A stretch of DNA of 64,000 nt from assembly GCF_000374445.1 (NCBI RefSeq), contig NZ_KB894409.1, positions 1 through 64,000 on the forward strand, in the 5' to 3' direction. This stretch comes from Actinokineospora enzanensis DSM 44649 (GTDB lineage: Bacteria > Actinomycetota > Actinomycetes > Mycobacteriales > Pseudonocardiaceae). The notes beneath the pieces are model-generated. The model ran no database searches. It had not been told where the DNA came from and saw only the letters and a list, made by a program, of their open reading frames with translations. The first letter of the stretch is position 1; every line of letters begins with the position of its first letter. This document shows, piece after piece, positions 1-64,000 of the stretch. Made by a program: the position numbers and the translations under genes.

Positions 1-101
1 TGGCCGCCGGTCTCGTTGACGGCGAACTCGCCGGTGTTGGCGGCGTTGAGGAAGCCGGTAAGGCTGTTGTTCATCGCCGTCATTGCTTCTGGTGCGTACA
101 T
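1..101 (-). CDS. Partial small protein, function unknown
   Basis: Only the first 33 codons are in the window. The reading begins at an ATG at 101-99, preceded on the minus strand by GGGGAGGACAAC, a strong ribosome binding site, and runs off the left edge. The visible residues (MYAPEAMTAMNNSLTGFLN followed by an Ala/Asn-rich stretch) carry no signal peptide and look helical. The style resembles short WXG100/ESX-like proteins, but too little is visible to assign a family. No function is proposed. Confidence 0.55.
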   Translation of the reverse strand, partial: MYAPEAMTAMNNSLTGFLNAANTGEFAVNETGG

Positions 102-158
102 GTTGTCCTCCCCGCAACGGCGACATCGTAGCCGAGGGCGGGGTTGGGCGAGCGTGTG

Positions 159-1355
159 TTACCTCAGTTCGGTCGACGTCTTCCCCAGCAACCGCCGGGC
201 CACGATGAGCTGCTGGATCTGCTGTGTCCCTTCGAAGATGTCCAGGATCTTCGAGTCACGCGCCCACTTCTCCAGCAGCGAATTCTCTCCGTAGCCGAGA
301 GGGCCTGCGAGTTCCACGCAGCGGAGGGTGATGTCGGAGGCCGTTCGGCCTGCCTTCGCCTTGCACATGCTGGCCTGTAGGGAGTTGGGTTCGCGGTTGT
401 CGGCCAGCCAGGCCGCCGACAGGGTGAGCAGGCGGGCGGCTTCCCAGTCCGCCTCCAGCTGGAGGAACACGGCGGCGGCCGCCGGTTGGGTGTGGGCGGG
501 GCGGTCGTAGTCGACGGGGGTGCCGGATTCGGTCAGCAGGCGGCGGGTCTCGTCGAGGGCGGCGCGGGCGACGCCCAGGGACATGGCGGCTACCAGGGGG
601 CGGGTGTTGTCGAATGTCTGCATGGCGGCCGCGAAGCCGGTGTCGATGTCGGGGCTACCCAGCAGGTTCGCGGCGGGGACGCGCACGTTGTCGAGGCGGA
701 AGTGTGCCGTGTCGGAGGCGCGGATACCGAGCTTTCGTTCCAGGCGGACGAGTTCGAAGCCGGGCGTGTCGCGGTCGACCACGAAGGACTTGATGGCGGC
801 CCTGCCCTTGCTCCGGTCCAATGTGGCCCACACCACAACACAGTCGGCGCGCTCGCCCGCGGTGACGAAGATCTTCTCGCCGTTGAGGACGTACTCGTCG
901 CCGTCACGGACGGCGGTGGTGCGGATGGCGGCCGAGTCCGAGCCGGTGTCCGGTTCGGTGATCGCCATCGCCGCCCATTTTCCCTGGTAGCGGGCCAGTT
1001 GCTCATCGTTGGCGACGGAGGCGATGGCGGCGTTGCCCAGGCCCTGGCGGGGCATCGAGAGCAGCAGGCCGACATCGCCCCAGCACATCTCGATGGTGCC
1101 GAGCACCAGGCGCATGTTGGCGCCGTTGTGGTTGCCCGCGCCCGTCACGCGTTCACGGCGGACGCCGGACGCGCCCGCGCCGCCGCCGGACGCGGAGAGG
1201 CCGTCCAGGAGGGCGGCAAGGACGTCCAGTTCCTTGGGGTAGGTGTGTTCGGCCCGGTCGTACTTGCGGGAGTTCGGGCGGAAGAACTCGGCGGCCGCCT
1301 GGTGGGCCTGGTCGACCAGGCGGGCGAACTTCCGCGGCACCTCTGGGTTGATCAT
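159..1355 (-). CDS. Acyl-CoA dehydrogenase family protein
   Basis: A 398-residue FAD-dependent acyl-CoA dehydrogenase that should introduce an alpha,beta double bond into an acyl-CoA. The FAD/substrate loop AITEPDTGSDSAA is near residues 133-145. The C-terminal IFEGTQQIQ carries the Glu at the canonical catalytic-base position of the MCAD/SCAD type. It starts 11 nt after the stop of another acyl-CoA dehydrogenase gene on the same strand, behind CTGAAGGAGCAGGTC, so the two are probably co-transcribed and may act as a pair, as some actinobacterial FadE proteins do. The acyl chain used cannot be read from the sequence. The family call is firm and the substrate is unknown. Confidence 0.9.
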   Translation of the reverse strand: MINPEVPRKFARLVDQAHQAAAEFFRPNSRKYDRAEHTYPKELDVLAALLDGLSASGGGAGASGVRRERVTGAGNHNGANMRLVLGTIEMCWGDVGLLLSMPRQGLGNAAIASVANDEQLARYQGKWAAMAITEPDTGSDSAAIRTTAVRDGDEYVLNGEKIFVTAGERADCVVVWATLDRSKGRAAIKSFVVDRDTPGFELVRLERKLGIRASDTAHFRLDNVRVPAANLLGSPDIDTGFAAAMQTFDNTRPLVAAMSLGVARAALDETRRLLTESGTPVDYDRPAHTQPAAAAVFLQLEADWEAARLLTLSAAWLADNREPNSLQASMCKAKAGRTASDITLRCVELAGPLGYGENSLLEKWARDSKILDIFEGTQQIQQLIVARRLLGKTSTELR

Positions 1356-1366
1356 GACCTGCTCCT

Positions 1367-2692
1367 TCAGACGAGGACCGCGCCCTCGGCCAGCCCGATC
1401 ACGCGCAGGTCGCGGTACCAGCGCTCCACCGGGTGCTCCTTGACGAAACCGTGACCGCCCAACAGCTGCACGCCGTCATTCCCGATTCGCATGCCCTGTT
1501 CCGCGCACAGGCGTCGCGCCAATCCCGCCTCGCGGGCGAACGTTTTCCCCCGTTCGGCGCGGGCCGCGGCGCGGTAGGTCAGCAACCGCATGCCTTCCAG
1601 CTCGATCCCGATGTCGGCCACTTTGAACGCGACGCCCTGGCGGTGGCTCACCGGTTCCCCGAAAGCGACCCGACCATTCACGTACGGGATCACATAATCC
1701 AGCACCGCCTGCGCCGTCCCGACCGCCAGAGCGCACCACGCGATCCGGGACAACCGGACACACTCGGCGTACACATCGGACTGACCTTCGCCCATCAATG
1801 CGTTCAGCGGCAGGCAAACCCGGTCGAGATGTACTCGCCCCATGCCTGCCGCACGCAGTCCCATCGCGGGTTCGGGTTCCACGCGAATACCGGAAGTCCC
1901 CGACTCCACAATGAACAAAGCCGGACCGCGACCATCCAATTCGGCCGCGATCACGAACAGCTCGGCCGACGTCGCACCCGGAACCATCGATTTCACCCCG
2001 TCGAGCATAAACCCGCCGGTCGTGCGATACGCCTTGGCGCGCAACGAAAACGGGTCGAACAACACCTGCGGCTCCATCACCGCCAACGCCGCGACAGGCA
2101 CATCGGACCCCACGAACGCGGGCAGGTACGTCGCCTGCTGCGTCACGTCACCCCACAGCACCAGAGCGGTGCTCACAGCCGACGGCGCCAGGCATGCCAC
2201 CGCCAGCCCCATGTCCCCATGCGCCATGGCTTCCGCGACCAGCACGTTCGTGACCGCCGACCGCTCGGTCCCCAGGCCCCCCAGCTCCTCGGGCACCCCC
2301 AACGACGCCACGCCGAGTTCCGCGACGGTCGACCGCAGGTCAGCGGGCGTCGCACACGCCGTGTCGGCGTCCGCCGCGGCAGGCCGCAACCGCTCGGCGG
2401 CGAACTCGGCGACCGTCTCCCGGATCATCCGCTGCTCGTCGGTCGGCGTGAGGTCGAACAGGTCCGGCGAAGACGCCGACGGCAACCGCTCGGGCCGCGC
2501 CAGCCGCCGCGCCGCCGTGAACGCCCGTCCGCCCGCCCCAGCGGCCGTGAAACCGGCCTTGGTCGCCCCGTAGACGCCCCGTCGCACGGGCTCGCGCAGT
2601 CGGAGCCGGTCCAGCGCGGACAACCTCGCCAGCCGGTTCAGCAGCGCCAGCGCCCGGCCCATGGCGTCCCGCTTGCCGCCCCGCTCGGTCAT
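1367..2692 (-). CDS. Acyl-CoA dehydrogenase family protein, N-terminally extended
   Basis: A 441-residue acyl-CoA dehydrogenase homologue and first gene of a two-gene operon with the dehydrogenase below it. It has an N-terminal extension of about 75 basic/Ala-rich residues (LNRLARLSALDRLRLR) before the dehydrogenase fold. The C-terminal GGHGFVKEHPVERWYRD motif is typical, but the protein stops immediately after AEGAVLV. It therefore keeps the Glu at the catalytic-base position and lacks the usual tail. The weaker FAD-loop match and the truncated tail suggest it could be the non-catalytic or specialised partner of a heteromeric pair (inference). A 14-bp palindrome lies 28 bp before the ATG. 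Confidence 0.87.
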   Translation of the reverse strand: MTERGGKRDAMGRALALLNRLARLSALDRLRLREPVRRGVYGATKAGFTAAGAGGRAFTAARRLARPERLPSASSPDLFDLTPTDEQRMIRETVAEFAAERLRPAAADADTACATPADLRSTVAELGVASLGVPEELGGLGTERSAVTNVLVAEAMAHGDMGLAVACLAPSAVSTALVLWGDVTQQATYLPAFVGSDVPVAALAVMEPQVLFDPFSLRAKAYRTTGGFMLDGVKSMVPGATSAELFVIAAELDGRGPALFIVESGTSGIRVEPEPAMGLRAAGMGRVHLDRVCLPLNALMGEGQSDVYAECVRLSRIAWCALAVGTAQAVLDYVIPYVNGRVAFGEPVSHRQGVAFKVADIGIELEGMRLLTYRAAARAERGKTFAREAGLARRLCAEQGMRIGNDGVQLLGGHGFVKEHPVERWYRDLRVIGLAEGAVLV

Positions 2693-2719
2693 GGCGCCAC
2701 CTCTCTCGCTCGTCCCGAC

Positions 2720-2733
2720 CTACTCTGGAGTAG
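2720..2733. promoter_or_regulatory. Candidate operator of the acyl-CoA dehydrogenase pair
   Basis: CTACTCTGGAGTAG is a 6-2-6 palindrome lying 28-41 bp upstream of the start at 2692, in the right place for a repressor site over the promoter. No regulator gene is adjacent, so the cognate protein is unknown. Confidence 0.4.
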
Positions 2734-2760
2734 TAATGAGCGGGGCGCAAGGAGGGAACG

Positions 2761-3726
2761 TCAGCGTGGGAAGCGTTCCTTGTCCACCACGCTGATCAGC
2801 GGTAAGCCCGCGCGGTACCGGTCCAGGTTGTCCACGAACCGCCGCACCAGCTCCTCCCGCCAGCCCGCCACGTCCCCGGACATGTGCGGCGAGATCAGCA
2901 CGTTCGGCATGCCCCACAGCGGCGACGACGGCGCCAGCGGCTCGTCGGCGAACACGTCGAACGCCGCCCCGGACAGCATCCCCTTGTCCAGCGCGTCGAC
3001 CAGGGCGGCCTGCACGACCAGCCCGGACCGGCCGATGTTGATCAGCCGCGCGGTCGGCCGCAGCGCCCGCAGCAGGTCGGCGTCGACCAGCCCCTTGGTC
3101 TGCTCGGTGAACGTCAGCGCCAGCACGATCCAGTCCGCCCCGGACGCGGCCGCGCGCAGCTCGGCGAGCGGCACCACATCGCCCAGGTCGGGGTCGCCCT
3201 GCCGGGCCGTGGGACCGACCGCCGACACGCGCACGCCGACGGCCGTCAGCTTCCGCCCGATGGCCCGCGCGATCGGCCCGGTGCCCACGATCAGCGCGCC
3301 CGAGCCCGCCAGCCGCTCGGTCTCCCGGTGGTGCCAGCGGCGCCGCTGCTGGTCCCGCAGGGTCGCGGGCAGGTCCTTGGCGAACGCGAGCACCAGCCCG
3401 AGCACGTACTCGGCCATCGGCTCGTCGAACACGCCGGGCGAGTTGGTGAGCAGGACCCGGCTCTCGCGCAGGCCGGGGAACAGCAGGTGCGCCACGCCGG
3501 GACCGGCGACGTGCACCCAGCGCAGCGCGTCCGCGGCAGGCCAGACGCGGGTCAGCGCGGTGGAGCGGGCGTCCCAGAGGAACAGCACGTCGGCGCCTTC
3601 GAGAGCGCCGCCGAGCCGGTCGGCCCGGGTGTAGCGAACGGTCGCCCGGGACTCGATCGGGGTGGTGGGCGGGGGGCGGTCGGCGCCGTGCAGGACGACG
3701 ACGGTCGGCCGCGGGCTGGTGTCCAT
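2761..3726 (-). CDS. D-isomer-specific 2-hydroxyacid dehydrogenase family protein
   Basis: A 321-residue NAD(P)-dependent oxidoreductase of the D-2-hydroxyacid dehydrogenase family, which interconverts 2-oxo and D-2-hydroxy acids. The Rossmann nucleotide motif is GTGPIARAIG near residue 137. The catalytic Arg lies in INIGRSGLV, the Glu in FADEPLAPSS and the His in ISPHMSGD, so the full triad is present. I chose the ATG at 3726 (MDTSPRPTVVVLHG) because the fold begins there; an upstream extension would be a poor match. It is a single gene, divergent from the sigma factor to the right. Proteins of this branch are often annotated as glyoxylate/hydroxypyruvate or phosphoglycerate dehydrogenase-like, and the substrate is not decided. 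Confidence 0.85.
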   Translation of the reverse strand: MDTSPRPTVVVLHGADRPPPTTPIESRATVRYTRADRLGGALEGADVLFLWDARSTALTRVWPAADALRWVHVAGPGVAHLLFPGLRESRVLLTNSPGVFDEPMAEYVLGLVLAFAKDLPATLRDQQRRRWHHRETERLAGSGALIVGTGPIARAIGRKLTAVGVRVSAVGPTARQGDPDLGDVVPLAELRAAASGADWIVLALTFTEQTKGLVDADLLRALRPTARLINIGRSGLVVQAALVDALDKGMLSGAAFDVFADEPLAPSSPLWGMPNVLISPHMSGDVAGWREELVRRFVDNLDRYRAGLPLISVVDKERFPR

Positions 3727-3902
3727 CGCGAGAATGCTGTCCTTGCTCCCGGTGCCTGGCCGGACCCAGGCAACGCTAGGAAGCGCCCCCAGTGGTGTCA
3801 AACCGTGCCGGGCGGCCACTCGTTTTCCCAGGCCAGACGGGGTATCGGGGCTCGATCTAGTGAATGTGGTCGATCAGGTACTCGTCTGCGTAGATTGTGT
3901 CG

Positions 3903-3938
3903 TACTCCATTCGTGAGAATGACTACACGAATGGAGTA
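3903..3938. promoter_or_regulatory. 13-bp perfect inverted repeat
   Basis: TACTCCATTCGTG at 3903-3915 and CACGAATGGAGTA at 3926-3938 are exact reverse complements around a 10-nt spacer. There is no T-tract, so an operator is more likely than an intrinsic terminator. It lies 177 bp upstream of the 2-hydroxyacid dehydrogenase start. Confidence 0.45.
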
Positions 3939-3986
3939 GTCGGGCCCATGACCGCCGGTCATGCCGCCGAACGGATCATCCCGCCG

Positions 3987-4004
3987 CTCCGCACCGGTGC
4001 GGAG
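3987..4004. promoter_or_regulatory. 18-bp perfect palindrome
   Basis: CTCCGCACCGGTGCGGAG reads identically on both strands with no spacer. It lies between the divergent dehydrogenase and sigma-factor genes and could bind a dimeric regulator. No function is known. Confidence 0.4.
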
Positions 4005-4201
4005 AACCGGCCCACAGATAGTGGTTCCCAAACCTCCCCACCCCGGCTACAGTGCATTTCACCTGGGGTTTTCTCGCGGGACGCATAGGTTGCTCGGCGG
4101 TGATGCAGGTCACTCCGAAACCTCTTGCCAATGACGGCCGTCCGGCGGCTTCCCGCACGCCTACCGGCGCATAGGGTCGTTGGACCCTTACCGCTGTGAG
4201 G

Positions 4202-4229
4202 TTGAATACGAAAACATCGCTCGTATGCA
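4202..4229 (+). promoter_or_regulatory. Possible promoter of the ShbA/SigD-like gene
   Basis: TTGAAT (4202-4207) and TATGCA (4224-4229) are separated by 16 nt and resemble -35/-10 elements of a housekeeping promoter. The predicted transcript would start near 4236, giving a leader of about 170 nt. This rests on sequence resemblance only. Confidence 0.3.
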
Positions 4230-4403
4230 GCAGCGATACCCCTGGTGCACAGCCTCAGAGCGGGCTAACATCACTCTCCGTCAGGGCCACCATCGCTTCC
4301 GACCATCGCAGGGTCGGGCGGGACGATGAGCCAGGACACGCGCCGTTCCGGACCTCGACGGCGTACCTCCCCTATCGGTGCGCCGCAATATCTGGGGGCT
4401 CAT

Positions 4404-5063
4404 GTGAGTTCGACAACTTCCTCGCCGTCGGCGGAGACGATCGAGGAAACCCAGCCCGCAGGCCGGAGTCAGGGAACCGACGCGGTCTTCGCGCGGCTCA
4501 AGAGCTCGGCCTTCCACGAGCTGGTCGCCGCCTCGCTGGCGGGTGACCAGGACGCGATCGGCACGTTGTTCACCTGGATCAACCCGGCCATCGTGCGGTA
4601 CTGCCGCGCGCGCATCGGCCGCACCGGTTCGGCGTTCTCCTCGGCCGACGACGTGGCCCAGGAGATCCTGTTGGCCGTCCTGGGCGCGCTGCCGCGCTAC
4701 TCCGACGACCGCGAGTCGTTCCTGCCGTTCGTCTACGGCATCGCCTCGCACAAGGTCGCCGACTACTACCGCCGCTCCGGCCGCGACCGCTCGGACCCCG
4801 TCGCCGACGTGCCCGACACCGTCGACCACGGCCTCGGCCCTGAGCAGATCACCCTGCGCGCGGAGATGCGCACCCGGCTGGTCAAGCTGCTCGACACCCT
4901 CGCCCCGCGCCAGCGCGAGATCCTCGTGCTGCGCCTGGTCGTCGGCCTCTCCGCGCAGGAGACCGCGATGGCCATCGGCCTCACCGCCACCGCCGTACGC
5001 GTCGCCCAGCACCGGGCACTGACCCGCCTGCGCGGCTCGCTGTCCGCAGGCGACTGGCTGTAA
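4404..5063 (+). CDS. shbA: ECF-like RNA polymerase sigma factor, ShbA/SigD family
   Basis: A sigma-70 family factor of about 219 residues with region 2 (ADDVAQEILLAVLGALPRY and FLPFVYGIASHKVADYYRR) and region 4 (LAPRQREILVLRLVVGLSA, then TATAVRVAQHRALTRL). The match to M. tuberculosis SigD is very close across these blocks, and the Streptomyces relative ShbA directs transcription of the principal sigma gene hrdB. I prefer the GTG at 4404 because TCTGGGGGCTCAT precedes it. An ATG at 4326 with a GGGCGGG upstream would add 26 residues and cannot be excluded. No anti-sigma gene is adjacent. A bidirectional terminator follows. Confidence 0.85.
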   Translation: MSSTTSSPSAETIEETQPAGRSQGTDAVFARLKSSAFHELVAASLAGDQDAIGTLFTWINPAIVRYCRARIGRTGSAFSSADDVAQEILLAVLGALPRYSDDRESFLPFVYGIASHKVADYYRRSGRDRSDPVADVPDTVDHGLGPEQITLRAEMRTRLVKLLDTLAPRQREILVLRLVVGLSAQETAMAIGLTATAVRVAQHRALTRLRGSLSAGDWL

Positions 5064-5108
5064 CCACAAGCGCGACCGGCAGTAGGCCACCGAAGACTTC
5101 GTTCCCCA

Positions 5109-5148
5109 GACCGCTGGGTCGCCGTTGTGTGCAGGCGGCCCAGCGGTC
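5109..5148. terminator. Bidirectional terminator between shbA and a methyltransferase
   Basis: GACCGCTGGGTCGCC at 5109-5123 pairs with GGCGGCCCAGCGGTC at 5134-5148 (15 bp, one G-U) around a 10-nt loop, between two convergent genes. There is no strong T-tract, as is usual in actinobacteria. Confidence 0.7.
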
Positions 5149-5163
5149 GCCGGGCGTCCGGGG

Positions 5164-5784
5164 TCAGGTCCCGACCGCGCGCAGGTACAGCTGGACCTCG
5201 ATGCGTCCCGGCTCGGCCTCGGCTTCGAACTCGCGCAGCTCGACGTCGCCGAAACCGGCCTCGGTGACCACGCGCTTGAGCTCGTCGGGCGGGTAGGCGG
5301 AGACGGTGGTGGGCGCGCCCAGGAAGTTCACCGGGAATGTGTCGAAATCCCCCTGCACCATGCTGAGCAGCAGCAGCCGCGGCCCGCGCAGCGAATCCCG
5401 GACCGCGCGCAGCGTCTGCTCGATCGCGGACTTCGGCAGCATCAACAACGAGAAGAACGCCACCGCCGCGTCGAACTCGCCCCATTCCGACACCGCGCGC
5501 AGATCCGCCAGCCGGTAGTCCGGTCCCGGCGCCTGCTCCCGCGCCAGGTCCAGCATCACCGGCGACTCGTCCACGCCGACCACCGCGAGACCCGCGTCGA
5601 CCAACTGCTTGGCCGTCGGCATCCCGCTGCCGCAGCCAAGGTCGAGCACCCGCGCCCCGGCGGGCAGCCGCTCGATCAGCCAGGCGGTCTCCGCGATCTG
5701 GACATCGCGCTCCACGAACGACTCGTCATAGCGCCTGCCGATGAGGTCGAAGGCGGGGACGGGATTCTGGGTAGCCACGCGCAC
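5164..5784 (-). CDS. Class I SAM-dependent methyltransferase
   Basis: A 206-residue cytoplasmic methyltransferase. Motif I is VLDLGCGSGMPTAKQL around residue 45, the acidic motif II is VVGVDESPVMLDLAR, and the post-motif FDAAVAFFSLLMLPK resembles ubiquinone/menaquinone-type or small-molecule methyltransferases. The acceptor is unknown. The start is a GTG at 5784 without a clear ribosome binding site, and GTG at 5778 is an equal alternative. It is a single gene convergent with shbA. Confidence 0.8.
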   Translation of the reverse strand: MRVATQNPVPAFDLIGRRYDESFVERDVQIAETAWLIERLPAGARVLDLGCGSGMPTAKQLVDAGLAVVGVDESPVMLDLAREQAPGPDYRLADLRAVSEWGEFDAAVAFFSLLMLPKSAIEQTLRAVRDSLRGPRLLLLSMVQGDFDTFPVNFLGAPTTVSAYPPDELKRVVTEAGFGDVELREFEAEAEPGRIEVQLYLRAVGT

Positions 5785-5894
5785 AGCATGCCGTCGAGGG
5801 AGCGGCCGGTCCAGTGCCGGGACCGGGGTGGGCGATCTTCATCCACCCAACAGACGAGCCCGGTCGCCTGATCGGGGGGCGTTTCGGGCGGGGG

Positions 5895-7049
5895 TCAGGT
5901 GAGGCCCAGTTCGCGGGCGATGAGCATGCGTTGGACCTCGCTGGTGCCTTCGCCGATTTCCAGGATCTTGGCGTCGCGGTAGAAGCGGCCGACCGGGAAC
6001 TCGTTCATGAAGCCGTAGCCGCCGAAGATCTGGGTGGCGTCGCGGGCGTTGTCCATGGCGGCGTTGGAGGAGACCAGTTTGGCGATGGCCGCCTCGCGCT
6101 TGAAGGTCTCGCCGCGGAGCATCTTGGCGGCGGCGGCGTAGTAGGCGAGGCGGGCGGTGTGCACCCTGGCCTCCATGTCGGCGATCTTGAACTGGATGGC
6201 CTGGTACTCGCCGATCTTGCGGCCGAAGGCCTCGCGTTCGCCGACGTATCTGACCGACTCGTCGACGCAGCCCTGGGCAAGGCCGACCGACAGGGCGGCG
6301 ATGGCCACCCGGCCTTCGTCCAAAGTGGACAGGAACTGGGCGTAGCCGCGGCCGACCGTGCCCAGCACGTTCTCGCGCGGGACGCGGACGTCGGCGAAGG
6401 CCAGTTCGTGGGTGTCCGAGGCGTTCCAGCCGACCTTGGAGTACTTACGGGCCACCGTGAAACCGGGCGTGCCCGCCGGGATGATGATGGCGGAGATCTC
6501 CTTGCGGCCGTCGTCGCGTACGCCGGTCACCGCGGTCACCGTCACCAGCGACGTGATGTCCGTGCCGGAGTTGGTGATGAACGCCTTCGAGCCGTTGACG
6601 ACCCACTCGTCGCCGTCGAGCTTCGCCGTCGTCCTGGTGGCGCTGGCGTCCGAACCGCCGCCGGGCTCGGTCAGGCCGAAGGCGCCGAGGCGTTCGCCCG
6701 CGGCCATCGCGGGCAGCCAGCGGGCCTTCTGCTCGTCCGTGCCGAACCGGTAGAGCGGCATGGCTCCCAGCGAGACGCCTGCCTCCAGCGTGATGGCCAC
6801 CGACGAGTCGACCCTGGCCAGCTCCTCCAGGGCCAGGCAGAGGGCGAAGTAGTCCCCGCCCATGCCGCCGTACTCCTCGCCGATGGGCAGGCCGAACAGG
6901 CCCATCTCGCCCATCTTGGCCACGATCCGGTACGGGAACTCCTCGCGCTCGTAGAACTCGCCGATGACCGGCGCGACCTCCTCGCGGGCGAACTCCTGGA
7001 CGGTCTTGCGCAGCGCCTCGTGCTCCTCGGGCAGGGTCAGGTCGATCAC
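5895..7049 (-). CDS. fadE19: Short/branched-chain acyl-CoA dehydrogenase (FadE19-like)
   Basis: A 384-residue acyl-CoA dehydrogenase and last gene of an accD-accA-fadE operon. The FAD loop GAFGLTEPGGGSDASATRT, the arginine region and the C-terminal EIGEGTSEVQRMLIAREL are all intact. The Glu in GEGTSE sits where MCAD and SCAD place their catalytic base, unlike classical isovaleryl-CoA dehydrogenase, which has it elsewhere. Gene order matches M. tuberculosis accD1-accA1-fadE19, so isovaleryl-CoA or a related branched acyl-CoA is the expected substrate (inference from context). The GTG start is 1 nt past the accA stop and is served by GGAGGCCTGAC. Confidence 0.9.
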   Translation of the reverse strand: MIDLTLPEEHEALRKTVQEFAREEVAPVIGEFYEREEFPYRIVAKMGEMGLFGLPIGEEYGGMGGDYFALCLALEELARVDSSVAITLEAGVSLGAMPLYRFGTDEQKARWLPAMAAGERLGAFGLTEPGGGSDASATRTTAKLDGDEWVVNGSKAFITNSGTDITSLVTVTAVTGVRDDGRKEISAIIIPAGTPGFTVARKYSKVGWNASDTHELAFADVRVPRENVLGTVGRGYAQFLSTLDEGRVAIAALSVGLAQGCVDESVRYVGEREAFGRKIGEYQAIQFKIADMEARVHTARLAYYAAAAKMLRGETFKREAAIAKLVSSNAAMDNARDATQIFGGYGFMNEFPVGRFYRDAKILEIGEGTSEVQRMLIARELGLT

Positions 7050-7050
7050 G

Positions 7051-9030
7051 TCAGGCCTCCGAAGGGGTTACCACGGCGAGGGTTTGGCTCAGCGCGACCT
7101 GTTGGCCCGCGCGCACCGGCAGCTCCGCGACCACTCCGTCGACCGGCGCGGTGATCGTGTGCTCCATCTTCATCGCCTCGACCACCAGCAGTGGGGTGCC
7201 CGCCGACACCGCGTCGCCCGCCGAGACCTTGACCACCAGGACGGTGCCCGGCATCGGGCTGGTGATGGGACCGCCCGCGCCCGCCGCCGAGCCGCCGCCC
7301 TCCAGCACCGAGTGTTCGGCGACCGTCCAGGTGCGACCGGCCGTGGACAGCCAGAGCGTGTCGTCGACCCGCGCGCGGGCGTAGCGGACGGTGCGCCCGT
7401 CGACATCGACCCGCAGTGAACCGTCCACACGCGACGCCGAGGCGGGTACCGCCGGGCCGTCGTCCACCGCGACCGAGGCGGCGGCGGGCGTGCCGGACAC
7501 GCGCACCAGGACGTCCCGGCCCGCGCAGGCGAGCCGCAGTCGAACGGCGGCCGGGCGGCCGAGGCGCCAGCCGGACGGAACCTCCCACGGGTCCACGACC
7601 GAGCCCGTCGGTTGTCGGGAAAGCAGCTCGTCGAGAGCGGCGGCCGCGAACACCTCGTCGGGCACCGATGCGGCCGCGGTCAGCTCGTCCAACCGGCGTT
7701 CGACCAGCTGCGTGTCGAGCCTGCCCGCGCGCACGTCGGCGTCGGCCAGCAGGGCGCGCAGGAACGTGATGTTGGTGCCCACGCCCAGTACGACGGTGTC
7801 GGCGAGGGCGGCGGAGAGGCGGTCGATCGCCTCCGCGCGGTCGGCGCCGTGGGCGATCACCTTGGCCAGCATGGGGTCGTAGTCGGAGCCGACGACCGAA
7901 CCGGGCAGCAGCCCGGAGTCCGTGCGCGCCCAGTCCGCCGTGGACTCGCGCAGGTCGAGCACGCGGCCGCCGGTGGGCAGGAAGCCGGTGGTCGGGTCCT
8001 CGGCGTAGACGCGGGCCTCGACGGCGTGGCCGGTGAACCGCACGTCGTCCTGGCTGAGCGGCAACCGCTCCCCCGCCGCGACCCGCAGTTGCAGCTCGAC
8101 CAGGTCCAGGCCGGTGACCTCCTCGGTGACCGGGTGCTCGACCTGCAGCCGGGTGTTCATCTCCATGAAGAAGAACTCGTCCGGCCGGTCCGCGGAGACG
8201 ATGAACTCCACGGTGCCCGCGCCGGTGTAGTCGACCGCCTTGGCCGCCTCCACCGCGGCCGCGCCCATCCTGGCCCGGGTGGCAGCGTCCAGCAGCGGGG
8301 ACGGCGCCTCCTCGATGATCTTCTGGTGCCTGCGTTGCAGGCTGCACTCGCGCTCGCCGAGGTGCACCGCGTGCCCGTGCGCGTCGGCCATGACCTGGAT
8401 CTCGATGTGCCGGGGGCGGCTGACGAACCGCTCGATCAGCAGTGTGTCGTCGCCGAACGAGCCGCTCGCCTCGCGCCGGGCCGACTCGATCGCCGGGCGC
8501 AGGCCCGCGGTCTCGGTGACCAGCCGCATGCCCTTGCCGCCACCGCCCGCCGACGGCTTGAGCAGCACCGGGAAGCCGATCTCCGCGGCCGCGGCCACCA
8601 GGTCGTCGTCCGACATGCCCGGCTCGGTGCGGCCCGGCACGACCGGCACCCCGGCCGCGCTCACGGTCAGCTTGGCCCGGATCTTGTCGCCCATCGCGTC
8701 GATGGCGCCGACCGGCGGGCCGATGAACACCAACCCCGCATCCGCGCAGGCCCGCGCGAACGCCACGTTCTCGGCGAGGAACCCGTACCCCGGGTGCACC
8801 GCCTGCGCGCCGGTGGCCAGCGCCGCGGCGACGACCTTGTCGATGGCCAGGTAGCTGTCCCTGGCGGCGGCCGGGCCGAGCCGGACCGCCTCGTCGGCCG
8901 CGCGCACGTGCCGGGCGTCCGCGTCGGCGTCGCTGTAGACCGCGACCGAGCGGACGCCGAGGCGGCGCAGCGTGGCGATGACCCGGACGGCGATCTCGCC
9001 CCGGTTGGCGATGAGGACGCTGGAGAACAT
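7051..9030 (-). CDS. accA1: Acyl-CoA carboxylase alpha subunit: biotin carboxylase and biotin carrier
   Basis: A 659-residue biotin-dependent subunit. The N-terminal biotin carboxylase starts with [17 protein letters not shown] and has the ATP-grasp loop [11 protein letters not shown] near residue 155. A linker (BT-type) region follows. The C-terminal carrier domain has EAMKMEH with the biotinylated Lys near residue 621. It carboxylates the biotin that the beta subunit uses. The ATG is 2 nt after the accD stop. Context with accD and a FadE19-like dehydrogenase points to 3-methylcrotonyl-CoA carboxylase of leucine breakdown. Propionyl/acetyl-CoA carboxylase activity is the main alternative. 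Confidence 0.92.
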
Positions 9031-9032
9031 GC

Positions 9033-10646
9033 TCACATCCGGAAGACGCCGTAGCGGACAGGTTCCAGGGGCGCGTTGGCCGCGGCCGACAGCGCGAGGC
9101 CGAGCACCTGGCGGGTGTCGGCCGGGTCGATCACGCCGTCGTCCCACAGCCGCGCGGTGGAGTAGTACGGGTTGCCCTGGGCCTCGTACTGGTCGCGGAT
9201 CGGGGCCTTGAAGGCCTCCTCGTCCTCGACCGACCACTCGCCGCCGCCACCCTCGACCTGGTCGCGGCGGACCGTGGACAGCACCGAGGCGGCCTGTTCG
9301 CCGCCCATCACGCTGATCCGCGCGTTCGGCCACATCCACAGGAAGCGCGGCGAGTACGCCCGGCCGCACATCGAGTAGTTGCCAGCGCCGAACGAGCCGC
9401 CGATGACCACGGTGAACTTCGGCACCCTGGCGCACGCGGTGGCGGTGACCATCTTGGCGCCGTGCTTGGCGATGCCGCCCGCCTCGTAGTCGCGGCCGAC
9501 CATGAAGCCGGTGATGTTCTGCAGGTACAGCAGCGGGATCGAGCGCTGGTCGCACAGCTCGATGAAGTGCGCGCCCTTCATCGCGGACTCGGAGAACAGC
9601 ACGCCGTTGTTGGCCACGATGCCGACCGGGTGGCCGTGGACCCGGGCGAACCCGGTGACCAGCGTGGTGCCGTACTCCTTCTTGAACTCGCGGAACCGGC
9701 TGCCGTCGACCACCCGCGCGATCACCTCGCGCACGTCGTAGGGGGTGCGCGGGTCGGTTGGCACGACGCCGTAGAGGGTGGCCGGGTCGACCGCGGGCTC
9801 CTCGGTGGGCCGGACCTCCCACGGACGGGTGACGCGCGGGCCGAGGGTGCTCACGATCGAGCGCACGATGCGCAGTGCGTGCGCGTCGTCGTCGGCCAGG
9901 TGGTCGGTGACCCCGGAGACGCGCGCGTGCACGTCCCCGCCGCCCAGGTCTTCGGCGCTGACGACCTCGCCGGTGGCGGCCTTCACCAGCGGCGGGCCGC
10001 CGAGGAAGATCGTGCCCTGCTGCCGGACGATGACCGCCTCGTCGCTCATCGCGGGCACGTACGCGCCGCCCGCGGTGCACGAGCCGAGCACGGCCGCGAT
10101 CTGCGGGATGCCCTGGGCGGACATGGTGGCCTGGTTGTAGAAGATGCGTCCGAAGTGGTCACGGTCCGGGAACACGTCGTCCTGCCGGGGCAGGAAAGCA
10201 CCGCCGGAGTCCACCAGGTACACGCACGGCAGGTTGTTCTGCAGCGCCACTTCCTGCGCGCGCAGGTGCTTCTTGACCGTCATCGGGTAGTACGTGCCGC
10301 CCTTGACGGTGGCGTCGTTGGCGACCACCACCACCTCGCGCCCGGACACCCGGCCGACGCCGGTGATGATCCCGGCGGCGGGCGCGTCGTCGTCGTAGAG
10401 GCCGGTGGCGGCCAGCGGGGAGAGTTCCAGGAACGGCGAGCCGGGGTCGAGCAGCGAGTCGACCCGGTCGCGGGGCAGCAGCTTGCCCCGCGCGACGTGC
10501 CGGGCGCGTGCCTTCTCGGGCCCGCCCATGGCCGCGCGGTCGAGGCGTTCGCGCAGGTCGTCGACGAGTTCGCGGTGGCCTTTGGCGTTGCCGCGGCAGG
10601 CCTCGCCGGTCGGGTCCGCGGCGCTGCGCAGAACGGGCGCGTCCAT
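9033..10646 (-). CDS. accD1: Acyl-CoA carboxylase beta subunit, methylcrotonyl-CoA type
   Basis: A 537-residue carboxyltransferase with two crotonase-like halves. It has the MccB-type features [35 protein letters not shown] and [19 protein letters not shown]. The oxyanion-hole Gly pairs are in [15 protein letters not shown] and [14 protein letters not shown]. These are closer to methylcrotonyl-CoA carboxylase beta than to the AccD4/5/6 propionyl-CoA group. It is the first gene of the operon. The ATG at 10646 is preceded by a moderate GAGCGAGGAGCGAGA-type purine run. Two TetR-like palindromes lie in the promoter, so the operon is probably repressed until branched-chain acyl-CoAs accumulate (inference). 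Confidence 0.92.
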
Positions 10647-10679
10647 CTCGCTCCTCGCACTGGGGCCCCGACCAGCGGG

Positions 10680-10695
10680 GTTAGCAGCCGTTAAC
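10680..10695. promoter_or_regulatory. Imperfect TetR-type operator before accD1
   Basis: GTTAGCAGCCGTTAAC is an imperfect palindrome whose outer half-sites match the better site at 10708-10723. It lies 34-49 bp upstream of the accD1 start. Confidence 0.5.
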
Positions 10696-10707
10696 TTGCC
10701 AGATCAT

Positions 10708-10723
10708 GTTAGCGCTCGCTAAC
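10708..10723. promoter_or_regulatory. TetR-type operator before accD1
   Basis: GTTAGCGCTCGCTAAC is a 7-2-7 palindrome 62-77 bp upstream of accD1. A near copy lies in front of the TetR gene at 11800, tying regulator and operon together. Confidence 0.65.
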
Positions 10724-10855
10724 GGCAGCGTCCACCCGTATCAACTGCTCCTACCCGATCAGCTAAAACCCGACCAATCGGCGTGTCCGTCAGCCGCCCG
10801 ACGCGCGAGTGGCCGCCGCCCGAGCGGGCGACGGCCACTTCGGGAACGCGCTGGA

Positions 10856-11644
10856 TCAGCCGGTGACGGCGCGCAGGGCGGCGTAGTAACCGCTGTTCTG
10901 ACCTGCGACGTTGGGGTGGTAGGACTCGTCGATGGGCAGGGTGACGCTGTTCAACCAGCGCGCGCCGGACGCGCAGATCTCGTGCCCGGAGAACGCCGTC
11001 CGGCCGTCCACGAAGGTGAACCCGTGCGCGCCTGCCCGCTGGGAGATGACCGACGCCAGCACGTCCGAGGACTGGTTGATGGCCGACCGCTTGGTGTCGC
11101 TCAGCCCGACGATGCAGGACCCGTTGACCTTGTAGATGTGCGGGTAGCCCAGGACGACCACGCGCGCGGACGGCGCCTTCGCGCGGATCTGGTTGTAGAC
11201 GCTGTCCAGTTTGCCCGGCAACGTCGTGCGCGCGTAGTTCTGCGCGGTCTGGTTGCGGCTGACGCAGGCCGAGTCGGAGTTGAGGTTGCAGTCGGTCATG
11301 ACGCTGGAGAACCCGGCGTCGTTGCCGCCCACGGAGATGGTGACCAGCGCGGTGTCCGCGGTGAGCGAGCCGACCTGGCTGTTGAGCACGTCCGTGGTCG
11401 TCGCGCCGGAGCAGGCGACGAAGGCGAACGCGCTGGGGGCGTGCGACTTCGCCCAGAGCTGCGCGTAGGCGTTGGCGCTGCGCTTACAGGCGCCGCTGCT
11501 GCCGTAGGAGCCCGCGCCGAGACCCGACGAATAGGAGTCACCGAGGGCGACGTACTTGCCGACCGCCGCAGCGGCGGTGAGAGACAGTCCGAGCAGGGAT
11601 AACGCGGTGAGGGCGGCGATCAGGAGGGAACGGTGGACACGCAT
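10856..11644 (-). CDS. Secreted SGNH/GDSL hydrolase
   Basis: A 262-residue exported esterase/lipase-type protein. A Sec signal peptide (RSLLIAALTALSLLGLSLTAAAA) occupies about residues 5-27. Block I is YVALGDSYSSG with the nucleophile Ser, the block III GGND is in TISVGGNDAGF, and the C-terminal DESYHPN supplies Asp and His. Several Cys residues probably form disulfides. Family members hydrolyse lipid or polysaccharide esters outside the cell, and the substrate is not evident. It sits between the acc operon and the TetR gene but faces the same way as acc. Its promoter contains an 18-bp palindrome. Confidence 0.88.
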   Translation of the reverse strand: MRVHRSLLIAALTALSLLGLSLTAAAAVGKYVALGDSYSSGLGAGSYGSSGACKRSANAYAQLWAKSHAPSAFAFVACSGATTTDVLNSQVGSLTADTALVTISVGGNDAGFSSVMTDCNLNSDSACVSRNQTAQNYARTTLPGKLDSVYNQIRAKAPSARVVVLGYPHIYKVNGSCIVGLSDTKRSAINQSSDVLASVISQRAGAHGFTFVDGRTAFSGHEICASGARWLNSVTLPIDESYHPNVAGQNSGYYAALRAVTG

Positions 11645-11717
11645 TGCAGCCTCCGCAGGGAGGAGGGATTCCCGACAAATACCATCACTACCAGCAACGA
11701 CACCGATACGGAACCGG

Positions 11718-11735
11718 CCGGTAACTTGTTACCGG
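11718..11735. promoter_or_regulatory. 18-bp palindrome between hydrolase and TetR genes
   Basis: CCGGTAACTTGTTACCGG has perfect 8-bp arms around TT. It lies 74-91 bp from the SGNH hydrolase start and 65-82 bp from the TetR start, in the divergent promoter region. It resembles but is not identical to the GTTAGCG operators. Confidence 0.45.
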
Positions 11736-11759
11736 TTGCCAATCGCACAACGGGTGGAC

Positions 11760-11777
11760 GGTTAGTGGCCGCTAACC
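11760..11777. promoter_or_regulatory. Operator in the TetR gene's own promoter
   Basis: GGTTAGTGGCCGCTAACC is a 9-9 palindrome with one mismatch, sharing GTTAG and CTAAC half-sites with the sites before accD1. It ends 9 bp before the -10-like TACGAT, where bound repressor would block RNA polymerase. Confidence 0.6.
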
Positions 11778-11786
11778 GGCCTGCCA

Positions 11787-11792
11787 TACGAT
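11787..11792 (+). promoter_or_regulatory. -10 element of a probable leaderless TetR transcript
   Basis: TACGAT fits the actinobacterial TANNNT -10 and ends 7 nt before the GTG at 11800, the spacing expected if transcription starts at or next to the start codon. Confidence 0.45.
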
Positions 11793-11799
11793 GGACGGC

Positions 11800-12384
11800 G
11801 TGTCACCAGCAGCGGAACCAGTCCAGGGCAAGCCGACCCGGCGGGAGCAGATCCTCGCCGCGGCCGCCGAACTGTTCGCCCGGCACGGCTTCCACGGTGT
11901 GGGCATCGACGACATCGGCTCCGCCGTTGGCATCTCCGGCCCCGCGCTCTACCGGCACTTCCGGTCCAAGGACGCGATGCTCGGCGAGATGCTCACCTCG
12001 ATCAGCGAAGTACTGCTCGACGGCGGCCAGCGCAGGCTCGGCCGCGGGCTCGGCCCGGCCGACACGCTGAGCGACCTGGTGCGCTTCCACGTGGACTTCG
12101 CGCTGGACAACCCGGCGCTGATCACCGTGCAGGAACGCAACCTGGGCAACCTGACCGACCCCGACCGGCGCAAGGTGCGCGCGTTGCAGCGGCGGTACGT
12201 GGAGATCTGGGTCGAGGCGGTGCTGGCCGCGCTGCCGGACACCCCCGAGCCGACCGCGCGGGCCGCCGCGCACGCGGTGTTCGGTCTGATCAACTCCACC
12301 CCGCACAGCAGGCACCTGGACCGCGCGCAGATGGCCGACCTGCTCACCGGGATGGCGCTGGCCGCGCTGCGCCGGACGTCCTGA
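11800..12384 (+). CDS. TetR-family repressor, probable regulator of the acc operon
   Basis: A TetR/AcrR protein of about 194 residues. The helix-turn-helix spans roughly residues 12-58 (REQILAAAAELFARHGF, then VGISGPALYRHFRSK) and the rest is a helical ligand-binding domain. It is the local counterpart of M. tuberculosis Rv2506 (BkaR), a TetR repressor linked to branched-chain keto acid and accA1-accD1 genes. I prefer GTG 11800 because TACGAT sits 7 nt upstream. The ATG at 11791 would overlap the -10. A GTTAG palindrome in its promoter and two related ones before accD1 support autoregulation and control of the operon. The ligand is probably an acyl-CoA (inference). Confidence 0.85.
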   Translation: MSPAAEPVQGKPTRREQILAAAAELFARHGFHGVGIDDIGSAVGISGPALYRHFRSKDAMLGEMLTSISEVLLDGGQRRLGRGLGPADTLSDLVRFHVDFALDNPALITVQERNLGNLTDPDRRKVRALQRRYVEIWVEAVLAALPDTPEPTARAAAHAVFGLINSTPHSRHLDRAQMADLLTGMALAALRRTS

Positions 12385-12552
12385 CCGGATCCCGCACCCC
12401 CTGCCCGGATGGCGAAACCCCTGTCGCGGCAGGGAATTCCCGGCCGCGGTCGCCATGGTCGCGCGCAGACCGCCGATAGCCTGCCCGCTACCCTGTCGGG
12501 TGAGTAACGTCGCGATCACACTGCGACGCGGGAGGACGCGGGAGGTGGGGCG

Positions 12553-13380
12553 GTGACCGAGACGAGCGCCTGGGTACCCGACGGGATCGACCTGGAACGG
12601 CCGAGCGCGGCGCGGCTGTACGACTACCTGTTGGGGGGAGCGCACAACTTCGCGCACGACCGCGAGCTGGCCGAGCGGTTCATCAAGGCGCAGCCGAACG
12701 CGCGCGAGATCGCCCGGCACAACCGGTCGTTCCTGCGCCGCGCGGTGCTGTTCATGATCGAGCGCGGGGTGCGGCAGTTCCTCGACCTCGGCTCGGGCAT
12801 CCCCACGGTCGGCAACGTGCACGAGATCGCGCAGGCCGCCGACCCGACCGCCCGGGTCGTCTACGTCGACTACGAGGAGGTGGCCTACGCGCACAGCACG
12901 CTGATGCTGGCGAGCAACCCGCTGGCCACCATCGTGCAGGCCGACCTGACCCGGCCGCTGGACATCCTGGACGCCCCGGAGACCCGCGGCCTGCTCGACC
13001 TCACCGCCCCGGTCGGGCTGCTGATGGCCGGGGTGTTCCACTTCGTGCCGCCCGCCAAGGACCCGGCCCGCATCGTGGCCACCTACCGGGACGCCGTGCC
13101 GCCGGGCAGCCACCTGGCCCTCTCCCAGTTCACCCGGGACCTGATGCCCGCCGAGATGGACCGGGTCGTCGAGGTCATGAAGTCCAGCCGGGACCCGATG
13201 TACCCGCGCACGCACGCGGAGATCACCGCACTGTTCGCCGGGTTCGACATCGAGGAGCCGGGCGTCGTGCCCACCGCGCTGTGGCACCCGGACGGCGGCC
13301 TGGACGCCCTCGACGACCTGGTCGACGGCGACGACCCGAACCGCGCGGGCATCTACGCGGGCGTGGGGCGCAAGCGTTGA
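12553..13380 (+). CDS. SAM-dependent methyltransferase, SAV2177 (DUF574) family
   Basis: A 275-residue protein of an actinobacteria-specific methyltransferase family. The hallmark ARLYDYLLGGAHNFAHDRE is at residues 22-40 and the SAM motif FLDLGSGIPTVGNVHE near residue 77. VYVDYEEVAYAH binds the ribose. The family's substrate is not established. GTG 12553 follows GGAGGTGGGGCG. The next gene, a GGDEF protein, begins 8 nt after its stop, so the two are almost certainly co-expressed. This pairing with a signalling protein is the only clue to its role. Confidence 0.88.
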   Translation: MTETSAWVPDGIDLERPSAARLYDYLLGGAHNFAHDRELAERFIKAQPNAREIARHNRSFLRRAVLFMIERGVRQFLDLGSGIPTVGNVHEIAQAADPTARVVYVDYEEVAYAHSTLMLASNPLATIVQADLTRPLDILDAPETRGLLDLTAPVGLLMAGVFHFVPPAKDPARIVATYRDAVPPGSHLALSQFTRDLMPAEMDRVVEVMKSSRDPMYPRTHAEITALFAGFDIEEPGVVPTALWHPDGGLDALDDLVDGDDPNRAGIYAGVGRKR

Positions 13381-13387
13381 GGACCCC

Positions 13388-15484
13388 GTGAGCGAGGCAG
13401 CCGACCCGCCGCAAGGGCCTGCCGGGCTGGTCCGGTCCTGGCTGCGGGTGGTCGCCGCGACCGCGTACGTGCCGCGTTCGACAGGCGAGGTCGAGGAGCT
13501 GCTGCGGTCGATGCTGCGCAGGCTCACCGACGCGCTGGCCGCCGAGCCGTTCGACGCCGCGGCGGGCGCCCGGGTGGGCGAGCTGATGGTCGAGGGCGCG
13601 CTGACCGGGGAGAGCACCCTGGAGCGCTCGCTGAGCGTGCTCGCCGACGGCCTGGCCGACGCCGGGTACCCCGGCCGCGCGGTGGCCCGGCTGCTGGCGG
13701 CGGTGTCCGCCGGGTACGCGGCCGCGCTGCGCAAGCGCACGCTGGCCCAGCAGGAGAACATGAAGCTGGCGCTGCTGACCGCCAAGCAGCGCGCGGAGCG
13801 GGACCGGCGGGCCACCGAGACCCGGTTCCGCGAGGTGTTCACCGCCTCCGCGGTCGGCATCGCGATCACCGACCTGGACGGCCGGTTCGTGGAGACGAAC
13901 CCGGCGCTGGCGGCGATCCTCGGGCACACCCAGGAGGAGCTGCGGCACCGGGCGCTGGCCGAGTTCCTGGCCGACGACGAGGCCGGTGAGCTGCCGCTCG
14001 GCGAGGCCGACCGCAGGCAGCTGGTGCGGCCCAACGGGGACGCGGTGTGGGTGTTCCTGACCACCTCGGTGCTGCGCGACGACGGCGGCCACCCGCGCTA
14101 CCGGGTGACCATGGTGCAGGACCTGAGCGAGTTGATGCTGCTGGGCAACCAGCTCAGCCACCAGAACCTGCACGACGCGCTGACCGGGGTGTCCAACCGG
14201 CTGCACTTCGAGTCCCGGCTGGAGGCGGTGCACGGGCAGGCGCCGCTGGAGCGGCCGCTGACCCTGCTGTGCCTGGACCTGGACGCGTTCTCCATGGTCA
14301 ACACCACGCACGGGCACGCGGCGGGCGACCGGCTGCTCAAGGAGGTGGCCAACCGGCTGACCGCGGTGGTGGCAGGCGAGCAGGAGGCGGTGGTGGCCAG
14401 GATCGGCGGCGACGAGTTCGCCATCCTGGTCCGGCACGACGACGAGCCGCCCGCGCTGAGCACGATCATCGACGCGGTGCACGCCGAGCTGGCCGAGCCG
14501 AGCTACGACGGACGGATCGGGCTGGCGGTCAGCGCGACCGTGGGCGCGGTGCGCTGCCACCCGGCGGAGATGTCCAGCCGGGAGATGTTCCGCGCGGCCG
14601 ACGCGGCGCTGCGCCAGGCCCGCCAGACCGGCGGGCGGCAGTGGGCCGAGTTCGACGCCGGGGTCGACCGGGCCGCGCGGGTGGTCGGCCAGACCGCCAC
14701 GGCGCTGCCCGCCGCCTGGGAGATGGGCGAGCTGGCCGTGCGGTACCTGCCGGTGGTGCGGCTGTCCGACCGCGCGGTCGTGCGGGTCCGGGCGCTGGCG
14801 CACGACCCGGCCGCCGACGCGCTGGACGGCGCCGGGGTGGACAAGACGACGGAGTTGGCCGAACTGACCGGTTTGTCCGCCGCGCTCGGGCCGTGGCTGC
14901 TGGCGAAGTCGACCGAGCAGGTGCCGGTCTGGCGCGCGCTCTTCGCGAACACCGCGGACCCGGACGAGGCCGTGCACCGGGTCCTGCTGTCACCGCTGCA
15001 GAGCGCGGACGCCGACCTGTCGCACACCATCACCTGCGCCGTGCAGGACGCGGGCATCCCCGCCGGGCTGCTGGAGATCGCCCTGGACACCGCCACCGTG
15101 CTCACCGGCCACGGCGACGCCCGGGACAACCTGCGCACCCTCAGCGACATCGGCGTCGTCACCGCACTGCACGGCTTCGCGGGCGGCCCCCGCGAGATCG
15201 CCCTCGCCGAACGGTTCGGCGTGCACACCGTGCTGCTGGCCGACCCGTTCGAGGGCTGGCGCCCGGACTGGCTGCCGCGCGAGTCCGCACCCGTGCGCGC
15301 CATGCTGACCACGCTGGAATGCCTGGAGACCGTCGGTGCCTCGGTCGGCGTGCTCGGCGTCCGCGACCACGCCGAGGCGGGCTGGTGGGCCGACCTGGGC
15401 GTGCGCACCGCCGAGGGCCCCGCGTTCGGCGGACCGGGCGACGCCGACGACATCCTCGCCGGGACCCGCCCCACCGCCAACTGA
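13388..15484 (+). CDS. PAS-GGDEF protein with degenerate EAL domain
   Basis: A 698-residue cytoplasmic signalling protein with no membrane segment seen. A helical N-terminus (1-145) is followed by a PAS domain (FREVFTASAVGIAITDLDG, about 145-260) and a GGDEF domain with DALTGVSNR and LDLDAFSMVN. The intact GGDEF at 340-344 makes diguanylate cyclase activity likely. No RxxD I-site precedes it. The C-terminal half has an EAL fold start (YLPVVRLSDRAV), but EAL is replaced by RAL at 468-470 and later metal ligands are not recognisable. Phosphodiesterase activity is therefore probably lost and this half may only bind c-di-GMP or a partner. The GTG start follows TTGAGGACCCC. Confidence 0.85.
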   Translation: MSEAADPPQGPAGLVRSWLRVVAATAYVPRSTGEVEELLRSMLRRLTDALAAEPFDAAAGARVGELMVEGALTGESTLERSLSVLADGLADAGYPGRAVARLLAAVSAGYAAALRKRTLAQQENMKLALLTAKQRAERDRRATETRFREVFTASAVGIAITDLDGRFVETNPALAAILGHTQEELRHRALAEFLADDEAGELPLGEADRRQLVRPNGDAVWVFLTTSVLRDDGGHPRYRVTMVQDLSELMLLGNQLSHQNLHDALTGVSNRLHFESRLEAVHGQAPLERPLTLLCLDLDAFSMVNTTHGHAAGDRLLKEVANRLTAVVAGEQEAVVARIGGDEFAILVRHDDEPPALSTIIDAVHAELAEPSYDGRIGLAVSATVGAVRCHPAEMSSREMFRAADAALRQARQTGGRQWAEFDAGVDRAARVVGQTATALPAAWEMGELAVRYLPVVRLSDRAVVRVRALAHDPAADALDGAGVDKTTELAELTGLSAALGPWLLAKSTEQVPVWRALFANTADPDEAVHRVLLSPLQSADADLSHTITCAVQDAGIPAGLLEIALDTATVLTGHGDARDNLRTLSDIGVVTALHGFAGGPREIALAERFGVHTVLLADPFEGWRPDWLPRESAPVRAMLTTLECLETVGASVGVLGVRDHAEAGWWADLGVRTAEGPAFGGPGDADDILAGTRPTAN

Positions 15485-15541
15485 GCGAATCGCGGCGGGG
15501 TGATCTCCCCGCGCGGTGGCCCCCTGTTGCAGGATGAGGAC

Positions 15542-16042
15542 GTGGACGCACCCGACGAGTCCGATCCGAATCGCAGGCGCAGGCTGACCGAGGCCGCCGC
15601 GGGCGCGCTGGCCGCCATGCGCGCCGGAGAGGATGACGGCGCGTTGGATCGGGTGGCCGCGGCGGTGCACTCGGCGCCGGACAGTCATGTGGACGCGCTT
15701 GAGTTGATGTTGCTGTTGTTCCACGAGTGCAGTGCGATGGTGGCGGCGTTGGGGGCCGGGGGGACGGCGCCGGTGAAGATGCAGGTCTATGACGATGATG
15801 GGCATGAGGTGCCCATCGACGAGGCGGACCCTCCTGTGCGGACTGCTGTTCGGACGTTGTTGGCCGAGGTGCACGGGGATACGGATGCCGCGAAGGCGCA
15901 GATCGAGATCGCGTTGGAGAACGCGGCGCCCGGGGAGATGGCTTTGTTGATGGTGCAGGCTTTGCGGTGGACGTTGCGATTGTCGGATGAGTGTGTGAAT
16001 CGGGGGTTGCCGGTTCCGTCGTGGATTCGGGAACCTTCGTAG
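15542..16042 (+). CDS. Hypothetical protein
   Basis: A 166-residue acidic, Ala-rich, mostly helical protein with no recognised motif, signal peptide or membrane segment. Two helical parts are visible: TEAAAGALAAMRAG with LELMLLLFHECSAMVAALG, and later DAAKAQIEIALENAAPGEMA with LLMVQALRWTLRL. I chose GTG 15542 because CAGGAT ends 6 nt upstream, compatible with a leaderless start. GTG 15500 would add 14 residues. Codons from about 15,650 on use T and G at third positions far more than neighbouring genes do. It follows the GGDEF gene by 57 bp. The function is unknown. Confidence 0.65.
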   Translation: MDAPDESDPNRRRRLTEAAAGALAAMRAGEDDGALDRVAAAVHSAPDSHVDALELMLLLFHECSAMVAALGAGGTAPVKMQVYDDDGHEVPIDEADPPVRTAVRTLLAEVHGDTDAAKAQIEIALENAAPGEMALLMVQALRWTLRLSDECVNRGLPVPSWIREPS

Positions 16043-16087
16043 GGCTGCTGTTCCTGTTTTCGGAGCTGGTTGCTTTGTTCGCCCGGG

Positions 16088-17170
16088 TTAGAGGAGTTCC
16101 TTCAGCAGGGCGGCGAGTTGTGCCGTCTCGGTGAGGAAGCCGTCGTGGCCCGCCGAGGAGGTGATCACGCGCAGGTCGCCTTCGGCGGTGGGGATACCGG
16201 CCGCCAGGCGTTCCTGTTGGTACAGGGGATAAAGGCGGTCACTGTCCACTCCGGCCACCACGGTCCTGGCCGTGACGCGGGCCAGGGCCGCTTCGATCCC
16301 GCCCCGGTCGACGCCGATGTCGTGGTTGTTCATGGCTTCGGTGAGCAGGACGTAGCTGCCCGCGTCGAAGCGGTGGAACAGCTTGTCGGCGTGGTGGTCC
16401 AAATAGGACTCGACGGCGTACCGGCCGTCTTCCTGGTGGTCCCGGCCGAAGCGGTCCGCCAGTTCGGGTTCAGAGCGGTAGGTGACGTGGGCGATTCGGC
16501 GGGCGACGCCCAGGCCGAGCAATGGGCCGTGTGGTTTGTCGTAGTAGTCGCCGTCATGCCAGTCGGGGTCTGCGCGGATGGCATGGAGCTGAGGGGAGGC
16601 CCAGGCGATCTGTTCTGCCGACGCGGCGGCCGGGCAGGCCAGCAGGAGCAGTGTGGCGACGCGGTCGGGCAGGTCGACAGCCCATTCCAGGGCGCGCATG
16701 CCGCCCATGGAGCCGCCAAGGACGGCTGCCCAGCGGGTGATGCCCAGGGCGTCGGCCAACGCGACTTCGGCGGCTACCTGCTCCCGGATGCCCACCTTGG
16801 GGAAGCGGCTGCCCCAGGCCCGGCCGTCGGGGGCGATGGTCGACGGGCCGGTGGTGCCCTGGCAACCGCCCAGGACGTTGGGGCAGATGACGAAGTAGCG
16901 GGAGGTGTCGACGGCACGGCCGGGACCGATGACACCGTCCCACCAACCGGTCGTGGGGTGGCCGGGCTCGGGTGGGCCCGCCGCGTGGCTGTCGCCGGTG
17001 AGGGCGTGCTCGACGAGGACGGCGTTGGAGCGGTCCGCGTTGAGGGTGCCCCAGGTCTCGTACGCGATGCGGGCGCCGGGGACCGGGCCCGGGAGGGGAA
17101 GCCACCGGCGGCGGCCGGGCCGGTCCCCCTCCCGCCACGCGCCGGTGACGGGAGGGGGGTTGGGTGTCAC
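16088..17170 (-). CDS. metX: Homoserine O-acetyltransferase
   Basis: A 360-residue alpha/beta-hydrolase-fold enzyme that acetylates L-homoserine from acetyl-CoA, the committing step of methionine synthesis by direct sulfhydrylation. Key blocks are HALTGDSHAAG, PNVLGGCQGTTGP, the nucleophile elbow GGSMGGM near residue 148, and the late GHDGFLTE with the catalytic His. DSDRLYP holds the acid. Its GTG start overlaps the metY stop in GTGA, so it is translated coupled to metY. The pair provides substrate and sulfhydrylase together. Confidence 0.93.
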   Translation of the reverse strand: MTPNPPPVTGAWREGDRPGRRRWLPLPGPVPGARIAYETWGTLNADRSNAVLVEHALTGDSHAAGPPEPGHPTTGWWDGVIGPGRAVDTSRYFVICPNVLGGCQGTTGPSTIAPDGRAWGSRFPKVGIREQVAAEVALADALGITRWAAVLGGSMGGMRALEWAVDLPDRVATLLLLACPAAASAEQIAWASPQLHAIRADPDWHDGDYYDKPHGPLLGLGVARRIAHVTYRSEPELADRFGRDHQEDGRYAVESYLDHHADKLFHRFDAGSYVLLTEAMNNHDIGVDRGGIEAALARVTARTVVAGVDSDRLYPLYQQERLAAGIPTAEGDLRVITSSAGHDGFLTETAQLAALLKELL

Positions 17171-18471
17171 AGTTCGGCCTTGGCTGCCCGGAAACCGGCC
17201 TCCAGGTCGGCCTTCAGGTCCTCGATGTTCTCGATGCCCACCGACAGGCGGACCAGGCCGGGGGTCACGCCGCTGGACAGCTGCTCCTGCTCGGCGAGCT
17301 GGCTGTGCGTGGTGCTGGCCGGGTGCACGATGAGGCTGCGCACGTCACCGATGTTGACCAGCTGGCTGAACAGCGAGGTGCCGTCCACGAACTTGCGGCC
17401 CGCGAGGACGCCGCCGCGCAGGTCGAAGGAGACGATGGCGCCCGCGCCGCGCGGGAGGTACTTCTGGCCTGCCTGGTAGAACGGGCTGGACGGGAGGCCC
17501 GCGTAGTAGACCTTCTCGACCTCGTCGCGCTGCTCCAGCCACTCGGCCAGGGCCTGGGCGTTGGCGACGTGGCGTTCGATGCGCAGGCTGAGCGTCTCGA
17601 TGCCCTGGATGATCAGGAACGCGTTGAACGGCGAGAGGGCCGCGCCGGTGTCGCGCAGGCCCTGGATGCGGGCCTTGGCCGCGTAGGCGCCGGGGCCGAG
17701 GGCCTCCCAGTACTTCAGGCCGTGGTAGCTGGGGTCGGGCTGGTTGAAGTTCGGGAAGCGGTCGGGGTGCGCGCCGAAGTCGAAGGTGCCGCCGTCGACC
17801 AGGATGCCCGCGATGGTGGTGCCGTGGCCGCCCAGGTACTTGGTCGCCGAGTGCACGACCACGTCCGCGCCGTGCTCGATCGGGCGCAGCAGGTACGGGC
17901 TGGGCACCGTGTTGTCGATGATCAGCGGGACGCCGACCTCGTGCGCCACGTCCGCGACCGCGCGGATGTCGAACACGTTGCCGCCCGGGTTGGCCAGGCT
18001 CTCGCCGAAGAACGCCTTGGTGTTCTGGCGGGCGGCGGCGCGCCAGGCGTCCAGGTCGTCCTGGTCGTCGACGAAGCTGACCTCGATGCCGAGCTTGGGC
18101 AGCGTGTAGTGGAACAGGTTGTAGGTGCCGCCGTAGAGCGCCGGGCTGGACACGATGTGGTCGCCCGCCTCGGCCAGGTTCAGGATCGCCGCCGTGGTGG
18201 CCGCCGAGCCGGACGCGAAGGCCAGCGCCGCCACGCCGCCCTCCAGCGCCGCGACGCGCTGCTCCAGCACGTCCTGGGTCGGGTTCATGATCCGCGTGTA
18301 GATGTTGCCCGGCTCCGCGAGGCTGAACAGGTCCGCGCCGTGCTGGGAGTCCCGGAAGACGTAGGAGGTGGTCTGATAGATCGGGGTCGCCCGAGCACCC
18401 GTGGTCGGGTCGGGCGCGGCGCCCGCGTGGACCTGCTTGGTCTCGAACGACCAGGCGGCGGAGTCGGTCAT
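17167..18471 (-). CDS. metY: O-acetylhomoserine sulfhydrylase
   Basis: A 434-residue PLP-dependent Cys/Met-metabolism enzyme that combines O-acetylhomoserine with sulfide to give homocysteine. It starts SFETKQVHAGAAPDPTTGAR. The PLP Lys is in HSATKYLGGHGT and the PLP phosphate contacts are in FASGSAATTAAILNLA. The ATG at 18471 follows CCAGAGGAGATCCC; upstream in-frame extensions lack a matching fold. First gene of metY-metX. The 160-bp leader contains a SAM-riboswitch-like sequence, giving feedback control by the pathway's end product (inference). Confidence 0.93.
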   Translation of the reverse strand: MTDSAAWSFETKQVHAGAAPDPTTGARATPIYQTTSYVFRDSQHGADLFSLAEPGNIYTRIMNPTQDVLEQRVAALEGGVAALAFASGSAATTAAILNLAEAGDHIVSSPALYGGTYNLFHYTLPKLGIEVSFVDDQDDLDAWRAAARQNTKAFFGESLANPGGNVFDIRAVADVAHEVGVPLIIDNTVPSPYLLRPIEHGADVVVHSATKYLGGHGTTIAGILVDGGTFDFGAHPDRFPNFNQPDPSYHGLKYWEALGPGAYAAKARIQGLRDTGAALSPFNAFLIIQGIETLSLRIERHVANAQALAEWLEQRDEVEKVYYAGLPSSPFYQAGQKYLPRGAGAIVSFDLRGGVLAGRKFVDGTSLFSQLVNIGDVRSLIVHPASTTHSQLAEQEQLSSGVTPGLVRLSVGIENIEDLKADLEAGFRAAKAEL

Positions 18472-18569
18472 GGGATCTCCTCTGGACTTCTCGGGCATCT
18501 GCACGTGCGCGCGGACGGGAACATACGGGCCCGCCACTGGCAAGCTAGCCGCGCCGCACCGCCGGACGG

Positions 18570-18633
18570 CAGGTCGTCCACGATCTGGGACACCCGGCCG
18601 GTTGCCGGATCCCACCCGGTCGGGTGACGATCA
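18570..18633 (-). ncRNA. Candidate SAM riboswitch (SAM-IV-like) upstream of metY
   Basis: On the minus strand the leader shows, in order, CACCC/GGGTG (hairpin), CCGGCAACC, GGGTGTCCC and GACGACCTG. That layout echoes SAM-IV and related actinobacterial SAM riboswitches (GGCAACC, then GGGUGCC, then GACC). CGTC near the 5' end can pair with GACG near the 3' end. It begins about 160 nt and ends about 100 nt before the metY ATG. The match was made by eye, and a covariance search would be needed to name the class. Confidence 0.5.
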
Positions 18634-18637
18634 GTGC

Positions 18638-19522
18638 ATGCGTGCTCCCGCCCTGCTGTTGAGCCTGCTCACCGTCCTCGCCGCCGCGCCGTCGGCGGCT
18701 GCCGCGACCGGCCCAGATTCTGAGACCGGTTCACATCCTCGCTTCCGTCACTACGTCGCGCTTGGCGACTCGTATGCCGCTGGGCCGGGTATCCCGCAGC
18801 AGAACGGCACGCCGCCTGGGTGCGCTCGCTCCGATCACAACTATGCGGGGGTGCTTGCTCGGTGGTTGCGTGTGCCCGTGTTCACGGACGTGTCGTGTAG
18901 TGGTGCTACGACTGTGCATATGACTGCGCCGCAGGTGGTGCAGGGTGGGGTTAATCCGCCTCAGTTCGATGCGCTTACTTTGGATACCGACCTGGTTACA
19001 TTGACGGTTGGGGGGAATGATATCGGATTTGGTGAGATTGTTTCGACGTGCGGTCGGTTGGGGGGATCTGATCCTGGTGGGGCGCCTTGTCGTGATCATT
19101 ACACGTCGGGGGGTGGGGATGTGCTTGCCGATCGGGTGGGGGTGGCTGCGGGGAAGTTGGCCGAGATTCTTGCGGGGATTCGGGAGCGGGCTCCGCGGGC
19201 TACCGTTGTGGTTGTTGGGTATTTGCGGATTCTTCCGGAGGGGGGTGGGTGTTGGCCGCAGATGCCGTTTGCTGCTGGGGATACTGCTTACTTTGATGGT
19301 ACTGAGCGGTTGTTGAATGCCAGTCTGGGGAATGTTACTCGGGGGGCGCGAGATTGGTTTGTTAACCCGTATCCGTATTCGGTTGGTCATGATGCGTGTC
19401 AGGCGCCGGGGCGGCGGTGGGTGGAGCCGTTGTTGCCTGCTAGTCCGTCGGCGCCGGTGCACCCTAATGGGGTTGGGATGCGGGCTGTGGCTGGGTTGGT
19501 TTGGTTTGGGTTAGGGAAGTAG
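18638..19522 (+). CDS. Secreted SGNH/GDSL hydrolase
   Basis: A 294-residue exported hydrolase. The signal peptide is RAPALLLSLLTVLAAAPSAAA (about 2-22). Block I is YVALGDSYAAGPG and GGND is in TLTVGGNDIGF. The catalytic His is in APVHPNGVGM, where the usual Asp three residues earlier is Ala, suggesting a Ser-His dyad as in some Streptomyces esterases. Paired Cys are present. From about 18,740 codon use shifts to G/T-rich third positions. It is divergent from metY, and its 5' end overlaps the expected metY promoter. No good ribosome binding site is seen. Confidence 0.82.
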   Translation: MRAPALLLSLLTVLAAAPSAAAATGPDSETGSHPRFRHYVALGDSYAAGPGIPQQNGTPPGCARSDHNYAGVLARWLRVPVFTDVSCSGATTVHMTAPQVVQGGVNPPQFDALTLDTDLVTLTVGGNDIGFGEIVSTCGRLGGSDPGGAPCRDHYTSGGGDVLADRVGVAAGKLAEILAGIRERAPRATVVVVGYLRILPEGGGCWPQMPFAAGDTAYFDGTERLLNASLGNVTRGARDWFVNPYPYSVGHDACQAPGRRWVEPLLPASPSAPVHPNGVGMRAVAGLVWFGLGK

Positions 19523-19925
19523 TTGCCTGCTGTGTTTGTTGGCTCGGCTTCGCCTCGCGGCGGGATCGCCTTTAGCCGGTCTCTTCCCACCCGATCCCAC
19601 TCGGCCCTGGGGGCCTCCTGGGATCGGGTGGGAAGAGACCGGCGCGATCCCGCACGGGGGCGAGTTGGGGGTGGCCAAGTTGAGGGTGGCTGAGTTTGGG
19701 GGCCGGCTCTCTTGCACTCAAGGTCACACCGGCTCCTCCCTTCCCTTCTAGTAGAACTGCAGCAGCTCGCTCGCTCCACTTGATCCATCTGGATCTCTTT
19801 GCCTGGTGAGATCGCGTCGGCTTCCAGGCCGCCGGGGCGTGTGGTCCCTTTGGGGTGGGGGTGGGTGGGCGCGGTTAGCGTGGGTGGACTTGTTGTGTGT
19901 GTGCGTGTGGGTGGTTGGGAGAGCG
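19523..19925. other. Intergenic region with a large palindromic element
   Basis: About 400 bp before the PucR-type gene. The main content is the 94-bp hairpin at 19560-19653. The remainder is G/T-rich and has no convincing gene. Confidence 0.6.
19560..19653. repeat. 94-bp palindromic hairpin element
   Basis: Outer arms GCGGGATCGC (19560-19569) and GCGATCCCGC (19644-19653) enclose a 5-nt bulge and a perfect 25-bp stem (19575-19599 with 19619-19643). An inner GGCCC/GGGCC pair caps the structure. It begins 38 bp after the hydrolase stop and could act as a terminator. Its size and nested perfect arms also fit a mobile palindromic repeat. Confidence 0.7.
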
Positions 19926-21491
19926 ATGATCACCGTGCAGGGGGTGGTGGACCGGATGGGGCCCACGCTGTTGCGGTTGGTGCAGGCGGTCGCGCATTCG
20001 GATGGGGGTGTGGTCGAGGGGGCGCCGCAGGTTACTGATGTGGTTATTGCGGAGGCGGGGAGGCGGGCTCAGGCGGGGGCTGGGGAGCTTGTGTTGGGGG
20101 TGGCTGTGCAGAGCACGGCTGAGGCGGTGGAGTTGGTTGCGCAGTGTGGGGCGCAGGGGGCGGCGGCGGTGTTGGTCAAGGCGCCGTATGCGACTCGGAA
20201 TGCGGTGAAGGTGGCGGCGCAGCGGGTTGGGGTCGCGGTGGTGGAGGTGCATGCGGCGACGGCGTGGGCGCAGTTGGTGTGGTTGTTGCGGTCGGTGCTG
20301 GATGCCGCGGCGGATGAGGCGGCTAACGCGCTGAATGTGGGGGCTGGGCCGTTTGGTGATCTGTTTCGGCTGGCCGACGCGGCGGCGGCGGTGGTTGATG
20401 CGCCGGTGACCATCGAGGACGCGAACTCGCGGGTGCTGGCCTACTCGGCTCGGCAGGATCGGACCGATCCGGCGCGGGTGTCCACGATCATGGGGCGTCG
20501 GGTGCCGGACGACGTGCTCGCCCGGTTCCGGTCCCGGGGTGTGTTCCGCGAGCTCAGCCGGGGGCGCACGGCGATCTTCGTGCCCGCGCAGAAGGACGGC
20601 ACGCTGCCCCGGTTGATCGTGCCGGTGCGGATGGGCGGGGAGCTGCTCGGCTCGATGTGGGCGGTGGTGGCCGGGCCGGTGTCCGAGGAACGGGCCGCCG
20701 CCTTCGCCGACGCCGCGCCGGTGGTGGCGCTGCACCTGCTGCGCCGTCGCGCGCGGGAGGACAGCGACCGGAGGCGCTCGGCCGAACTCGTGCGCACGGT
20801 GCTGGAGGGCACCGGCAGCGCTCGGCTGGTGGCCGCCGAACTGGACCTGGAGGGCGACGCGCACCGGGTGGTCGCGATCGATACGCAGGCCGAGGCAGGC
20901 CATGCCGAGGGGGTGCGGCTGGCGCTGGTGGAAAAGCTGACCGAGGGCGTCGGTCGGCGACCGGCCGTGGCCGACCTGCACGGTGTGCTCTACGCGATCG
21001 TGCCGAACCTGCCCGGACCCGGTGGCTGGCAGGCGCTGCGGCCCGCGCTGGCCGGGTTGTCCGGCACGCTGGTCGCGGCGGGAACGGCGGTGCGGGTGGC
21101 CGATCTGGCGCGGTCCAGGGGCGAGGCGGACGAAGCGTTGAGCCTGCTGCGCGTGGGGCTGGTCGACGGGCCGCTGGCGGTGCACGACGAGGTGTGGGCG
21201 GTGCTGGTGCTGCACCGCGCCGCGGTCGCCGCGACCGGGGCGGGGGTCGCGCACATCGGTCCACTTGCCGGGCTCCGGGACCGGGAGGACGCTTCCTGGT
21301 ACCTCGACACGCTCTACGAGTGGCTGCGCCACCCCGGTGACCCGAGGGCCGCGGCCGCGGCGCTGACCATCCACCCGAACACCCTCCGGTACCGGATGTC
21401 CCGGGTGGCCGAGGCGCTGGACGCGGACCTCACGGATCCGGATACCCGACTCGCGCTGTTGACCCAGTTGGTGGCGCTGCGCTGGGACTGA
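19926..21491 (+). CDS. PucR/CdaR-family transcriptional regulator (AdeR-like)
   Basis: A 521-residue regulator. It has an N-terminal PucR-type ligand domain (ITVQGVVDRMGPTLLRLVQ), a central GAF-like region, and a C-terminal HTH_30 with DPRAAAAALTIHPNTLRYR and MSRVAEAL that binds DNA. The next gene is alanine dehydrogenase. In Bacillus subtilis the PucR-type AdeR activates ald, so the same role is likely here. I chose ATG 19926, where the family homology begins; earlier in-frame starts lie in non-homologous G/T-rich sequence. Codon use in the first 155 codons (to about 20,400) is G/T-rich, then switches to the normal high G+C pattern, so the gene looks mosaic. Confidence 0.85.
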   Translation: MITVQGVVDRMGPTLLRLVQAVAHSDGGVVEGAPQVTDVVIAEAGRRAQAGAGELVLGVAVQSTAEAVELVAQCGAQGAAAVLVKAPYATRNAVKVAAQRVGVAVVEVHAATAWAQLVWLLRSVLDAAADEAANALNVGAGPFGDLFRLADAAAAVVDAPVTIEDANSRVLAYSARQDRTDPARVSTIMGRRVPDDVLARFRSRGVFRELSRGRTAIFVPAQKDGTLPRLIVPVRMGGELLGSMWAVVAGPVSEERAAAFADAAPVVALHLLRRRAREDSDRRRSAELVRTVLEGTGSARLVAAELDLEGDAHRVVAIDTQAEAGHAEGVRLALVEKLTEGVGRRPAVADLHGVLYAIVPNLPGPGGWQALRPALAGLSGTLVAAGTAVRVADLARSRGEADEALSLLRVGLVDGPLAVHDEVWAVLVLHRAAVAATGAGVAHIGPLAGLRDREDASWYLDTLYEWLRHPGDPRAAAAALTIHPNTLRYRMSRVAEALDADLTDPDTRLALLTQLVALRWD

Positions 21492-21587
21492 TTGTGCTGT
21501 CGGCACTATACAACCCGGCTCTTCTGGTTCCGCAGGCACGATGACAGTCGCTATGCGCTGTACGACCGTGGTGGAGAACACCCGAAA

Positions 21588-21664
21588 GGCCTAGTCACTG
21601 TCCTGCAAGTCCGGCACGCGCTATCCGCGCCCGCGCACCAGACTTGCAGGACAGCGCCTAGGCC
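21588..21664. promoter_or_regulatory. Large inverted repeat immediately upstream of ald
   Basis: GGCCTAG (21588-21594) and CTAGGCC (21658-21664) flank CTGTCCTGCAAGTC (21598-21611) and GACTTGCAGGACAG (21641-21654), all exact complements with a 3x3 internal loop and a 29-nt loop. It ends 23 bp before the ald start. It may be a binding site for the AdeR-like regulator, a leader hairpin or a terminator for the upstream gene. Confidence 0.6.
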
Positions 21665-21687
21665 GACATTCCGAGAGGACGACCCCG

Positions 21688-22803
21688 GTGAAGATCGCCG
21701 TTCCCCGTGAGATCAAGAACCACGAGTACCGGGTGGCCCTCACCCCAGCGGGGGCGCACGAGCTCACCTCGCGTGGCCACGACGTGTTCGTCGAGGCGGG
21801 CGCGGGCCTGGGGTCGGCCATCACCGACGAGGAGTACGCGGCCGCTGGCGCGAAGCTGCTGGCCACCGCGGACGACGTGTGGGCCGAGGGCGACCTGGTG
21901 CTCAAGGTCAAGGAGCCGATCGCGGCCGAGTACGCGTACCTGCGCGCTGGCCAGACCCTGTTCACCTACCTGCACCTGGCCGCGGACGAGCCGCTGACCC
22001 GCGCGCTGCTGGCCGCGGGCACCACCGCGATCGCCTACGAGACCGTGCAGACCGCGAACGGCGCACTGCCGCTGCTCGCCCCGATGTCCGAGGTCGCGGG
22101 CCGCCTCGCCCCGCAGGTCGGCGCGTTCGCCCTGATGAAGCCCTCCGGCGGCCGCGGCGTGCTGCCCGGCGGCGTGCCCGGCGTGCTCCCGGCCAGGGTG
22201 GTCGTGATCGGCGGCGGCGTGGCGGGCATCAACGCGGCCACCATCGCGCTCGGCATGGGTGCCGACGTCCAGGTGCTGGACACCAACGTGGACCGCCTGC
22301 GCCAGGTCGACGCCCAGTTCAACGGCCGCATCCGCACCGTCGCGTCCAACCGGCTCGCGGTGGAGGAGGCGGCGACGAGCGCGGACCTGGTCATCGGCGC
22401 CGTGCTGGTGCCGGGTGCCAAGGCGCCCAAGCTGATCTCGAACGAGCTCGTCTCCCGGATGAACCCGGGCTCGGTGCTGGTGGACATCGCCATCGACCAG
22501 GGCGGCTGCTTCGAGGACTCGCACGCGACCACGCACGCCGACCCGACCTACCAGGTCCACAACTCCATCTTCTACTGCGTGGCCAACATGCCCGGCGCGG
22601 TGCCGCGGACCTCCACCTACGCGCTCACCAACGTCACCCTGCCGCACGCCATCGCACTGGCCGACCACGGCTGGCACACGGCGCTGACCGCCAACCAGTC
22701 GCTCGCCCTCGGCCTGAACACCCACCAGGGCAGCCTGACCAACGCCCCGGTGGCCGAGGCCCACAACCTCCCCGCCACCCCCTTGGAGTCCGTGCTCGCT
22801 TAA
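21688..22803 (+). CDS. ald: Alanine dehydrogenase
   Basis: A 371-residue NAD-dependent enzyme that interconverts L-alanine with pyruvate and ammonia. It begins [20 protein letters not shown]. The substrate Lys and His regions are DLVLKVKEP and TYLHLAAD, the NAD-binding motif is [20 protein letters not shown] near residue 170, and [13 protein letters not shown] lies near 271. The GTG at 21688 follows GAGAGGACGACCCCG. An AdeR-like gene precedes it and a strong hairpin follows, so ald is probably a single-gene unit used in alanine catabolism or redox balance. Confidence 0.95.
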
Positions 22804-22845
22804 CCCCACACACCTGCCGACCCAGTCACACTGCGGCGGCCCCCA

Positions 22846-22889
22846 GGCGTGCCGACTTCCTGCAGCAGGGATCAGGGAGTCGGCACGCC
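22846..22889 (+). terminator. Terminator after ald
   Basis: GGCGTGCCGACTTCCTG (22846-22862) pairs with CAGGGAGTCGGCACGCC (22873-22889), 17 bp with one G-U and a 10-nt loop, 43 bp after the ald stop. Confidence 0.75.
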
Positions 22890-22949
22890 GCCCTATGTCC
22901 GAAACCCTTGACAGCAAAGGAAGACAGCCCCCCGCAACCACAAACCCGC

Positions 22950-23073
22950 GTCGGCCCCAGCCAAACACGCCCACAGCCACGTCGACCCAGCCAAACACGC
23001 CTGCAGAACGTGTTGGTCCAGCCAAAACACGCCCACAGAACCGTGTTGGTCCAGCCAAAACGCGCCCAGCGCC
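22950..23073. repeat. Four tandem 29-33 bp repeats
   Basis: Units begin at 22950, 22981, 23010 and 23043. Each contains CCAGCCAAACACGCC or the variant CCAGCCAAAACACGCC, mostly preceded by GTSGR or GTGTTGGT and followed by CACAG/TGCAG. The last two units are nearly identical. The repeats are adjacent with no unique spacers, so this is a minisatellite rather than a CRISPR array. Confidence 0.75.
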
Positions 23074-23104
23074 CACCAACGCACAGGAACTCGCACCGTG
23101 GGGG

Positions 23105-23125
23105 TCTGGGGGCTCGGCCCCCAGA
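23105..23125. repeat. Short GC hairpin
   Basis: TCTGGGGGC and GCCCCCAGA flank TCG: a 9-bp stem with a 3-nt loop, followed by AGAAAA on the + strand. It looks like the common actinobacterial GGGGGC-TCG-GCCCCC intergenic hairpin. Confidence 0.6.
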
Positions 23126-23179
23126 GAAAATCGGACCCGACCCCGGCGAGCGCGAAGCGCGAGCAGGGATCGGGATGAG

Positions 23180-23226
23180 GGGCGGCCCGCTCAACCAGCC
23201 TGGGGGTCACTGGGAGCGGGCCGCCC
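23180..23226. terminator. Strong hairpin, probable terminator
   Basis: GGGCGGCCCGCTC (23180-23192) pairs perfectly with GAGCGGGCCGCCC (23214-23226), followed on the + strand by TCTTTAGTTTA. It may end read-through from ald or from antisense transcription. Confidence 0.6.
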
Positions 23227-23389
23227 TCTTTAGTTTAGGCACATTCGATCGAGCGCGCTGCACTGGGGGCCTCGAAGTCGTGATTACTTCTCCACCGACT
23301 GTCACCCCCATCGGGTGAGAAACCTGGCGTTGGGGTGAATCCGCAGGCGTGCGCTTGGGTGCGGGCGGGGTTGGGTCGATGTTTGATCG

Positions 23390-23593
23390 GTGACTGAGCC
23401 TCGGTGGTGTGTGGGTTGCCACGACCCGTTCGGCAGAGATCGCGCGTTGACCGTGCTGGTGGAGGACGAGGGCCGGGTGGTGCTGGTGCCGCCGCCGGGC
23501 GCGTCGGCGGTGTTGTCGGCGCGGCAGACACGGTCGCTAGAGGTGGTGTTGGACCAGGCGGCGGGGCGGGCGCGCGCTGTCGAGGCCGGGTGA
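23390..23593 (+). CDS. Small CxxC protein, function unknown
   Basis: A 67-residue protein with WCVGCHDPFG at residues 6-15, so CxxC plus His could hold a metal. A beta-rich part (LTVLVEDEGRVVLVPPPG) and a helix follow. The GTG at 23390 has no clear ribosome binding site. Its stop overlaps the GTG of the next gene in GTGA, showing that both are real and translationally coupled. The family is not recognised. Confidence 0.6.
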   Translation: MTEPRWCVGCHDPFGRDRALTVLVEDEGRVVLVPPPGASAVLSARQTRSLEVVLDQAAGRARAVEAG

Positions 23594-23979
23594 GGCCGGT
23601 GGATCCGTTGCGGGCCGCGGTGTTGCGCAGGCTGGCGTCGTTGGACGAGGCGGCGGGTTCGGCGGACGCGTCCACGTTGTTGCCGTTGGCGCGGGCCGAG
23701 ATCAGCAGGCTGGCCGACGGCTGGCGGTTGCTGTTGACGGTGCACCAGCCGGATGAGGATGGCCGGTGCGCGGCCTGTCCCTCGGGCGGTTTCCGCGCCT
23801 CGCGGCGGCGCCGGTGGCCGTGCCAGGTGTGGCGGATGGCGCACGAGCACCTGATCGGCGAGGGCGTGCCGCACCGGGAGCGGAAGCGGCCGCTGCGCAA
23901 CCCGTTCGCGCGGCAGGCCCGGTTGGTGCCGCCCCGGCAGGCGCCGGGGGAACCGCGGCGCGGATTTGACTCTCGGTAA
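23590..23979 (+). CDS. Small basic Cys protein, function unknown
   Basis: A 129-residue basic protein coupled to the preceding CxxC protein. Helical residues 5-45 (LRAAVLRRLASLDEAAGSAD) are followed by DGRCAACPSGG and RRRRWPCQVWRMAHEH. The latter suggests a small zinc-binding site made from three Cys and one or two His. The C-terminus is Arg/Pro-rich. GTG 23590 is fixed by the GTGA overlap. Nothing ties the pair to the ABC genes downstream except position. Confidence 0.6.
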   Translation: MRPVDPLRAAVLRRLASLDEAAGSADASTLLPLARAEISRLADGWRLLLTVHQPDEDGRCAACPSGGFRASRRRRWPCQVWRMAHEHLIGEGVPHRERKRPLRNPFARQARLVPPRQAPGEPRRGFDSR

Positions 23980-24108
23980 CCAGACAACCGCCTGTCGGGT
24001 GCAAGATTTCCGGCATTCGTGGCCAATTGGTGTCCTGGCTCCGCACAGCGCGTCGCCCTCATGGGGCAAGATGTCCGCCACAGTCCGCGGGCACTAGCTG
24101 GAGGGGCC

Positions 24109-25566
24109 TTGCAAGACGGTAGTGGCCGCATCGTGGTACGGAACCTGACCAAGCATTTCGGTCCGGTCGTCGCGGTGCAGAACCTGAGTTTCCAGGTCGA
24201 GCCGGGTACGGTCACCGGCTTCCTCGGGCCCAACGGCGCCGGGAAGACGACCACCCTGCGCATGCTGCTCGGCCTGGTGCGGCCGACGGCGGGCGAGGCG
24301 ACCATCAACGGCGCGCCGTTCGAGCGGCTGGGCAGCCCCGCGCGGGTCGTCGGGGCGGTGCTGGAGGCCCAGGGCTTCCACCCACGCCGCTCCGCGATCG
24401 ACCATCTCAAGGTGTACGCGTCCGCCATGGGCGTGCCCGACCACCGCGCGTTCGAGGTACTGCAGCTGGTCGGCCTGGGCGCGGCGGCCAAGCGCGGCGC
24501 GGGCGGGTTCTCGCTTGGCATGAAGCAGCGGCTGGCGCTGGCCACCGCGCTGCTCGGCGACCCGCAGGTGCTGGTGCTGGACGAGCCCGCCAACGGCCTG
24601 GACCCGGAGGGCATCGCCTGGCTGCGCACCTTCCTCAAGGCGTACGCGGCGGCCGGACGCACCGTGCTGATCTCCAGCCACCTGCTGGCCGAGGTCGAGC
24701 AGACCATCGACCACCTGGTGATCGTCAGCCGCGGCCAGACCGTCTACAACGGCGGCCTTGAGGAGCTGCGGCGGAGCCAGCGGACCCGGGTGCTGGTGCA
24801 GCCCGCCGACCCGGCCGCGCTGGTCACCGCGCTGCGGGAGGCCGGGATGGCCACCGTGGAGCAGCTGCCGGACGGCAGGCTCGCGGTGCTCGACTCGACC
24901 GTGCAGCAGGTCGGCGACGTGGCGGCCAAGGCAGGCATCGCGCTGTACGGGGTGCAGGAGGAGCGGGCCGACCTGGAGCAGCTGTTCTTCGCGCTGACCA
25001 GCGGCCAGTGGACCGGTCAGCCGCAGTCCGGCTACCCGGCGCCCGGTTACGGCGGTGGCTACGCGCAGCCTGCGGGTTACCCGCCCTACCAGCAGCAGCC
25101 CGGTGGTGTGCCGCCGTACCAGCAGCCTGGTGCCGCACCGCACTACCAGCAGCAGCCGGTGCAGGGGTTCCAGCAGACCTATCAGGGTCAGGCCGTGCCG
25201 GTTCAGCCGTACCAGCAGCCTGCTTCTCCTTACCAGCAGACGTATCAGCAGCCGCAGTACCAACAGCAGGCATACCAGCCGCAGCCGGTAGCGGACCCCA
25301 ACGCGGCCTCCCCCTACCAGCCGCCGGCAGTCACCACGCCGCCTCAGCAGCCGGTACTGCAGCCAGAGCCGGTTCAGCCCCTGGTCCACCAGCCGGAGCC
25401 TGTCCAGCAGCCGTTCCCGGTTCAGTCCGCGCCCGAGCCGGTCGCACCGGAATCCCAGAAGACCGCGGACCCGGCGGCCGCCCCGGCGCCGGTGGATCTC
25501 CCGGCGGCGCCACCGCCCCCGGAGGCATCGGGCCAGGACTCGACCGGACAGGAGGGCAAGGCCTGA
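24109..25566 (+). CDS. ABC transporter ATP-binding protein with Gln/Pro/Tyr-rich tail
   Basis: A nucleotide-binding subunit of about 485 residues. Walker A is GPNGAGKTT near residue 42, the signature FSLGMKQRLA is near 137, and Walker B is VLVLDEPANGLDPEG. ISSHLLAEVEQ carries the switch His, as in drug/bacitracin-type exporters. After about residue 300 comes a 180-residue low-complexity tail rich in YQQ, PPYQQ and PEPVQ repeats, probably disordered. GGAGGGGCC directly before TTG 24109 favours that start. ATG 24061 is an alternative without a ribosome site. The stop overlaps the permease start (TGATG). It energises the permease next door; the cargo is unknown. Confidence 0.85.
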   Translation: MQDGSGRIVVRNLTKHFGPVVAVQNLSFQVEPGTVTGFLGPNGAGKTTTLRMLLGLVRPTAGEATINGAPFERLGSPARVVGAVLEAQGFHPRRSAIDHLKVYASAMGVPDHRAFEVLQLVGLGAAAKRGAGGFSLGMKQRLALATALLGDPQVLVLDEPANGLDPEGIAWLRTFLKAYAAAGRTVLISSHLLAEVEQTIDHLVIVSRGQTVYNGGLEELRRSQRTRVLVQPADPAALVTALREAGMATVEQLPDGRLAVLDSTVQQVGDVAAKAGIALYGVQEERADLEQLFFALTSGQWTGQPQSGYPAPGYGGGYAQPAGYPPYQQQPGGVPPYQQPGAAPHYQQQPVQGFQQTYQGQAVPVQPYQQPASPYQQTYQQPQYQQQAYQPQPVADPNAASPYQPPAVTTPPQQPVLQPEPVQPLVHQPEPVQQPFPVQSAPEPVAPESQKTADPAAAPAPVDLPAAPPPPEASGQDSTGQEGKA

Positions 25567-26480
25567 TGGGCGCGCTGGTCAAGGCGGAGTTCCGCAAGAT
25601 CCTCACCACTCGGCTGTGGTGGGCGCTGATGATCCCGGCCGTCGCGGTCGGACTGCTGGTCGCCCTGCTCTGGGCGGCGGGCGCGGCCGACTTCGGGTCG
25701 GGCGTCGCCACCGGGTTCCGCGACCGCGGCCTGGACCTGCGCCCGTTCCAGGGCGAGATCTCGTGGTCGGTGCTGGCGCTGCCGCGCGCGCTGAACATGG
25801 CCGCGGTGCTGCCCATGGTGTTCGGCACCCTGGCCATCACCAACGAGCTGCACCACCGCACCATCACCACCACGTTCCTGACCGGGGCGCCGCGCGGCAT
25901 GGTGCTGGCCGCCAAGGGCGTCGCCTACGCGCTCTGGGGCGCGATCTTCGGCGTGGTGATCGCGCTGTCGGTCAGCCTCGGCACGCTGATCGGCTCCGGC
26001 GGCGACAACCTGCCCGACGCGGGCCCGTGGCTGCTGATCCTGGGCTCCGGCGTGCTCATGTGCGTGCTGTGGACCCTGCTCGGGCTGGGCGTCGGCGCGT
26101 TGATCGGGTCCTCGATCGGCGCGCTGGTGCTGCTGCTCATCTACTCGTTGGTGGTCGGCCCGCTCGGCGAGCTGCTGCTGTACACCACCAGCCGGGGCGG
26201 CCACGTCGGCGGCTTCATGCCCAACGGCTCGGCCAACGGGATCACCGGCTCCACCACCACGACGGTGCTGATGGACCAGATCAACGTGCTGTTGGTCGAT
26301 TCGGAGGACCAGGCGCTGTTCGCGGACGCGTACCGCGAGGTCGCGGACGCGGTGGTGCGGGTGGCCACCGGCGCGGCGGGCGCGTACTCGGCCTGGATCT
26401 GCGGCCTGATCTTCGCCGGGTGGACTGCTCTGTTCTACGGCCTCGGCTTCTGGCGCAACGCCCGCCGCGATATCACGTGA
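25566..26480 (+). CDS. ABC-2 type transporter permease
   Basis: A 304-residue integral membrane protein with about six hydrophobic segments (for example TTRLWWALMIPAVAVGLLVA near the N-terminus, ALWGAIFGVVIALSVSLG in the middle and ICGLIFAGWTALFYGLGFW at the end). The layout is that of single-polypeptide ABC-2 permeases. ATG 25566 overlaps the ATPase stop by one base, so the two subunits are made together. A DnaA-box-like cluster and a terminator follow. Confidence 0.85.
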   Translation: MGALVKAEFRKILTTRLWWALMIPAVAVGLLVALLWAAGAADFGSGVATGFRDRGLDLRPFQGEISWSVLALPRALNMAAVLPMVFGTLAITNELHHRTITTTFLTGAPRGMVLAAKGVAYALWGAIFGVVIALSVSLGTLIGSGGDNLPDAGPWLLILGSGVLMCVLWTLLGLGVGALIGSSIGALVLLLIYSLVVGPLGELLLYTTSRGGHVGGFMPNGSANGITGSTTTTVLMDQINVLLVDSEDQALFADAYREVADAVVRVATGAAGAYSAWICGLIFAGWTALFYGLGFWRNARRDIT

Positions 26481-26511
26481 GGTCTCGGTACCTGAGCGGT
26501 CGCTGAGAAGT

Positions 26512-26551
26512 TTGTCCACAGCCGTCGCACTTGTCCGTGGAGTTGTCCACA
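26512..26551. promoter_or_regulatory. Cluster of DnaA-box-like sequences
   Basis: TTGTCCACA occurs exactly at 26512-26520 and 26543-26551, with TTGTCCGTG at 26531-26539 between them. TTGTCCACA is the preferred DnaA box of high-GC actinobacteria. All are in the same orientation in the gap after the permease. DnaA binding is an inference from sequence. Confidence 0.55.
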
Positions 26552-26591
26552 GGCAGGAGCCGCCCACCCCCGTGGTGGGCGGCTCCTGCTT
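26551..26591 (+). terminator. Strong terminator after the ABC permease
   Basis: GCAGGAGCCGCCCACC (26553-26568) pairs perfectly with GGTGGGCGGCTCCTGC (26574-26589) around CCCGT, and one A-T and one G-T pair extend it outward. It ends only 14 nt before the next start codon. Confidence 0.85.
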
Positions 26592-26596
26592 AGTGT
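26591..26596 (+). promoter_or_regulatory. -10 element of a probable leaderless exporter transcript
   Basis: TAGTGT fits TANNNT and ends 7 nt before GTG 26604. No ribosome binding site fits between the terminator and the gene, so a leaderless mRNA is the simplest reading. Confidence 0.45.
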
Positions 26597-26603
26597 GGGC
26601 GGC

Positions 26604-29600
26604 GTGAACTCCTCTCCCGGCTGGATCCGCAGACTCGCCACCGCGTGTTGGCAGCACCGTGCGCTGGTGCTGCTGTCGCTGGTGGCATCGGTGGTGGGCG
26701 TCGGCTTCCAGGCCGTCGGCCCGCTGCTGACCAAGTTCGTGGTCGACGACGCGGTGGCAGGCCGCACGAACCGGCTCGGCTGGCTGGTCGCGGCGCTGGC
26801 CGGGCTGGAGCTGCTGACCTTCGCGGGTGCCTTCCTGCGCCGCTACGTTGGCGGCAGGCTGGCCCTGGACGTGCAGCACGACCTCCGCCAAGCCGTGTTC
26901 GGCGCGGTGCAGCGGCTGGACGGCGGCAAGCAGGACGCGCTGCGCACCGGGCAGGTGGTGTCCCGTTCGATCACCGACCTGCAGCTGGTGCAGGGCCTGT
27001 TGATGATGGTTCCGCTGTCGGTGGGCACGGTCGTGTTCGCGGTCATGGCGCTGACCGCGATGCTCTGGCTGTCGCCGCTGCTGACGCTGGTGTCACTGGT
27101 GGTCGTGCCCGCGGTGGCGGTGGTGGCGGGCAAGAGCCGGAAGCGGCTGTTCCCGGCCACCTGGTCGGCGCAGCAGAGCGCGGCCGATGTGGCGCAGCGG
27201 GTCGAGGAGACCGTCACCGGGGTGCGCGTGGTGAAGGGCTTCGGCCAGGAGGTACGCGAGGTCACCCGGCTGGAGAAGGCGGCGCGCAAGCTGTTCGCGG
27301 AACGGATGCGCTCGGCCCACCTGACCGCCAAGCCCGCCGCGACGCTGGTGGCGATGCCCGCGCTCGGCCAGGTGGGGGTGCTCGCGCTCGGCGGGTTCCT
27401 GGCGATGAACGGGCAGGTCACGCTGGGCACGTTCCTGGCGTTCGCGGGGTACGTGGCCAACCTGGTCGGGCCGACCCGGCTGCTGGCGGGCCTGCTGGTC
27501 AACGCGCAGCTGGCGCGGGCGGGCGTGGAGCGGGTCTACGAGCTGATCGACTCCCAGCCGGACGTGACCGACAAGCCGGACGCGGTCGACGTGCCCGCGG
27601 GCCCGGTGGCGGTGGAGCTGGACGCGGTCGGGTTCGGCTACACGCGCAGCGAGCCGGTGCTGGACGGGGTGAGCCTGCGGGTGTCGCCGGGCGAGACGCT
27701 GGCGCTGGTCGGCACCGCGGGCTCGGGCAAGTCCACGGTGTCGTTGCTGCTGCCGCGCTTCTACGACGTGCAGACCGGCGCGATCCGGGTGGGCGGGGTG
27801 GACATCCGCGACCTCCGGCTCGCCTCACTGCGCGGCGCGGTCGGGGTGGTGTTCGAGGAGGCGTTCCTGTTCTCCGACACCGTGCGCGCCAACATCGCCT
27901 ACGGCAGACCCGAGGCCACCGCGGCGGACGTGGAGGCGGCGGCGCGGGCGGCCCAGGCGCACGAGTTCATCACCGCCCTGCCACAGGGCTACGACACCGT
28001 GGTCGGCGAGCGCGGGCTGACGTTGTCCGGCGGGCAGCGGCAACGCGTGGCGCTGGCGCGCGCGCTGCTGTCGGACCCGCGGGTGCTGGTGCTCGACGAC
28101 GCGACCTCGGCGGTGGACACGGCCACCGAGTCGGCCATCCACGACACGCTGCGCGAGGTCACCGCCGCGCGCACCACGCTGCTGATCGCGCACCGGCGCT
28201 CCACGCTGGCGCTGGCCGACCGGATCGCCGTGCTGGATGGCGGACGGCTGGTCGACGTCGGCACGGACGTGGAGCTGACCATGCGGTGCGCGCTGTACCG
28301 GTCGCTGCTGGCCGGGCCGGGCGACGCGATCGAGGACCCGACCAGCCTGGCGGGCGACGACCTGGTGGCGGGCCAGGACGGCGTGACGGCCGCGCTGTGG
28401 CCCGCGGCGGAACCCGAGCAGGTCGGCGGGTCCGGCCAGGCGGCCCGGGTCGCGCAGGGGGCGATGGGTCCGGGTGCCGGGCGTGGTGGCCGGATGGGTG
28501 GCGGTCCCGACGCGCTGGGTGCGTTGCCGCCCACCGAGGAGCTGTTGGCCGACGTTGCCGCGCTGCCGCCCGCGCGGGAGGTGCCCGATCTGCGCGGCGA
28601 GGACCCGACCGCGCCCGATCCGGGGTTCCGGCTGCGCGGGCTGCTGCGGCCTGCCCGGTGGGCGATGGCGGTCGTGCTGGGGCTGGTGATCCTGGACTCG
28701 GTCACCTCGGTGGCGCTGCCCGCGCTGTTCCGACAGGGCGTCGACGACGGCGTGCTGACCGGGTCGCATACGGCGCTGGTGGTGGCGACGGTGATCGCGG
28801 CGGTGATCGTCGTGGTGATGTGGCTGAACACGGCCATCACCACGGTGTTGACCGCGCGGGTCGGCGAGCGGCTGCTCTACCTGCTGCGCGTGCGCAGCTA
28901 CGCCCACCTGCAACGGCTGGGGCTGGACTACTACGAGCGCGAGCTGGCCGGGCGGATCATGACCCGGATGACCACGGACGTGGACGCGCTGTCGACGTTC
29001 CTGCAGACCGGGCTCACCACGGCGGTCGCCAGCGTGCTCACCGTGCTGGCGGTGACGGTCGCGCTGCTGGTCACCGATGTGTCGCTGGGTCTGGTGGCGC
29101 TGGCCGTGCTGCCGGTGCTGATCGTCGCCACGGTGATCTTCCAGCGACTGTCCACGGTGGCGTACGCGGAGGCGCGCGAGCAGGTCAGCGCGGTCAACGC
29201 GGACATGCAGGAGAACGTGTCCGGGCTGCGGGTGGCGCAGGCCTACACCCGCGAGGACGTCTCAGCCCGGCGCTTCGCCGAGCGCAGCGACCTCTACCGG
29301 CGCACCCGGCTGCGCGCGCAGCGCTACATCGCCACCTACTTCCCGTTCGTGGCCATGTTGTCCGGGCTGGGACAGGCAGCGGTGCTGGTGGTCGGCGCGA
29401 ACCGGGTGGCCGAGGGCGACCTGAGCCCGGGTGTGCTGCTGGCGTTCCTGCTCTACCTGGGCCTGTTCTTCGCGCCGGTGCAGCAGCTGTCCGGTGTGTT
29501 CGACGGCTACCAGCAGGCGCGGGTGGGCCTGAAGCGGATCGGCGAGCTGCTGCGCACGCCCACCTCGGTGCGGCCGCCGGAGCGGCCGGTGCCGGTGCCC

Positions 29601-30380
29601 GCGCACCTGTCCGGCGAGGTGGAGCTGCGCGATGTCGACTTCACCTACCCGGGCACGGACCGGCCCGCGGTGTCCGGGCTGTCGCTGCGGGTGCGGTCCG
29701 GGGAGACGGTGGCGCTGGTGGGCGCGACCGGGGCGGGCAAGTCCACGGTGGTCAAGCTGATCGCCCGGTTCTACGACCCGACCGCGGGCGCCGTGCTGGT
29801 CGACGGCGTCGACCTGCGGACCTTCGACCCGTCGGCGTACCGGGGCAGGCTGGGCGTGGTGCCGCAGGAGGCGCACCTGTTCACCGGCGACGTGGCCCGC
29901 AACGTCGCCTACGGCGAGCCGGAGGCGCCACCGGCCCGGGTGGAGACCGCGGTGCGGGCGGTGGGCGCGCTGCCCACGGTCGCCGGGCTCACCGGCGGGT
30001 TCCGCCACCCGGTCGGCGAGCGCGGGCAGGGCCTGTCCGCCGGGCAGCGCCAGCTCGTCGCGCTGGCGCGGGCCGAGCTGGTCGACCCGGACATCCTGCT
30101 GCTGGACGAGGCCACCGCGGCGCTCGACCCGGCCACCGAGGCGGTGGTGCTGCGCGCGAGCGAGCACCTGGCCGGGCAGCGCACCACGTTCGTGGTGGCG
30201 CACCGGCTGGCCACCGCGGCCCGCGCCGACCGGATCGTGGTGCTCGACGGCGGCCGGATCGTCGAGGAGGGCACGCACGCCGAGCTGCTCGCCGCCGACG
30301 CCCACTACGCCCGGCTGTGGCGGCTGGGCACCATGGACCCCGGCGAGGAGGTGCCCCCGGAACCGGCGCCCGCGCACTGA
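26604..30380 (+). CDS. Fused double ABC exporter (TMD-NBD-TMD-NBD)
   Basis: A protein of about 1258 residues joining two ABC-exporter half-transporters, in the style of M. tuberculosis Rv0194. Membrane domain 1 covers about 20-310 and NBD1 about 340-570 with Walker A GTAGSGKST, LSGGQ and Walker B LVLDDATSA. A linker of about 90 residues follows. Membrane domain 2 covers about 690-960 and NBD2 1000-1230 with GATGAGKST, LSAGQ and LLLDEATAALD. NBD1 has Asp instead of the catalytic Glu and VVFEEAF instead of a Q-loop Gln, so site 1 is probably degenerate while site 2 hydrolyses ATP. Probably exports drugs or lipids; the substrate is unknown. The start was chosen by the leaderless -10. Confidence 0.88.
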   Translation: MNSSPGWIRRLATACWQHRALVLLSLVASVVGVGFQAVGPLLTKFVVDDAVAGRTNRLGWLVAALAGLELLTFAGAFLRRYVGGRLALDVQHDLRQAVFGAVQRLDGGKQDALRTGQVVSRSITDLQLVQGLLMMVPLSVGTVVFAVMALTAMLWLSPLLTLVSLVVVPAVAVVAGKSRKRLFPATWSAQQSAADVAQRVEETVTGVRVVKGFGQEVREVTRLEKAARKLFAERMRSAHLTAKPAATLVAMPALGQVGVLALGGFLAMNGQVTLGTFLAFAGYVANLVGPTRLLAGLLVNAQLARAGVERVYELIDSQPDVTDKPDAVDVPAGPVAVELDAVGFGYTRSEPVLDGVSLRVSPGETLALVGTAGSGKSTVSLLLPRFYDVQTGAIRVGGVDIRDLRLASLRGAVGVVFEEAFLFSDTVRANIAYGRPEATAADVEAAARAAQAHEFITALPQGYDTVVGERGLTLSGGQRQRVALARALLSDPRVLVLDDATSAVDTATESAIHDTLREVTAARTTLLIAHRRSTLALADRIAVLDGGRLVDVGTDVELTMRCALYRSLLAGPGDAIEDPTSLAGDDLVAGQDGVTAALWPAAEPEQVGGSGQAARVAQGAMGPGAGRGGRMGGGPDALGALPPTEELLADVAALPPAREVPDLRGEDPTAPDPGFRLRGLLRPARWAMAVVLGLVILDSVTSVALPALFRQGVDDGVLTGSHTALVVATVIAAVIVVVMWLNTAITTVLTARVGERLLYLLRVRSYAHLQRLGLDYYERELAGRIMTRMTTDVDALSTFLQTGLTTAVASVLTVLAVTVALLVTDVSLGLVALAVLPVLIVATVIFQRLSTVAYAEAREQVSAVNADMQENVSGLRVAQAYTREDVSARRFAERSDLYRRTRLRAQRYIATYFPFVAMLSGLGQAAVLVVGANRVAEGDLSPGVLLAFLLYLGLFFAPVQQLSGVFDGYQQARVGLKRIGELLRTPTSVRPPERPVPVPAHLSGEVELRDVDFTYPGTDRPAVSGLSLRVRSGETVALVGATGAGKSTVVKLIARFYDPTAGAVLVDGVDLRTFDPSAYRGRLGVVPQEAHLFTGDVARNVAYGEPEAPPARVETAVRAVGALPTVAGLTGGFRHPVGERGQGLSAGQRQLVALARAELVDPDILLLDEATAALDPATEAVVLRASEHLAGQRTTFVVAHRLATAARADRIVVLDGGRIVEEGTHAELLAADAHYARLWRLGTMDPGEEVPPEPAPAH

Positions 30381-30976
30381 ATCCCCAGCGCTGGCCGGAA
30401 ATAACCCACTGCGGCGAATTAGCGAAATGGCGGCTATTTCGGCGGGCGAACAATTCGACACCTTTGCCGGTCGGGATATCGACAGGCATCCCGACCAGCC
30501 GCAACGGACCGCGCGGGCGATCACCCCCGGGCGGCCGGGGTTTCCCGGGTGCCGGGTGGATCACGCACCGACCCGGTGCGCAATAAACCGTTTGCCCCGG
30601 TGACCCCTCGATGATCAAGCGGGCGCGGCCGCCGGGCATGCCCGGCGGACACCCGGGTACCCCATGGTCGGGCCCGACCGTTCGGCGTCCGCTCCGCGAG
30701 GTCAGGCGTACGGGAGACGACCATTCGGCGACCGTTCGGCGATCACCCCGCGGGGTGAATTCTCGGCGGGCGAACGGTGTCCCCGGGGCGAACGCACCCC
30801 GTTCCGCCCTGGTGCTTAGCGCACCTGATCGGTTCCTCAATCGATCCAGTAACCAGCGGCACACATGACCTCGAACACGGCAGGTTGGTTGAGTCACCAA
30901 CGTCCTGACCGGGGGACTAACCTGACGGGGAGCGAGTTCAGAACGAGATCGAGATGGATAGAGGCGAGAGCCAGCC
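30381..30976. other. Intergenic region upstream of kgd
   Basis: About 600 bp with no convincing gene. It holds the 20-bp palindrome at 30629-30648, three near copies of GACCGTTCGGCG (about 30,678-30,740) and presumably the kgd promoter, whose elements I could not place. Confidence 0.55.
30629..30648. repeat. 20-bp perfect palindrome
   Basis: CCGCCGGGCATGCCCGGCGG is self-complementary throughout. It lies between the exporter and kgd and could form a cruciform or hairpin; no known binding protein. Confidence 0.6.
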
Positions 30977-33900
30977 GTGTCCAGTAGTCCTGCGTCCCAG
31001 TTCGGTGCCAACGAGTGGCTCGTCGAGGAGATGTACGAGCAATTCCTCGCGGACCCGTCGTCGGTAGACCCCGCGTGGCACGACTTCTTCGCGGACTACA
31101 AGCCAACACCCCGGGCCGCGACCCAGGGTGCGGCGCAGGCGAAGACCACCGCGACCGCGGGTGACGCCGCCAAGGCCACCGCGGTCAACTCGACGCAGTC
31201 GGTGAAGTCTGTGGCTTCCGCGTCGTCCGTGGCTTCCGCGTCGTCGGGGGGAACGGCCACCAAGCCGCCCGCCTCCCCCAACGGCAAGGCGCCCGCGCCG
31301 GTGAGCAAGCCGAGCACCACGGCCGCGACCAAGGCCGCCGCGCCCGCGAAGTCCGCCGAGCCGGTCCGGCCCGCGAACAACGCCGCGCCCGCCAAGCCCG
31401 CGCAGCCGTCCGGCCCCGGTGGCGAGGAGGCCAAGCCGCTGCGCGGCGCGGCCGCCGCGATCGCCAAGAACATGAACGCCTCGCTGGCGCTGCCGACCGC
31501 GACCAGCGTGCGCGCGGTCCCGGCGAAGCTGCTCGCGGACAACCGCATCGTGATCAACAACCACCTGAAGCGGACCCGCGGCGGCAAGGTCTCGTTCACC
31601 CACCTCATCGGCTACGCCATGCTCCGGGCGCTTGAGGCGTACCCGAACATGAACCGGCACTACGCCGACATCGACGGCAAGCCGAACGCGGTCACCCCGG
31701 AGCACGTGAACCTGGGCCTGGCCATCGACCTGCCCGGCAAGGACGGCAGCCGCACCCTGGTGGTGGCCTCCATCAAGGGCTGCGAGGGGATGTCCTTCCA
31801 GCAGTTCTGGCAGGCCTACGAGGACCTGATCCGCAAGGCCCGCGGCGGCGCGCTGACCGCGGACGACTTCGCGGGCACCACCATCTCGCTGACCAACCCG
31901 GGCGGTATCGGCACCAACCACTCGGTGCCGAGGCTGCAGCCCAACCAGGGCACCATCCTGGGCGTCGGCGCCATGGAGTTCCCCGCGCCGTTCCAGGGCG
32001 CGAGCGAGAAGACGCTGATCGAGATGGGCATCAGCAAGATCATCACGCTGACGTCCACCTACGACCACCGGATCATCCAGGGCGCCGAGTCCGGCGAGTT
32101 CCTGCGCGAGATCCACCGCCTGCTGCTCGGCGAGGACGGCTTCTACGACGACATCTTCACCTCGCTGCGGATCCCGTACGAGCCGATCCGCTGGATGGAG
32201 GACTTCGCCGAGGGCCCGGTCGACAAGACAGCCCGGGTCATCGGCCTGATCGACGCCTACCGCACCCGCGGCCACCTGATGGCCGACACGGACCCGCTGA
32301 ACTACCGCCAGCGCAAGCACGAGGACCTCGACGTCCTCTCGCACGGCCTGACGCTGTGGGACCTCGACCGCGAGTTCCCGGTGGGCGGCTTCGCGGGCCG
32401 CGAGCGGATGAAGCTGCGCGACGTGCTCGGCGTGCTGCGCGACTCCTACTGCCGCACGGTCGGCGTGGAGTACACCTACATCCTCGACCCGGCGGAGCGC
32501 CGCTGGATCCAGGACCGGGTCGAGGTCGTGCACGAGAAGCCCGCGTCCGCGGTGCAGAAGTACGTCCTGTCCAAGCTGAACGCGGCCGAGGCGTTCGAGA
32601 CGTTCCTGCAGACCAAGTACGTCGGGCAGAAGCGGTTCTCGCTGGAGGGCGGCGAGTCGGTCATCCCGCTGCTGGACACGCTGCTGGACAAGGCCGCCGA
32701 GTACGAGCTGGACGAGGTCGTCATCGGCATGCCGCACCGCGGTCGGCTGAACGTGCTGGCCAACATCGTGGGCAAGCCGATCTCGCAGATCTTCCAGGAG
32801 TTCGAGGGCAACCTGGACCCGGGCCAGGCGCACGGCTCCGGCGACGTGAAGTACCACCTCGGCGCCGAGGGCAAGTACTTCCGGATGTTCGGCGACGGCG
32901 AGACCAAGGTGTCGCTGACCGCGAACCCGTCGCACCTGGAGACCGTGGACCCGGTGCTGGAGGGCATCGTCCGGGCGAAGCAGGACCTGCTGAACAAGGG
33001 CGACGCGACCGGCGTCGGCTTCTCGGTGCTGCCGGTCGCGCTGCACGGCGACGCCGCGTTCGCGGGCCAGGGCGTGGTCGCCGAGACGCTGAACCTGTCG
33101 CTGCTGCGCGGCTACCGCACCGGCGGCACCGTGCACGTGGTCATCAACAACCAGGTCGGGTTCACCACCGCGCCGGAGCACTCGCGGTCCTCGCAGTACG
33201 CGACGGACGTGGCGAAGATGATCCAGGTGCCGGTCTTCCACGTGAACGGCGACGACCCGGAGGCCTGCTACTGGGTGGCGCGGCTGGCCATGGACTACCG
33301 GCAGACGTTCAACAAGGACGTCGTGATCGACCTGGTCTGCTACCGCCGCCGCGGCCACAACGAGGGCGACGACCCGTCCATGACCCAGCCGGGCATGTAC
33401 GACATCATCGACACCAAGCGCAGTGTGCGTAAGGGCTACACCGAGGCGCTCATCGGCCGCGGCGACATCTCGGTCGAGGAGGCGGAGAAGGCGCTGCGCG
33501 ACTTCTCCAGCCAGCTGGAGCACGTGTTCAACGAGGTGCGGGAGCTGGAGAAGCACCCGATCTCGCCGAGCCCGTCGGTCGAGTCCGAGCAGCAGGTCCC
33601 GGTCAAGCTCGCCACCGGCGTCGACCGCTCGGTGCTGGAGCGCATCGCCGACGCGCACACCGGCCTGCCGGACGCGTTCACCGTGCACCCGCGCGTCAAG
33701 CCGGTGCTGGAGCGCCGGGAGAAGATGGCCCGCGAGGGCGGCATCGACTGGGCGTTCGGCGAGCTGCTGGCGTTCGGCTCGCTGAACCTGGAGGGCCGCA
33801 TGGTCCGCCTGGCGGGCCAGGACTCGCGCCGCGGCACCTTCACCCAGCGGCACGCGGCCGTCATCGACCGCAAGACCGGCCGCGAGTACCTGCCGCTGCA

Positions 33901-34774
33901 GAACCTGTCGGAGGACCAGGGCAAGTTCATGGTCTACGACTCGGCTCTGTCGGAGTACGCGGCGCTGGGCTTCGAGTACGGCTACTCGGTCGCCAACCCG
34001 GACGCCCTGGTCCTGTGGGAGGCCCAGTTCGGCGACTTCGTCAACGGCGCCCAGTCGGTCATCGACGAGTACATCTCGTCCAGCGAGGCCAAGTGGGGCC
34101 AGGTGTCCGATGTGGTCGTCCTGCTGCCGCACGGCCACGAGGGCCAGGGCCCGGACCACACCTCGGGCCGCATCGAACGCTGGCTGCAGCTGTGCGCCGA
34201 GGGTTCGATGACGGTCGCGGTCCCGTCCACCCCGGCGAACTACTTCCACCTCCTGCGCAGGCACGCGCTCGACGGCGTGCAGCGCCCGCTGGTGGTGTTC
34301 ACCCCGAAGTCCATGCTCCGCAACAAGGCTGCGGTGTCCCCGGTCGAGGACTTCCTCACCGACACCCGCTTCGAGTCCGTCATCGACGACCCGACGAACC
34401 CGGACGCCTCGTCGGTGAAGCGCCTGCTGTTCGTGTCGGGCAAGCTGTACTACGAGCTGGCGGCGGAGCGGGACAAGCGTGGCCTGAAGGACACGGCCGT
34501 CGTGCGGATCGAGCAGCTGTACCCGGTGCCGCAGCGCAAGATCGGCGCCATCTTCGACCGCTACCCGAACGCCTCGGACGTCCGGTGGGTGCAGGAGGAA
34601 CCGGCGAACCAGGGGGCGTGGCCGTTCTACGGCTTGGCCCTGCCGGAGCTGTTCGCGGACCGACTGCACCGCATCACCAGGGTGTCGCGCCGCCCGATGT
34701 CGGCACCGTCGGCCGGGTCGAGCAAGGTGCACGAGCTGGAACAGCGGTCGCTGATCGAGAAGGCATTCGAGTAG
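30977..34774 (+). CDS. kgd: Multifunctional 2-oxoglutarate metabolism enzyme (KGD/SucA)
   Basis: A 1265-residue actinobacterial fusion enzyme. The N-terminal segment ([20 protein letters not shown]) is followed by an Ala/Pro/Lys linker to about residue 155. The E2-type acyltransferase domain has [12 protein letters not shown] near residue 360. The thiamine-diphosphate E1 domain begins near 400 with [24 protein letters not shown] and [18 protein letters not shown]. It decarboxylates 2-oxoglutarate and serves the 2-oxoglutarate dehydrogenase complex; it can also make 2-hydroxy-3-oxoadipate. In this group it is controlled by the FHA protein OdhI/GarA and acetyl-CoA. The GTG start matches the conserved [15 protein letters not shown] start. 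A DUF6104-like gene follows, as in other actinomycetes. Confidence 0.96.
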
Positions 34775-34785
34775 GAGTTCCCGCT

Positions 34786-34822
34786 ACGGGGCCGTCGGAG
34801 TTTCTTGCTCCGGCGGCCCTGT
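34786..34822 (+). terminator. Terminator or attenuator between kgd and the small downstream gene
   Basis: CGGGGCCGTCGGAG (34787-34800) pairs with CTCCGGCGGCCCTG (34808-34821) with two G-U pairs, plus an outer A-T, around TTTCTTG, followed by TTTCCTT. The ribosome binding site of the next gene begins 7 nt later. Confidence 0.65.
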
Positions 34823-34840
34823 TTCCTTGGAGGATCGCCG

Positions 34841-35020
34841 GTGTACTTCACCGACCGCGGCATCGAAGAACTGGAAGAACGACGCGGCACCGACGAGGTG
34901 ACCCTGGCCTGGCTGGCCGACCGCATGCGCGCCTTCGTCGACAACAATCCCGAGTTCGAGACCGCTGTCGAACGCCTGGCCACCTTCCTCGCCCGCGACG
35001 ACGATGACTTCGAGGACTAG
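34841..35020 (+). CDS. DUF6104-like small protein
   Basis: A 59-residue acidic protein (YFTDRGIEELEERRGTDEV, then TLAWLADRMRAFVDNN, then FLARDDDDFED). This matches the small actinobacterial family, often annotated DUF6104, that tends to follow kgd. The function is unknown. GTG 34841 has GGAGG 8 nt upstream, making the start secure. Its TAG stop shares the CTAG palindrome with the stop of the convergent membrane gene. Confidence 0.82.
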   Translation: MYFTDRGIEELEERRGTDEVTLAWLADRMRAFVDNNPEFETAVERLATFLARDDDDFED

Positions 35021-36171
35021 CGGTTCGCCGTGACCTGCTGGTTCGGGGGCGGCAGCAGGCTCGGGGCCAGGCCGGTGACGAGCAGGGCGGCCAGGGTCGC
35101 GGCGAGGGCGTAGTTCTCCAACGGGGTCAGGTCCCGTTCGCCGGTGGGATACTTGGCGTGGGTGAAGAGGCCGAGGAAGCCGCGCATGGCGGTGATTCCG
35201 GCCAAGGTCTGGGCGCCTATCACCGCGACGGCGATGAATGGGGAAGCCGAGGCCAGCACCCGATGTTCGTCGGCAAACGTTGGTAACAGGGGAAAGCCTG
35301 CCAGGGCCATCGCGAAGATCAGATAGGCGAAGGCCATTCGCGGGGTGGCGGACAGGTCTCCGCCGGGGGCACCCAGGGTGAGCGGCTCGCGGCGGGCGGC
35401 GAGGATGGCGACGGTCATGGTCAGGCCTGCGGTGGCGACCAGGGCTACCGACTGGTCGGCGCCTGCCAACACCAGCCCGTGGGCGCTGATCAGCAGGTAT
35501 GCCAGTGAGCGACGGGCATCGACCAAGGCAACGGCGACCCATGCGGCGAGCAGGGCGGTGACGGCGCCCAGCCCGGGAGCGGCCACTGTGGACGGTAGGG
35601 GCATCGGCGCGCTCAGGTATGCGACCACGACGCTCAAGGGAGCGCGGGCGACGAAGCGCGGAAACCAGCTGTGCAGGGGAAAGACGGCCAGTCGGGCGGC
35701 GACAGCCAGCAGGAGGAATACGTCGCCGACCGGGCCGGGGAAGATCTCGCCCAGTCCCAAGAAGACAACAGCGGGAATCTGGTAGAGGACGAACAGCCGG
35801 TCCAACCCATCCGGGCGGTCGCGCAGCATCGACCACACCAGGACGATCGAGATCAGCCAGAGGCCGACATCGACGCCGGGAATGCGGATGGCCAGAAGAG
35901 CGCACGACACGGCCACGATTCGTAAGGCGCGGGACAGGATTGTCGGGGAGTGGGCGGCCGGGGTCAGGGCTGTGATGAGCAGTCCGGACAGGCATACGGC
36001 GATCAACGGGACGGCTGGTTCGCCGGGGATGGCCAGGCTGGATAGGGCCACGGCGACGATTCCGGTGGCCCAGCGGGTTGTGCTGCGGCGGGCCATGCGG
36101 GTGTCGGGGGCTCGGCTCGCGGCGAAGGCGGTGGCCTGCCAGGCGATGGCGGCGATGGTGGGGGCGATCAT
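35017..36171 (-). CDS. NuoM/MrpD-like proton-channel membrane subunit, short
   Basis: A 384-residue membrane protein with about 11-12 hydrophobic segments and the proton-antiporter M fold. AVAARLAVFPLHSWFPRFV corresponds to the conserved MGKSAQFPLHxWLP region with the key Lys replaced by Arg, and DARRSLAYLLISAHGLV corresponds to the DIKKxLAYS helix. AMALAGFPLLPTF matches the late NuoM ALAGFP motif. It is shorter than NuoM (about 500 residues) and partly degenerate, so it may be a partner subunit more than an independent pump. ATG 36171 overlaps the previous stop in ATGA. It is the last gene of the SulP operon. Confidence 0.75.
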   Translation of the reverse strand: MIAPTIAAIAWQATAFAASRAPDTRMARRSTTRWATGIVAVALSSLAIPGEPAVPLIAVCLSGLLITALTPAAHSPTILSRALRIVAVSCALLAIRIPGVDVGLWLISIVLVWSMLRDRPDGLDRLFVLYQIPAVVFLGLGEIFPGPVGDVFLLLAVAARLAVFPLHSWFPRFVARAPLSVVVAYLSAPMPLPSTVAAPGLGAVTALLAAWVAVALVDARRSLAYLLISAHGLVLAGADQSVALVATAGLTMTVAILAARREPLTLGAPGGDLSATPRMAFAYLIFAMALAGFPLLPTFADEHRVLASASPFIAVAVIGAQTLAGITAMRGFLGLFTHAKYPTGERDLTPLENYALAATLAALLVTGLAPSLLPPPNQQVTANR

Positions 36172-37385
36172 AACGGCGACTTCCAGGAAGTGATGCTGAT
36201 CCGCCGCGCCACCCGGTCGTCGGTGTCGGCGATGCGGCGGGCAGTGCGGAGCAGGTCGGCGAGGAGGCGGTCGATCAGGAGGGCGTCGACGTAGCCGCGT
36301 TCCAGGGCGAACCGGTACAGCCACGCGCGGATGGGCGCGGGGACCAGGCGTTCCCAGTGCCTGCCGGTGGGCGGGAGGGGGCCGCCGATGGCCTGTTCGA
36401 GGTGGTGGTGGTCGTGCAGGAGGCTCGGGGAGCGCAGGATCTGGCCGCTGCGCAGGAGGGCGTGCCCGCTCAGGTGGACGAGGGCGAGCATGTCCAAGCC
36501 GAGCCCGACCTCCACGAGCACCAGCGCCACCTGGGTCATCGACGCATAGGCGAGAGCGCTCTTGATGTCCGTCTGCACCCGCCCGACCAGCGTCGCGTAG
36601 ATGGCGGTCACCGCGCCGACGAGCACGACGGCCGGGCCGGTGACACCGTGGCGTAGCAGCAGGTACGGGCCGAGGCTGACCGAGATGGCGCCGTAGCAGA
36701 TGGCGCTCGACGGGGTCGGGCCCTCCATCGCGCGCGGAAGCCAACCGCCGAGCGGGAACTGGGCGGACTTGCCCATCGCCGCCCACAGCAGCAACAGGCC
36801 GACCAGCCACTCCGGCCCGCCTCGGTGGAGGGTGACGACGGCGCCGATGAGGCCGAGGTCGCTGACCCGGTAGGTGACGAACGCCCACAGCCCGTGGGCG
36901 ACCGGGCCCGGCCGGTGCTGGAAGTAGGCGATGAGCAGCGCCGATGCCAAGCCTGCGAGCTCCCAGCCGACCACGAGCAGGTCCAGCGAGCCTGCGAGCA
37001 CGATCAGTTCAACGGCGGCCACGAACAATGCGAGCAAGAGGTAGAACCGCCGGTAGCCGGGATCTCGGCGCAAGTAGCGCTGCGAGAACACAGCAATCAG
37101 ACAGCCGAGGAACGCGGCGAGCACGGCAACGGGCACGGCCACCCAGTCGGCGGTCAGGCTCGACGGGAAGCCGGGAAACCACTCGCCTAATGACACCGTC
37201 ATCGGGCCGTGCACGAAGCACACGATCGCCAGCCCGATCGCCGACAGCAACGCGCCTGCGAGGGCCGCGACGACCAACACCGACACGGTTTCCTCGGACC
37301 GCCCGCGCCGCAACCACAGAGCGAGCCCGAGAACGAAGAAGGCCAGCAGCGGCAACCCGACCGTCATGAGCAATAACGCATTCAT
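36168..37385 (-). CDS. NuoL/MrpA-like proton-conducting membrane subunit
   Basis: A 405-residue polytopic protein of the complex I/Mrp antiporter family. The conserved channel residues are visible: WELAGLASALLIAYF with Glu142 (NuoL E144 equivalent), MGKSAQFPLGGWLPRAM with Lys206, and VQTDIKSALAYASM with Lys275. The His helix of NuoL is replaced by CYGAIS. It lacks the NuoL C-terminal lateral helix. DabB of the DAB inorganic-carbon uptake systems belongs to the same family, but no DabA (DUF2309) gene is here; a SulP transporter precedes it instead. The start follows GCGGAGGCCCG. The last sense codon is TTA, within the ATGA overlap with the next gene. Confidence 0.82.
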   Translation of the reverse strand: MNALLLMTVGLPLLAFFVLGLALWLRRGRSEETVSVLVVAALAGALLSAIGLAIVCFVHGPMTVSLGEWFPGFPSSLTADWVAVPVAVLAAFLGCLIAVFSQRYLRRDPGYRRFYLLLALFVAAVELIVLAGSLDLLVVGWELAGLASALLIAYFQHRPGPVAHGLWAFVTYRVSDLGLIGAVVTLHRGGPEWLVGLLLLWAAMGKSAQFPLGGWLPRAMEGPTPSSAICYGAISVSLGPYLLLRHGVTGPAVVLVGAVTAIYATLVGRVQTDIKSALAYASMTQVALVLVEVGLGLDMLALVHLSGHALLRSGQILRSPSLLHDHHHLEQAIGGPLPPTGRHWERLVPAPIRAWLYRFALERGYVDALLIDRLLADLLRTARRIADTDDRVARRISITSWKSPL

Positions 37386-37534
37386 CGGGCCTCCGCGAGA
37401 CGGTTCAGGTTCGGGTTCGCGGTGACGATCGCGGACAGGCGTTCCGGGGAAGCCTCGACGATCAGCAGCAACCGCACCGGTTCCGGCAGCAGCACCAGGG
37501 CCTGTTCGACGAGGTAGCCGACCGGCACGCTCAT
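37382..37534 (-). CDS. 50-residue protein of the SulP operon, function unknown
   Basis: A small gene that overlaps the sulP stop (ATGA at 37534-37531) and the start of the NuoL-like gene (ATGA at 37385-37382). The double overlap is strong evidence that it is translated. The product begins MSVPVGYLVEQALVLL, continues PEPVRLLLIVEASPERL and ends NLNRLAEAR. It has one amphipathic/hydrophobic stretch (about 8-27), not clearly a membrane helix. No family is recognised. It could be an adaptor between the anion transporter and the proton-channel subunits (speculative). Confidence 0.7.
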   Translation of the reverse strand: MSVPVGYLVEQALVLLPEPVRLLLIVEASPERLSAIVTANPNLNRLAEAR

Positions 37535-39144
37535 GGCCGCCGCCTGCGGCGCAGCGAGTGCGGGTGCGCGGACACCGGGTCGAGCCCGTCGAGCCCCTCG
37601 ACGCGCAGGTCCGCACCGGGGAGCTCCTTGCCGAGCTGGTCCAGCCGGGCGAGGAAGGTGTGGTCGACCACCGCCACCTCACGGACGTCCACCACGACCT
37701 CGCGCACCCCGGAGCCCGCGCGGGCGATAGCTCGGCGCAATGGCAATAACGCGGGGAACACTGCGGCACCCGGGATCCGGACACGGAGCACGTCGCCATC
37801 TCGGAGTACTCGCAGCCGGGGCACGAACGCGGGGACCGGCACGCCGCGCAGCAGGTGCAGCACGATCTTCAGCGCCAGCCCGGCCGCGACGCCGATGAGC
37901 AGGTCCGTGGCCAGCGTGACGACCAGCGTGGTGAGGAACAGCGCGAGCTGGTCCCAGCCGATCCGGCCGACGTGCGCGAACTCGCGCGGCGCGGCGAGCC
38001 GGAAGCCGGTGTAGACGAGCATGGCGGCCAGCGCGGCCAGCGGGATGGTCTGCACCAGTCCCGGGACCAGCGCCACACAGAGCAGCAGGATCGCGCCGTG
38101 GCACACGTTGGACCAGCGGGACCGGGCCCCGGCGTCCAGGTTGGCCTTGCTGCGGACGATCTCGGAGATCATCGGCAGGCCGCCGACCAGCGCGACGGCC
38201 AGGTTGCCCGCGCCGATGGCGAACAGGTCGCGGTTGAGGTCGGCGGGCCTGCCGCCGGGGTTCATCGAGTCGACCGCGAGCACGGTGAGGGTGGACTCGA
38301 TGGTGCCGATGAGCGCGAACATCGCGATGTATTGCACCGAGGTGCCGCTGAAGACCTGCGCGAAATCCGGCAGGGTCACCGCGTCCAGCAATGATCCGGG
38401 CAATCGGACCAGGAACTCCGGGCCGAGGTGGAAGTCGGCCGCCGCGAAGTGGTAGTCGTGCGGGCGGTCCAGGTGCAGCCACAGCCCGATCGGCACCGCG
38501 ACCAGCAGTACGACCAGCGGCGCGGGCACGACCGTGCGCCACCGGGCCCGGATGAACGGCATCCCGAACAGGATGACCAGCGCGGCCGCGCCGATGACCA
38601 GGATCAGCGGGTTGGCGTGCGCGACGCTGTGCGGGATCTCGGCGAGCAGGCCGAGCGGGGTCTCCGCGCTCGGTTTCACGCCGAGCACCACGTGCGCCTG
38701 CTTGGCGATGATGATCACGCCGATCGCGGCGAGCATGCCGTGCACCACCGACGGCGACATGGCCACGCCGATCCCGGCCGCGCGGACCAGGGCGAACACG
38801 ATCTGCACCAGCGCGGCGACGGCCCCGGCGGCCAGCGCGCGCCGGTAGCCCGCGACCGCGTCGCCCGCGCCCAGGTCGTGCACGGCGCCGACGGCGATGA
38901 CGATGAGCCCGGCCGCCGGGCCCTTGATGGTCAGCGGGGCGCCGCCGAGCAGGCCGCCCAGGATGCCGCCGACAATGGCCGTGAGCACGCCTGCGACCGG
39001 CGGGAACCCACTGGCCAACGCGATTCCCAGGGACAGTGGCAGGGCGATGAGCGAGACCAGGAATCCGGACCGGAGATCACCGACGGGAAGGCGGCGACGC
39101 GGTTCGAGGGCGGCCGGGACCGACCTCGCGATCTGTTCGGACAT
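37531..39144 (-). CDS. SulP-family inorganic anion transporter with STAS domain
   Basis: A 537-residue SLC26/SulP transporter. After a short cytoplasmic start come about 12-14 membrane segments, beginning SGFLVSLIALPLSLGIALAS with the family's Pro/Gly-rich FPPVAGVLTAIVGG. IKGPAAGLIVIAVGAV is in the second repeat area, and DLFAIGAGNLAVALVGGLPM is typical of bicarbonate/sulfate SulP proteins. The C-terminal STAS domain covers about 435-525 (REVVVDVREVAVVDHTFLARL). The ion is not proven. Bicarbonate is favoured by the neighbours, and sulfate is the main alternative since no other sulfate genes are near. ATG 39144 follows AAAAAGGAAGCC. Confidence 0.9.
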   Translation of the reverse strand: MSEQIARSVPAALEPRRRLPVGDLRSGFLVSLIALPLSLGIALASGFPPVAGVLTAIVGGILGGLLGGAPLTIKGPAAGLIVIAVGAVHDLGAGDAVAGYRRALAAGAVAALVQIVFALVRAAGIGVAMSPSVVHGMLAAIGVIIIAKQAHVVLGVKPSAETPLGLLAEIPHSVAHANPLILVIGAAALVILFGMPFIRARWRTVVPAPLVVLLVAVPIGLWLHLDRPHDYHFAAADFHLGPEFLVRLPGSLLDAVTLPDFAQVFSGTSVQYIAMFALIGTIESTLTVLAVDSMNPGGRPADLNRDLFAIGAGNLAVALVGGLPMISEIVRSKANLDAGARSRWSNVCHGAILLLCVALVPGLVQTIPLAALAAMLVYTGFRLAAPREFAHVGRIGWDQLALFLTTLVVTLATDLLIGVAAGLALKIVLHLLRGVPVPAFVPRLRVLRDGDVLRVRIPGAAVFPALLPLRRAIARAGSGVREVVVDVREVAVVDHTFLARLDQLGKELPGADLRVEGLDGLDPVSAHPHSLRRRRRP

Positions 39145-39218
39145 CGTGAGGCTTCCTTTTTCAGGACGCGACGGGGAACCTGCGCCGTCACTTTCCGACG
39201 AGGTTTGCGAAGAAATCG

Positions 39219-39527
39219 TCAGCGTCCCACCGGCGGGCCGCGGGCCGCCAAGACCGCGCCACCGGATTCCGCGGGAATGGGCGTGGCACCGGAGTCGACC
39301 ACCGCGTACCAGGTCGCACGGAGCACCGATTCGGTCCCCAGCAACGCCGCTACCTGGCCGTTTACCGGAATGGAGATCGAGACGGCCGCTCCCCGGGAAA
39401 CCGGGTCGGCATCGGTCCTGATCTGTTCGGCCGGGGTGCAGCGGTGCCCCACCCCGGCCGCGCACGGGGTCGTCGCGAGTCCGGCCGCGGCCAGCAGGGC
39501 CACCAGGAACAGCGCGACCGAGCGCAT
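39219..39527 (-). CDS. Small secreted protein, first gene of the SulP operon
   Basis: A 102-residue protein with a Sec signal peptide (RSVALFLVALLAAAGLATTPCAA, cleavage near residue 24). The mature part has two Cys (one at the signal end, one in HRCTPAEQIR) and a beta-rich core (AAVSISIPVNGQVAALLG, then ATWYAVVDSG). The first Cys follows TTP, so a lipobox is unlikely. GGGGGAGGTCCGCC before the ATG is a very strong ribosome site. It lies 74 bp before sulP on the same strand. The family is not recognised; a periplasmic accessory to anion transport is possible. Confidence 0.72.
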   Translation of the reverse strand: MRSVALFLVALLAAAGLATTPCAAGVGHRCTPAEQIRTDADPVSRGAAVSISIPVNGQVAALLGTESVLRATWYAVVDSGATPIPAESGGAVLAARGPPVGR

Positions 39528-39559
39528 GGCGGACCTCCCCCTGCCGGGAATTCGGTTCC

Positions 39560-39580
39560 GGAATGGTCGCCCACCATTCC
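39560..39580. promoter_or_regulatory. Inverted repeat before the SulP operon
   Basis: GGAATGGT and ACCATTCC flank CGCCC, a perfect 8-5-8 repeat 33-53 bp upstream of the first operon gene. A dimeric regulator could bind here. Confidence 0.45.
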
Positions 39581-39710
39581 CAGAATGGCGCCGACGACGG
39601 CAACCAGGGCCCTACCGATGATCTAGGGCGCGCGGAACAAGCGCAAGAGGAAAGTATTCGCGTTTTCACACGCGGCGAGATTTCCGGCCGCTATGTCCTT
39701 TTCACCGAAC

Positions 39711-39748
39711 CGCGCGACCCCCGGCACGGCCTGCCCGGGGGTCGCGCG
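39711..39748 (-). terminator. Terminator after the aldo/keto reductase
   Basis: CGCGCGACCCCCGG (39711-39724) pairs perfectly with CCGGGGGTCGCGCG (39735-39748), with a 10-nt loop, directly after the reductase stop on the minus strand. Confidence 0.75.
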
Positions 39749-39752
39749 CCGG

Positions 39753-40745
39753 TCACCAGGCGTACGCCTCCGGCGCGGGCTTGGCGCCACCCGGCGCGGG
39801 CGCCGGGAACAGCTCGTCCAGCTTGGCCAGCGCGTCCGCGTCCAGCTTGATCTCCAACGCGCGCAGCGAGCCGTCCAGCTGTTCCAGGGTGCGCGGGCCG
39901 ATGATCGGGCCGGTGACCCCGTCCTGGGCCAGCAGCCAGGCCAGGCCGACGTGCGCCGGATCCTCGCCCAGGTCGGCACAGAACTTCTCGAACGCGTCGA
40001 TCACCTCGCGGTGCTGCTCCAACGCCTCCCCCGACCGGCCGCTCAGGCCGCGCGCCGCGCCGCCCTCGCGCTGCTTGCGCAGCACCCCGCCGAGCAGGCC
40101 GCCGTGCAGCGGCGACCACGGGATCACGCCGAGGCCGTAGTGCCGGGCCGCGGGCAGCACCTCCAGCTCGACCCAGCGGGTGAGCAGGTTGTAGATGGAC
40201 TGCTCGGACACCAGCCCCAGGAAGTGCCGCTCCCGCGCCGCCTCCTGCGCCTGCGCCAGGTGCCAGCCCGCGAAGTTCGACGAACCGAAGTAGAGCACCT
40301 TGCCCTGCTGCCGCAGGACGCCGAACGCCTCCCAGATCTCGTCCCACGGCGTGGTCCGGTCGATGTGGTGCATCTGGTAGAGGTCGATGTAATCGGTCTG
40401 CAACCGGCGCAGCGACTCGTCCGCGGCCTGGCGGATGTGCAGCGCGGACAGCCGGTTCTGGTTCGGCCAGTCACCCATGCCGCCGTAGAGCTTGGTGGCC
40501 AGCACGGTCTTCTCGCGCCTGCCGCCACCCTGCGCGAACCACCGGCCGATGATGTTCTCGGTGATCCCCTCGCCCTGCTGCCAGCCGTAGACGTTGGCGG
40601 TGTCGAAGAAGTTGATGCCGTGCTCGTGCGCCCGGTCCATGATCACCTGGCTGTCGGCCTCGGTGGTCTGCGGGCCGAAGTTCATGGTGCCGAGGACCAG
40701 CCGGGAAACCGACAGGCCACTGCGGCCGAGGTTGGTGTACTCCAT
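39753..40745 (-). CDS. Aldo/keto reductase
   Basis: A 330-residue NADP(H)-dependent oxidoreductase with a (beta/alpha)8 barrel. The catalytic tetrad is visible: Asp and Tyr in FFDTANVYGW, Lys in LATKLYGG and His in YQMHHID. GVIPWSPLHGGLLGG and the C-terminal GPIIGPRTLEQLDGSL with the NADP-binding Arg region place it in the YajO/Kv-beta-like group. It reduces aldehydes or ketones, and the natural substrate is unknown. TAGGTT (40757-40752 on the minus strand) lies 6 nt before the ATG, so the transcript is probably leaderless. Confidence 0.9.
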   Translation of the reverse strand: MEYTNLGRSGLSVSRLVLGTMNFGPQTTEADSQVIMDRAHEHGINFFDTANVYGWQQGEGITENIIGRWFAQGGGRREKTVLATKLYGGMGDWPNQNRLSALHIRQAADESLRRLQTDYIDLYQMHHIDRTTPWDEIWEAFGVLRQQGKVLYFGSSNFAGWHLAQAQEAARERHFLGLVSEQSIYNLLTRWVELEVLPAARHYGLGVIPWSPLHGGLLGGVLRKQREGGAARGLSGRSGEALEQHREVIDAFEKFCADLGEDPAHVGLAWLLAQDGVTGPIIGPRTLEQLDGSLRALEIKLDADALAKLDELFPAPAPGGAKPAPEAYAW

Positions 40746-40751
40746 GCGGCC

Positions 40752-40757
40752 AACCTA
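40752..40757 (-). promoter_or_regulatory. -10 element before the aldo/keto reductase
   Basis: On the minus strand TAGGTT fits TANNNT and ends 6 nt before the ATG at 40745; no ribosome binding site is present, consistent with leaderless expression. Confidence 0.4.
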
Positions 40758-40818
40758 ACCCCGGACCAACTCCAGCTCCGGGTGAAACGATCGCCGGTGA
40801 TCACCCGACGGGGCAGGC

Positions 40819-43458
40819 ATGGGCGAAACCTGGATGTGGGCGGTGTTGGTGGTGGCCGCTATCCCGCTGGCACTGGTCGTGGACCGGCATCGCCGTCCGT
40901 CGTTCGACCGCCGGTACCAGGCGTTCATTCTGCGGACGCTGCACTTCATCGACCTCAAGGGCCTCCAGACCCTCAGTCACACCGGCCTGGCCTTCGACGC
41001 CGTGTACATCGAGCTGAGCCTGGTTCAACGCGCGCCGCACGAGGTAGGCACACACCTGCTCCCTGAGATCCCTCACGACACGCGGGAGCGGTTCCGCATC
41101 GAACGGACTCTCGACCGGGATCAACCGAGCCTGTTGGTCGTGCTCGGCGGGCCGGGCAGCGGCAAGACAACCCTGTTGCGGAAGACCGCCCGGGAGATCT
41201 GCCAATCCTCTTGGCGCAGGTCCGTACCGATGCTGCTCTACCTGCGCGACCACATCCCCGCGATCACCGAGGGAGCGCCGCTACCTGCCCTGATGCGGGC
41301 AAAGCTCGGGCTGCTCGCGCAGCACGAGCCCACCGGGTGGTTCGACCGGCAGCTCGCGGATGGGCGCTGCGTGGTCATGCTCGACGGCTTGGACGAGGTC
41401 GCCGCCGCCGATGACCGTGCGCGGGTGTCGGCCTGGGTGGACGAGCAGGTGCGGCAGTACCCAACCAACGACTTCGTGGTGACCTCCCGCCCCCAGGGCT
41501 ACCACGATGGGCCGATCGAGGGCGCCACAGTGCTCCAGGTGCGGCCGTTCACCACCGGACAGGTGCGGACTTTCGTACACGGCTGGTACCGGGCGTTGAT
41601 CCAACCCGGAACGGGCGAGTCGGCTGAGGCGGCTCGGGATCTCGCACGTCAGGACGCGGACGACCTGCTGACCCGGCTGGACGCTGCGCCCGCGCTGGGC
41701 GATCTGACCGTAAACCCGCTGTTGCTGACCATGATCGCGACCGTTCATCGGTTTCGTGGGGCGCTGCCGGGGTCGCGGGCGGAGCTGTACCGGGAGATTT
41801 GCGAGGTCATGCTGTGGCAACGCCAGAAGGCGAAGAACCTACCGGTCGGGCAACGCAGCCGCTACAAGCTGACACTGTTGCGAGCAGCGGCCTTCGAGAT
41901 GATGTCACGCGGTGTCCGACAGTTGCCGCGCCTGGAGGTGCTGGAACAGTTTACCAAGTTGCTGCGGCGGCTGTCGACGCCATTGAACGCGGAGGACTAC
42001 CTGCGTGAGACGATGTCGGACGGACTGTTGGTCGAATGGGAGAAGGACGAGTTCGGCTTCGCCCACATGACCTTCCAGGAATACCTGGCCGCCACGCACA
42101 TCCAGGATCGGGGCTTGGTCGATACCCTCGTCTACGCGGTGGACGACCTGTGGTGGCGCGAGACGACACTCCTGTACACCGCGAACGCGGACGCTGACCC
42201 GATCATGATCGCGTGCCTAGCCTCAGGCACTGCCCCGGCCCTCGCGCTCGCCCTGGATTGCCTGACTGAAGGCGTGGAGATGGCCGAAGACCTCCGACTG
42301 GACCTGGAGCGACTACTGGAGTCCGTTGTAGACGATTCGTTAGGAGCCGAACGCAGGCCGGTGATCGCTCGTGTCTTGGCTACCCGATTACTGCGCGACA
42401 CTGTTCCTACAGCCAACGATGTCTCCATGCTATGTGGGCCAGTACCAGCGAACCTATACCGCCTGTACCTCACCGACACTGGACAAACCGAATTAACTGC
42501 CGGCCGCGGCAACGAACCCGTAGCAGGCGCCAGCTTCATCAATGCACATGAGTTCTCAAGGTGGCTCACGAAGATCAGCGGTGCCCGAAAACGCTTCCGG
42601 TTGCCAACGGAGACCGAGGCCCAACAGGGGCGCCCCAAGTTAGACGGACTTGCGTTGTGGACATCCAGTGGCGATCTCTGGGCATTAGAGAAGCCAGCAG
42701 AACCGATCACCGATGTAGACTTGCAAAGACAGATCACCAACGACTTCGTCGCCCAACTATTCCCCTATGTCGAGGGCTGGCAAACTTACAACAGGACCCT
42801 CCAGATCGTCGAACGCCGACGCGGGATCCGGGTCCCGCCGATCTGGCCTGACACAGATCATGACTGGTCATCTACACCTGTTTCAAGCCATACCGATCTT
42901 GTCCTCTTTCACCGCAGGCCCACCAGTTCGGCACTGGCCCAAGGATCCGTGGGCAGCGTATTGAGCCTGCCACGCAACGCAGGCGAGCGGTGGACGTTCC
43001 GCAATCAATGGGGCATGGCTGTCTCTGAGGTCTTCGCTGACCATATCGTCCGCGATCTAAAAGAGGATTTCGTCTCGACTGCGGCGCGCCGCTTTCTCGT
43101 TGTGACCGGAGTGGCCGATCTCCATGTAGAGCCGGTCGAAGTAGGAGAACTACCCGGCATGCTGGACCGGCTCTGCACATTTCTGGACGAGAATAGCGGA
43201 TCGTGGACTTGGTACCAGGTCATGGCTGCTCGACTACGACAACTGGCCACGGGTCCATTCACAGGCGGCCTGGTCGATGCGGAAACCGCAGCCAAGGTGC
43301 GACTGCTATCAGTCACACTCGCTAGCGAGCCCATTGTGCGGAACCTACTACAGCGGCAACGCCTACTGTATTTTGCCACTGGAATCACCCTGTTGGAGCG
43401 ACGCTGGGCGGGCCAACTTCCGCCACGGGAAACGATCGTACTCGCGGTGACACAGTAA
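40819..43458 (+). CDS. Membrane-anchored NACHT-domain NTPase with FGE-like segment
   Basis: An 879-residue STAND NTPase. An N-terminal membrane helix (MWAVLVVAAIPLALVV, residues 6-21) is followed by a short linker and the NACHT core. Walker A is GGPGSGKTT at 110-118, Walker B is VVMLDGLDEV near 190, and VTSRPQGYHD is the sensor motif. TVNPLLLTMIATVHRF and MTFQEYLAA are typical NACHT helices. Residues of about 567-640 (PVAGASFINAHEFSRWL, then RFRLPTETEAQQG) resemble a worn formylglycine-generating-enzyme/SUMF1 fold, which here probably binds ligands. Related bacterial NACHT proteins (bNACHT) give phage defence. Five TTA codons and lower GC after about 42,300 suggest acquisition. Single gene; the role is inferred. 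Confidence 0.82.
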   Translation: MGETWMWAVLVVAAIPLALVVDRHRRPSFDRRYQAFILRTLHFIDLKGLQTLSHTGLAFDAVYIELSLVQRAPHEVGTHLLPEIPHDTRERFRIERTLDRDQPSLLVVLGGPGSGKTTLLRKTAREICQSSWRRSVPMLLYLRDHIPAITEGAPLPALMRAKLGLLAQHEPTGWFDRQLADGRCVVMLDGLDEVAAADDRARVSAWVDEQVRQYPTNDFVVTSRPQGYHDGPIEGATVLQVRPFTTGQVRTFVHGWYRALIQPGTGESAEAARDLARQDADDLLTRLDAAPALGDLTVNPLLLTMIATVHRFRGALPGSRAELYREICEVMLWQRQKAKNLPVGQRSRYKLTLLRAAAFEMMSRGVRQLPRLEVLEQFTKLLRRLSTPLNAEDYLRETMSDGLLVEWEKDEFGFAHMTFQEYLAATHIQDRGLVDTLVYAVDDLWWRETTLLYTANADADPIMIACLASGTAPALALALDCLTEGVEMAEDLRLDLERLLESVVDDSLGAERRPVIARVLATRLLRDTVPTANDVSMLCGPVPANLYRLYLTDTGQTELTAGRGNEPVAGASFINAHEFSRWLTKISGARKRFRLPTETEAQQGRPKLDGLALWTSSGDLWALEKPAEPITDVDLQRQITNDFVAQLFPYVEGWQTYNRTLQIVERRRGIRVPPIWPDTDHDWSSTPVSSHTDLVLFHRRPTSSALAQGSVGSVLSLPRNAGERWTFRNQWGMAVSEVFADHIVRDLKEDFVSTAARRFLVVTGVADLHVEPVEVGELPGMLDRLCTFLDENSGSWTWYQVMAARLRQLATGPFTGGLVDAETAAKVRLLSVTLASEPIVRNLLQRQRLLYFATGITLLERRWAGQLPPRETIVLAVTQ

Positions 43459-43462
43459 GCCC

Positions 43463-44614
43463 TCAAGGGAGGCGGACCGGGATTCCTGACCGCCAGACTG
43501 CCCAGGTCAGCGGGACGCCGGGGCGGTAGGCGAGGTGGGTGACCGAGGGGGCGTCCAGGATCTGGAGATCCGCGCGGGCGCCCACCCGCAGCACACCCAC
43601 GTCCTCACGGCGAAGGGCTTCCGCACCCCCTCGGGTGGCGGCTCGGATGGCTTCCTCGATGGACAAGCGCATCTGGAGCACGGCCGTGGCCACGCAGAAC
43701 GCCATCGACGACGTGTACGACGAACCCGGGTTGCAGTTGGTGGCCAGGGCGATCCGAGCACCCGCGTCAAGGAGTGCGCGGGCGTCCGGCAGTGGCTGGC
43801 GGGTGGAGAGGTCGCAGGCGGGGAGCAGGGTGGCGACCGTGTCCGAGTTGGCCAGGGCGTCCACATCGGACTCCGTCAGATAGGTGCAGTGGTCGACGCT
43901 GGCGGCGTCGAGTTCGACCGCGAGGCGCACGCCGGGGCCGGGGCCGAGTTGGTTGCCGTGGACGCGGAGGCCGAGGCCGTGTTTGGCGGCGGCCTTGAGG
44001 ATCCGGCGGGACTGGTCCTCGTCGAACGCGCCGGTCTCGCAGAAGACGTCGGCCCAGCGGACCAGGGGGGCGACGGCGTCGAGCATGGGGCCCGCGGCCA
44101 GCTCCACGTACTCGTCCGGGTCGGCGCCGGGGGGGACGAGGTGGGCGCCCAGGTAGGTGACCTCGTCGGCGAGCTCGGCGGCGATGCGGGCGGAGCGGAC
44201 CTCGTCGGCGACGGTCAGGCCGTAGCCGGTCTTGGTCTCCAGACAGGTGGTGCCCTGCGACACCGCCTCCTCGACGTGCTTGCGCAGGACCGCGCGGAGT
44301 TCGGCGTCGGTGGCGGCGCGGGTCGCCTCGACCGTGACGGCGATGCCGCCCGCCGTGTACGGCTTGCCCGCCATGCGCGCGCCGAACTCGGCGGTGCGGT
44401 CGCCCGCGAAGACCAGGTGGGTGTGGCTGTCGACCCAGCCGGGCAGGCCTGCCCGGCCGCCCGCGTTGACCCGGGTGTCGGCGGCCGGGGCCAGCATGGA
44501 CGCGCCCACCCAGCCGATCCGGTCGCCGTCGAGGATGACCGCGGCGTCGGTCAGGACGCCCAGCTCCTCGTCGTTGGTCGTCAACTCGCCCAGGTTCGTC
44601 ACCAACACGCTCAC
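43463..44614 (-). CDS. hutI: Imidazolonepropionase
   Basis: A 383-residue amidohydrolase that opens imidazolone-5-propionate to N-formimino-L-glutamate, step three of histidine degradation. The metal-binding WVDSHTHLVFAGDR is near residue 60, with LETKTGYGL and VHGNQLGPGPG containing further ligand and substrate residues. ALATNCNPGSSYTSSM is the HutI signature. It ends 4 bp from the NACHT gene's stop (convergent). GTGA overlaps the hutF stop, so it is the distal gene of the hut operon. Confidence 0.94.
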   Translation of the reverse strand: MSVLVTNLGELTTNDEELGVLTDAAVILDGDRIGWVGASMLAPAADTRVNAGGRAGLPGWVDSHTHLVFAGDRTAEFGARMAGKPYTAGGIAVTVEATRAATDAELRAVLRKHVEEAVSQGTTCLETKTGYGLTVADEVRSARIAAELADEVTYLGAHLVPPGADPDEYVELAAGPMLDAVAPLVRWADVFCETGAFDEDQSRRILKAAAKHGLGLRVHGNQLGPGPGVRLAVELDAASVDHCTYLTESDVDALANSDTVATLLPACDLSTRQPLPDARALLDAGARIALATNCNPGSSYTSSMAFCVATAVLQMRLSIEEAIRAATRGGAEALRREDVGVLRVGARADLQILDAPSVTHLAYRPGVPLTWAVWRSGIPVRLP

Positions 44615-45909
44615 CGCGCCGCCTCCACGACCGCCATCGCCGCCCCGAGCAACCGGCCGACGTCGCCCAGGATGTGCACACCCGCGCGGACGACCTCCCG
44701 GCCGCCCACCACCACCGTGTCAATATCGGTAGCCGTCGCGGCGAGCAATACCTGCTCCGGTGTACACCCTGCCGTACGCGGGCTGTCCAGTCGCACGGCG
44801 ACCAGGTCCGCGGGTGCTCCGACGGCGATCCGACCCGCCTCGGGCCAGCCCAGGGACGCGTGCGCGGTCATTGCCCCGACCAACTCGGCCGGACTGAACC
44901 GACCGCGTTGACCGGTGCGTAGTCGTTCGCCATGTTCGAGTGCTCGGGCTTCGAGGAGCATGTCGACCACGGCGTGCTGGTCGCTGCCGAGCGAGATCGG
45001 CGAACCGGCGTCGGCGAGCTCGCGGGCCGGGCCGATCCCGTCGGCCAGGTCGGCCTCGGTCGTGGGGCACAGGCAGGCGCCGGTGTGCGACTCGCCGAGC
45101 AGGGCGATGTCGTGCGAGGTCAGGTGGGTCGCGTGCACGGCGGTGGTGCGCGGGCCGAGCGCACCCGCGTCGGCGAGGAGCTGGGTGGGGGTGCGGCCAT
45201 AGGCGGTCAGGCAGGCGTCGTTCTCGGCCGGTTGCTCCGAGAGGTGGACGTGGATCGGACCGTCGAAGGCGGCGACCGTGGCCAGCGCCGCCCTCGGGAC
45301 GGCCCGGACCGAGTGGATGGCGGCGCCGATTCGGAGATCCGGGGTCGGTGCAAGCCGGGCGACACGCTCGGCCCACACGTGCACGTCTCCGTCGGAGAAC
45401 CGACGCTGCTCCTCGGAGATCTCCTGACCGATGCCTCCGGCCAGGTAACAGGTGTCGAGCAAGGTCAACCGAATCCCCGCCTCCCGCGCGGCCTGCGCGA
45501 GCGCGTGCCCCATCGCGTTGGGATCCCGGTAGCGCGTGCCGTCGGGGGCGTGGTGGACGTAGTGGAACTCGCCGACACAGGTGATCCCGGCCAGCGCCAT
45601 CTCCGCGTAGACGGCTCGGGCGAGGAGCAGGTAGTTGTCCGGATCCAGGCGGCCTGCCAGGTCGTACATCCGGGTACGCCAAGTCCAGAACGTCCCGCCA
45701 TCACCGTGGGTACGCCCCCGCAACCCCCGGTGAAAGGCATGCGAGTGCGCGTTGGCGAAACCGGGAAACACGACACCCGGCAGCCTTGTCGCGTCGCCGG
45801 GCTCGGACCCGGCGCTCACCTCGGTGAACACACCGTTCTCGACCCGCACGCGGACACCCGAGACCAGACCGTCCGGCAACCACGCCGAAGGACACCAGTA
45901 GTCGGTCAT
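44611..45909 (-). CDS. hutF: Formimidoylglutamate deiminase
   Basis: A 432-residue amidohydrolase that converts N-formimino-L-glutamate to N-formyl-L-glutamate and ammonia. FANAHSHAFHRGLRG carries the metal His pair near residue 55, EFHYVHHAPDG supplies the next ligands, and the late ISLGSDQHAVVDML carries the Asp. Its presence, and the absence of a formiminoglutamase (HutG arginase type), shows the two-step deiminase route. Overlaps both neighbours by 4 nt. Confidence 0.93.
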   Translation of the reverse strand: MTDYWCPSAWLPDGLVSGVRVRVENGVFTEVSAGSEPGDATRLPGVVFPGFANAHSHAFHRGLRGRTHGDGGTFWTWRTRMYDLAGRLDPDNYLLLARAVYAEMALAGITCVGEFHYVHHAPDGTRYRDPNAMGHALAQAAREAGIRLTLLDTCYLAGGIGQEISEEQRRFSDGDVHVWAERVARLAPTPDLRIGAAIHSVRAVPRAALATVAAFDGPIHVHLSEQPAENDACLTAYGRTPTQLLADAGALGPRTTAVHATHLTSHDIALLGESHTGACLCPTTEADLADGIGPARELADAGSPISLGSDQHAVVDMLLEARALEHGERLRTGQRGRFSPAELVGAMTAHASLGWPEAGRIAVGAPADLVAVRLDSPRTAGCTPEQVLLAATATDIDTVVVGGREVVRAGVHILGDVGRLLGAAMAVVEAAR

Positions 45910-47096
45910 CGGGCGAGGGTTTCCAGGGTCCGGGCCAGGGCGGTGACGCCCTCGGCGCAGTCGGTCGGCTCGGCGAACTCGGCCGGGGCGTGGCTGATGC
46001 CGGTGGGGTTGCGCACGAACAACATCGCCGTTGGCACGTGCGCGGCGAGGATGCCCGCGTCGTGGCCTGCCCCGGTCGGCAGCGCCGGGACACCGCCCAG
46101 GGCCTCCGACAACGAGTCGCGCAGGGTCGGGTCGAAGATGACCGTGTCGCCGTAGGACTCCTCGGTGACCGTGACCGTGCAGCCCTCCTCGGCCGCGGCC
46201 GCCTCGGCGAGCGCGGTGATCTCGGCGACGACGGCCCGAGTGCGGGTGTCATCGTCGGCACGGGCATCGAGCCACAGGTCGACGCTGGACGGGATCACGT
46301 TGGTACCGCCCGGGTTCGGGATCAGCCTGCCGACCGTGGCGCGGGCGCCGTCCACCGCCGCGGCGGAGCGACGGGCGGCGAGCACGACCTGGGCAGCGGC
46401 CACCATCGGATCGCGGCGGTCCACCATCAGCGTGGCACCGGCGTGGTTGCCCTCGCCGGACACGCTGATCCGCCACCGGCCGTGCGCCAGGATCGACCGC
46501 GCCACACCCACCGGCGCACCCAGGTCGACCAACCCACGTCCCTGCTCGACATGCAGTTCCACGAACGTGCCGATCCGCCGCAACGCCTCGGCATCAGCCC
46601 CCACCCGCGTCGGGTCGAGACCGGCCGAGCGCATCGCGTCCGCCAGCGTCACACCATCCACATCGGACAAGCGCAGCGCGGCGTCCGGCGCGATCGCCCC
46701 GGCGAGCAACCGCGACCCCAGACACGCGACCCCGAACCGACCCCCCTCCTCCTCCGCGAAAACAACCACGGCAAACGGCTTACCCGGCCGAAATCCCTTG
46801 CCCCGCAACAAGTCCACGGCCGCCAACGCTGATACCACACCAAGTGGCCCATCGAACGCACCCCCGCCGGGCACTGAATCCAGATGGCTCCCGGTGACCA
46901 CCGCCCCGTCCCCCGGCGGCCCCCACCACGCCCACAGGTTCCCGTTGCGGTCGCACTCCACGTCCAGCCCGCGCGCCCGCGCCTCGGCCGTGAACCACTC
47001 GCGCAGCTCCAGCTCGGCGCGGTCGTACCCGTGCCGGGAGAAGCCGCCGCGCCGCGCGTCGGCCCCGATGTCCGCGATGTCGGCCAGGTCGGTCAT
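45906..47096 (-). CDS. M20-family amidohydrolase in the hut operon (allantoate amidohydrolase-like)
   Basis: A 396-residue dinuclear metallohydrolase of the allantoate amidohydrolase/N-carbamoyl-amino-acid hydrolase type. Metal ligands are visible in TGSHLDSVPGGGAFDG, the Glu pair in FAEEEGGRFG and the late His in GAGHDAGI. It sits between hutU and hutF where the operon needs an enzyme to deformylate N-formyl-L-glutamate, and no other candidate is present, so that activity is the best inference. N-carbamoyl hydrolase is the alternative. ATG 47096 follows GAGTGGGAGGTTCGCTC. The stop overlaps the hutF start. Confidence 0.85.
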   Translation of the reverse strand: MTDLADIADIGADARRGGFSRHGYDRAELELREWFTAEARARGLDVECDRNGNLWAWWGPPGDGAVVTGSHLDSVPGGGAFDGPLGVVSALAAVDLLRGKGFRPGKPFAVVVFAEEEGGRFGVACLGSRLLAGAIAPDAALRLSDVDGVTLADAMRSAGLDPTRVGADAEALRRIGTFVELHVEQGRGLVDLGAPVGVARSILAHGRWRISVSGEGNHAGATLMVDRRDPMVAAAQVVLAARRSAAAVDGARATVGRLIPNPGGTNVIPSSVDLWLDARADDDTRTRAVVAEITALAEAAAAEEGCTVTVTEESYGDTVIFDPTLRDSLSEALGGVPALPTGAGHDAGILAAHVPTAMLFVRNPTGISHAPAEFAEPTDCAEGVTALARTLETLAR

Positions 47097-47121
47097 GAGC
47101 GAACCTCCCACTCGATCCGGG

Positions 47122-48777
47122 TCACGAGCGGGTCATCGGGATCGTGACCCCGCGCTCCGCCGCGACCTCGTCCGCGCGCTCGTACCCCGCGTCCACGTGC
47201 CGCAGCACGCCCATCCCCGGGTCGTTGGTCAGCACCCGCTCGATCTTCTGCGCCGCCAGCGGGGTCCCGTCCGCGACGGTGACCTGCCCGGCGTGGATCG
47301 ACCGTCCGATCCCGACACCGCCACCGTGGTGAATGGACACCCAGCTCGCGCCGGAAGCCGTGTTCACCAAGGCGTTCAGCAACGGCCAGTCCGCGATCGC
47401 GTCGGACCCGTCGGCCATCGACTCGGTCTCCCGATAAGGCGAGGCGACCGAGCCGCAGTCCAGGTGGTCACGGCCGATCACGACCGGGGCCGACAGCTCG
47501 CCCGAGGCCACCATCTCGTTGAACCGCAACCCCGCCAGGTGCCGCTCCCCGTACCCCAGCCAGCAGATCCGCGCCGGAAGCCCTTGGAACGCGACCCGTT
47601 CCCCGGCCATCTTGATCCACCGAGCGAGGGAGTCGTTCTCCGGGAACAGATCCAGGATCGCCCGGTCCGTCGCCGCGATGTCCGCCGGGTCGCCGGACAG
47701 GGCCGCCCACCGGAACGGTCCCTTGCCCTCGCAGAACAACGGCCGGATGTACGCGGGCACGAACCCCGGGAAGTCGAACGCCCGCTCGCAGCCGCCCAGC
47801 TTCGCCTCGCCCCGGATCGAGTTGCCGTAGTCGAACACCTCGGCGCCCGCGTCCAGGAAGCCGACCATGGCGTCCACGTGCTCGGCCATCGAGTCCCGCG
47901 AGCGGTCGGTGAACTCGTCCGGCTTCTTGGCCGCGTAGTCGCCCCAGTCGCCCAGGTCCACGCCGCGCGGCAGGTACGCCAGCGGGTCGTGCGCGGAGGT
48001 CTGGTCGGTGACCACGTCCACCTCGACGCCCCGGCGCAGCAGCTCCGGCAGCACCTCGGCGGCGTTCCCGATCACGCCCACCGACAGCGGCCGCCGCTCC
48101 CGCTTCGCCGCCTCCACCCGCGCCACCGCGTCGTCCAGGTCGTCCGCGAGCTCGTCCAGGTAGCGGGTCTCCACGCGGCGGCGCGCGCGCACCGGGTCGA
48201 CCTCCACGCACAGCGCCACGCCGTCGTTCATCGTCACCGCAAGCGGTTGCGCGCCGCCCATGCCGCCCAGCCCCGCGGTCAGCGTGAGCGTGCCGCGCAG
48301 CGAGCCACCGAACCGCTTGGCCGCCACCGCCGCGAACGTCTCGTAGGTGCCCTGGAGGATGCCCTGGGTGCCGATGTAGATCCACGACCCGGCGGTCATC
48401 TGCCCGTACATGGTCAGCCCGGCCGCCTCCAGCCGCCGAAACTCCGGCCAGGTGGCCCAGTCCCCGACCAGGTTGGAGTTGGCGATCAGCACCCGGGGCG
48501 CCCACTCGTGCGTGCGCAGGACCCCGACGGGCTTGCCGGACTGCACCAGCAAGGTCTCATCCTCGCCCAGCGTGGTCAGCTCGCGGGTGATCGCGTCGAA
48601 GCTGGCCCAGTTGCGGGCGGCCTTGCCGGTGCCGCCGTAGACCACCAGATCGTCCGGCCGCTCGGCGACCTCGGCGTCCAGGTTGTTGTGGAACATCCGC
48701 AGCGCGGCCTCGGTCTGCCAGTTCCGCGCGGTCAGCGTGGTGCCGCGGGCGGCCCGCACCAGTCGGGGGTTGCTCAC
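47122..48777 (-). CDS. hutU: Urocanate hydratase
   Basis: A 551-residue NAD-containing enzyme that converts urocanate to imidazolone propionate. Characteristic blocks are [54 protein letters not shown] and the late [35 protein letters not shown] is conserved near residue 370. GTG 48777 overlaps the hutH stop (GTGA) and follows GGGAGGCAACTC. Second gene of the operon. Confidence 0.95.
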
Positions 48778-50300
48778 GAGTTGCCTCCCTTGACGGCACC
48801 CAGCAGGGCGCCGGAACGGATGAGTTCTTCGGCGGCGGCGATCTCCGGCGCGAGGTGCCGGTCCGGTCCTGGACCGGGCACGTGCGCGCGCAGCGCGGCC
48901 ACCGCGGCCCCCGTCGCCGGTCCGGGTTCCAGCGGTGCTCGCAGGTCCAGCGCGCGGGCGGCGGTCAGCAGCTCGACCGCCAGCACGGTGGTAAGCCCGT
49001 CGACCGCGGTGCGCAGCTTGCGCGCGGCCGACCAGCCCAGCGAGACATGATCCTCCTGCATGGCCGAGCTGGGAATGGAGTCCACCGAGGCGGGCACGGC
49101 CAGCCGCTTCAGCTCGGCCACCACGGCGGCCTGGGTGTACTGGGCGATCATGTGCCCGGAGTCCACGCCCGGGTCGTGCGCGAGGAACGGCGGCAGCCCG
49201 TGCGAGCGGGCCACGTCCAGCATCCGGTCGGTGCGCCGCTCGGCCATGCTCGCCACGTCGGCGACCGGGATCGCCAGGAAGTCCAGCACGTAGGCGATGG
49301 GCGCGCCGTGGAAGTTGCCGTTGGACTCGACCCGGCCGTCGGCCAGCACGACCGGGTTGTCCACGGCGGCGGCGAGCTCCCGGTCGGCGACGGTCTCCGC
49401 GTGCGTGAGCGTGTCCCGCGCGGCGCCGTGCACCTGGGGCGCGCACCGCAGCGAGTACGCGTCCTGCACCCGGGTGCAGTCCGGGCCGCGGTGGCTGGCG
49501 ACGATCGGGGAGTCCGCCAGGAACCCGGCGATCCGCGCGGCCGACTCGGCCTGTCCGGGGTGCGGGCGCAGCGCCTGGAGGTCGGCGGCGAACACGCGGT
49601 CGGTGCCCAGCAGCGCCTCGACGCTCATCGCGGCGGTCAGGTCCGCGACGTCGAGCAGGTGCCGCAGGTCGCGCAGGGCCAGCACGAGCATGCCGAGCAT
49701 GCCGTCGGTCCCGTTGATCAGCGCGAGACCTTCCTTCTCGGCCAGCACCACCGGCTCGATCCCGGCCGCGGCCAACGCATCGGCCGCGGGCCCGCGCACC
49801 CCGTCGACGTGCACCTCGCCCTCGCCCATCAGGGCAAGCGCGACGGCGGAGAGCGGGGCCAGGTCGCCGGAACAGCCCAGCGAACCGTACTCGTGCACCA
49901 CCGGCAGGATGCCCGCGTTCAGCATCCCGGCCATCGCCTCCACAGTGGACTGACGGACGCCGGTGTGCCCGGTGGCCAGGGTGCGCAGCCGCAGCAGCAT
50001 CAGCGCGCGCACCACCTCCGGCTCCACCTCGCGCCCCGACCCGGCCGCGTGCGAGCGGATCAGCGAGCGCTGCAACGCCGTGCGCCGGTCCGGTGGGATG
50101 TGCCGCACGGCCAGCGCGCCGAACCCGGTGGACACGCCGTAGGTCGGCTCGACCGCCTCGGCCAGCTTGTCGATGTGCGCCCGGGTCGCCGCCACGCCGC
50201 GCAGGGCCTCGGCGGTGACCACGACCGGGGCGCCGCCGCGGGCGACCGCGACCACCCCGGCCCTGGTCAGCGGGCCGCCGTCGAGGGGTACTGGTTCCAT
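48774..50300 (-). CDS. hutH: Histidine ammonia-lyase
   Basis: A 508-residue lyase that removes ammonia from histidine to give urocanate. The electrophilic MIO group forms from Cys143-Ser144-Gly145 in [13 protein letters not shown]. Many proteobacterial enzymes have Ala at the first position, while Cys is common in actinobacteria. [16 protein letters not shown] near residue 46 carries the catalytic Tyr. First gene of hutH-hutU-M20-hutF-hutI, with coupling by 4-nt overlaps or short gaps. A palindrome 55 bp upstream may be its operator. Confidence 0.95.
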
Positions 50301-50354
50301 GCCCCCATCTCAACCCGATCCAGGGCCGGGCACGACCCGGGATCGGCGGAGAGT

Positions 50355-50370
50355 GTCTGGTATCCCAGAC
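50355..50370. promoter_or_regulatory. Candidate operator upstream of hutH
   Basis: GTCTGGTATCCCAGAC has 6-bp arms around TATC and lies 55-70 bp before the hutH start. The spacing suits an IclR-type site, and an IclR gene lies at 53865-54647. Confidence 0.45.
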
Positions 50371-50432
50371 TCGGGCACCCTGGACGCAGGCCACCCGGAC
50401 CCAGGCCGCCCCCGACCGGTGGTGTCCCGGAC

Positions 50433-51560
50433 TCAGGGGCCGGTCGCCCAGGGCACCGGGGTCGCGCCGATCCGGACCGACGCGAGCACCCGGGTGATCC
50501 GAGCCAGCCGCTCCTCCTGGGTGCCGCTGTCGCCGTCGGTCGAGAGCGCCACGTCGAGCCAGCCCTGTTCGCTCCACAGCCACAGGTTGTCGTCCCGGCC
50601 GCCGGGCTGCACCGGGATGTAGATCGCCTGCCTGCCGAGCACGGACTCCTCGCGGCCCCGCGCCCGGTCCTCCTGGTTCGGCCCCTTGCCGGACAAGGTC
50701 ACCTGCACGAACCCGTAGCCGTCGGTGTCGCCGGTGACGAAGTAGTCGGCGCCTGCCACGGCCGCCCGCACCCCGTGCGTCCTTGGCCGGAACCCGCTGC
50801 CCGGATCGAGCTCGGCGGCCACCGCGAGGGTCTCGCCCTGGACCGGCGCCACCGAGTCGGCGAACCGCACGACCTGCTCGACGGTCCGGTCGACATCGCT
50901 GGTCAGCTGCTGCGCGGTCACCTGGAACCTGGCGGACCCGGCGGACCAGACGGCCTGCACGGTGTTCTCCGGGTCATGCGCCACCGTCAGGGTGCCTGCC
51001 TGCCCGGCGATGGTGACCGCCCGGTTGTCCGGGAGGGTGCCGAGGTTGCGGTAGGAGGTTGTGTCGCCGTCGGTGCCGAACACGGTCAGGCTGATCATGG
51101 GCTTGGTGTCCGGCATACCCGTCGCGGACCACGTCCGGCTGACGGTCTGCCCGGTCACCGTGGCCCACCGCTGGGCCTCGCGGAAGCCCGTGGGCAGCCA
51201 GGACGGGCCGAACGCGATCGGCACCACCACGGCGGGCGGCGGCGCGAACAGCGGCGGCCCGGCCGGAGTGGTGTCCGGGTCGGCCGTCCGGCGCAGCACG
51301 ATCACACTCGCCAACGCGCCCAGCACCAGCGCCGCGGCCACCACGGCGATCAGCGACCGCCTGCGGGTGGGCCCGCGCCGAGCAGGCTGGACGGCGGAAA
51401 GGTCGTGCACCACGGCACCGTCCGCGATCTCCAGGACGTCCTCGGCGAGCACGCGCGGGCCCGCGCCCAGCACGACGGCCACCGTGTGCGCCGGGTCGGG
51501 CGCGGCCGCGGCGTGCCGGGCGACGGCGTCGCGGACGAGCAGTTCCAGGTCGTCGTTCAC
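50433..51560 (-). CDS. Membrane protein paired with a SigE-family sigma factor
   Basis: A 375-residue protein with a cytoplasmic N-terminus of about 75 residues ([20 protein letters not shown]), one membrane helix ([21 protein letters not shown], about 77-97) and an external beta-rich domain. The layout is that of anti-sigma-like proteins encoded after SigE-family ECF genes, although no zinc-binding HxxxCxxC is present. Its GTG overlaps the sigma stop in GTGA, so expression is coupled. It is a distant paralogue of 52124-53200. The function as an anti-sigma factor is inferred. Confidence 0.75.
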
Positions 51561-52066
51561 AGCGCCTCCTTGGCGGTGCGGCCCATGCGGGCGTCGTCGC
51601 GGAGCGTGGCCATCGCGCGGGAGAGATGGCTGCGCGCGGTCGCCTCGGCGCAGCCCAGCTCGTCCGCGATCTCGGCGAACGAGCGGGAGGCGTAAAAGCG
51701 CAGCACGACGGCGGCCCGCTGCTTGCGCGGCAGCCGGGCGATGCCCGCGAACACCGCGTCCCGCTCGTCCACCGCCTCGGTCGGGTCGGCCACCGGCGGG
51801 CTGTACGCGGCCATGCGCTCGTGCGAGGCCAGCACGTCGGTGCGGGCCCGCCGCCGGTTCCAGGACAGGAACTCGTTGGTGACCATCCGGTTGACGTAGC
51901 CCTCGGGCGAGTCCATCCCCGAGATCCGCGACCACCTCTGCTGCGCGCGCAGCAAGACGTCCTGCACGATGTCCTGCGCCTGGTACGGATCACAGGTCAA
52001 CGCGGTGGCGTAACGCAGCAGCACCCCCGTGCGGGCGCGCACGAAGTCCTCGAAGCTCTCCGGCAT
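51557..52066 (-). CDS. SigE-family ECF RNA polymerase sigma factor
   Basis: A 169-residue ECF factor. Region 2 has RARTGVLLRYATALTCDPY, QAQDIVQDVLLRAQQRW and YVNRMVTNEFLSWNRRR. Region 4 has IARLPRKQRAAVVLRFYA and LGCAEATARSHLSRAMATL. It belongs to the actinobacterial SigE-family (SACTE/ECF41-like naming varies). ATG 52066 follows AAGGGGGACCG; a GTG at 52084 would add 6 residues. The membrane protein downstream overlaps by 4 nt. Very similar to the sigma factor at 53197-53718. Confidence 0.88.
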   Translation of the reverse strand: MPESFEDFVRARTGVLLRYATALTCDPYQAQDIVQDVLLRAQQRWSRISGMDSPEGYVNRMVTNEFLSWNRRRARTDVLASHERMAAYSPPVADPTEAVDERDAVFAGIARLPRKQRAAVVLRFYASRSFAEIADELGCAEATARSHLSRAMATLRDDARMGRTAKEAL

Positions 52067-52123
52067 CGGTCCCCCTTTCCGCACAGATAACGCGGTGGGG
52101 GCACGGGTTGTGGCAGCGACCCC

Positions 52124-53200
52124 TCAGCCGCTCAACCACGGCAGGTCAGGCAGCGGCCGCGCGAGCATCCGGCCCGCGATGCCGATCAGCCGGGGCGAGC
52201 CGACGAGGGTCGTCTCGAATGTGGCGTGCTGCAGTACCAGCCAGCGCCCGGACACCGGCCACGCGACCTCCTCCCGGCTGTTCGGGCCGTCGTTCGTCAC
52301 GCGGTAGTGGAAGTAGCCGATCTGCTGCCAGCCGGGGACCAGGTCCGCGGGCTGGTCCACCTGGTACCCCACGAACACGCGCTCGGAGCCCACCCCGTCG
52401 AGGCTGGCCGTCACGGTCAGGTAGGGCTTGGCGTGCGTGTCCCGGAAGATGGACACCTCGCCGGTCGGGGACAGTTCCGTCGGCAGCCCGACCGCGGCGA
52501 ACACCTCCACGTCATCAGGCCGGGTATCGCGGAACTGGATCGATCGGGCCACTCGGAGCATGTTGGTCCGGGTATCGGGCAGGAACTGCGCGGTGACCTC
52601 GTACACCGGGTAGTTGCTCGCACCGCGCCAACGCATCCGGGTCAGCTGCCCGTTGAGATCGGTGGCGAACCAGACCCGGGAACCGCCCACGAGGTCGTAC
52701 TGGCCGCCCTCCTGAAACGCGGGCGGGTCGGACTTCCGCTCCGCGTCGGGGCGGTCGAGGTAGTCGGACTGCCGCACCGCGAAGGTGACCCGGGTGGGCC
52801 CCTTGGGCATCGACCACACGCGGGTGAGCGACCCGTCGACGGCCGCGTAGCGCTCGGTCTCCACCATCCCGGACGGCAGCCAGCCGGGATCACCCCAGGT
52901 CGGGGCGAAGTTGGTCACCGGCGTCCGCACCGGGGCCGGGGGCAGCACGGTCAGCAGCGGGGTGGACGTCGCCACCGGCACGGCCGGGCCGACCGTGCCG
53001 CTGGGCGTGCCGTTGGGCAGGCACTCGACCACCACCACCGCGGCCGTCGTCGCGATCGCGGCCATCAGGGCGATCGGCGGCCAGCGCCACCGCTTCCGCG
53101 GCCGCGCCAACGCCGCCCGCACCCGCGCCTGACCGGGCGCCCGGTCCGCCGCTTGCCGGAGCGCGTCCCGGAGGAGGTCCTCGAACTCGTCGGTGCTCAC
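52124..53200 (-). CDS. Membrane protein paired with a SigE-family sigma factor
   Basis: A 358-residue protein. The cytoplasmic head (TDEFEDLLRDALRQAADRAPG) is followed by a membrane helix (PPIALMAAIATTAAVVVVECL, about 43-63) and a Pro/Thr linker. The external domain contains GDPGWLPSGMVETERYAA, which resembles the [10 protein letters not shown] segment of the neighbouring pair. Probably an anti-sigma or surface sensor protein (inference). GTG 53200 overlaps the sigma stop (GTGA) and follows GAGGGGAGGCGCG. Confidence 0.75.
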   Translation of the reverse strand: MSTDEFEDLLRDALRQAADRAPGQARVRAALARPRKRWRWPPIALMAAIATTAAVVVVECLPNGTPSGTVGPAVPVATSTPLLTVLPPAPVRTPVTNFAPTWGDPGWLPSGMVETERYAAVDGSLTRVWSMPKGPTRVTFAVRQSDYLDRPDAERKSDPPAFQEGGQYDLVGGSRVWFATDLNGQLTRMRWRGASNYPVYEVTAQFLPDTRTNMLRVARSIQFRDTRPDDVEVFAAVGLPTELSPTGEVSIFRDTHAKPYLTVTASLDGVGSERVFVGYQVDQPADLVPGWQQIGYFHYRVTNDGPNSREEVAWPVSGRWLVLQHATFETTLVGSPRLIGIAGRMLARPLPDLPWLSG

Positions 53201-53718
53201 CGCGCCTCCCCTCGACATCCCGCTCGACTCCGTTCCGCTTCCAGTTCCAGGCGCAGCCGGTCCACCGCGCGCGAGATGTGGCTGCGCACCGTGCCTTCCG
53301 CGCATCCCAGCTCGTCGGCGATCTCCGCGTCGGATCTGTCGTCGTAGTAGCGAAGCACCACGGCAGCCCGTTGCTTGCGCGGTAATCGGGCGATCCCGGC
53401 CAGCAGCACCGCCCGGTCGTCCACCCACTCGGTCTCGTCCGGCCCCGGCGCGGCCAGCTCGACCAGGTCCCCGTGCGCCACCGACACGTCCCGCGACGAC
53501 CGGCGCCGCCGCCAGGACAGGAACTCGTTGGTCACCATCCGCTTCACGTACGCGCCCGGCAGGTCGAGCCCGCCGATCCGCGACCACCGCTGCTGGGCGC
53601 GCAGCAGCACCTCCTGCACGATGTCCTCCGCCTGGTGCGGATCGCAGGTCAGCGTGGTGGCGTAGCGCAGCAGCGCGTCCAGCCGGTCGGACAGGAACTC
53701 GTCGAACGTCAAGGCCAC
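53197..53718 (-). CDS. SigE-family ECF RNA polymerase sigma factor
   Basis: A 173-residue ECF factor with LLRYATTLTCDPHQAEDIV and MVTNEFLSWRRRR in region 2, and ARLPRKQRAAVVLRYYDD and GCAEGTVRSHISRAVDRL in region 4. It is close to 51557-52066, and the two sigma/membrane pairs are in tandem, evidently by duplication. GTG 53718 begins the conserved part; the upstream in-frame residues have no homologous look. Promoter specificity is unknown. Confidence 0.87.
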   Translation of the reverse strand: MALTFDEFLSDRLDALLRYATTLTCDPHQAEDIVQEVLLRAQQRWSRIGGLDLPGAYVKRMVTNEFLSWRRRRSSRDVSVAHGDLVELAAPGPDETEWVDDRAVLLAGIARLPRKQRAAVVLRYYDDRSDAEIADELGCAEGTVRSHISRAVDRLRLELEAERSRAGCRGEAR

Positions 53719-53864
53719 CCCTGTCCACCCGATCCGCGCGTCGCAGGCGGGTGCCCCCAGAGCCACCCGCCGACGACCCGAGCGTCGAGACCCCCAGAGA
53801 CCCGACGCGTCACCCCATCAACGCGATGACACCCACGGTTTGTTGAGTCCCTACGCTGCGACAT

Positions 53865-54647
53865 ATGGGTGACAGCAGCGACATCCCCGCGCTCCGCCGC
53901 GGCCTGTCGGTCCTGCGCCTCCTCGCGAGCAAGGCAGGCCCGGTCGCCGCCGCCGCGATCGCCCGCGAACTGTCCCTGCCCAGGTCGACGGTGTACCACC
54001 TGCTGTCCGAACTGGCCGAGGCCGGTTTCGTGACCCACCTCCCCGAGGACCGGCGCTACGCCCTGGGCGTCGCCGCGTTCGAACTCGGCTCGGCCTACCT
54101 CCGGCACGACCCCCTGGAACGCCTGGCCCGCCCGATCCTGGCGCGCCTGATCCAACGAACCGGACATACGGCACATCTGGGCGTGCTGCACGGCCGCGAG
54201 GCGCTGTACCTACTGCGAGAACACCCCGCGCACGCCCACACGGTGGTGACGGACGTGGGTGTCCGCCTACCCGCCCACCTACCCGCCTCCGGCCGCGCAA
54301 TGCTGGCCCGGCTGCCCGCGGCGCAGGTCCGCGCCCTGTTCCCGAACCGAGACTCGTTCGTCGACCGAACCGGCCGCGGTCCGACTCACCTACCTGCGCT
54401 CCGCCGGCTGTTGACCGAGGAGAAACGGCGCGGGTGGGCGGTGGAGGACGGGTATGTGACGCCCGGCTTCGCGTCCGTGGCGGCGGTGGTGGTGGATCAC
54501 TCGGGACATCCGGTCGCCGCCATCAGCACGACCTTCCGCCACGCGTGCGAGGACGAATGCGGCGAACAATGGCCTGGCCTGGCCGAGGAAACCCGCCACG
54601 CCGCCACCGAGCTAACCGCCCGAATCGGCCCTCGCGCGACCCCCTGA
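53865..54647 (+). CDS. IclR-family transcriptional regulator
   Basis: A 260-residue regulator. The winged helix-turn-helix covers about 8-65 (ALRRGLSVLRLLASKAGPV, then AIARELSLPRSTVYHLLSEL). The effector domain covers about 80-250 (HLGVLHGREALYLLRE, LPASGRAMLARLP and the late FRHACEDECGEQWPGLAEE). It lies 3.6 kb from hutH with two sigma pairs between them and faces the opposite way. Control of the hut genes is plausible but rests on proximity and a palindrome before hutH. Confidence 0.85.
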   Translation: MGDSSDIPALRRGLSVLRLLASKAGPVAAAAIARELSLPRSTVYHLLSELAEAGFVTHLPEDRRYALGVAAFELGSAYLRHDPLERLARPILARLIQRTGHTAHLGVLHGREALYLLREHPAHAHTVVTDVGVRLPAHLPASGRAMLARLPAAQVRALFPNRDSFVDRTGRGPTHLPALRRLLTEEKRRGWAVEDGYVTPGFASVAAVVVDHSGHPVAAISTTFRHACEDECGEQWPGLAEETRHAATELTARIGPRATP

Positions 54648-54787
54648 CCAGCCCAAACACCCCGCTGGCCGCTTGCTCGCCCGCCCCCAGGCCCCCAAAC
54701 GACGCCCCCACCCACCCGGGGGCAACCCGCCCAATACGAGGAACCCTAGGCGATCATGAAGGATGTCAATATCCCCCGACCGTGAGC

Positions 54788-54816
54788 TGTGGACAGGTCA
54801 ACAGACCTGTGGACAA
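54788..54816. promoter_or_regulatory. Two DnaA-box-like sequences flanking a small inverted repeat
   Basis: TGTGGACAA at 54808-54816 is the exact reverse complement of TTGTCCACA, and TGTGGACAG at 54788-54796 differs by one base. ACAGGTC/GACCTGT (54793-54810) forms a hairpin between them. The site lies between convergent genes. Confidence 0.45.
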
Positions 54817-54837
54817 CTCGCCAGACCAACACCCCAC

Positions 54838-55314
54838 CTACCGCGAAGCGATCGCGGCAGTCACCGCCCCGGTCAGTGTGATCAAGTCGGCCGCCGCCAG
54901 TTCGATCTCCAACCCGCGCCGCCCACCCGAGCAGAACATCGTCGGCAGCTCCCCCGCCGAGGCGTCGATCACAGTCCGCAGCCGCTTCCGCTGCCCCAGC
55001 GGCGAGATCCCCCCGGCCACATACCCGGTAGTCCGCTCGGCGACCGACACCTCCGCCATCTTCGCCCGTTTCCCGCCCACCGCCGCCGCCAGCGCCTTCA
55101 GGTCCAGTTGCGCGTCCACCGGCACCACTCCGACCGTCAACACCCCGTCGACCTCGGCCAACAGTGTTTTGAACACCCGCGCGGCAGGCACCCCCAACGC
55201 CTCGGCGGCCTCCAGGCCGTAGGCCGCGCGCGGGTCGTGCGAGTACGTGTGCACCTTGTGGTCGATCTTGCGCTTGACCAGCAGCGCGGTCGCCGGTGTG
55301 CCCTGTCCTGCCAC
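54838..55314 (-). CDS. ybaK: Cys-tRNA(Pro) deacylase, YbaK/EbsC type
   Basis: A 158-residue single-domain editing enzyme that hydrolyses mischarged Cys-tRNA(Pro). The conserved blocks are DHKVHTYSHDP, VFKTLLAEVDGVLTVGVVPV with the functional Lys, LKALAAAVGGKRAKMAE and TGYVAGGISPLGQRKRL. GLEIELAAADLITLTGA closes the fold. GTG 55314 gives the usual family length. It is divergent from sigR, whose promoter is in the gap. Confidence 0.9.
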   Translation of the reverse strand: MAGQGTPATALLVKRKIDHKVHTYSHDPRAAYGLEAAEALGVPAARVFKTLLAEVDGVLTVGVVPVDAQLDLKALAAAVGGKRAKMAEVSVAERTTGYVAGGISPLGQRKRLRTVIDASAGELPTMFCSGGRRGLEIELAAADLITLTGAVTAAIASR

Positions 55315-55328
55315 GCGGTCAGCGTAGG

Positions 55329-55354
55329 GGAATGCGGTCGGGGTCTCCCGTGTT
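55329..55354 (+). promoter_or_regulatory. SigR-type promoter upstream of sigR
   Basis: GGAAT at 55329-55333 and GTT at 55352-55354 are separated by 18 nt, which is exactly the GGAAT-N18-GTT consensus of Streptomyces SigR and mycobacterial SigH. Transcription should start near 55361, about 117 nt before the sigR start. Confidence 0.7.
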
Positions 55355-55477
55355 GACCGGGGTGTGCTCGTCCAGCAGACACTTCCGCCGCGGGGCCTTC
55401 GTCGTGGTGCCCGCGTAAGCTCGGTGGCGCCGTATGCGCGCCCGACCCAGGGTGCGCCAGCACCCGAAGGGAGTGCG

Positions 55478-56086
55478 GTGCCCCGCACCGAGACCGAGGC
55501 GCCCAACGAGTCGGCCGCCTCGCGCGCGGCCCGGTTCGAGCGCGATGCCATGCCGATGCTCGACCAGCTGTACTCGGCGGCGTTGCGGATGACGCGCAAC
55601 CCGGCCGATGCCGAGGACCTGGTCCAGGAGACGTACCTGAAGGCGTTCGCCGCGTTCGCGTCGTTCTCCGCCGGGACGAACCTCAAGGCCTGGCTGTACC
55701 GCATCCTGACCAACACCTACATCAACGGGTACCGCAAGCGGCAGCGGCAGCCGGTGCAGGCGCCGACCGACGAGATCACCGACTGGCAGCTGGCGAAGGC
55801 GGAGAGCCACACCTCCACCGGGCTGCGCTCGGCCGAGGCGGACGCCATGGACCTGCTGCCGGACGACGACGTCAAGCACGCGCTGCAGCAGCTGCCGGAG
55901 GAGTTCCGGCTCGCGGTGTACCTCGCCGATGTCGAGGGTTTCGCCTACAAGGAGATCGCCGAGATCATGGGCACGCCGATCGGCACCGTGATGTCCCGCC
56001 TGCACCGGGGCAGGCGCCAGCTGCGCGAGCTACTCGCCGACGTCGCCCGCGAGCGCGGTTTCGTGCGGGCGGTGAGCGAGTCGTGA
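55478..56086 (+). CDS. sigR: Thiol-oxidative-stress sigma factor SigR/SigH
   Basis: A 202-residue ECF sigma factor orthologous to Streptomyces SigR and mycobacterial SigH. It directs thioredoxin, mycothiol and proteostasis genes when thiols are oxidised. Region 2 has [19 protein letters not shown] and [13 protein letters not shown] with [20 protein letters not shown]; region 4 has [19 protein letters not shown] and [22 protein letters not shown] 55478 follows GAAGGGAGTGCG. The rsrA start overlaps its stop. A SigR-type promoter lies upstream, so it activates itself. Confidence 0.93.
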
Positions 56087-56442
56087 CCTGCGAGGACGGA
56101 CACGAGACGGACTGCTCCGACGTACTGGCCGAGGTGTGGATGTTCCTCGACCGGGAATGCGACGTGGTGCGCCGGGAGACCCTGCAGCGGCACCTCGACG
56201 AGTGCAGTCCCTGTCTGGAGCAGTACGGGCTGGAGGAGCACCTGAAGGTGCTGCTGGCCCGCAAGTGCGGCGGCGACCTGGCCCCGGACGAGCTGCGTGA
56301 CCGGCTGCGCGCCACCATCCGGCGGACCGTCATCCAGCACGCGGGCGGGGAGCTGGACATCACCCAGACCGAGGTCACGGCCCGCGGCGAGAACGCCAGG
56401 GTCGAGATCACCCGGACCGCGGTCGAGCGACGCGAGGACTGA
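56083..56442 (+). CDS. rsrA: Redox-sensing anti-sigma factor RsrA/RshA
   Basis: A 119-residue zinc-binding anti-sigma factor that holds SigR inactive until its Cys pair is oxidised. The ZAS motif is intact in [14 protein letters not shown] (His-x3-Cys-x2-Cys) near residues 36-49, with earlier Cys in [11 protein letters not shown]. The C-terminal third ([19 protein letters not shown]) is an extension of low conservation. Its GTG overlaps the sigR stop. A terminator follows. Confidence 0.93.
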
Positions 56443-56474
56443 GCCCGCTCGCGGCGCCGACCGCTCCGGCACGA

Positions 56475-56509
56475 GAAGGCCCCGGCACCATCCTGGTGTC
56501 GGGGCCTTC
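56475..56509. terminator. Bidirectional terminator between rsrA and bL37
   Basis: GAAGGCCCCGGCACCA (56475-56490) pairs with TGGTGTCGGGGCCTTC (56494-56509) with one G-U and a 3-nt loop, between convergent genes. Confidence 0.85.
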
Positions 56510-56528
56510 GCACGCACGGAGCCTGCGC

Positions 56529-56603
56529 TCAGGCGTTGGGGCGCTTGCCGTGGTTCGCGCCGCCCTTCTTGCGGTCGCGGCGCTTGCGGGCGCGCTTCGA
56601 CAT
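56529..56603 (-). CDS. 50S ribosomal protein bL37
   Basis: A 24-residue, very basic protein (MSKRARKRRDRKK, then GGANHGKRPNA) matching bL37, the small actinobacterial large-subunit protein seen in Mycobacterium smegmatis ribosome structures. GGGAGGCACCG precedes the ATG with good spacing, and a bidirectional terminator follows. It lies between rsrA and pdtaS. Confidence 0.85.
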   Translation of the reverse strand: MSKRARKRRDRKKGGANHGKRPNA

Positions 56604-56744
56604 CGGTGCCTCCCTAGTGAACGTGTGAGCGCTTGAGTGGACGATTCTGCCACGTCCGGCTGCCCTGCCCCGCCAGGGCCGCCGGAGTGCGCGGGGCCGT
56701 CGTAGAGTGAGCGCGGAGTAACCACCGCATCCCAGTGGAGTCGC

Positions 56745-58259
56745 GTGTCCACGCTCTCTGACCTGCTCGCCGAGCACACCGGCCTGTCCGGCGGCGCCGT
56801 CGACCACCTGCAGACCGTGGTCGCCGAGTGGCAGCTGCTGTCCGACCTGTCCTTCGCCGACTTCCTGCTGTGGGTGCCGGAGACCACCGGGGTGGATGGC
56901 GCGCCGCTGCCCGCCGGGGCCGAGCGGCGCTACATCTGCGTGGCCCAGGCCCGGCCGACCACCGGGCCGACCGCGCACCCGGAGGACGTGGTGGCCAGCC
57001 ACACCACCGCCGCCGAGCACCCGCAGCTGCGCCGGGCGATCGGCGAGCGGCGGATCTGCCGGGAGGAGGACCCGCGCTGGTACCTCGGAGTGCCGGTGCG
57101 GCGGGAGGCGATCCCGGTCAGCTTCGGCGGGGAGATCGTGGCGGTGCTGTCCCGGGAGACGAACCTGGCCGTGCCGCGGGTGCCCAGCGCGCTGGAGATC
57201 GCGTACCTGGGGATCGCGGGCGACCTGTGCCAGATGGTGGCCGACGGGACGTTCCCCACCACCGAGCCGTCCCCGGACGTGCACACCAGCCCGCGCGTCG
57301 GCGACGGGCTGATCCGGTTGGACACCGCGGGCGCGGTCGTGTTCGCCAGCCCGAACGCGCTGTCCGCCTACCACCGGATGGGGCACGCGTCCGATCTGGT
57401 GGGGGTGCGGCTGGCGCCGCTGACCCGGTCGCTGATCGCGGACCCGTTCGACGCGACCGAGGTGGCGCAGCGGATCGTGGCCGCGCTCGACGGCCAGCCG
57501 GGGATGCGCACCGAGGCCGAGTCGCGACGCGGGGCGGCGGTGCTGTTCCGCGCGCTGCCGCTGCGGCCGGGCGGCAAGGCGGCGGGGGCGCTGGTGCTGT
57601 GCCGGGACGTCACCGAGGTGCGCCGCCGGGACCGGGCGCTGCTGTCCAAGGACGCGACGATCCGGGAGATCCACCACCGGGTCAAGAACAACCTGCAGAC
57701 CGTGGCGGCGTTGCTGCGCCTGCAATCCCGGCGCACCAGCAGCCCGGAGGCCAAGGAGGCGCTGGCCGAGTCGGTGCGCCGGGTGGCCGCGATCGCCATG
57801 GTGCACGAGACGCTGTCGACCTCTGTGGACGAACGGGTCGACCTGGATGCCTTGGTGGACAAGGTGATCCCGGTGGTCGGTGATGTCGCGGTCGCGGAGA
57901 GCCACGTGAAGGTGCGCAAGAGCGGGCAGTTCGGGGTGGTGGCCGCGGAGACCGCCACGCCGTTGGTCATGGTGCTCACCGAGCTGATCCAGAACGCGGT
58001 CGAGCACGCCTTCCCGCCGGGCAGCTCGGGCGAGGTGGTGGTGTCGGCGACCCGCTCGGCCCGCTGGCTGGACGTGGTGGTGGCCGACGACGGGCGCGGC
58101 CTGCCGCCCGGGTTCTCACTCGAACGGACCAATGGGTTGGGACTGCAGATCGTGCGCACCCTGGTGGAGTCGGAACTGCGCGGCACGCTGTCGCTGCGCC
58201 GCCGGGAACAGAACGGTACCGAGGCCGTCCTACGGGTACCGCTTTCGCACCGGCGCTGA
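56745..58259 (+). CDS. pdtaS: Sensor histidine kinase PdtaS
   Basis: A 504-residue cytosolic histidine kinase orthologous to M. tuberculosis Rv3220c. An N-terminal GAF domain (about 5-150) and a PAS domain (about 185-290) precede a HisKA_2 phospho-acceptor region with EIHHRVKNNLQTVAALL (His near 310) and an HATPase domain with ELIQNAVEHAF, VVADDGRGLPPGFS and GLGLQIVRTLVE. In mycobacteria it signals to the antiterminator PdtaR; no response-regulator gene is adjacent here. GTG 56745 follows GTGGAGTCGC. whiB1 lies next, convergent. Confidence 0.93.
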   Translation: MSTLSDLLAEHTGLSGGAVDHLQTVVAEWQLLSDLSFADFLLWVPETTGVDGAPLPAGAERRYICVAQARPTTGPTAHPEDVVASHTTAAEHPQLRRAIGERRICREEDPRWYLGVPVRREAIPVSFGGEIVAVLSRETNLAVPRVPSALEIAYLGIAGDLCQMVADGTFPTTEPSPDVHTSPRVGDGLIRLDTAGAVVFASPNALSAYHRMGHASDLVGVRLAPLTRSLIADPFDATEVAQRIVAALDGQPGMRTEAESRRGAAVLFRALPLRPGGKAAGALVLCRDVTEVRRRDRALLSKDATIREIHHRVKNNLQTVAALLRLQSRRTSSPEAKEALAESVRRVAAIAMVHETLSTSVDERVDLDALVDKVIPVVGDVAVAESHVKVRKSGQFGVVAAETATPLVMVLTELIQNAVEHAFPPGSSGEVVVSATRSARWLDVVVADDGRGLPPGFSLERTNGLGLQIVRTLVESELRGTLSLRRREQNGTEAVLRVPLSHRR

Positions 58260-58376
58260 TTGCCGGAATTCGCCAATCGTGCCGGAACCTCTTGGCAATT
58301 CCTTTGCCGTCGAGGTACGGGACTAACTGTGAGTTTCGAGTGAAATCGATTCGGATCGACATCCGTCACAGAAAGA

Positions 58377-58413
58377 ACAGCCCCCGCTCACACATTGTGC
58401 AAGCGGGGGCTGT
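58377..58413 (-). terminator. Terminator after whiB1
   Basis: ACAGCCCCCGCT (58377-58388) pairs perfectly with AGCGGGGGCTGT (58402-58413). On the minus strand it is followed by TCTTTCTGTG, giving a moderate U-tract. It also serves pdtaS from the other side. Confidence 0.85.
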
Positions 58414-58429
58414 CCGGGTCTTGCGGGCT

Positions 58430-58684
58430 TTAGGCGTTGCTACGGGCCCTGGTGCGAGCGTTGCGGCGCTTCAGCGCGCGGCGCTCGTCCTCACTCATAC
58501 CGCCCCAAACGCCAGCGTCCTGGCCGCTTTCGAGCGCCCATGACAGGCAGTTGGCAGCGACGGGGCAACGGTGGCAAACGGCCTTCGCCTCGGAGACCTG
58601 CAGGATCGCCGGACCACTCGTTCCCACGGGGAAGAACAGCTCCGGGTCCTCGTCACGGCAGGCCGCGCGGTGGCGCCAGTCCAT
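58430..58684 (-). CDS. whiB1: Fe-S transcriptional regulator WhiB1
   Basis: An 84-residue Wbl protein with the four cluster Cys at positions 9, 37, 40 and 46 (CHRCPVAANC), the turn GVWGGMSEDER and a basic C-terminal tail (LKRRNARTRAR) that contacts DNA. All match M. tuberculosis WhiB1, an essential nitric-oxide-sensitive protein that binds the principal sigma factor. Two CRP-like sites lie 69-133 bp upstream. Its terminator is shared with pdtaS. Confidence 0.96.
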   Translation of the reverse strand: MDWRHRAACRDEDPELFFPVGTSGPAILQVSEAKAVCHRCPVAANCLSWALESGQDAGVWGGMSEDERRALKRRNARTRARSNA

Positions 58685-58752
58685 TTCTACTTGCTCCTCG
58701 CTCGGGCGCGGGTAGGCGCGCCACTAGTCGTCAGTCCGGTCGTCGGGGTGCT

Positions 58753-58768
58753 TGTGAATGCTTTCACG
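58753..58768. promoter_or_regulatory. CRP-like site 1 upstream of whiB1
   Basis: TGTGAATGCTTTCACG matches TGTGA-N6-TCACA with one mismatch. It is centred about 76 bp before the whiB1 start. Confidence 0.6.
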
Positions 58769-58801
58769 AACTGGGGAGATGTCAAGGGTTCTTCTCCACC
58801 C

Positions 58802-58817
58802 GGTGAGTGAACTCACC
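58802..58817. promoter_or_regulatory. CRP-like site 2 upstream of whiB1
   Basis: GGTGAGTGAACTCACC is a perfect 7-2-7 palindrome containing GTGA-N6-TCAC, centred 49 bp from site 1. Confidence 0.55.
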
Positions 58818-58944
58818 CGAAAGTGACAGGTCAGCGGCCTGCGAGTGCGGAGCGCAACGATTTGATCACGGCCGTCCCGGGTCGATGTCGCCCCGCCGAG
58901 CGCGGTGTCCTCACCCGGTCGGCGGGCCCGTGAGCGGTCCGTGG

Positions 58945-58991
58945 AGATCGACTACGGCTGTCGATCTTCCAGTCGATCACCCTTGATCGAC
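58945..58991. repeat. Two adjacent GATCGAC/GTCGATC inverted repeats
   Basis: AGATCGAC/GTCGATCT (58945-58967, 7-nt loop) and GTCGATCA/TGATCGAC (58972-58991, 4-nt loop) give four copies of the same 7-mer in 47 bp. They lie 104 bp past the stop of the lipid-kinase-like gene and could be a terminator pair or an operator array. Confidence 0.55.
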
Positions 58992-59094
58992 AACAAGATC
59001 CGTACCGGGCGCCGGGAACGGGGTGCCCGGCACCCGGTATGGGCAAACCGGCATGGGCGGTTCGAGCGAGGTCCACCGACCGGGGGCGAATGGT

Positions 59095-60039
59095 CTAGAC
59101 CGCGACGGTGAGAGCTCCCGGAACCGCCGTGAACTCGACCCGGGTGCGCTCGCCGATGAGGTCGCCGTCGCACTGCAGGCGGACCGGCTCCGGGGCCGTG
59201 ACCAGGATCTTCGCCACGTCGTCGTGCCGCACGAGGTGCTTGCCGCCGCGCACGCCCTGCTCGCTGAGCGCCTGCCGGATGTAACGGAGCACCGTGGTCG
59301 AGCGCATCGTGCGCAGGCCGAACAGGCCCAGGCCGGTGTCGAAGCCGCAGTCGGGATTGAGGTGGATCGGGCGGGCACCCAGATAGGTCCACGGGTCCGT
59401 GTTGGACACGAACGCCAAGCGCAGCCCGGTGATCGGCTCCGCACCGGGCAGCTGGACTGTCATATCCGGACGGTGACGGCCCGGTCGCAGGTACCGCGCC
59501 AACGCCGACCGCGCGTACAGGCCCGGCCCGGTTCGCTTGCCGCGCCTGCGATCCACGTCCGCGACCACATCGGCGTCCCAGCCCATGCCCGCGTTGAAGG
59601 TGAACCAACGATGCGCCGCGTCGTCGCTCGTGGACGCTCCGAAGTCGACCCGGCCAAGGCCGACCCGACGGCCGCGCCCCTCCTCGATCGCGCGCAGCAG
59701 CACGTGCGTGGCCTCGACCGGGTTGCGCGGCAGGCCGAGCGCCCGCGCGAACACATTGGCCGAACCACCCGGCACCACGCCCAGCATCGGCGTCACCGCG
59801 GACGGGCCCGCCGCCAGCAGGCCGTTGACCACCTCGTTGACCGTGCCGTCGCCGCCGTGCGCGACCACCAGGTCGGCGCCCTCCTCCGCGGCGGCCGCGG
59901 CCGCGATCAGGGCGTGACCGCGGTAGTCGGTCTCCACCACGTCGAGCTTGACCTGGCTGGCCAGGGCGTGCGCCAGCACGTCCCGCCCGGCGGGGGTGGT
60001 GGCGGTCGCCTGCGGGTTCACCACGAGGACAGCGCGCAT
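59095..60039 (-). CDS. Diacylglycerol/lipid kinase family protein
   Basis: A 314-residue cytoplasmic lipid kinase of the DagK/YegS fold. The catalytic VVAHGGDGTVNEVVNGLL is near residue 60 and PGGSANVFARALGLP near 90. DPWTYLGARPIHLNPD and the late VRLQCDGDLIGERTRV complete the C-terminal beta domain with the acidic ligand. It would phosphorylate diacylglycerol or a related lipid. It occupies the Rv3218 position next to whiB1. On the minus strand TACCCT ends 6 nt before ATG 60039, so a leaderless start is likely and the GTG at 60042 unlikely. Confidence 0.87.
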   Translation of the reverse strand: MRAVLVVNPQATATTPAGRDVLAHALASQVKLDVVETDYRGHALIAAAAAAEEGADLVVAHGGDGTVNEVVNGLLAAGPSAVTPMLGVVPGGSANVFARALGLPRNPVEATHVLLRAIEEGRGRRVGLGRVDFGASTSDDAAHRWFTFNAGMGWDADVVADVDRRRGKRTGPGLYARSALARYLRPGRHRPDMTVQLPGAEPITGLRLAFVSNTDPWTYLGARPIHLNPDCGFDTGLGLFGLRTMRSTTVLRYIRQALSEQGVRGGKHLVRHDDVAKILVTAPEPVRLQCDGDLIGERTRVEFTAVPGALTVAV

Positions 60040-60045
60040 CACCCG

Positions 60046-60051
60046 AGGGTA
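60046..60051 (-). promoter_or_regulatory. -10 element before the lipid-kinase-like gene
   Basis: TACCCT on the minus strand fits TANNNT and ends 6 nt from the ATG at 60039, as in the other apparent leaderless starts. Confidence 0.4.
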
Positions 60052-60345
60052 AGCCGGCCCGAGCGGTGCTCCCGACCACCGAACGCGCGATCGGTGCCCG
60101 GCCGGTCGTGACAGTGGCCACAGGCCGAGGCCTGGTCGGGGGGCTGGTCCGGCTCCCTTCGTCGCACCGGCCGCGGTACGACGAGTGCACCCAGACGACC
60201 GTCTGTCTCATCGCTCCGCGAGGAACTGATACCGCCGATACTGCCCTGCCCGGTCGCCGGACACGACCGGCCGTCCGGGTGGCATACGATCGGCGGTGTG
60301 CACGCACGGTCATCGTGCGCTAGCCGCCGACCCGGAAAGGTCACT

Positions 60346-60753
60346 GTGCGACTCCCCTCCACCACCCCCCGCACCGTGCTGACCGCGGGCGCCCTGGTCG
60401 GCCTGCAGGGCCTGGCCGCGTTGACGTTCATGGTGTTGCTGCTGGTCCGCGGCCTGTTCGGACAGTCGGAGCTGGGCACCAACGTGTTCGGCGAGGCCGC
60501 CTACTTCGCGGTGCTGACGGCGGGTGTGCTCGCCTGCTCGATCGGGTTGGTGCTCGGCAAGCACTGGGCGCGCGGCCCGTCGATCGCCTTGCAGCTACTC
60601 CTCCTGGGCGTTGCCTGGTACGCGATCGGCCCATCGGGCAGGCCCGAATACGGGATCCCGGTGGGCGTGCTGTGCCTGGCGGTGTTGGTGTTGTTGCTGA
60701 ACGGCCGCACCACCGAGTGGGCGCACGGCCGCGACGAGGACGACGCCGAATGA
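60346..60753 (+). CDS. Small integral membrane protein (Rv3217c-like)
   Basis: A 135-residue protein with four hydrophobic segments (LVGLQGLAALTFMVLLLV, AAYFAVLTAGVLACSIGLVL, IALQLLLLGVAWYAI and VGVLCLAVLVLLLNG) and charged ends. The function is unknown. It matches the position and type of Rv3217c. GTG 60346 follows GGAAAGGTCACT. A second possibility is GTG 60298, which lies 7 nt after TACGAT and would be leaderless, adding 16 residues without membrane character. The stop overlaps the acetyltransferase start in ATGA. Confidence 0.8.
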   Translation: MRLPSTTPRTVLTAGALVGLQGLAALTFMVLLLVRGLFGQSELGTNVFGEAAYFAVLTAGVLACSIGLVLGKHWARGPSIALQLLLLGVAWYAIGPSGRPEYGIPVGVLCLAVLVLLLNGRTTEWAHGRDEDDAE

Positions 60754-61229
60754 CCTCGACCCGCCTGGCCGGTTCGGCCGACTGGCCCCGGATCTGGCCG
60801 CTGTGGCAGCGGGTCGTGTCGGCGGGCGAGACCTACATGTGGTCTCCGGACACGGACCGCGACACCGCTGAACGGCTCTGGATGGCGGGCGAGGTGTTCG
60901 TCGTGGAGATCGACGGTCAGGTCGTCGCCACCGCCCTGCTGAAGCCGAACCAGCCCGGCCTGGGCGACCACATCGCCAACGCGGGTTTCATGGTCGACCC
61001 GGACCACGCCGGGCGCGGCATCGGCCGGGCGCTGGCCGAGACGGTGCTCGCGCACGCGCGGGCCGCGGGCTACCTGGCGATGCAGTTCAACGCGGTCATC
61101 TCGACGAACACCGGCGCGGTGAAGCTGTGGCGGTCGCTTGGCTTCGAGATCGTGGCGACGATCCCGGCGGCGTTCCGGCACCCGACCCGCGGCCGGGTGC
61201 CGATCCACATCATGTACCAGCGGCTTTGA
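60750..61229 (+). CDS. GNAT-family N-acetyltransferase (Rv3216-like)
   Basis: A 159-residue acetyl-CoA-dependent acetyltransferase. The acetyl-CoA loop is in VDPDHAGRGIGRALAETVL near residue 85, and MQFNAVISTNTGAVKLWRSL precedes the late beta strands. The substrate is unknown. ATG 60750 overlaps the membrane-protein stop. Its last 20 bp overlap the 3' end of the convergent acetyltransferase gene. Confidence 0.88.
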   Translation: MTSTRLAGSADWPRIWPLWQRVVSAGETYMWSPDTDRDTAERLWMAGEVFVVEIDGQVVATALLKPNQPGLGDHIANAGFMVDPDHAGRGIGRALAETVLAHARAAGYLAMQFNAVISTNTGAVKLWRSLGFEIVATIPAAFRHPTRGRVPIHIMYQRL

Positions 61230-61704
61230 GCGCGTCGTCGGTGAGCCGGTAGACGGTCCACTCGTCCTGCGGCAGCGCGCCGAGCGCGCGGTAGAAGCCG
61301 ATCGCGGGCTCGTTCCAGTCCAGCACGGACCACTCCAGCCGCTGGTAGCCCTGCCGCACGCACTCCTCGGCGAGCGCGGTCAGCAGCGCCTTGCCGAGCC
61401 CGGAGCCGCGCTGGTCGGGGTGCACGAACAGGTCTTCGAGGTAGATGCCGTGCGTGCCGCGCCAGGTGGAGTAGCTGAGGAACCACAGCGCGCAGCCGAC
61501 CACCCGGCCGTCGACCTCGGCGACGTGCCCGAACAGCGCGGGACTCGGTCCGAACAGGGCGGACCGCAGCTGCTCGGCCGTGATGTGGCACTCGTGCCGC
61601 GCGCGCTCGTACTCGGCAAGGTCGTAGACGAGCGCGACTATGGCGTCCACATCGGACTCTTCGGCGCGGCGCACACGGGGGTCGGGCAAGGGTTTCTCCT
61701 TCAC
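61210..61704 (-). CDS. GNAT-family N-acetyltransferase, diamine acetyltransferase-like
   Basis: A 164-residue GNAT enzyme with FLSYSTWRGTHGIYLEDLFV, the acetyl-CoA motif HPDQRGSGLGKALLTALAEE and LEWSVLDWNEPAIGFYRALG. These resemble spermidine/spermine acetyltransferase relatives, so a polyamine or amino-compound substrate is possible. GTG 61704 overlaps the phosphatase stop (GTGA). The tail overlaps the convergent acetyltransferase by 20 bp. Confidence 0.88.
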   Translation of the reverse strand: MKEKPLPDPRVRRAEESDVDAIVALVYDLAEYERARHECHITAEQLRSALFGPSPALFGHVAEVDGRVVGCALWFLSYSTWRGTHGIYLEDLFVHPDQRGSGLGKALLTALAEECVRQGYQRLEWSVLDWNEPAIGFYRALGALPQDEWTVYRLTDDALKAAGT

Positions 61705-62258
61705 ACCACGTTGAGACGAACGATCTGCCGAGCGTCTCGCTCGCACCCGAGTACCCCGATGCCACCTGGGTCGAGTCCGAAGTGGACGCCGAAGTCGGCG
61801 GTCCGGCCGATCCAGGCGGCGGCGAGCACCCGGCTGAAGTGACCATGCCCGACCAGGATGACGTCCAGGTCGCCGATCTTGTCGATCAGGTTACGGGCCC
61901 GCACGGTGACCTCGTGCGCGGACTCCCCGCCCGGGCACGGGTGCGTCCACACTGTCCAGTCGGGCACCTGCTCGCGGATCTGGGGCGTGGTCAGACCCTC
62001 GTAGGCGCCGTAGTCCCACTCGGCGAGATCGTCGGTGACCTCGTCGACGACGAGCCCGGCCAGTTCGGCGGTCCGAAGTGCCCGGACGCGCGGACTGGAC
62101 CACACCCGCGGCGTGCCAGCGACCAGGCGGGTGAGCGTGTCACCCGCCTGGTACGCCTTGCGTTCACCCTCCGGTGTCAAGGGGATGTCCGTGCGCCCGG
62201 TGTGCCGACCGCTCTCCGACCATTCGGTTGTCCCGTGCCGCAGCAGGTAGACGGTCAT
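61701..62258 (-). CDS. Histidine phosphatase superfamily protein (Rv3214-like)
   Basis: A 185-residue phosphatase with the catalytic LLRHGTTEWSESGRHTGRTD at the N-terminus, SSPRVRALRTAEL, the acid WDYGAYEGLT and the second His in VILVGHGHFSRVL. Phosphoglycerate-mutase-like by sequence; the M. tuberculosis equivalent Rv3214 was shown to be an acid phosphatase. It is followed on the same strand by an acetyltransferase with a 4-nt overlap. Confidence 0.9.
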   Translation of the reverse strand: MTVYLLRHGTTEWSESGRHTGRTDIPLTPEGERKAYQAGDTLTRLVAGTPRVWSSPRVRALRTAELAGLVVDEVTDDLAEWDYGAYEGLTTPQIREQVPDWTVWTHPCPGGESAHEVTVRARNLIDKIGDLDVILVGHGHFSRVLAAAWIGRTADFGVHFGLDPGGIGVLGCERDARQIVRLNVV

Positions 62259-62267
62259 ACCCCGATA

Positions 62268-63506
62268 TTAGGCGAACGGCCCGTCGTAGAGCAGGTTGTC
62301 GGCCGCGTCGTACACCTTGCAGCGGACCTTGCCGTCCGACTCCTCCGGCAACAACGCGACGAAGGTTCCCCGCGCCGTGTCGGCTTGGACGGTCTCGCCG
62401 TCGGGCATGATCAGCTCGGTCCTGGCGGCGTTCGGCGGGACGACTCCGGCCATCACGGGCCGACCCGCGAGCGACGGCATGATCCCGAGGAGGGCGGGTT
62501 TGGTGACGGGCGCTGTGGTCAGATAACTACCGAAGCCTGCCCGTACCTTCTGGTTCACGCACACACTGACACCTGCGTCGTTGACCGCGAACACGATCCG
62601 CTGCCCATCCGCCTCGACTGCGGCCCCCGGCGACCAAGTCCCCTCATCGACGATCACGGTAAAGTCCCGGGCGGCGCGGATGCAGTCCCGCAACTTGCCT
62701 TCATCGGCATCGGGGAGGGTTCTCGTGGACACCGCCGGGTCGGCGGGTTTCGGCAGGGGGAGGAACGTGCCGTCCGGCGCCTGCACGCGGACTTTGCCCG
62801 TGAGGCCCGGGAGAAACACGAACATCCCGTCCTTGACGATCGCGTCCCCCTCTTCCCCATCCCTACTCGGTGCGTCCACCGCGACCCGCACGGCAGGCCA
62901 GGCCGGGTCCAGCACGCCCGCCAGGGGGCCGTTGGACGAGGCCAGCAGTGCGCCGGTCGCCGTGCCGGGGATGGTGGCGGGTGGCTGGTCGGGGGCGGTG
63001 ACGTGGACGGTGGCGCGGGTGGTCTCGCAGAAGAACGGCTTGCCCCCGGCCTTGACCGCCGTGACGGTGACCAGCGGCGAACTGACCTGGAACGATGCCT
63101 GCCACTGATCACGTGCGGGGAACCTGGCCACGGAACCGCTCTGCCGCACCGTGTCCCAGCAGCGCTCCAACTGCTCGGCAACGCTGTCCTTGTCCAACGG
63201 CGCGGACACCCCGGCCACCACCACCGGCCCGGTCGCCAGCCCGCCCATTCCCACGGCACCATCGAGCGTCTTCCCGGAACCCCCAGCCCCCAGACCACCC
63301 ACCGCCACCGCGACAACCCCGACCGCGACCGCCACCGGCACCACGACCCGCCCCCAACGCGCGAACTGCCTCCCCGGCGAACGGTCTCCAACGTGGTGCC
63401 GCTCATCCCCACCATCGATCCCGGCCGTCACCCGGGCCCACACCCGTTCCCGCACCTGCGCGGGCACGTCCCGCTTCGCGGGCAGCACGAACTCGTCCAT
63501 GGTCAT
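62268..63506 (-). CDS. Membrane protein paired with an ECF sigma factor
   Basis: A 412-residue protein. The cytoplasmic start (MTMDEFVLPAKRDVPAQVRERVW) is followed by one membrane helix (VVVPVAVAVGVVAVAVGGLGA, about 54-74) and a large external beta-rich region with four Cys (RCWDTV, FFCETT, RDCIRAA and SVCVNQ) and a final KVRCKVYDA. The layout repeats that of the two SigE-family partners, but the external domain differs. An anti-sigma role is inferred. ATG 63506 overlaps the sigma stop (ATGA). Confidence 0.75.
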   Translation of the reverse strand: MTMDEFVLPAKRDVPAQVRERVWARVTAGIDGGDERHHVGDRSPGRQFARWGRVVVPVAVAVGVVAVAVGGLGAGGSGKTLDGAVGMGGLATGPVVVAGVSAPLDKDSVAEQLERCWDTVRQSGSVARFPARDQWQASFQVSSPLVTVTAVKAGGKPFFCETTRATVHVTAPDQPPATIPGTATGALLASSNGPLAGVLDPAWPAVRVAVDAPSRDGEEGDAIVKDGMFVFLPGLTGKVRVQAPDGTFLPLPKPADPAVSTRTLPDADEGKLRDCIRAARDFTVIVDEGTWSPGAAVEADGQRIVFAVNDAGVSVCVNQKVRAGFGSYLTTAPVTKPALLGIMPSLAGRPVMAGVVPPNAARTELIMPDGETVQADTARGTFVALLPEESDGKVRCKVYDAADNLLYDGPFA

Positions 63507-64000
63507 CCCCGCTCTCCGATCATCGACCGCAACCGCGCCCGCGCCCGGGACAGATTCGCCCGCACGGTCGCCTCCCCGACCCCCAACACCCGCGCCGCCT
63601 GAGCCGTATCGACCTCACCCACCAGACACAACTCGGCCACCCGCCGCTGCGCCCGAGGCAACGCGGCAATCGCCTCGAACACCCCGCGCGCCCCGGCGGC
63701 CAACCTCTCGACCACGTCCTCCGCGTGATCGCCGACCGGCGCCACCTGGTACGCCACCCGCCGCCCCAACCGCCACCGCCGCCACGCACCCCGGCGCTCC
63801 TCGCGCACCAGGTTGCCGACCACCGTCAACAGCCACGGCACCAACGAATCCCCCGCCAACACAACATCCCCGCGCCGCCGCCACGCCACGAGAAACGCCG
63901 CGGACGCCAGATCCTCGGCCACCTCCCACGACCCGGTCAGCCGAAACCCGTGATTCCACACGGCCCCCAGATGCCGCTGGAACAACTCGCCGAACGCCCC
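63503..64000 (-). CDS. ECF RNA polymerase sigma factor, 5' end outside the window
   Basis: 165 codons are visible and the frame is open to the right edge (AFGELFQRHLGAVWNHGFRL at the edge), so the start is missing. Region 2 has GSWEVAEDLASAAFLVAWRR and WLLTVVGNLVREERR. Region 4 has IAALPRAQRRVAELCLVGE and LGVGEATVRANLSRARARL. It belongs to a different ECF group from the two SigE-family factors. The membrane protein after it overlaps by 4 nt. Confidence 0.85.
   Translation of the reverse strand, partial: GAFGELFQRHLGAVWNHGFRLTGSWEVAEDLASAAFLVAWRRRGDVVLAGDSLVPWLLTVVGNLVREERRGAWRRWRLGRRVAYQVAPVGDHAEDVVERLAAGARGVFEAIAALPRAQRRVAELCLVGEVDTAQAARVLGVGEATVRANLSRARARLRSMIGERG

Follow-up and report, generated by a model that had tools for sequence, protein, structure and literature searches.

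The window, by which we mean the whole stretch of 64,000 nucleotides analysed here, carries, in one Actinokineospora genome, a degraded version of an operon type already in the literature. Very probably it is a SulP-DAB operon (sulP-dabA-dabB-nuoM-like) in which dabA was deleted in frame to a stump of 50 codons, with loss of the DAB function. The apparent new complex of SulP with proton-channel subunits, as a sequence-only reading of this DNA had presented it, is then the published operon type minus its enzyme gene, and a tempting misreading is corrected.

Layout of the operon

Five frames and three ATGA overlaps (37531-37534, 37382-37385 and 36168-36171), as proposed in the sequence-only reading, were recovered at the same coordinates. 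An ORF check in the window put every frame on the minus strand; the overlaps follow from the frame coordinates, and the first two were also read in the sequence. The features are:

39219..39527, minus strand: protein of 102 aa ahead of SulP, its N-terminus signal-like by eye
37531..39144, minus strand: SulP/SLC26-family anion transporter of 537 aa (PF00916), orthologue of the SulP in SulP-DAB operons
37382..37534, minus strand: dabA stump of 50 codons, composed of the original start, about 30 near-C-terminal codons and, probably, the last codons (PF10070; alignment with eight full DabA)
37480..37483, minus strand: GAAC at the joint of the larger deletion, which removed about 780 codons; set against an inferred ancestral sequence
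37391..37396, minus strand: joint of the smaller deletion (loss of 71-75 codons), placed approximately, from the last three codons only
36168..37385, minus strand: DabB-like (NuoL-type) membrane subunit of 405 aa, intact (PF00361, NuoL fold)
35017..36171, minus strand: NuoM-type membrane subunit of 384 aa, intact (weak PF00361, NuoM fold)

The small secreted protein that had been placed ahead of the operon corresponds to the 102-aa frame. It is fast-evolving, with homologues of 31-42% identity directly upstream of SulP in five of eight relatives, and a Pfam search with it gave no match. The operon showed no NADH or quinone modules. Elsewhere in the genome, contig C40 carries a group of three PF00361 genes that presumably belongs to complex I.

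The 50-codon frame as a remnant of dabA

Residues 17-48 of the 50-residue frame match the C-terminus of the Pfam DabA family (PF10070, profile positions 712-743 of 747) with an E-value of 0.0023 and a score of 16.9 bits, which is below the curated cut-off of 25 bits. Against a DabA profile built from the relatives the frame scored 31.7 bits, while the best of 2000 shuffles reached 5.2 bits (a score was reported for 1180 of the 2000). The C-terminal part carries this score (30.5 bits). The first 18 residues alone gave -1.6 bits, and they were assigned to the start of dabA by position and by weak tblastn matches (L038, E 0.004; others 0.13-0.35). According to the profile match and the alignment with the eight full DabA, the stump contains no zinc-site or active-site residue of DabA, and no other DabA was found in the window genome up to E 10.

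The same place was compared in 16 genomes of the genus, of which nine carry the NuoL-type gene (E-value of 1e-50 or lower). A full-length DabA is encoded in eight of them, and the window genome is the one without it. In all eight, dabA begins at the SulP stop, is 901-907 codons long and precedes the NuoL-type gene, and its product scores over the PF10070 cut-off, with the active-site motifs read in the alignment. In six of the eight, dabA ends no more than 10 bases from the NuoL-type start; L040 and L043 have gaps of about 90 and 400 bases between the two genes. Ten of the 16 genomes have the SulP orthologue (E-value of 1e-190 or lower); the window SulP is 80-84% identical to that of seven genus relatives and 68-69% identical to that of two. 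Because DabA stands beside SulP in the relatives and a stump of it stands here, the operon is a SulP-DAB one that lost DabA by deletion, not one in which SulP took over from DabA.

Judged by its sequence, the supposed linker is what remains of dabA and not a new protein. That it should be an unrelated small protein joining SulP to the channel subunits, which its open frame and the ATGA overlaps on both sides had made conceivable, is practically out of the question: the frame matches DabA, and the relatives carry a full dabA at that place and not a separate small gene.

Two probable in-frame deletions

In the alignment with the eight full DabA, the stump is explained by two deletions that keep the frame, one of about 780 codons and one of 71-75. 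At the larger junction the window reads GAAC, and relatives have a short word on both sides of the deleted region (CGAGC in L038), although no single relative has GAAC on both sides. The last three codons of the stump are probably the last codons of dabA, and the stop/start overlap with the dabB-like gene was preserved after the smaller deletion. It speaks against this account that two deletions that both keep frame and overlap (a chance of about 1 in 9) are less likely than one.

Since the genome is a draft of 87 contigs and one genome per species was compared, dabA might be intact in the organism and its ends joined by the assembly. We regard this as very unlikely: the junctions are in frame and lie inside one contig of 234 kb, which is atypical of assembly error, 8-10 of 30 stump residues are changed relative to each of six close relatives, and no piece of DabA was found elsewhere in the genome. 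The dN of the stump on the window branch was 0.153 compared to 0.086 and 0.074; it was obtained from 43 codons, which are too few, and with overlapping intervals the excess is not significant. In favour of a deletion from the operon, A. iranica (L064) carries SulP alone between the same aldo-keto reductase (AKR) and oxoglutarate dehydrogenase (OGDH) genes, a precedent for erosion at this place.

Spread of the intact SulP-DAB operon

We scanned named genomes with a SulP alignment and studied the best-scoring 80 of at least 515 confirmed candidates, so that the fractions given here apply to close SulP relatives only. Among these best 80 of at least 515, DabA follows SulP in 76 loci, with a median gap of 63 bases between the profile matches. 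DabB is next in all 66 loci that could be tested (10 of the 76 had too little sequence) and a NuoM-like gene is present in 48 of 56 (10 of the 66 had under 2 kb after DabB). The loci in this best-scoring set span Actinomycetota, Myxococcota, Acidobacteriota, Planctomycetota, Armatimonadota, Bdellovibrionales and Proteobacteria, and on this sequence evidence the order SulP-DabA-DabB is conserved well beyond actinobacteria. The remaining four of the best 80 of at least 515 (L059, L064, L104 and L115) have no DabA, and no DabB was found in them, with only 2.1 and 3.0 kb available downstream of SulP in L104 and L115. In an order-level sample DabA was found in 25 of 397 genomes. Four of these 25 loci have SulP upstream of DabA (three being genus members already counted), 20 instead have the NuoL-type gene upstream, in the order dabB-dabA, and the last is a short fragment.

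SulP beside NuoL- and NuoM-type subunits, the grouping picked out in the sequence-only reading, is a conserved arrangement. That reading had suggested a possible DAB-like uptake complex in which SulP takes the place of DabA. The kinship with DAB systems stands; the replacement does not, because DabA accompanies SulP in all eight genus relatives and in 76 of the best 80 of at least 515 loci. SulP replacing DabA was rejected as a general design on the latter count.

State of the retained genes

SulP matches PF00916 with an E-value of 4.6e-50 (residues 197-569 of a longer frame of 712 aa) and belongs to the SulP/SLC26 family. The NuoL-type subunit, directly after the stump and thus in the position of a DabB beside dabA, matches PF00361 at E 9.3e-29, and its model (mean pLDDT 85.9) has the fold of NuoL. 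It keeps E142, R173, D176, K206, K275, H304, H308 and R312. Glu142, Lys206 and Lys275, to which attention had been drawn before, are indeed present, and they are identical in all 23 aligned sequences from several phyla. With 176.1 bits against a cut-off of 407.5 for TIGR01974 it falls outside the NuoL subfamily. The NuoM-type subunit likewise falls outside NuoM (TIGR01972, 35.2 bits, cut-off 263.8) and is recognised weakly by PF00361 (22.4 bits, cut-off 21.5), while the fold of its AlphaFold2 model (mean pLDDT 93.5) is that of subunit M of complex I (8e9g_M), with a TM-score of 0.82 by query length. At what we take to be the places of the two channel lysines of NuoM, the window subunit has Arg by eye, and the NuoM-like subunits as a group have Arg or other residues. 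With such residues there, the NuoM-like subunits may perhaps be structural.

The ratio of omega on the window branch to that on its sister L036 had bootstrap 5-95% intervals of 0.87-1.71 for SulP, 0.62-1.26 for dabB and 0.46-1.43 for the nuoM-like gene, and relaxed selection on these three genes was not detected on the window branch. These values come from a Nei-Gojobori/least-squares procedure on a fixed tree of seven genomes, not from a branch model, and some single-gene trees differ from the fixed tree: OGDH places the window with L041, and in NuoM and AKR L037 and L038 are unpaired. For the flanking controls the intervals were 0.47-1.33 (OGDH) and 1.14-3.06 (AKR); for AKR, omega is raised on the window branch relative to L036. 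Relaxed selection as a proof of decay was looked for by this omega comparison and not seen.

Such absence of relaxation is compatible with continued function as well. Together with the stump, SulP, DabB and the NuoM-like subunit might form a reduced working complex, an energised anion (bicarbonate) importer without DabA. The three large proteins are intact, the channel residues are kept, and both deletions preserve frame and overlap. We nevertheless consider this unlikely: the dabA-less state occurs in only one of the nine genus carriers, and in the four DabA-less loci of the best 80 of at least 515 no DabB was found either, though two of them offer only 2-3 kb downstream. Moreover, the accessible part of PMC13144422 describes finger helices of the DAB2 DabA that complete the DabB half-channel, a region of which nothing is left in the stump. 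That SulP, DabB, the NuoM-like subunit and the DabA tail make up a minimal importer that couples anion uptake to protons, with the tail acting as a docking or coupling peptide, is quite unlikely; if true, SulP-DAB complexes would carry a transport function separable from CO2 hydration.

The simplest account is a recent loss of dabA in an organism that bears beta-carbonic anhydrases. With the zinc site and finger helices gone, the window operon should not hydrate CO2, and DAB-type vectorial CO2 hydration would be lost from this genome. SulP may still work alone, and the dabB and nuoM-like genes, in frame and translationally coupled, would be intact leftovers of a fairly recent loss. At least two matches to PF00484 (beta-CA) were found in each of the 16 genus genomes. 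One of them lies in an open frame whose length equals that of a second SulP (776 aa for the window genome, on contig C20), and bicarbonate could come from beta-carbonic anhydrases including this SulP-CA frame. With dabA deleted by nature and the rest of the SulP-DAB operon intact, this locus offers a setting in which to study the roles of SulP, DabB and the NuoM-like subunit when DabA is absent.

Proton path in SulP-linked and other DAB systems

In the available text of PMC13144422, DabA2 of DAB2 has a zinc site and a two-helix finger that is inserted into DabB2 and supplies Glu444 to its probable periplasmic half-channel. Mutation of the zinc-site residues or of Glu444 impaired or abolished rescue of E. 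coli, and the active-site residues are given as C351, D353, R355, H524 and C539. We mapped these five by counting on the DabA2 alignment in 93 DabA sequences (from L044-L148, over 700 aa and free of stop or frame problems). They are kept in all 73 SulP-linked DabA from the best 80 of at least 515 loci and in all 20 non-SulP ones, defined by a NuoL-type gene upstream within the 1.5 kb examined. The SulP-linked sets (73 DabA, 72 DabB) include L146 and L147, which are the same genomes as L063 and L045. Since all 93 DabA have the five residues, an intact SulP-linked DabA should hydrate CO2.

The classes differ around the proton path. The equivalent of NuoL Glu144, part of the gating ion pair, is present in 72 of 72 SulP-linked DabB (from the best 80 of at least 515) and in none of 20 other DabB. 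DabB2 has Ile151 at this place (PMC13144422, accessible part); its residue equivalences come from constant number offsets and the NuoL alignment, not from a residue-by-residue alignment with 9rd0_B. A Glu within about 10 residues in the finger region was counted in an alignment window in 20 of 20 non-SulP but only 5 of 73 SulP-linked DabA (from the best 80 of at least 515); this count replaced a regular-expression test that was too crude (7 of 20 and 14 of 73). Instead, 60 of the 73 SulP-linked DabA from the best 80 of at least 515 have an Arg in the finger region. Equating it with Glu444 depends on a low-confidence alignment stretch, and MAFFT puts the Glu about five columns away. These sequence differences suggest that SulP-linked and other DAB classes move protons differently, and where SulP is linked it may be the NuoM-like subunit that completes or gates the proton path instead of the DabA finger. 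The Arg and other residues of the NuoM-like subunits at the presumed places of the channel lysines speak against this. In the intact operon DabA would hydrate CO2 at its zinc site, with the flow of protons through DabB as the driving force; the NuoM-like subunit would form a second membrane arm, and SulP would carry bicarbonate or another anion.

Comparison with known systems

Both membrane subunits of the window share antiporter-like folds with complex I NuoL/NuoM and with cyanobacterial NDH-1MS (6tjv). The window SulP belongs to the same family as the SulP bicarbonate transporters, such as BicA and, in the accessible part of PMC12628692, Thiomicrospira pelophila SulP-CS. Its score with the BicA model NF050096 is far below the cut-off (119.7 against 880 bits), which places it outside BicA.

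The DabA of the relatives is homologous to that of Halothiobacillus neapolitanus DAB2 (DabA2-DabB2, PDB 9rd0) with an E-value of 2.3e-64 and shares all five active-site residues, and a profile of the window DabB-like subunit matches 9rd0_B at E 2.3e-25. Unlike DAB2, the window operon lacks a DabA with the zinc site (C351/H524/C539) and D353-R355, its DabB-like subunit is shorter (405 compared to 551 aa), and the SulP-linked class adds SulP and, in most cases, a NuoM-like subunit.

The sequence-only reading knew of no described system of this composition, but one had been published. As far as the available text of the 2017 COGNAT paper goes (PMC5700660), ybcC upstream of nuoL often lies in a neighbourhood with COG0659 (sulfate permease) and COG1008 (NuoM), named "clade C" of the ybcC operons. 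Within the accessible portions of PMC13144422, PMC9080137, PMC12628692, PMC10880623, PMC4725956 and PMC5700660 this neighbourhood was met only in the last, and it may also be described in the 2019 DAB or CCM-diversity work. Clade C, as presented in the COGNAT paper, groups the same set of four families (COG0659, COG3002/DabA, NuoL and NuoM) in one neighbourhood. The fit is full in all eight genus relatives, whereas in the window the order and all families are present but COG3002/dabA is cut to 50 codons.

SulP genes outside DAB loci

Two of the four SulP loci without DabA, among the best 80 of 515 candidates, are:

Streptosporangium violaceochromogenes (L059), 10001-11758, SulP of the operon's family
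Actinokineospora iranica (L064), 8455-16147, locus with flanking genes as in the window and SulP alone

The L059 SulP aligned in two pieces (10001-11392 and 11582-11758) that are separated within one frame, and therefore has extra residues between them. Neither DabA nor DabB was found within the 21.8 kb examined around it. Likewise, no DabA, DabB or NuoM-like gene was found at the A. iranica locus (8455-16147).

The genome of the window also harbours a second SulP (38% identity):

contig C20:1547-3640, SulP followed by a beta-carbonic anhydrase match

Since the two open frames are equal in length (776 aa), they probably represent one SulP-carbonic anhydrase fusion. A similar pair, again with equal frame lengths, was present in all 16 Actinokineospora genomes.

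Surroundings of the operon

window 40819-43458, + strand, NACHT/STAND NTPase gene adjoining an aldo-keto reductase (NACHT E 5.9e-13)

The model of the antiphage protein EruA matched this gene only weakly (45 bits; cut-off 1000). Related NACHT genes lie elsewhere around the operon in two same-genus relatives (L036 and L037), and in a third (L041) the related gene adjoins the aldo-keto reductase. The operon surroundings may be a defence-gene hot spot.

Comparison with other DAB systems

Among loci L044-L147, the NuoL gating glutamate (Glu142 in the window) was conserved in all 72 SulP-linked DabB sequences, whereas it was found in none of 20 other DAB systems. Conversely, a nearby glutamate in the DabA finger region occurred in only 5 of 73 SulP-linked DabA sequences, compared to 20 of 20 others.
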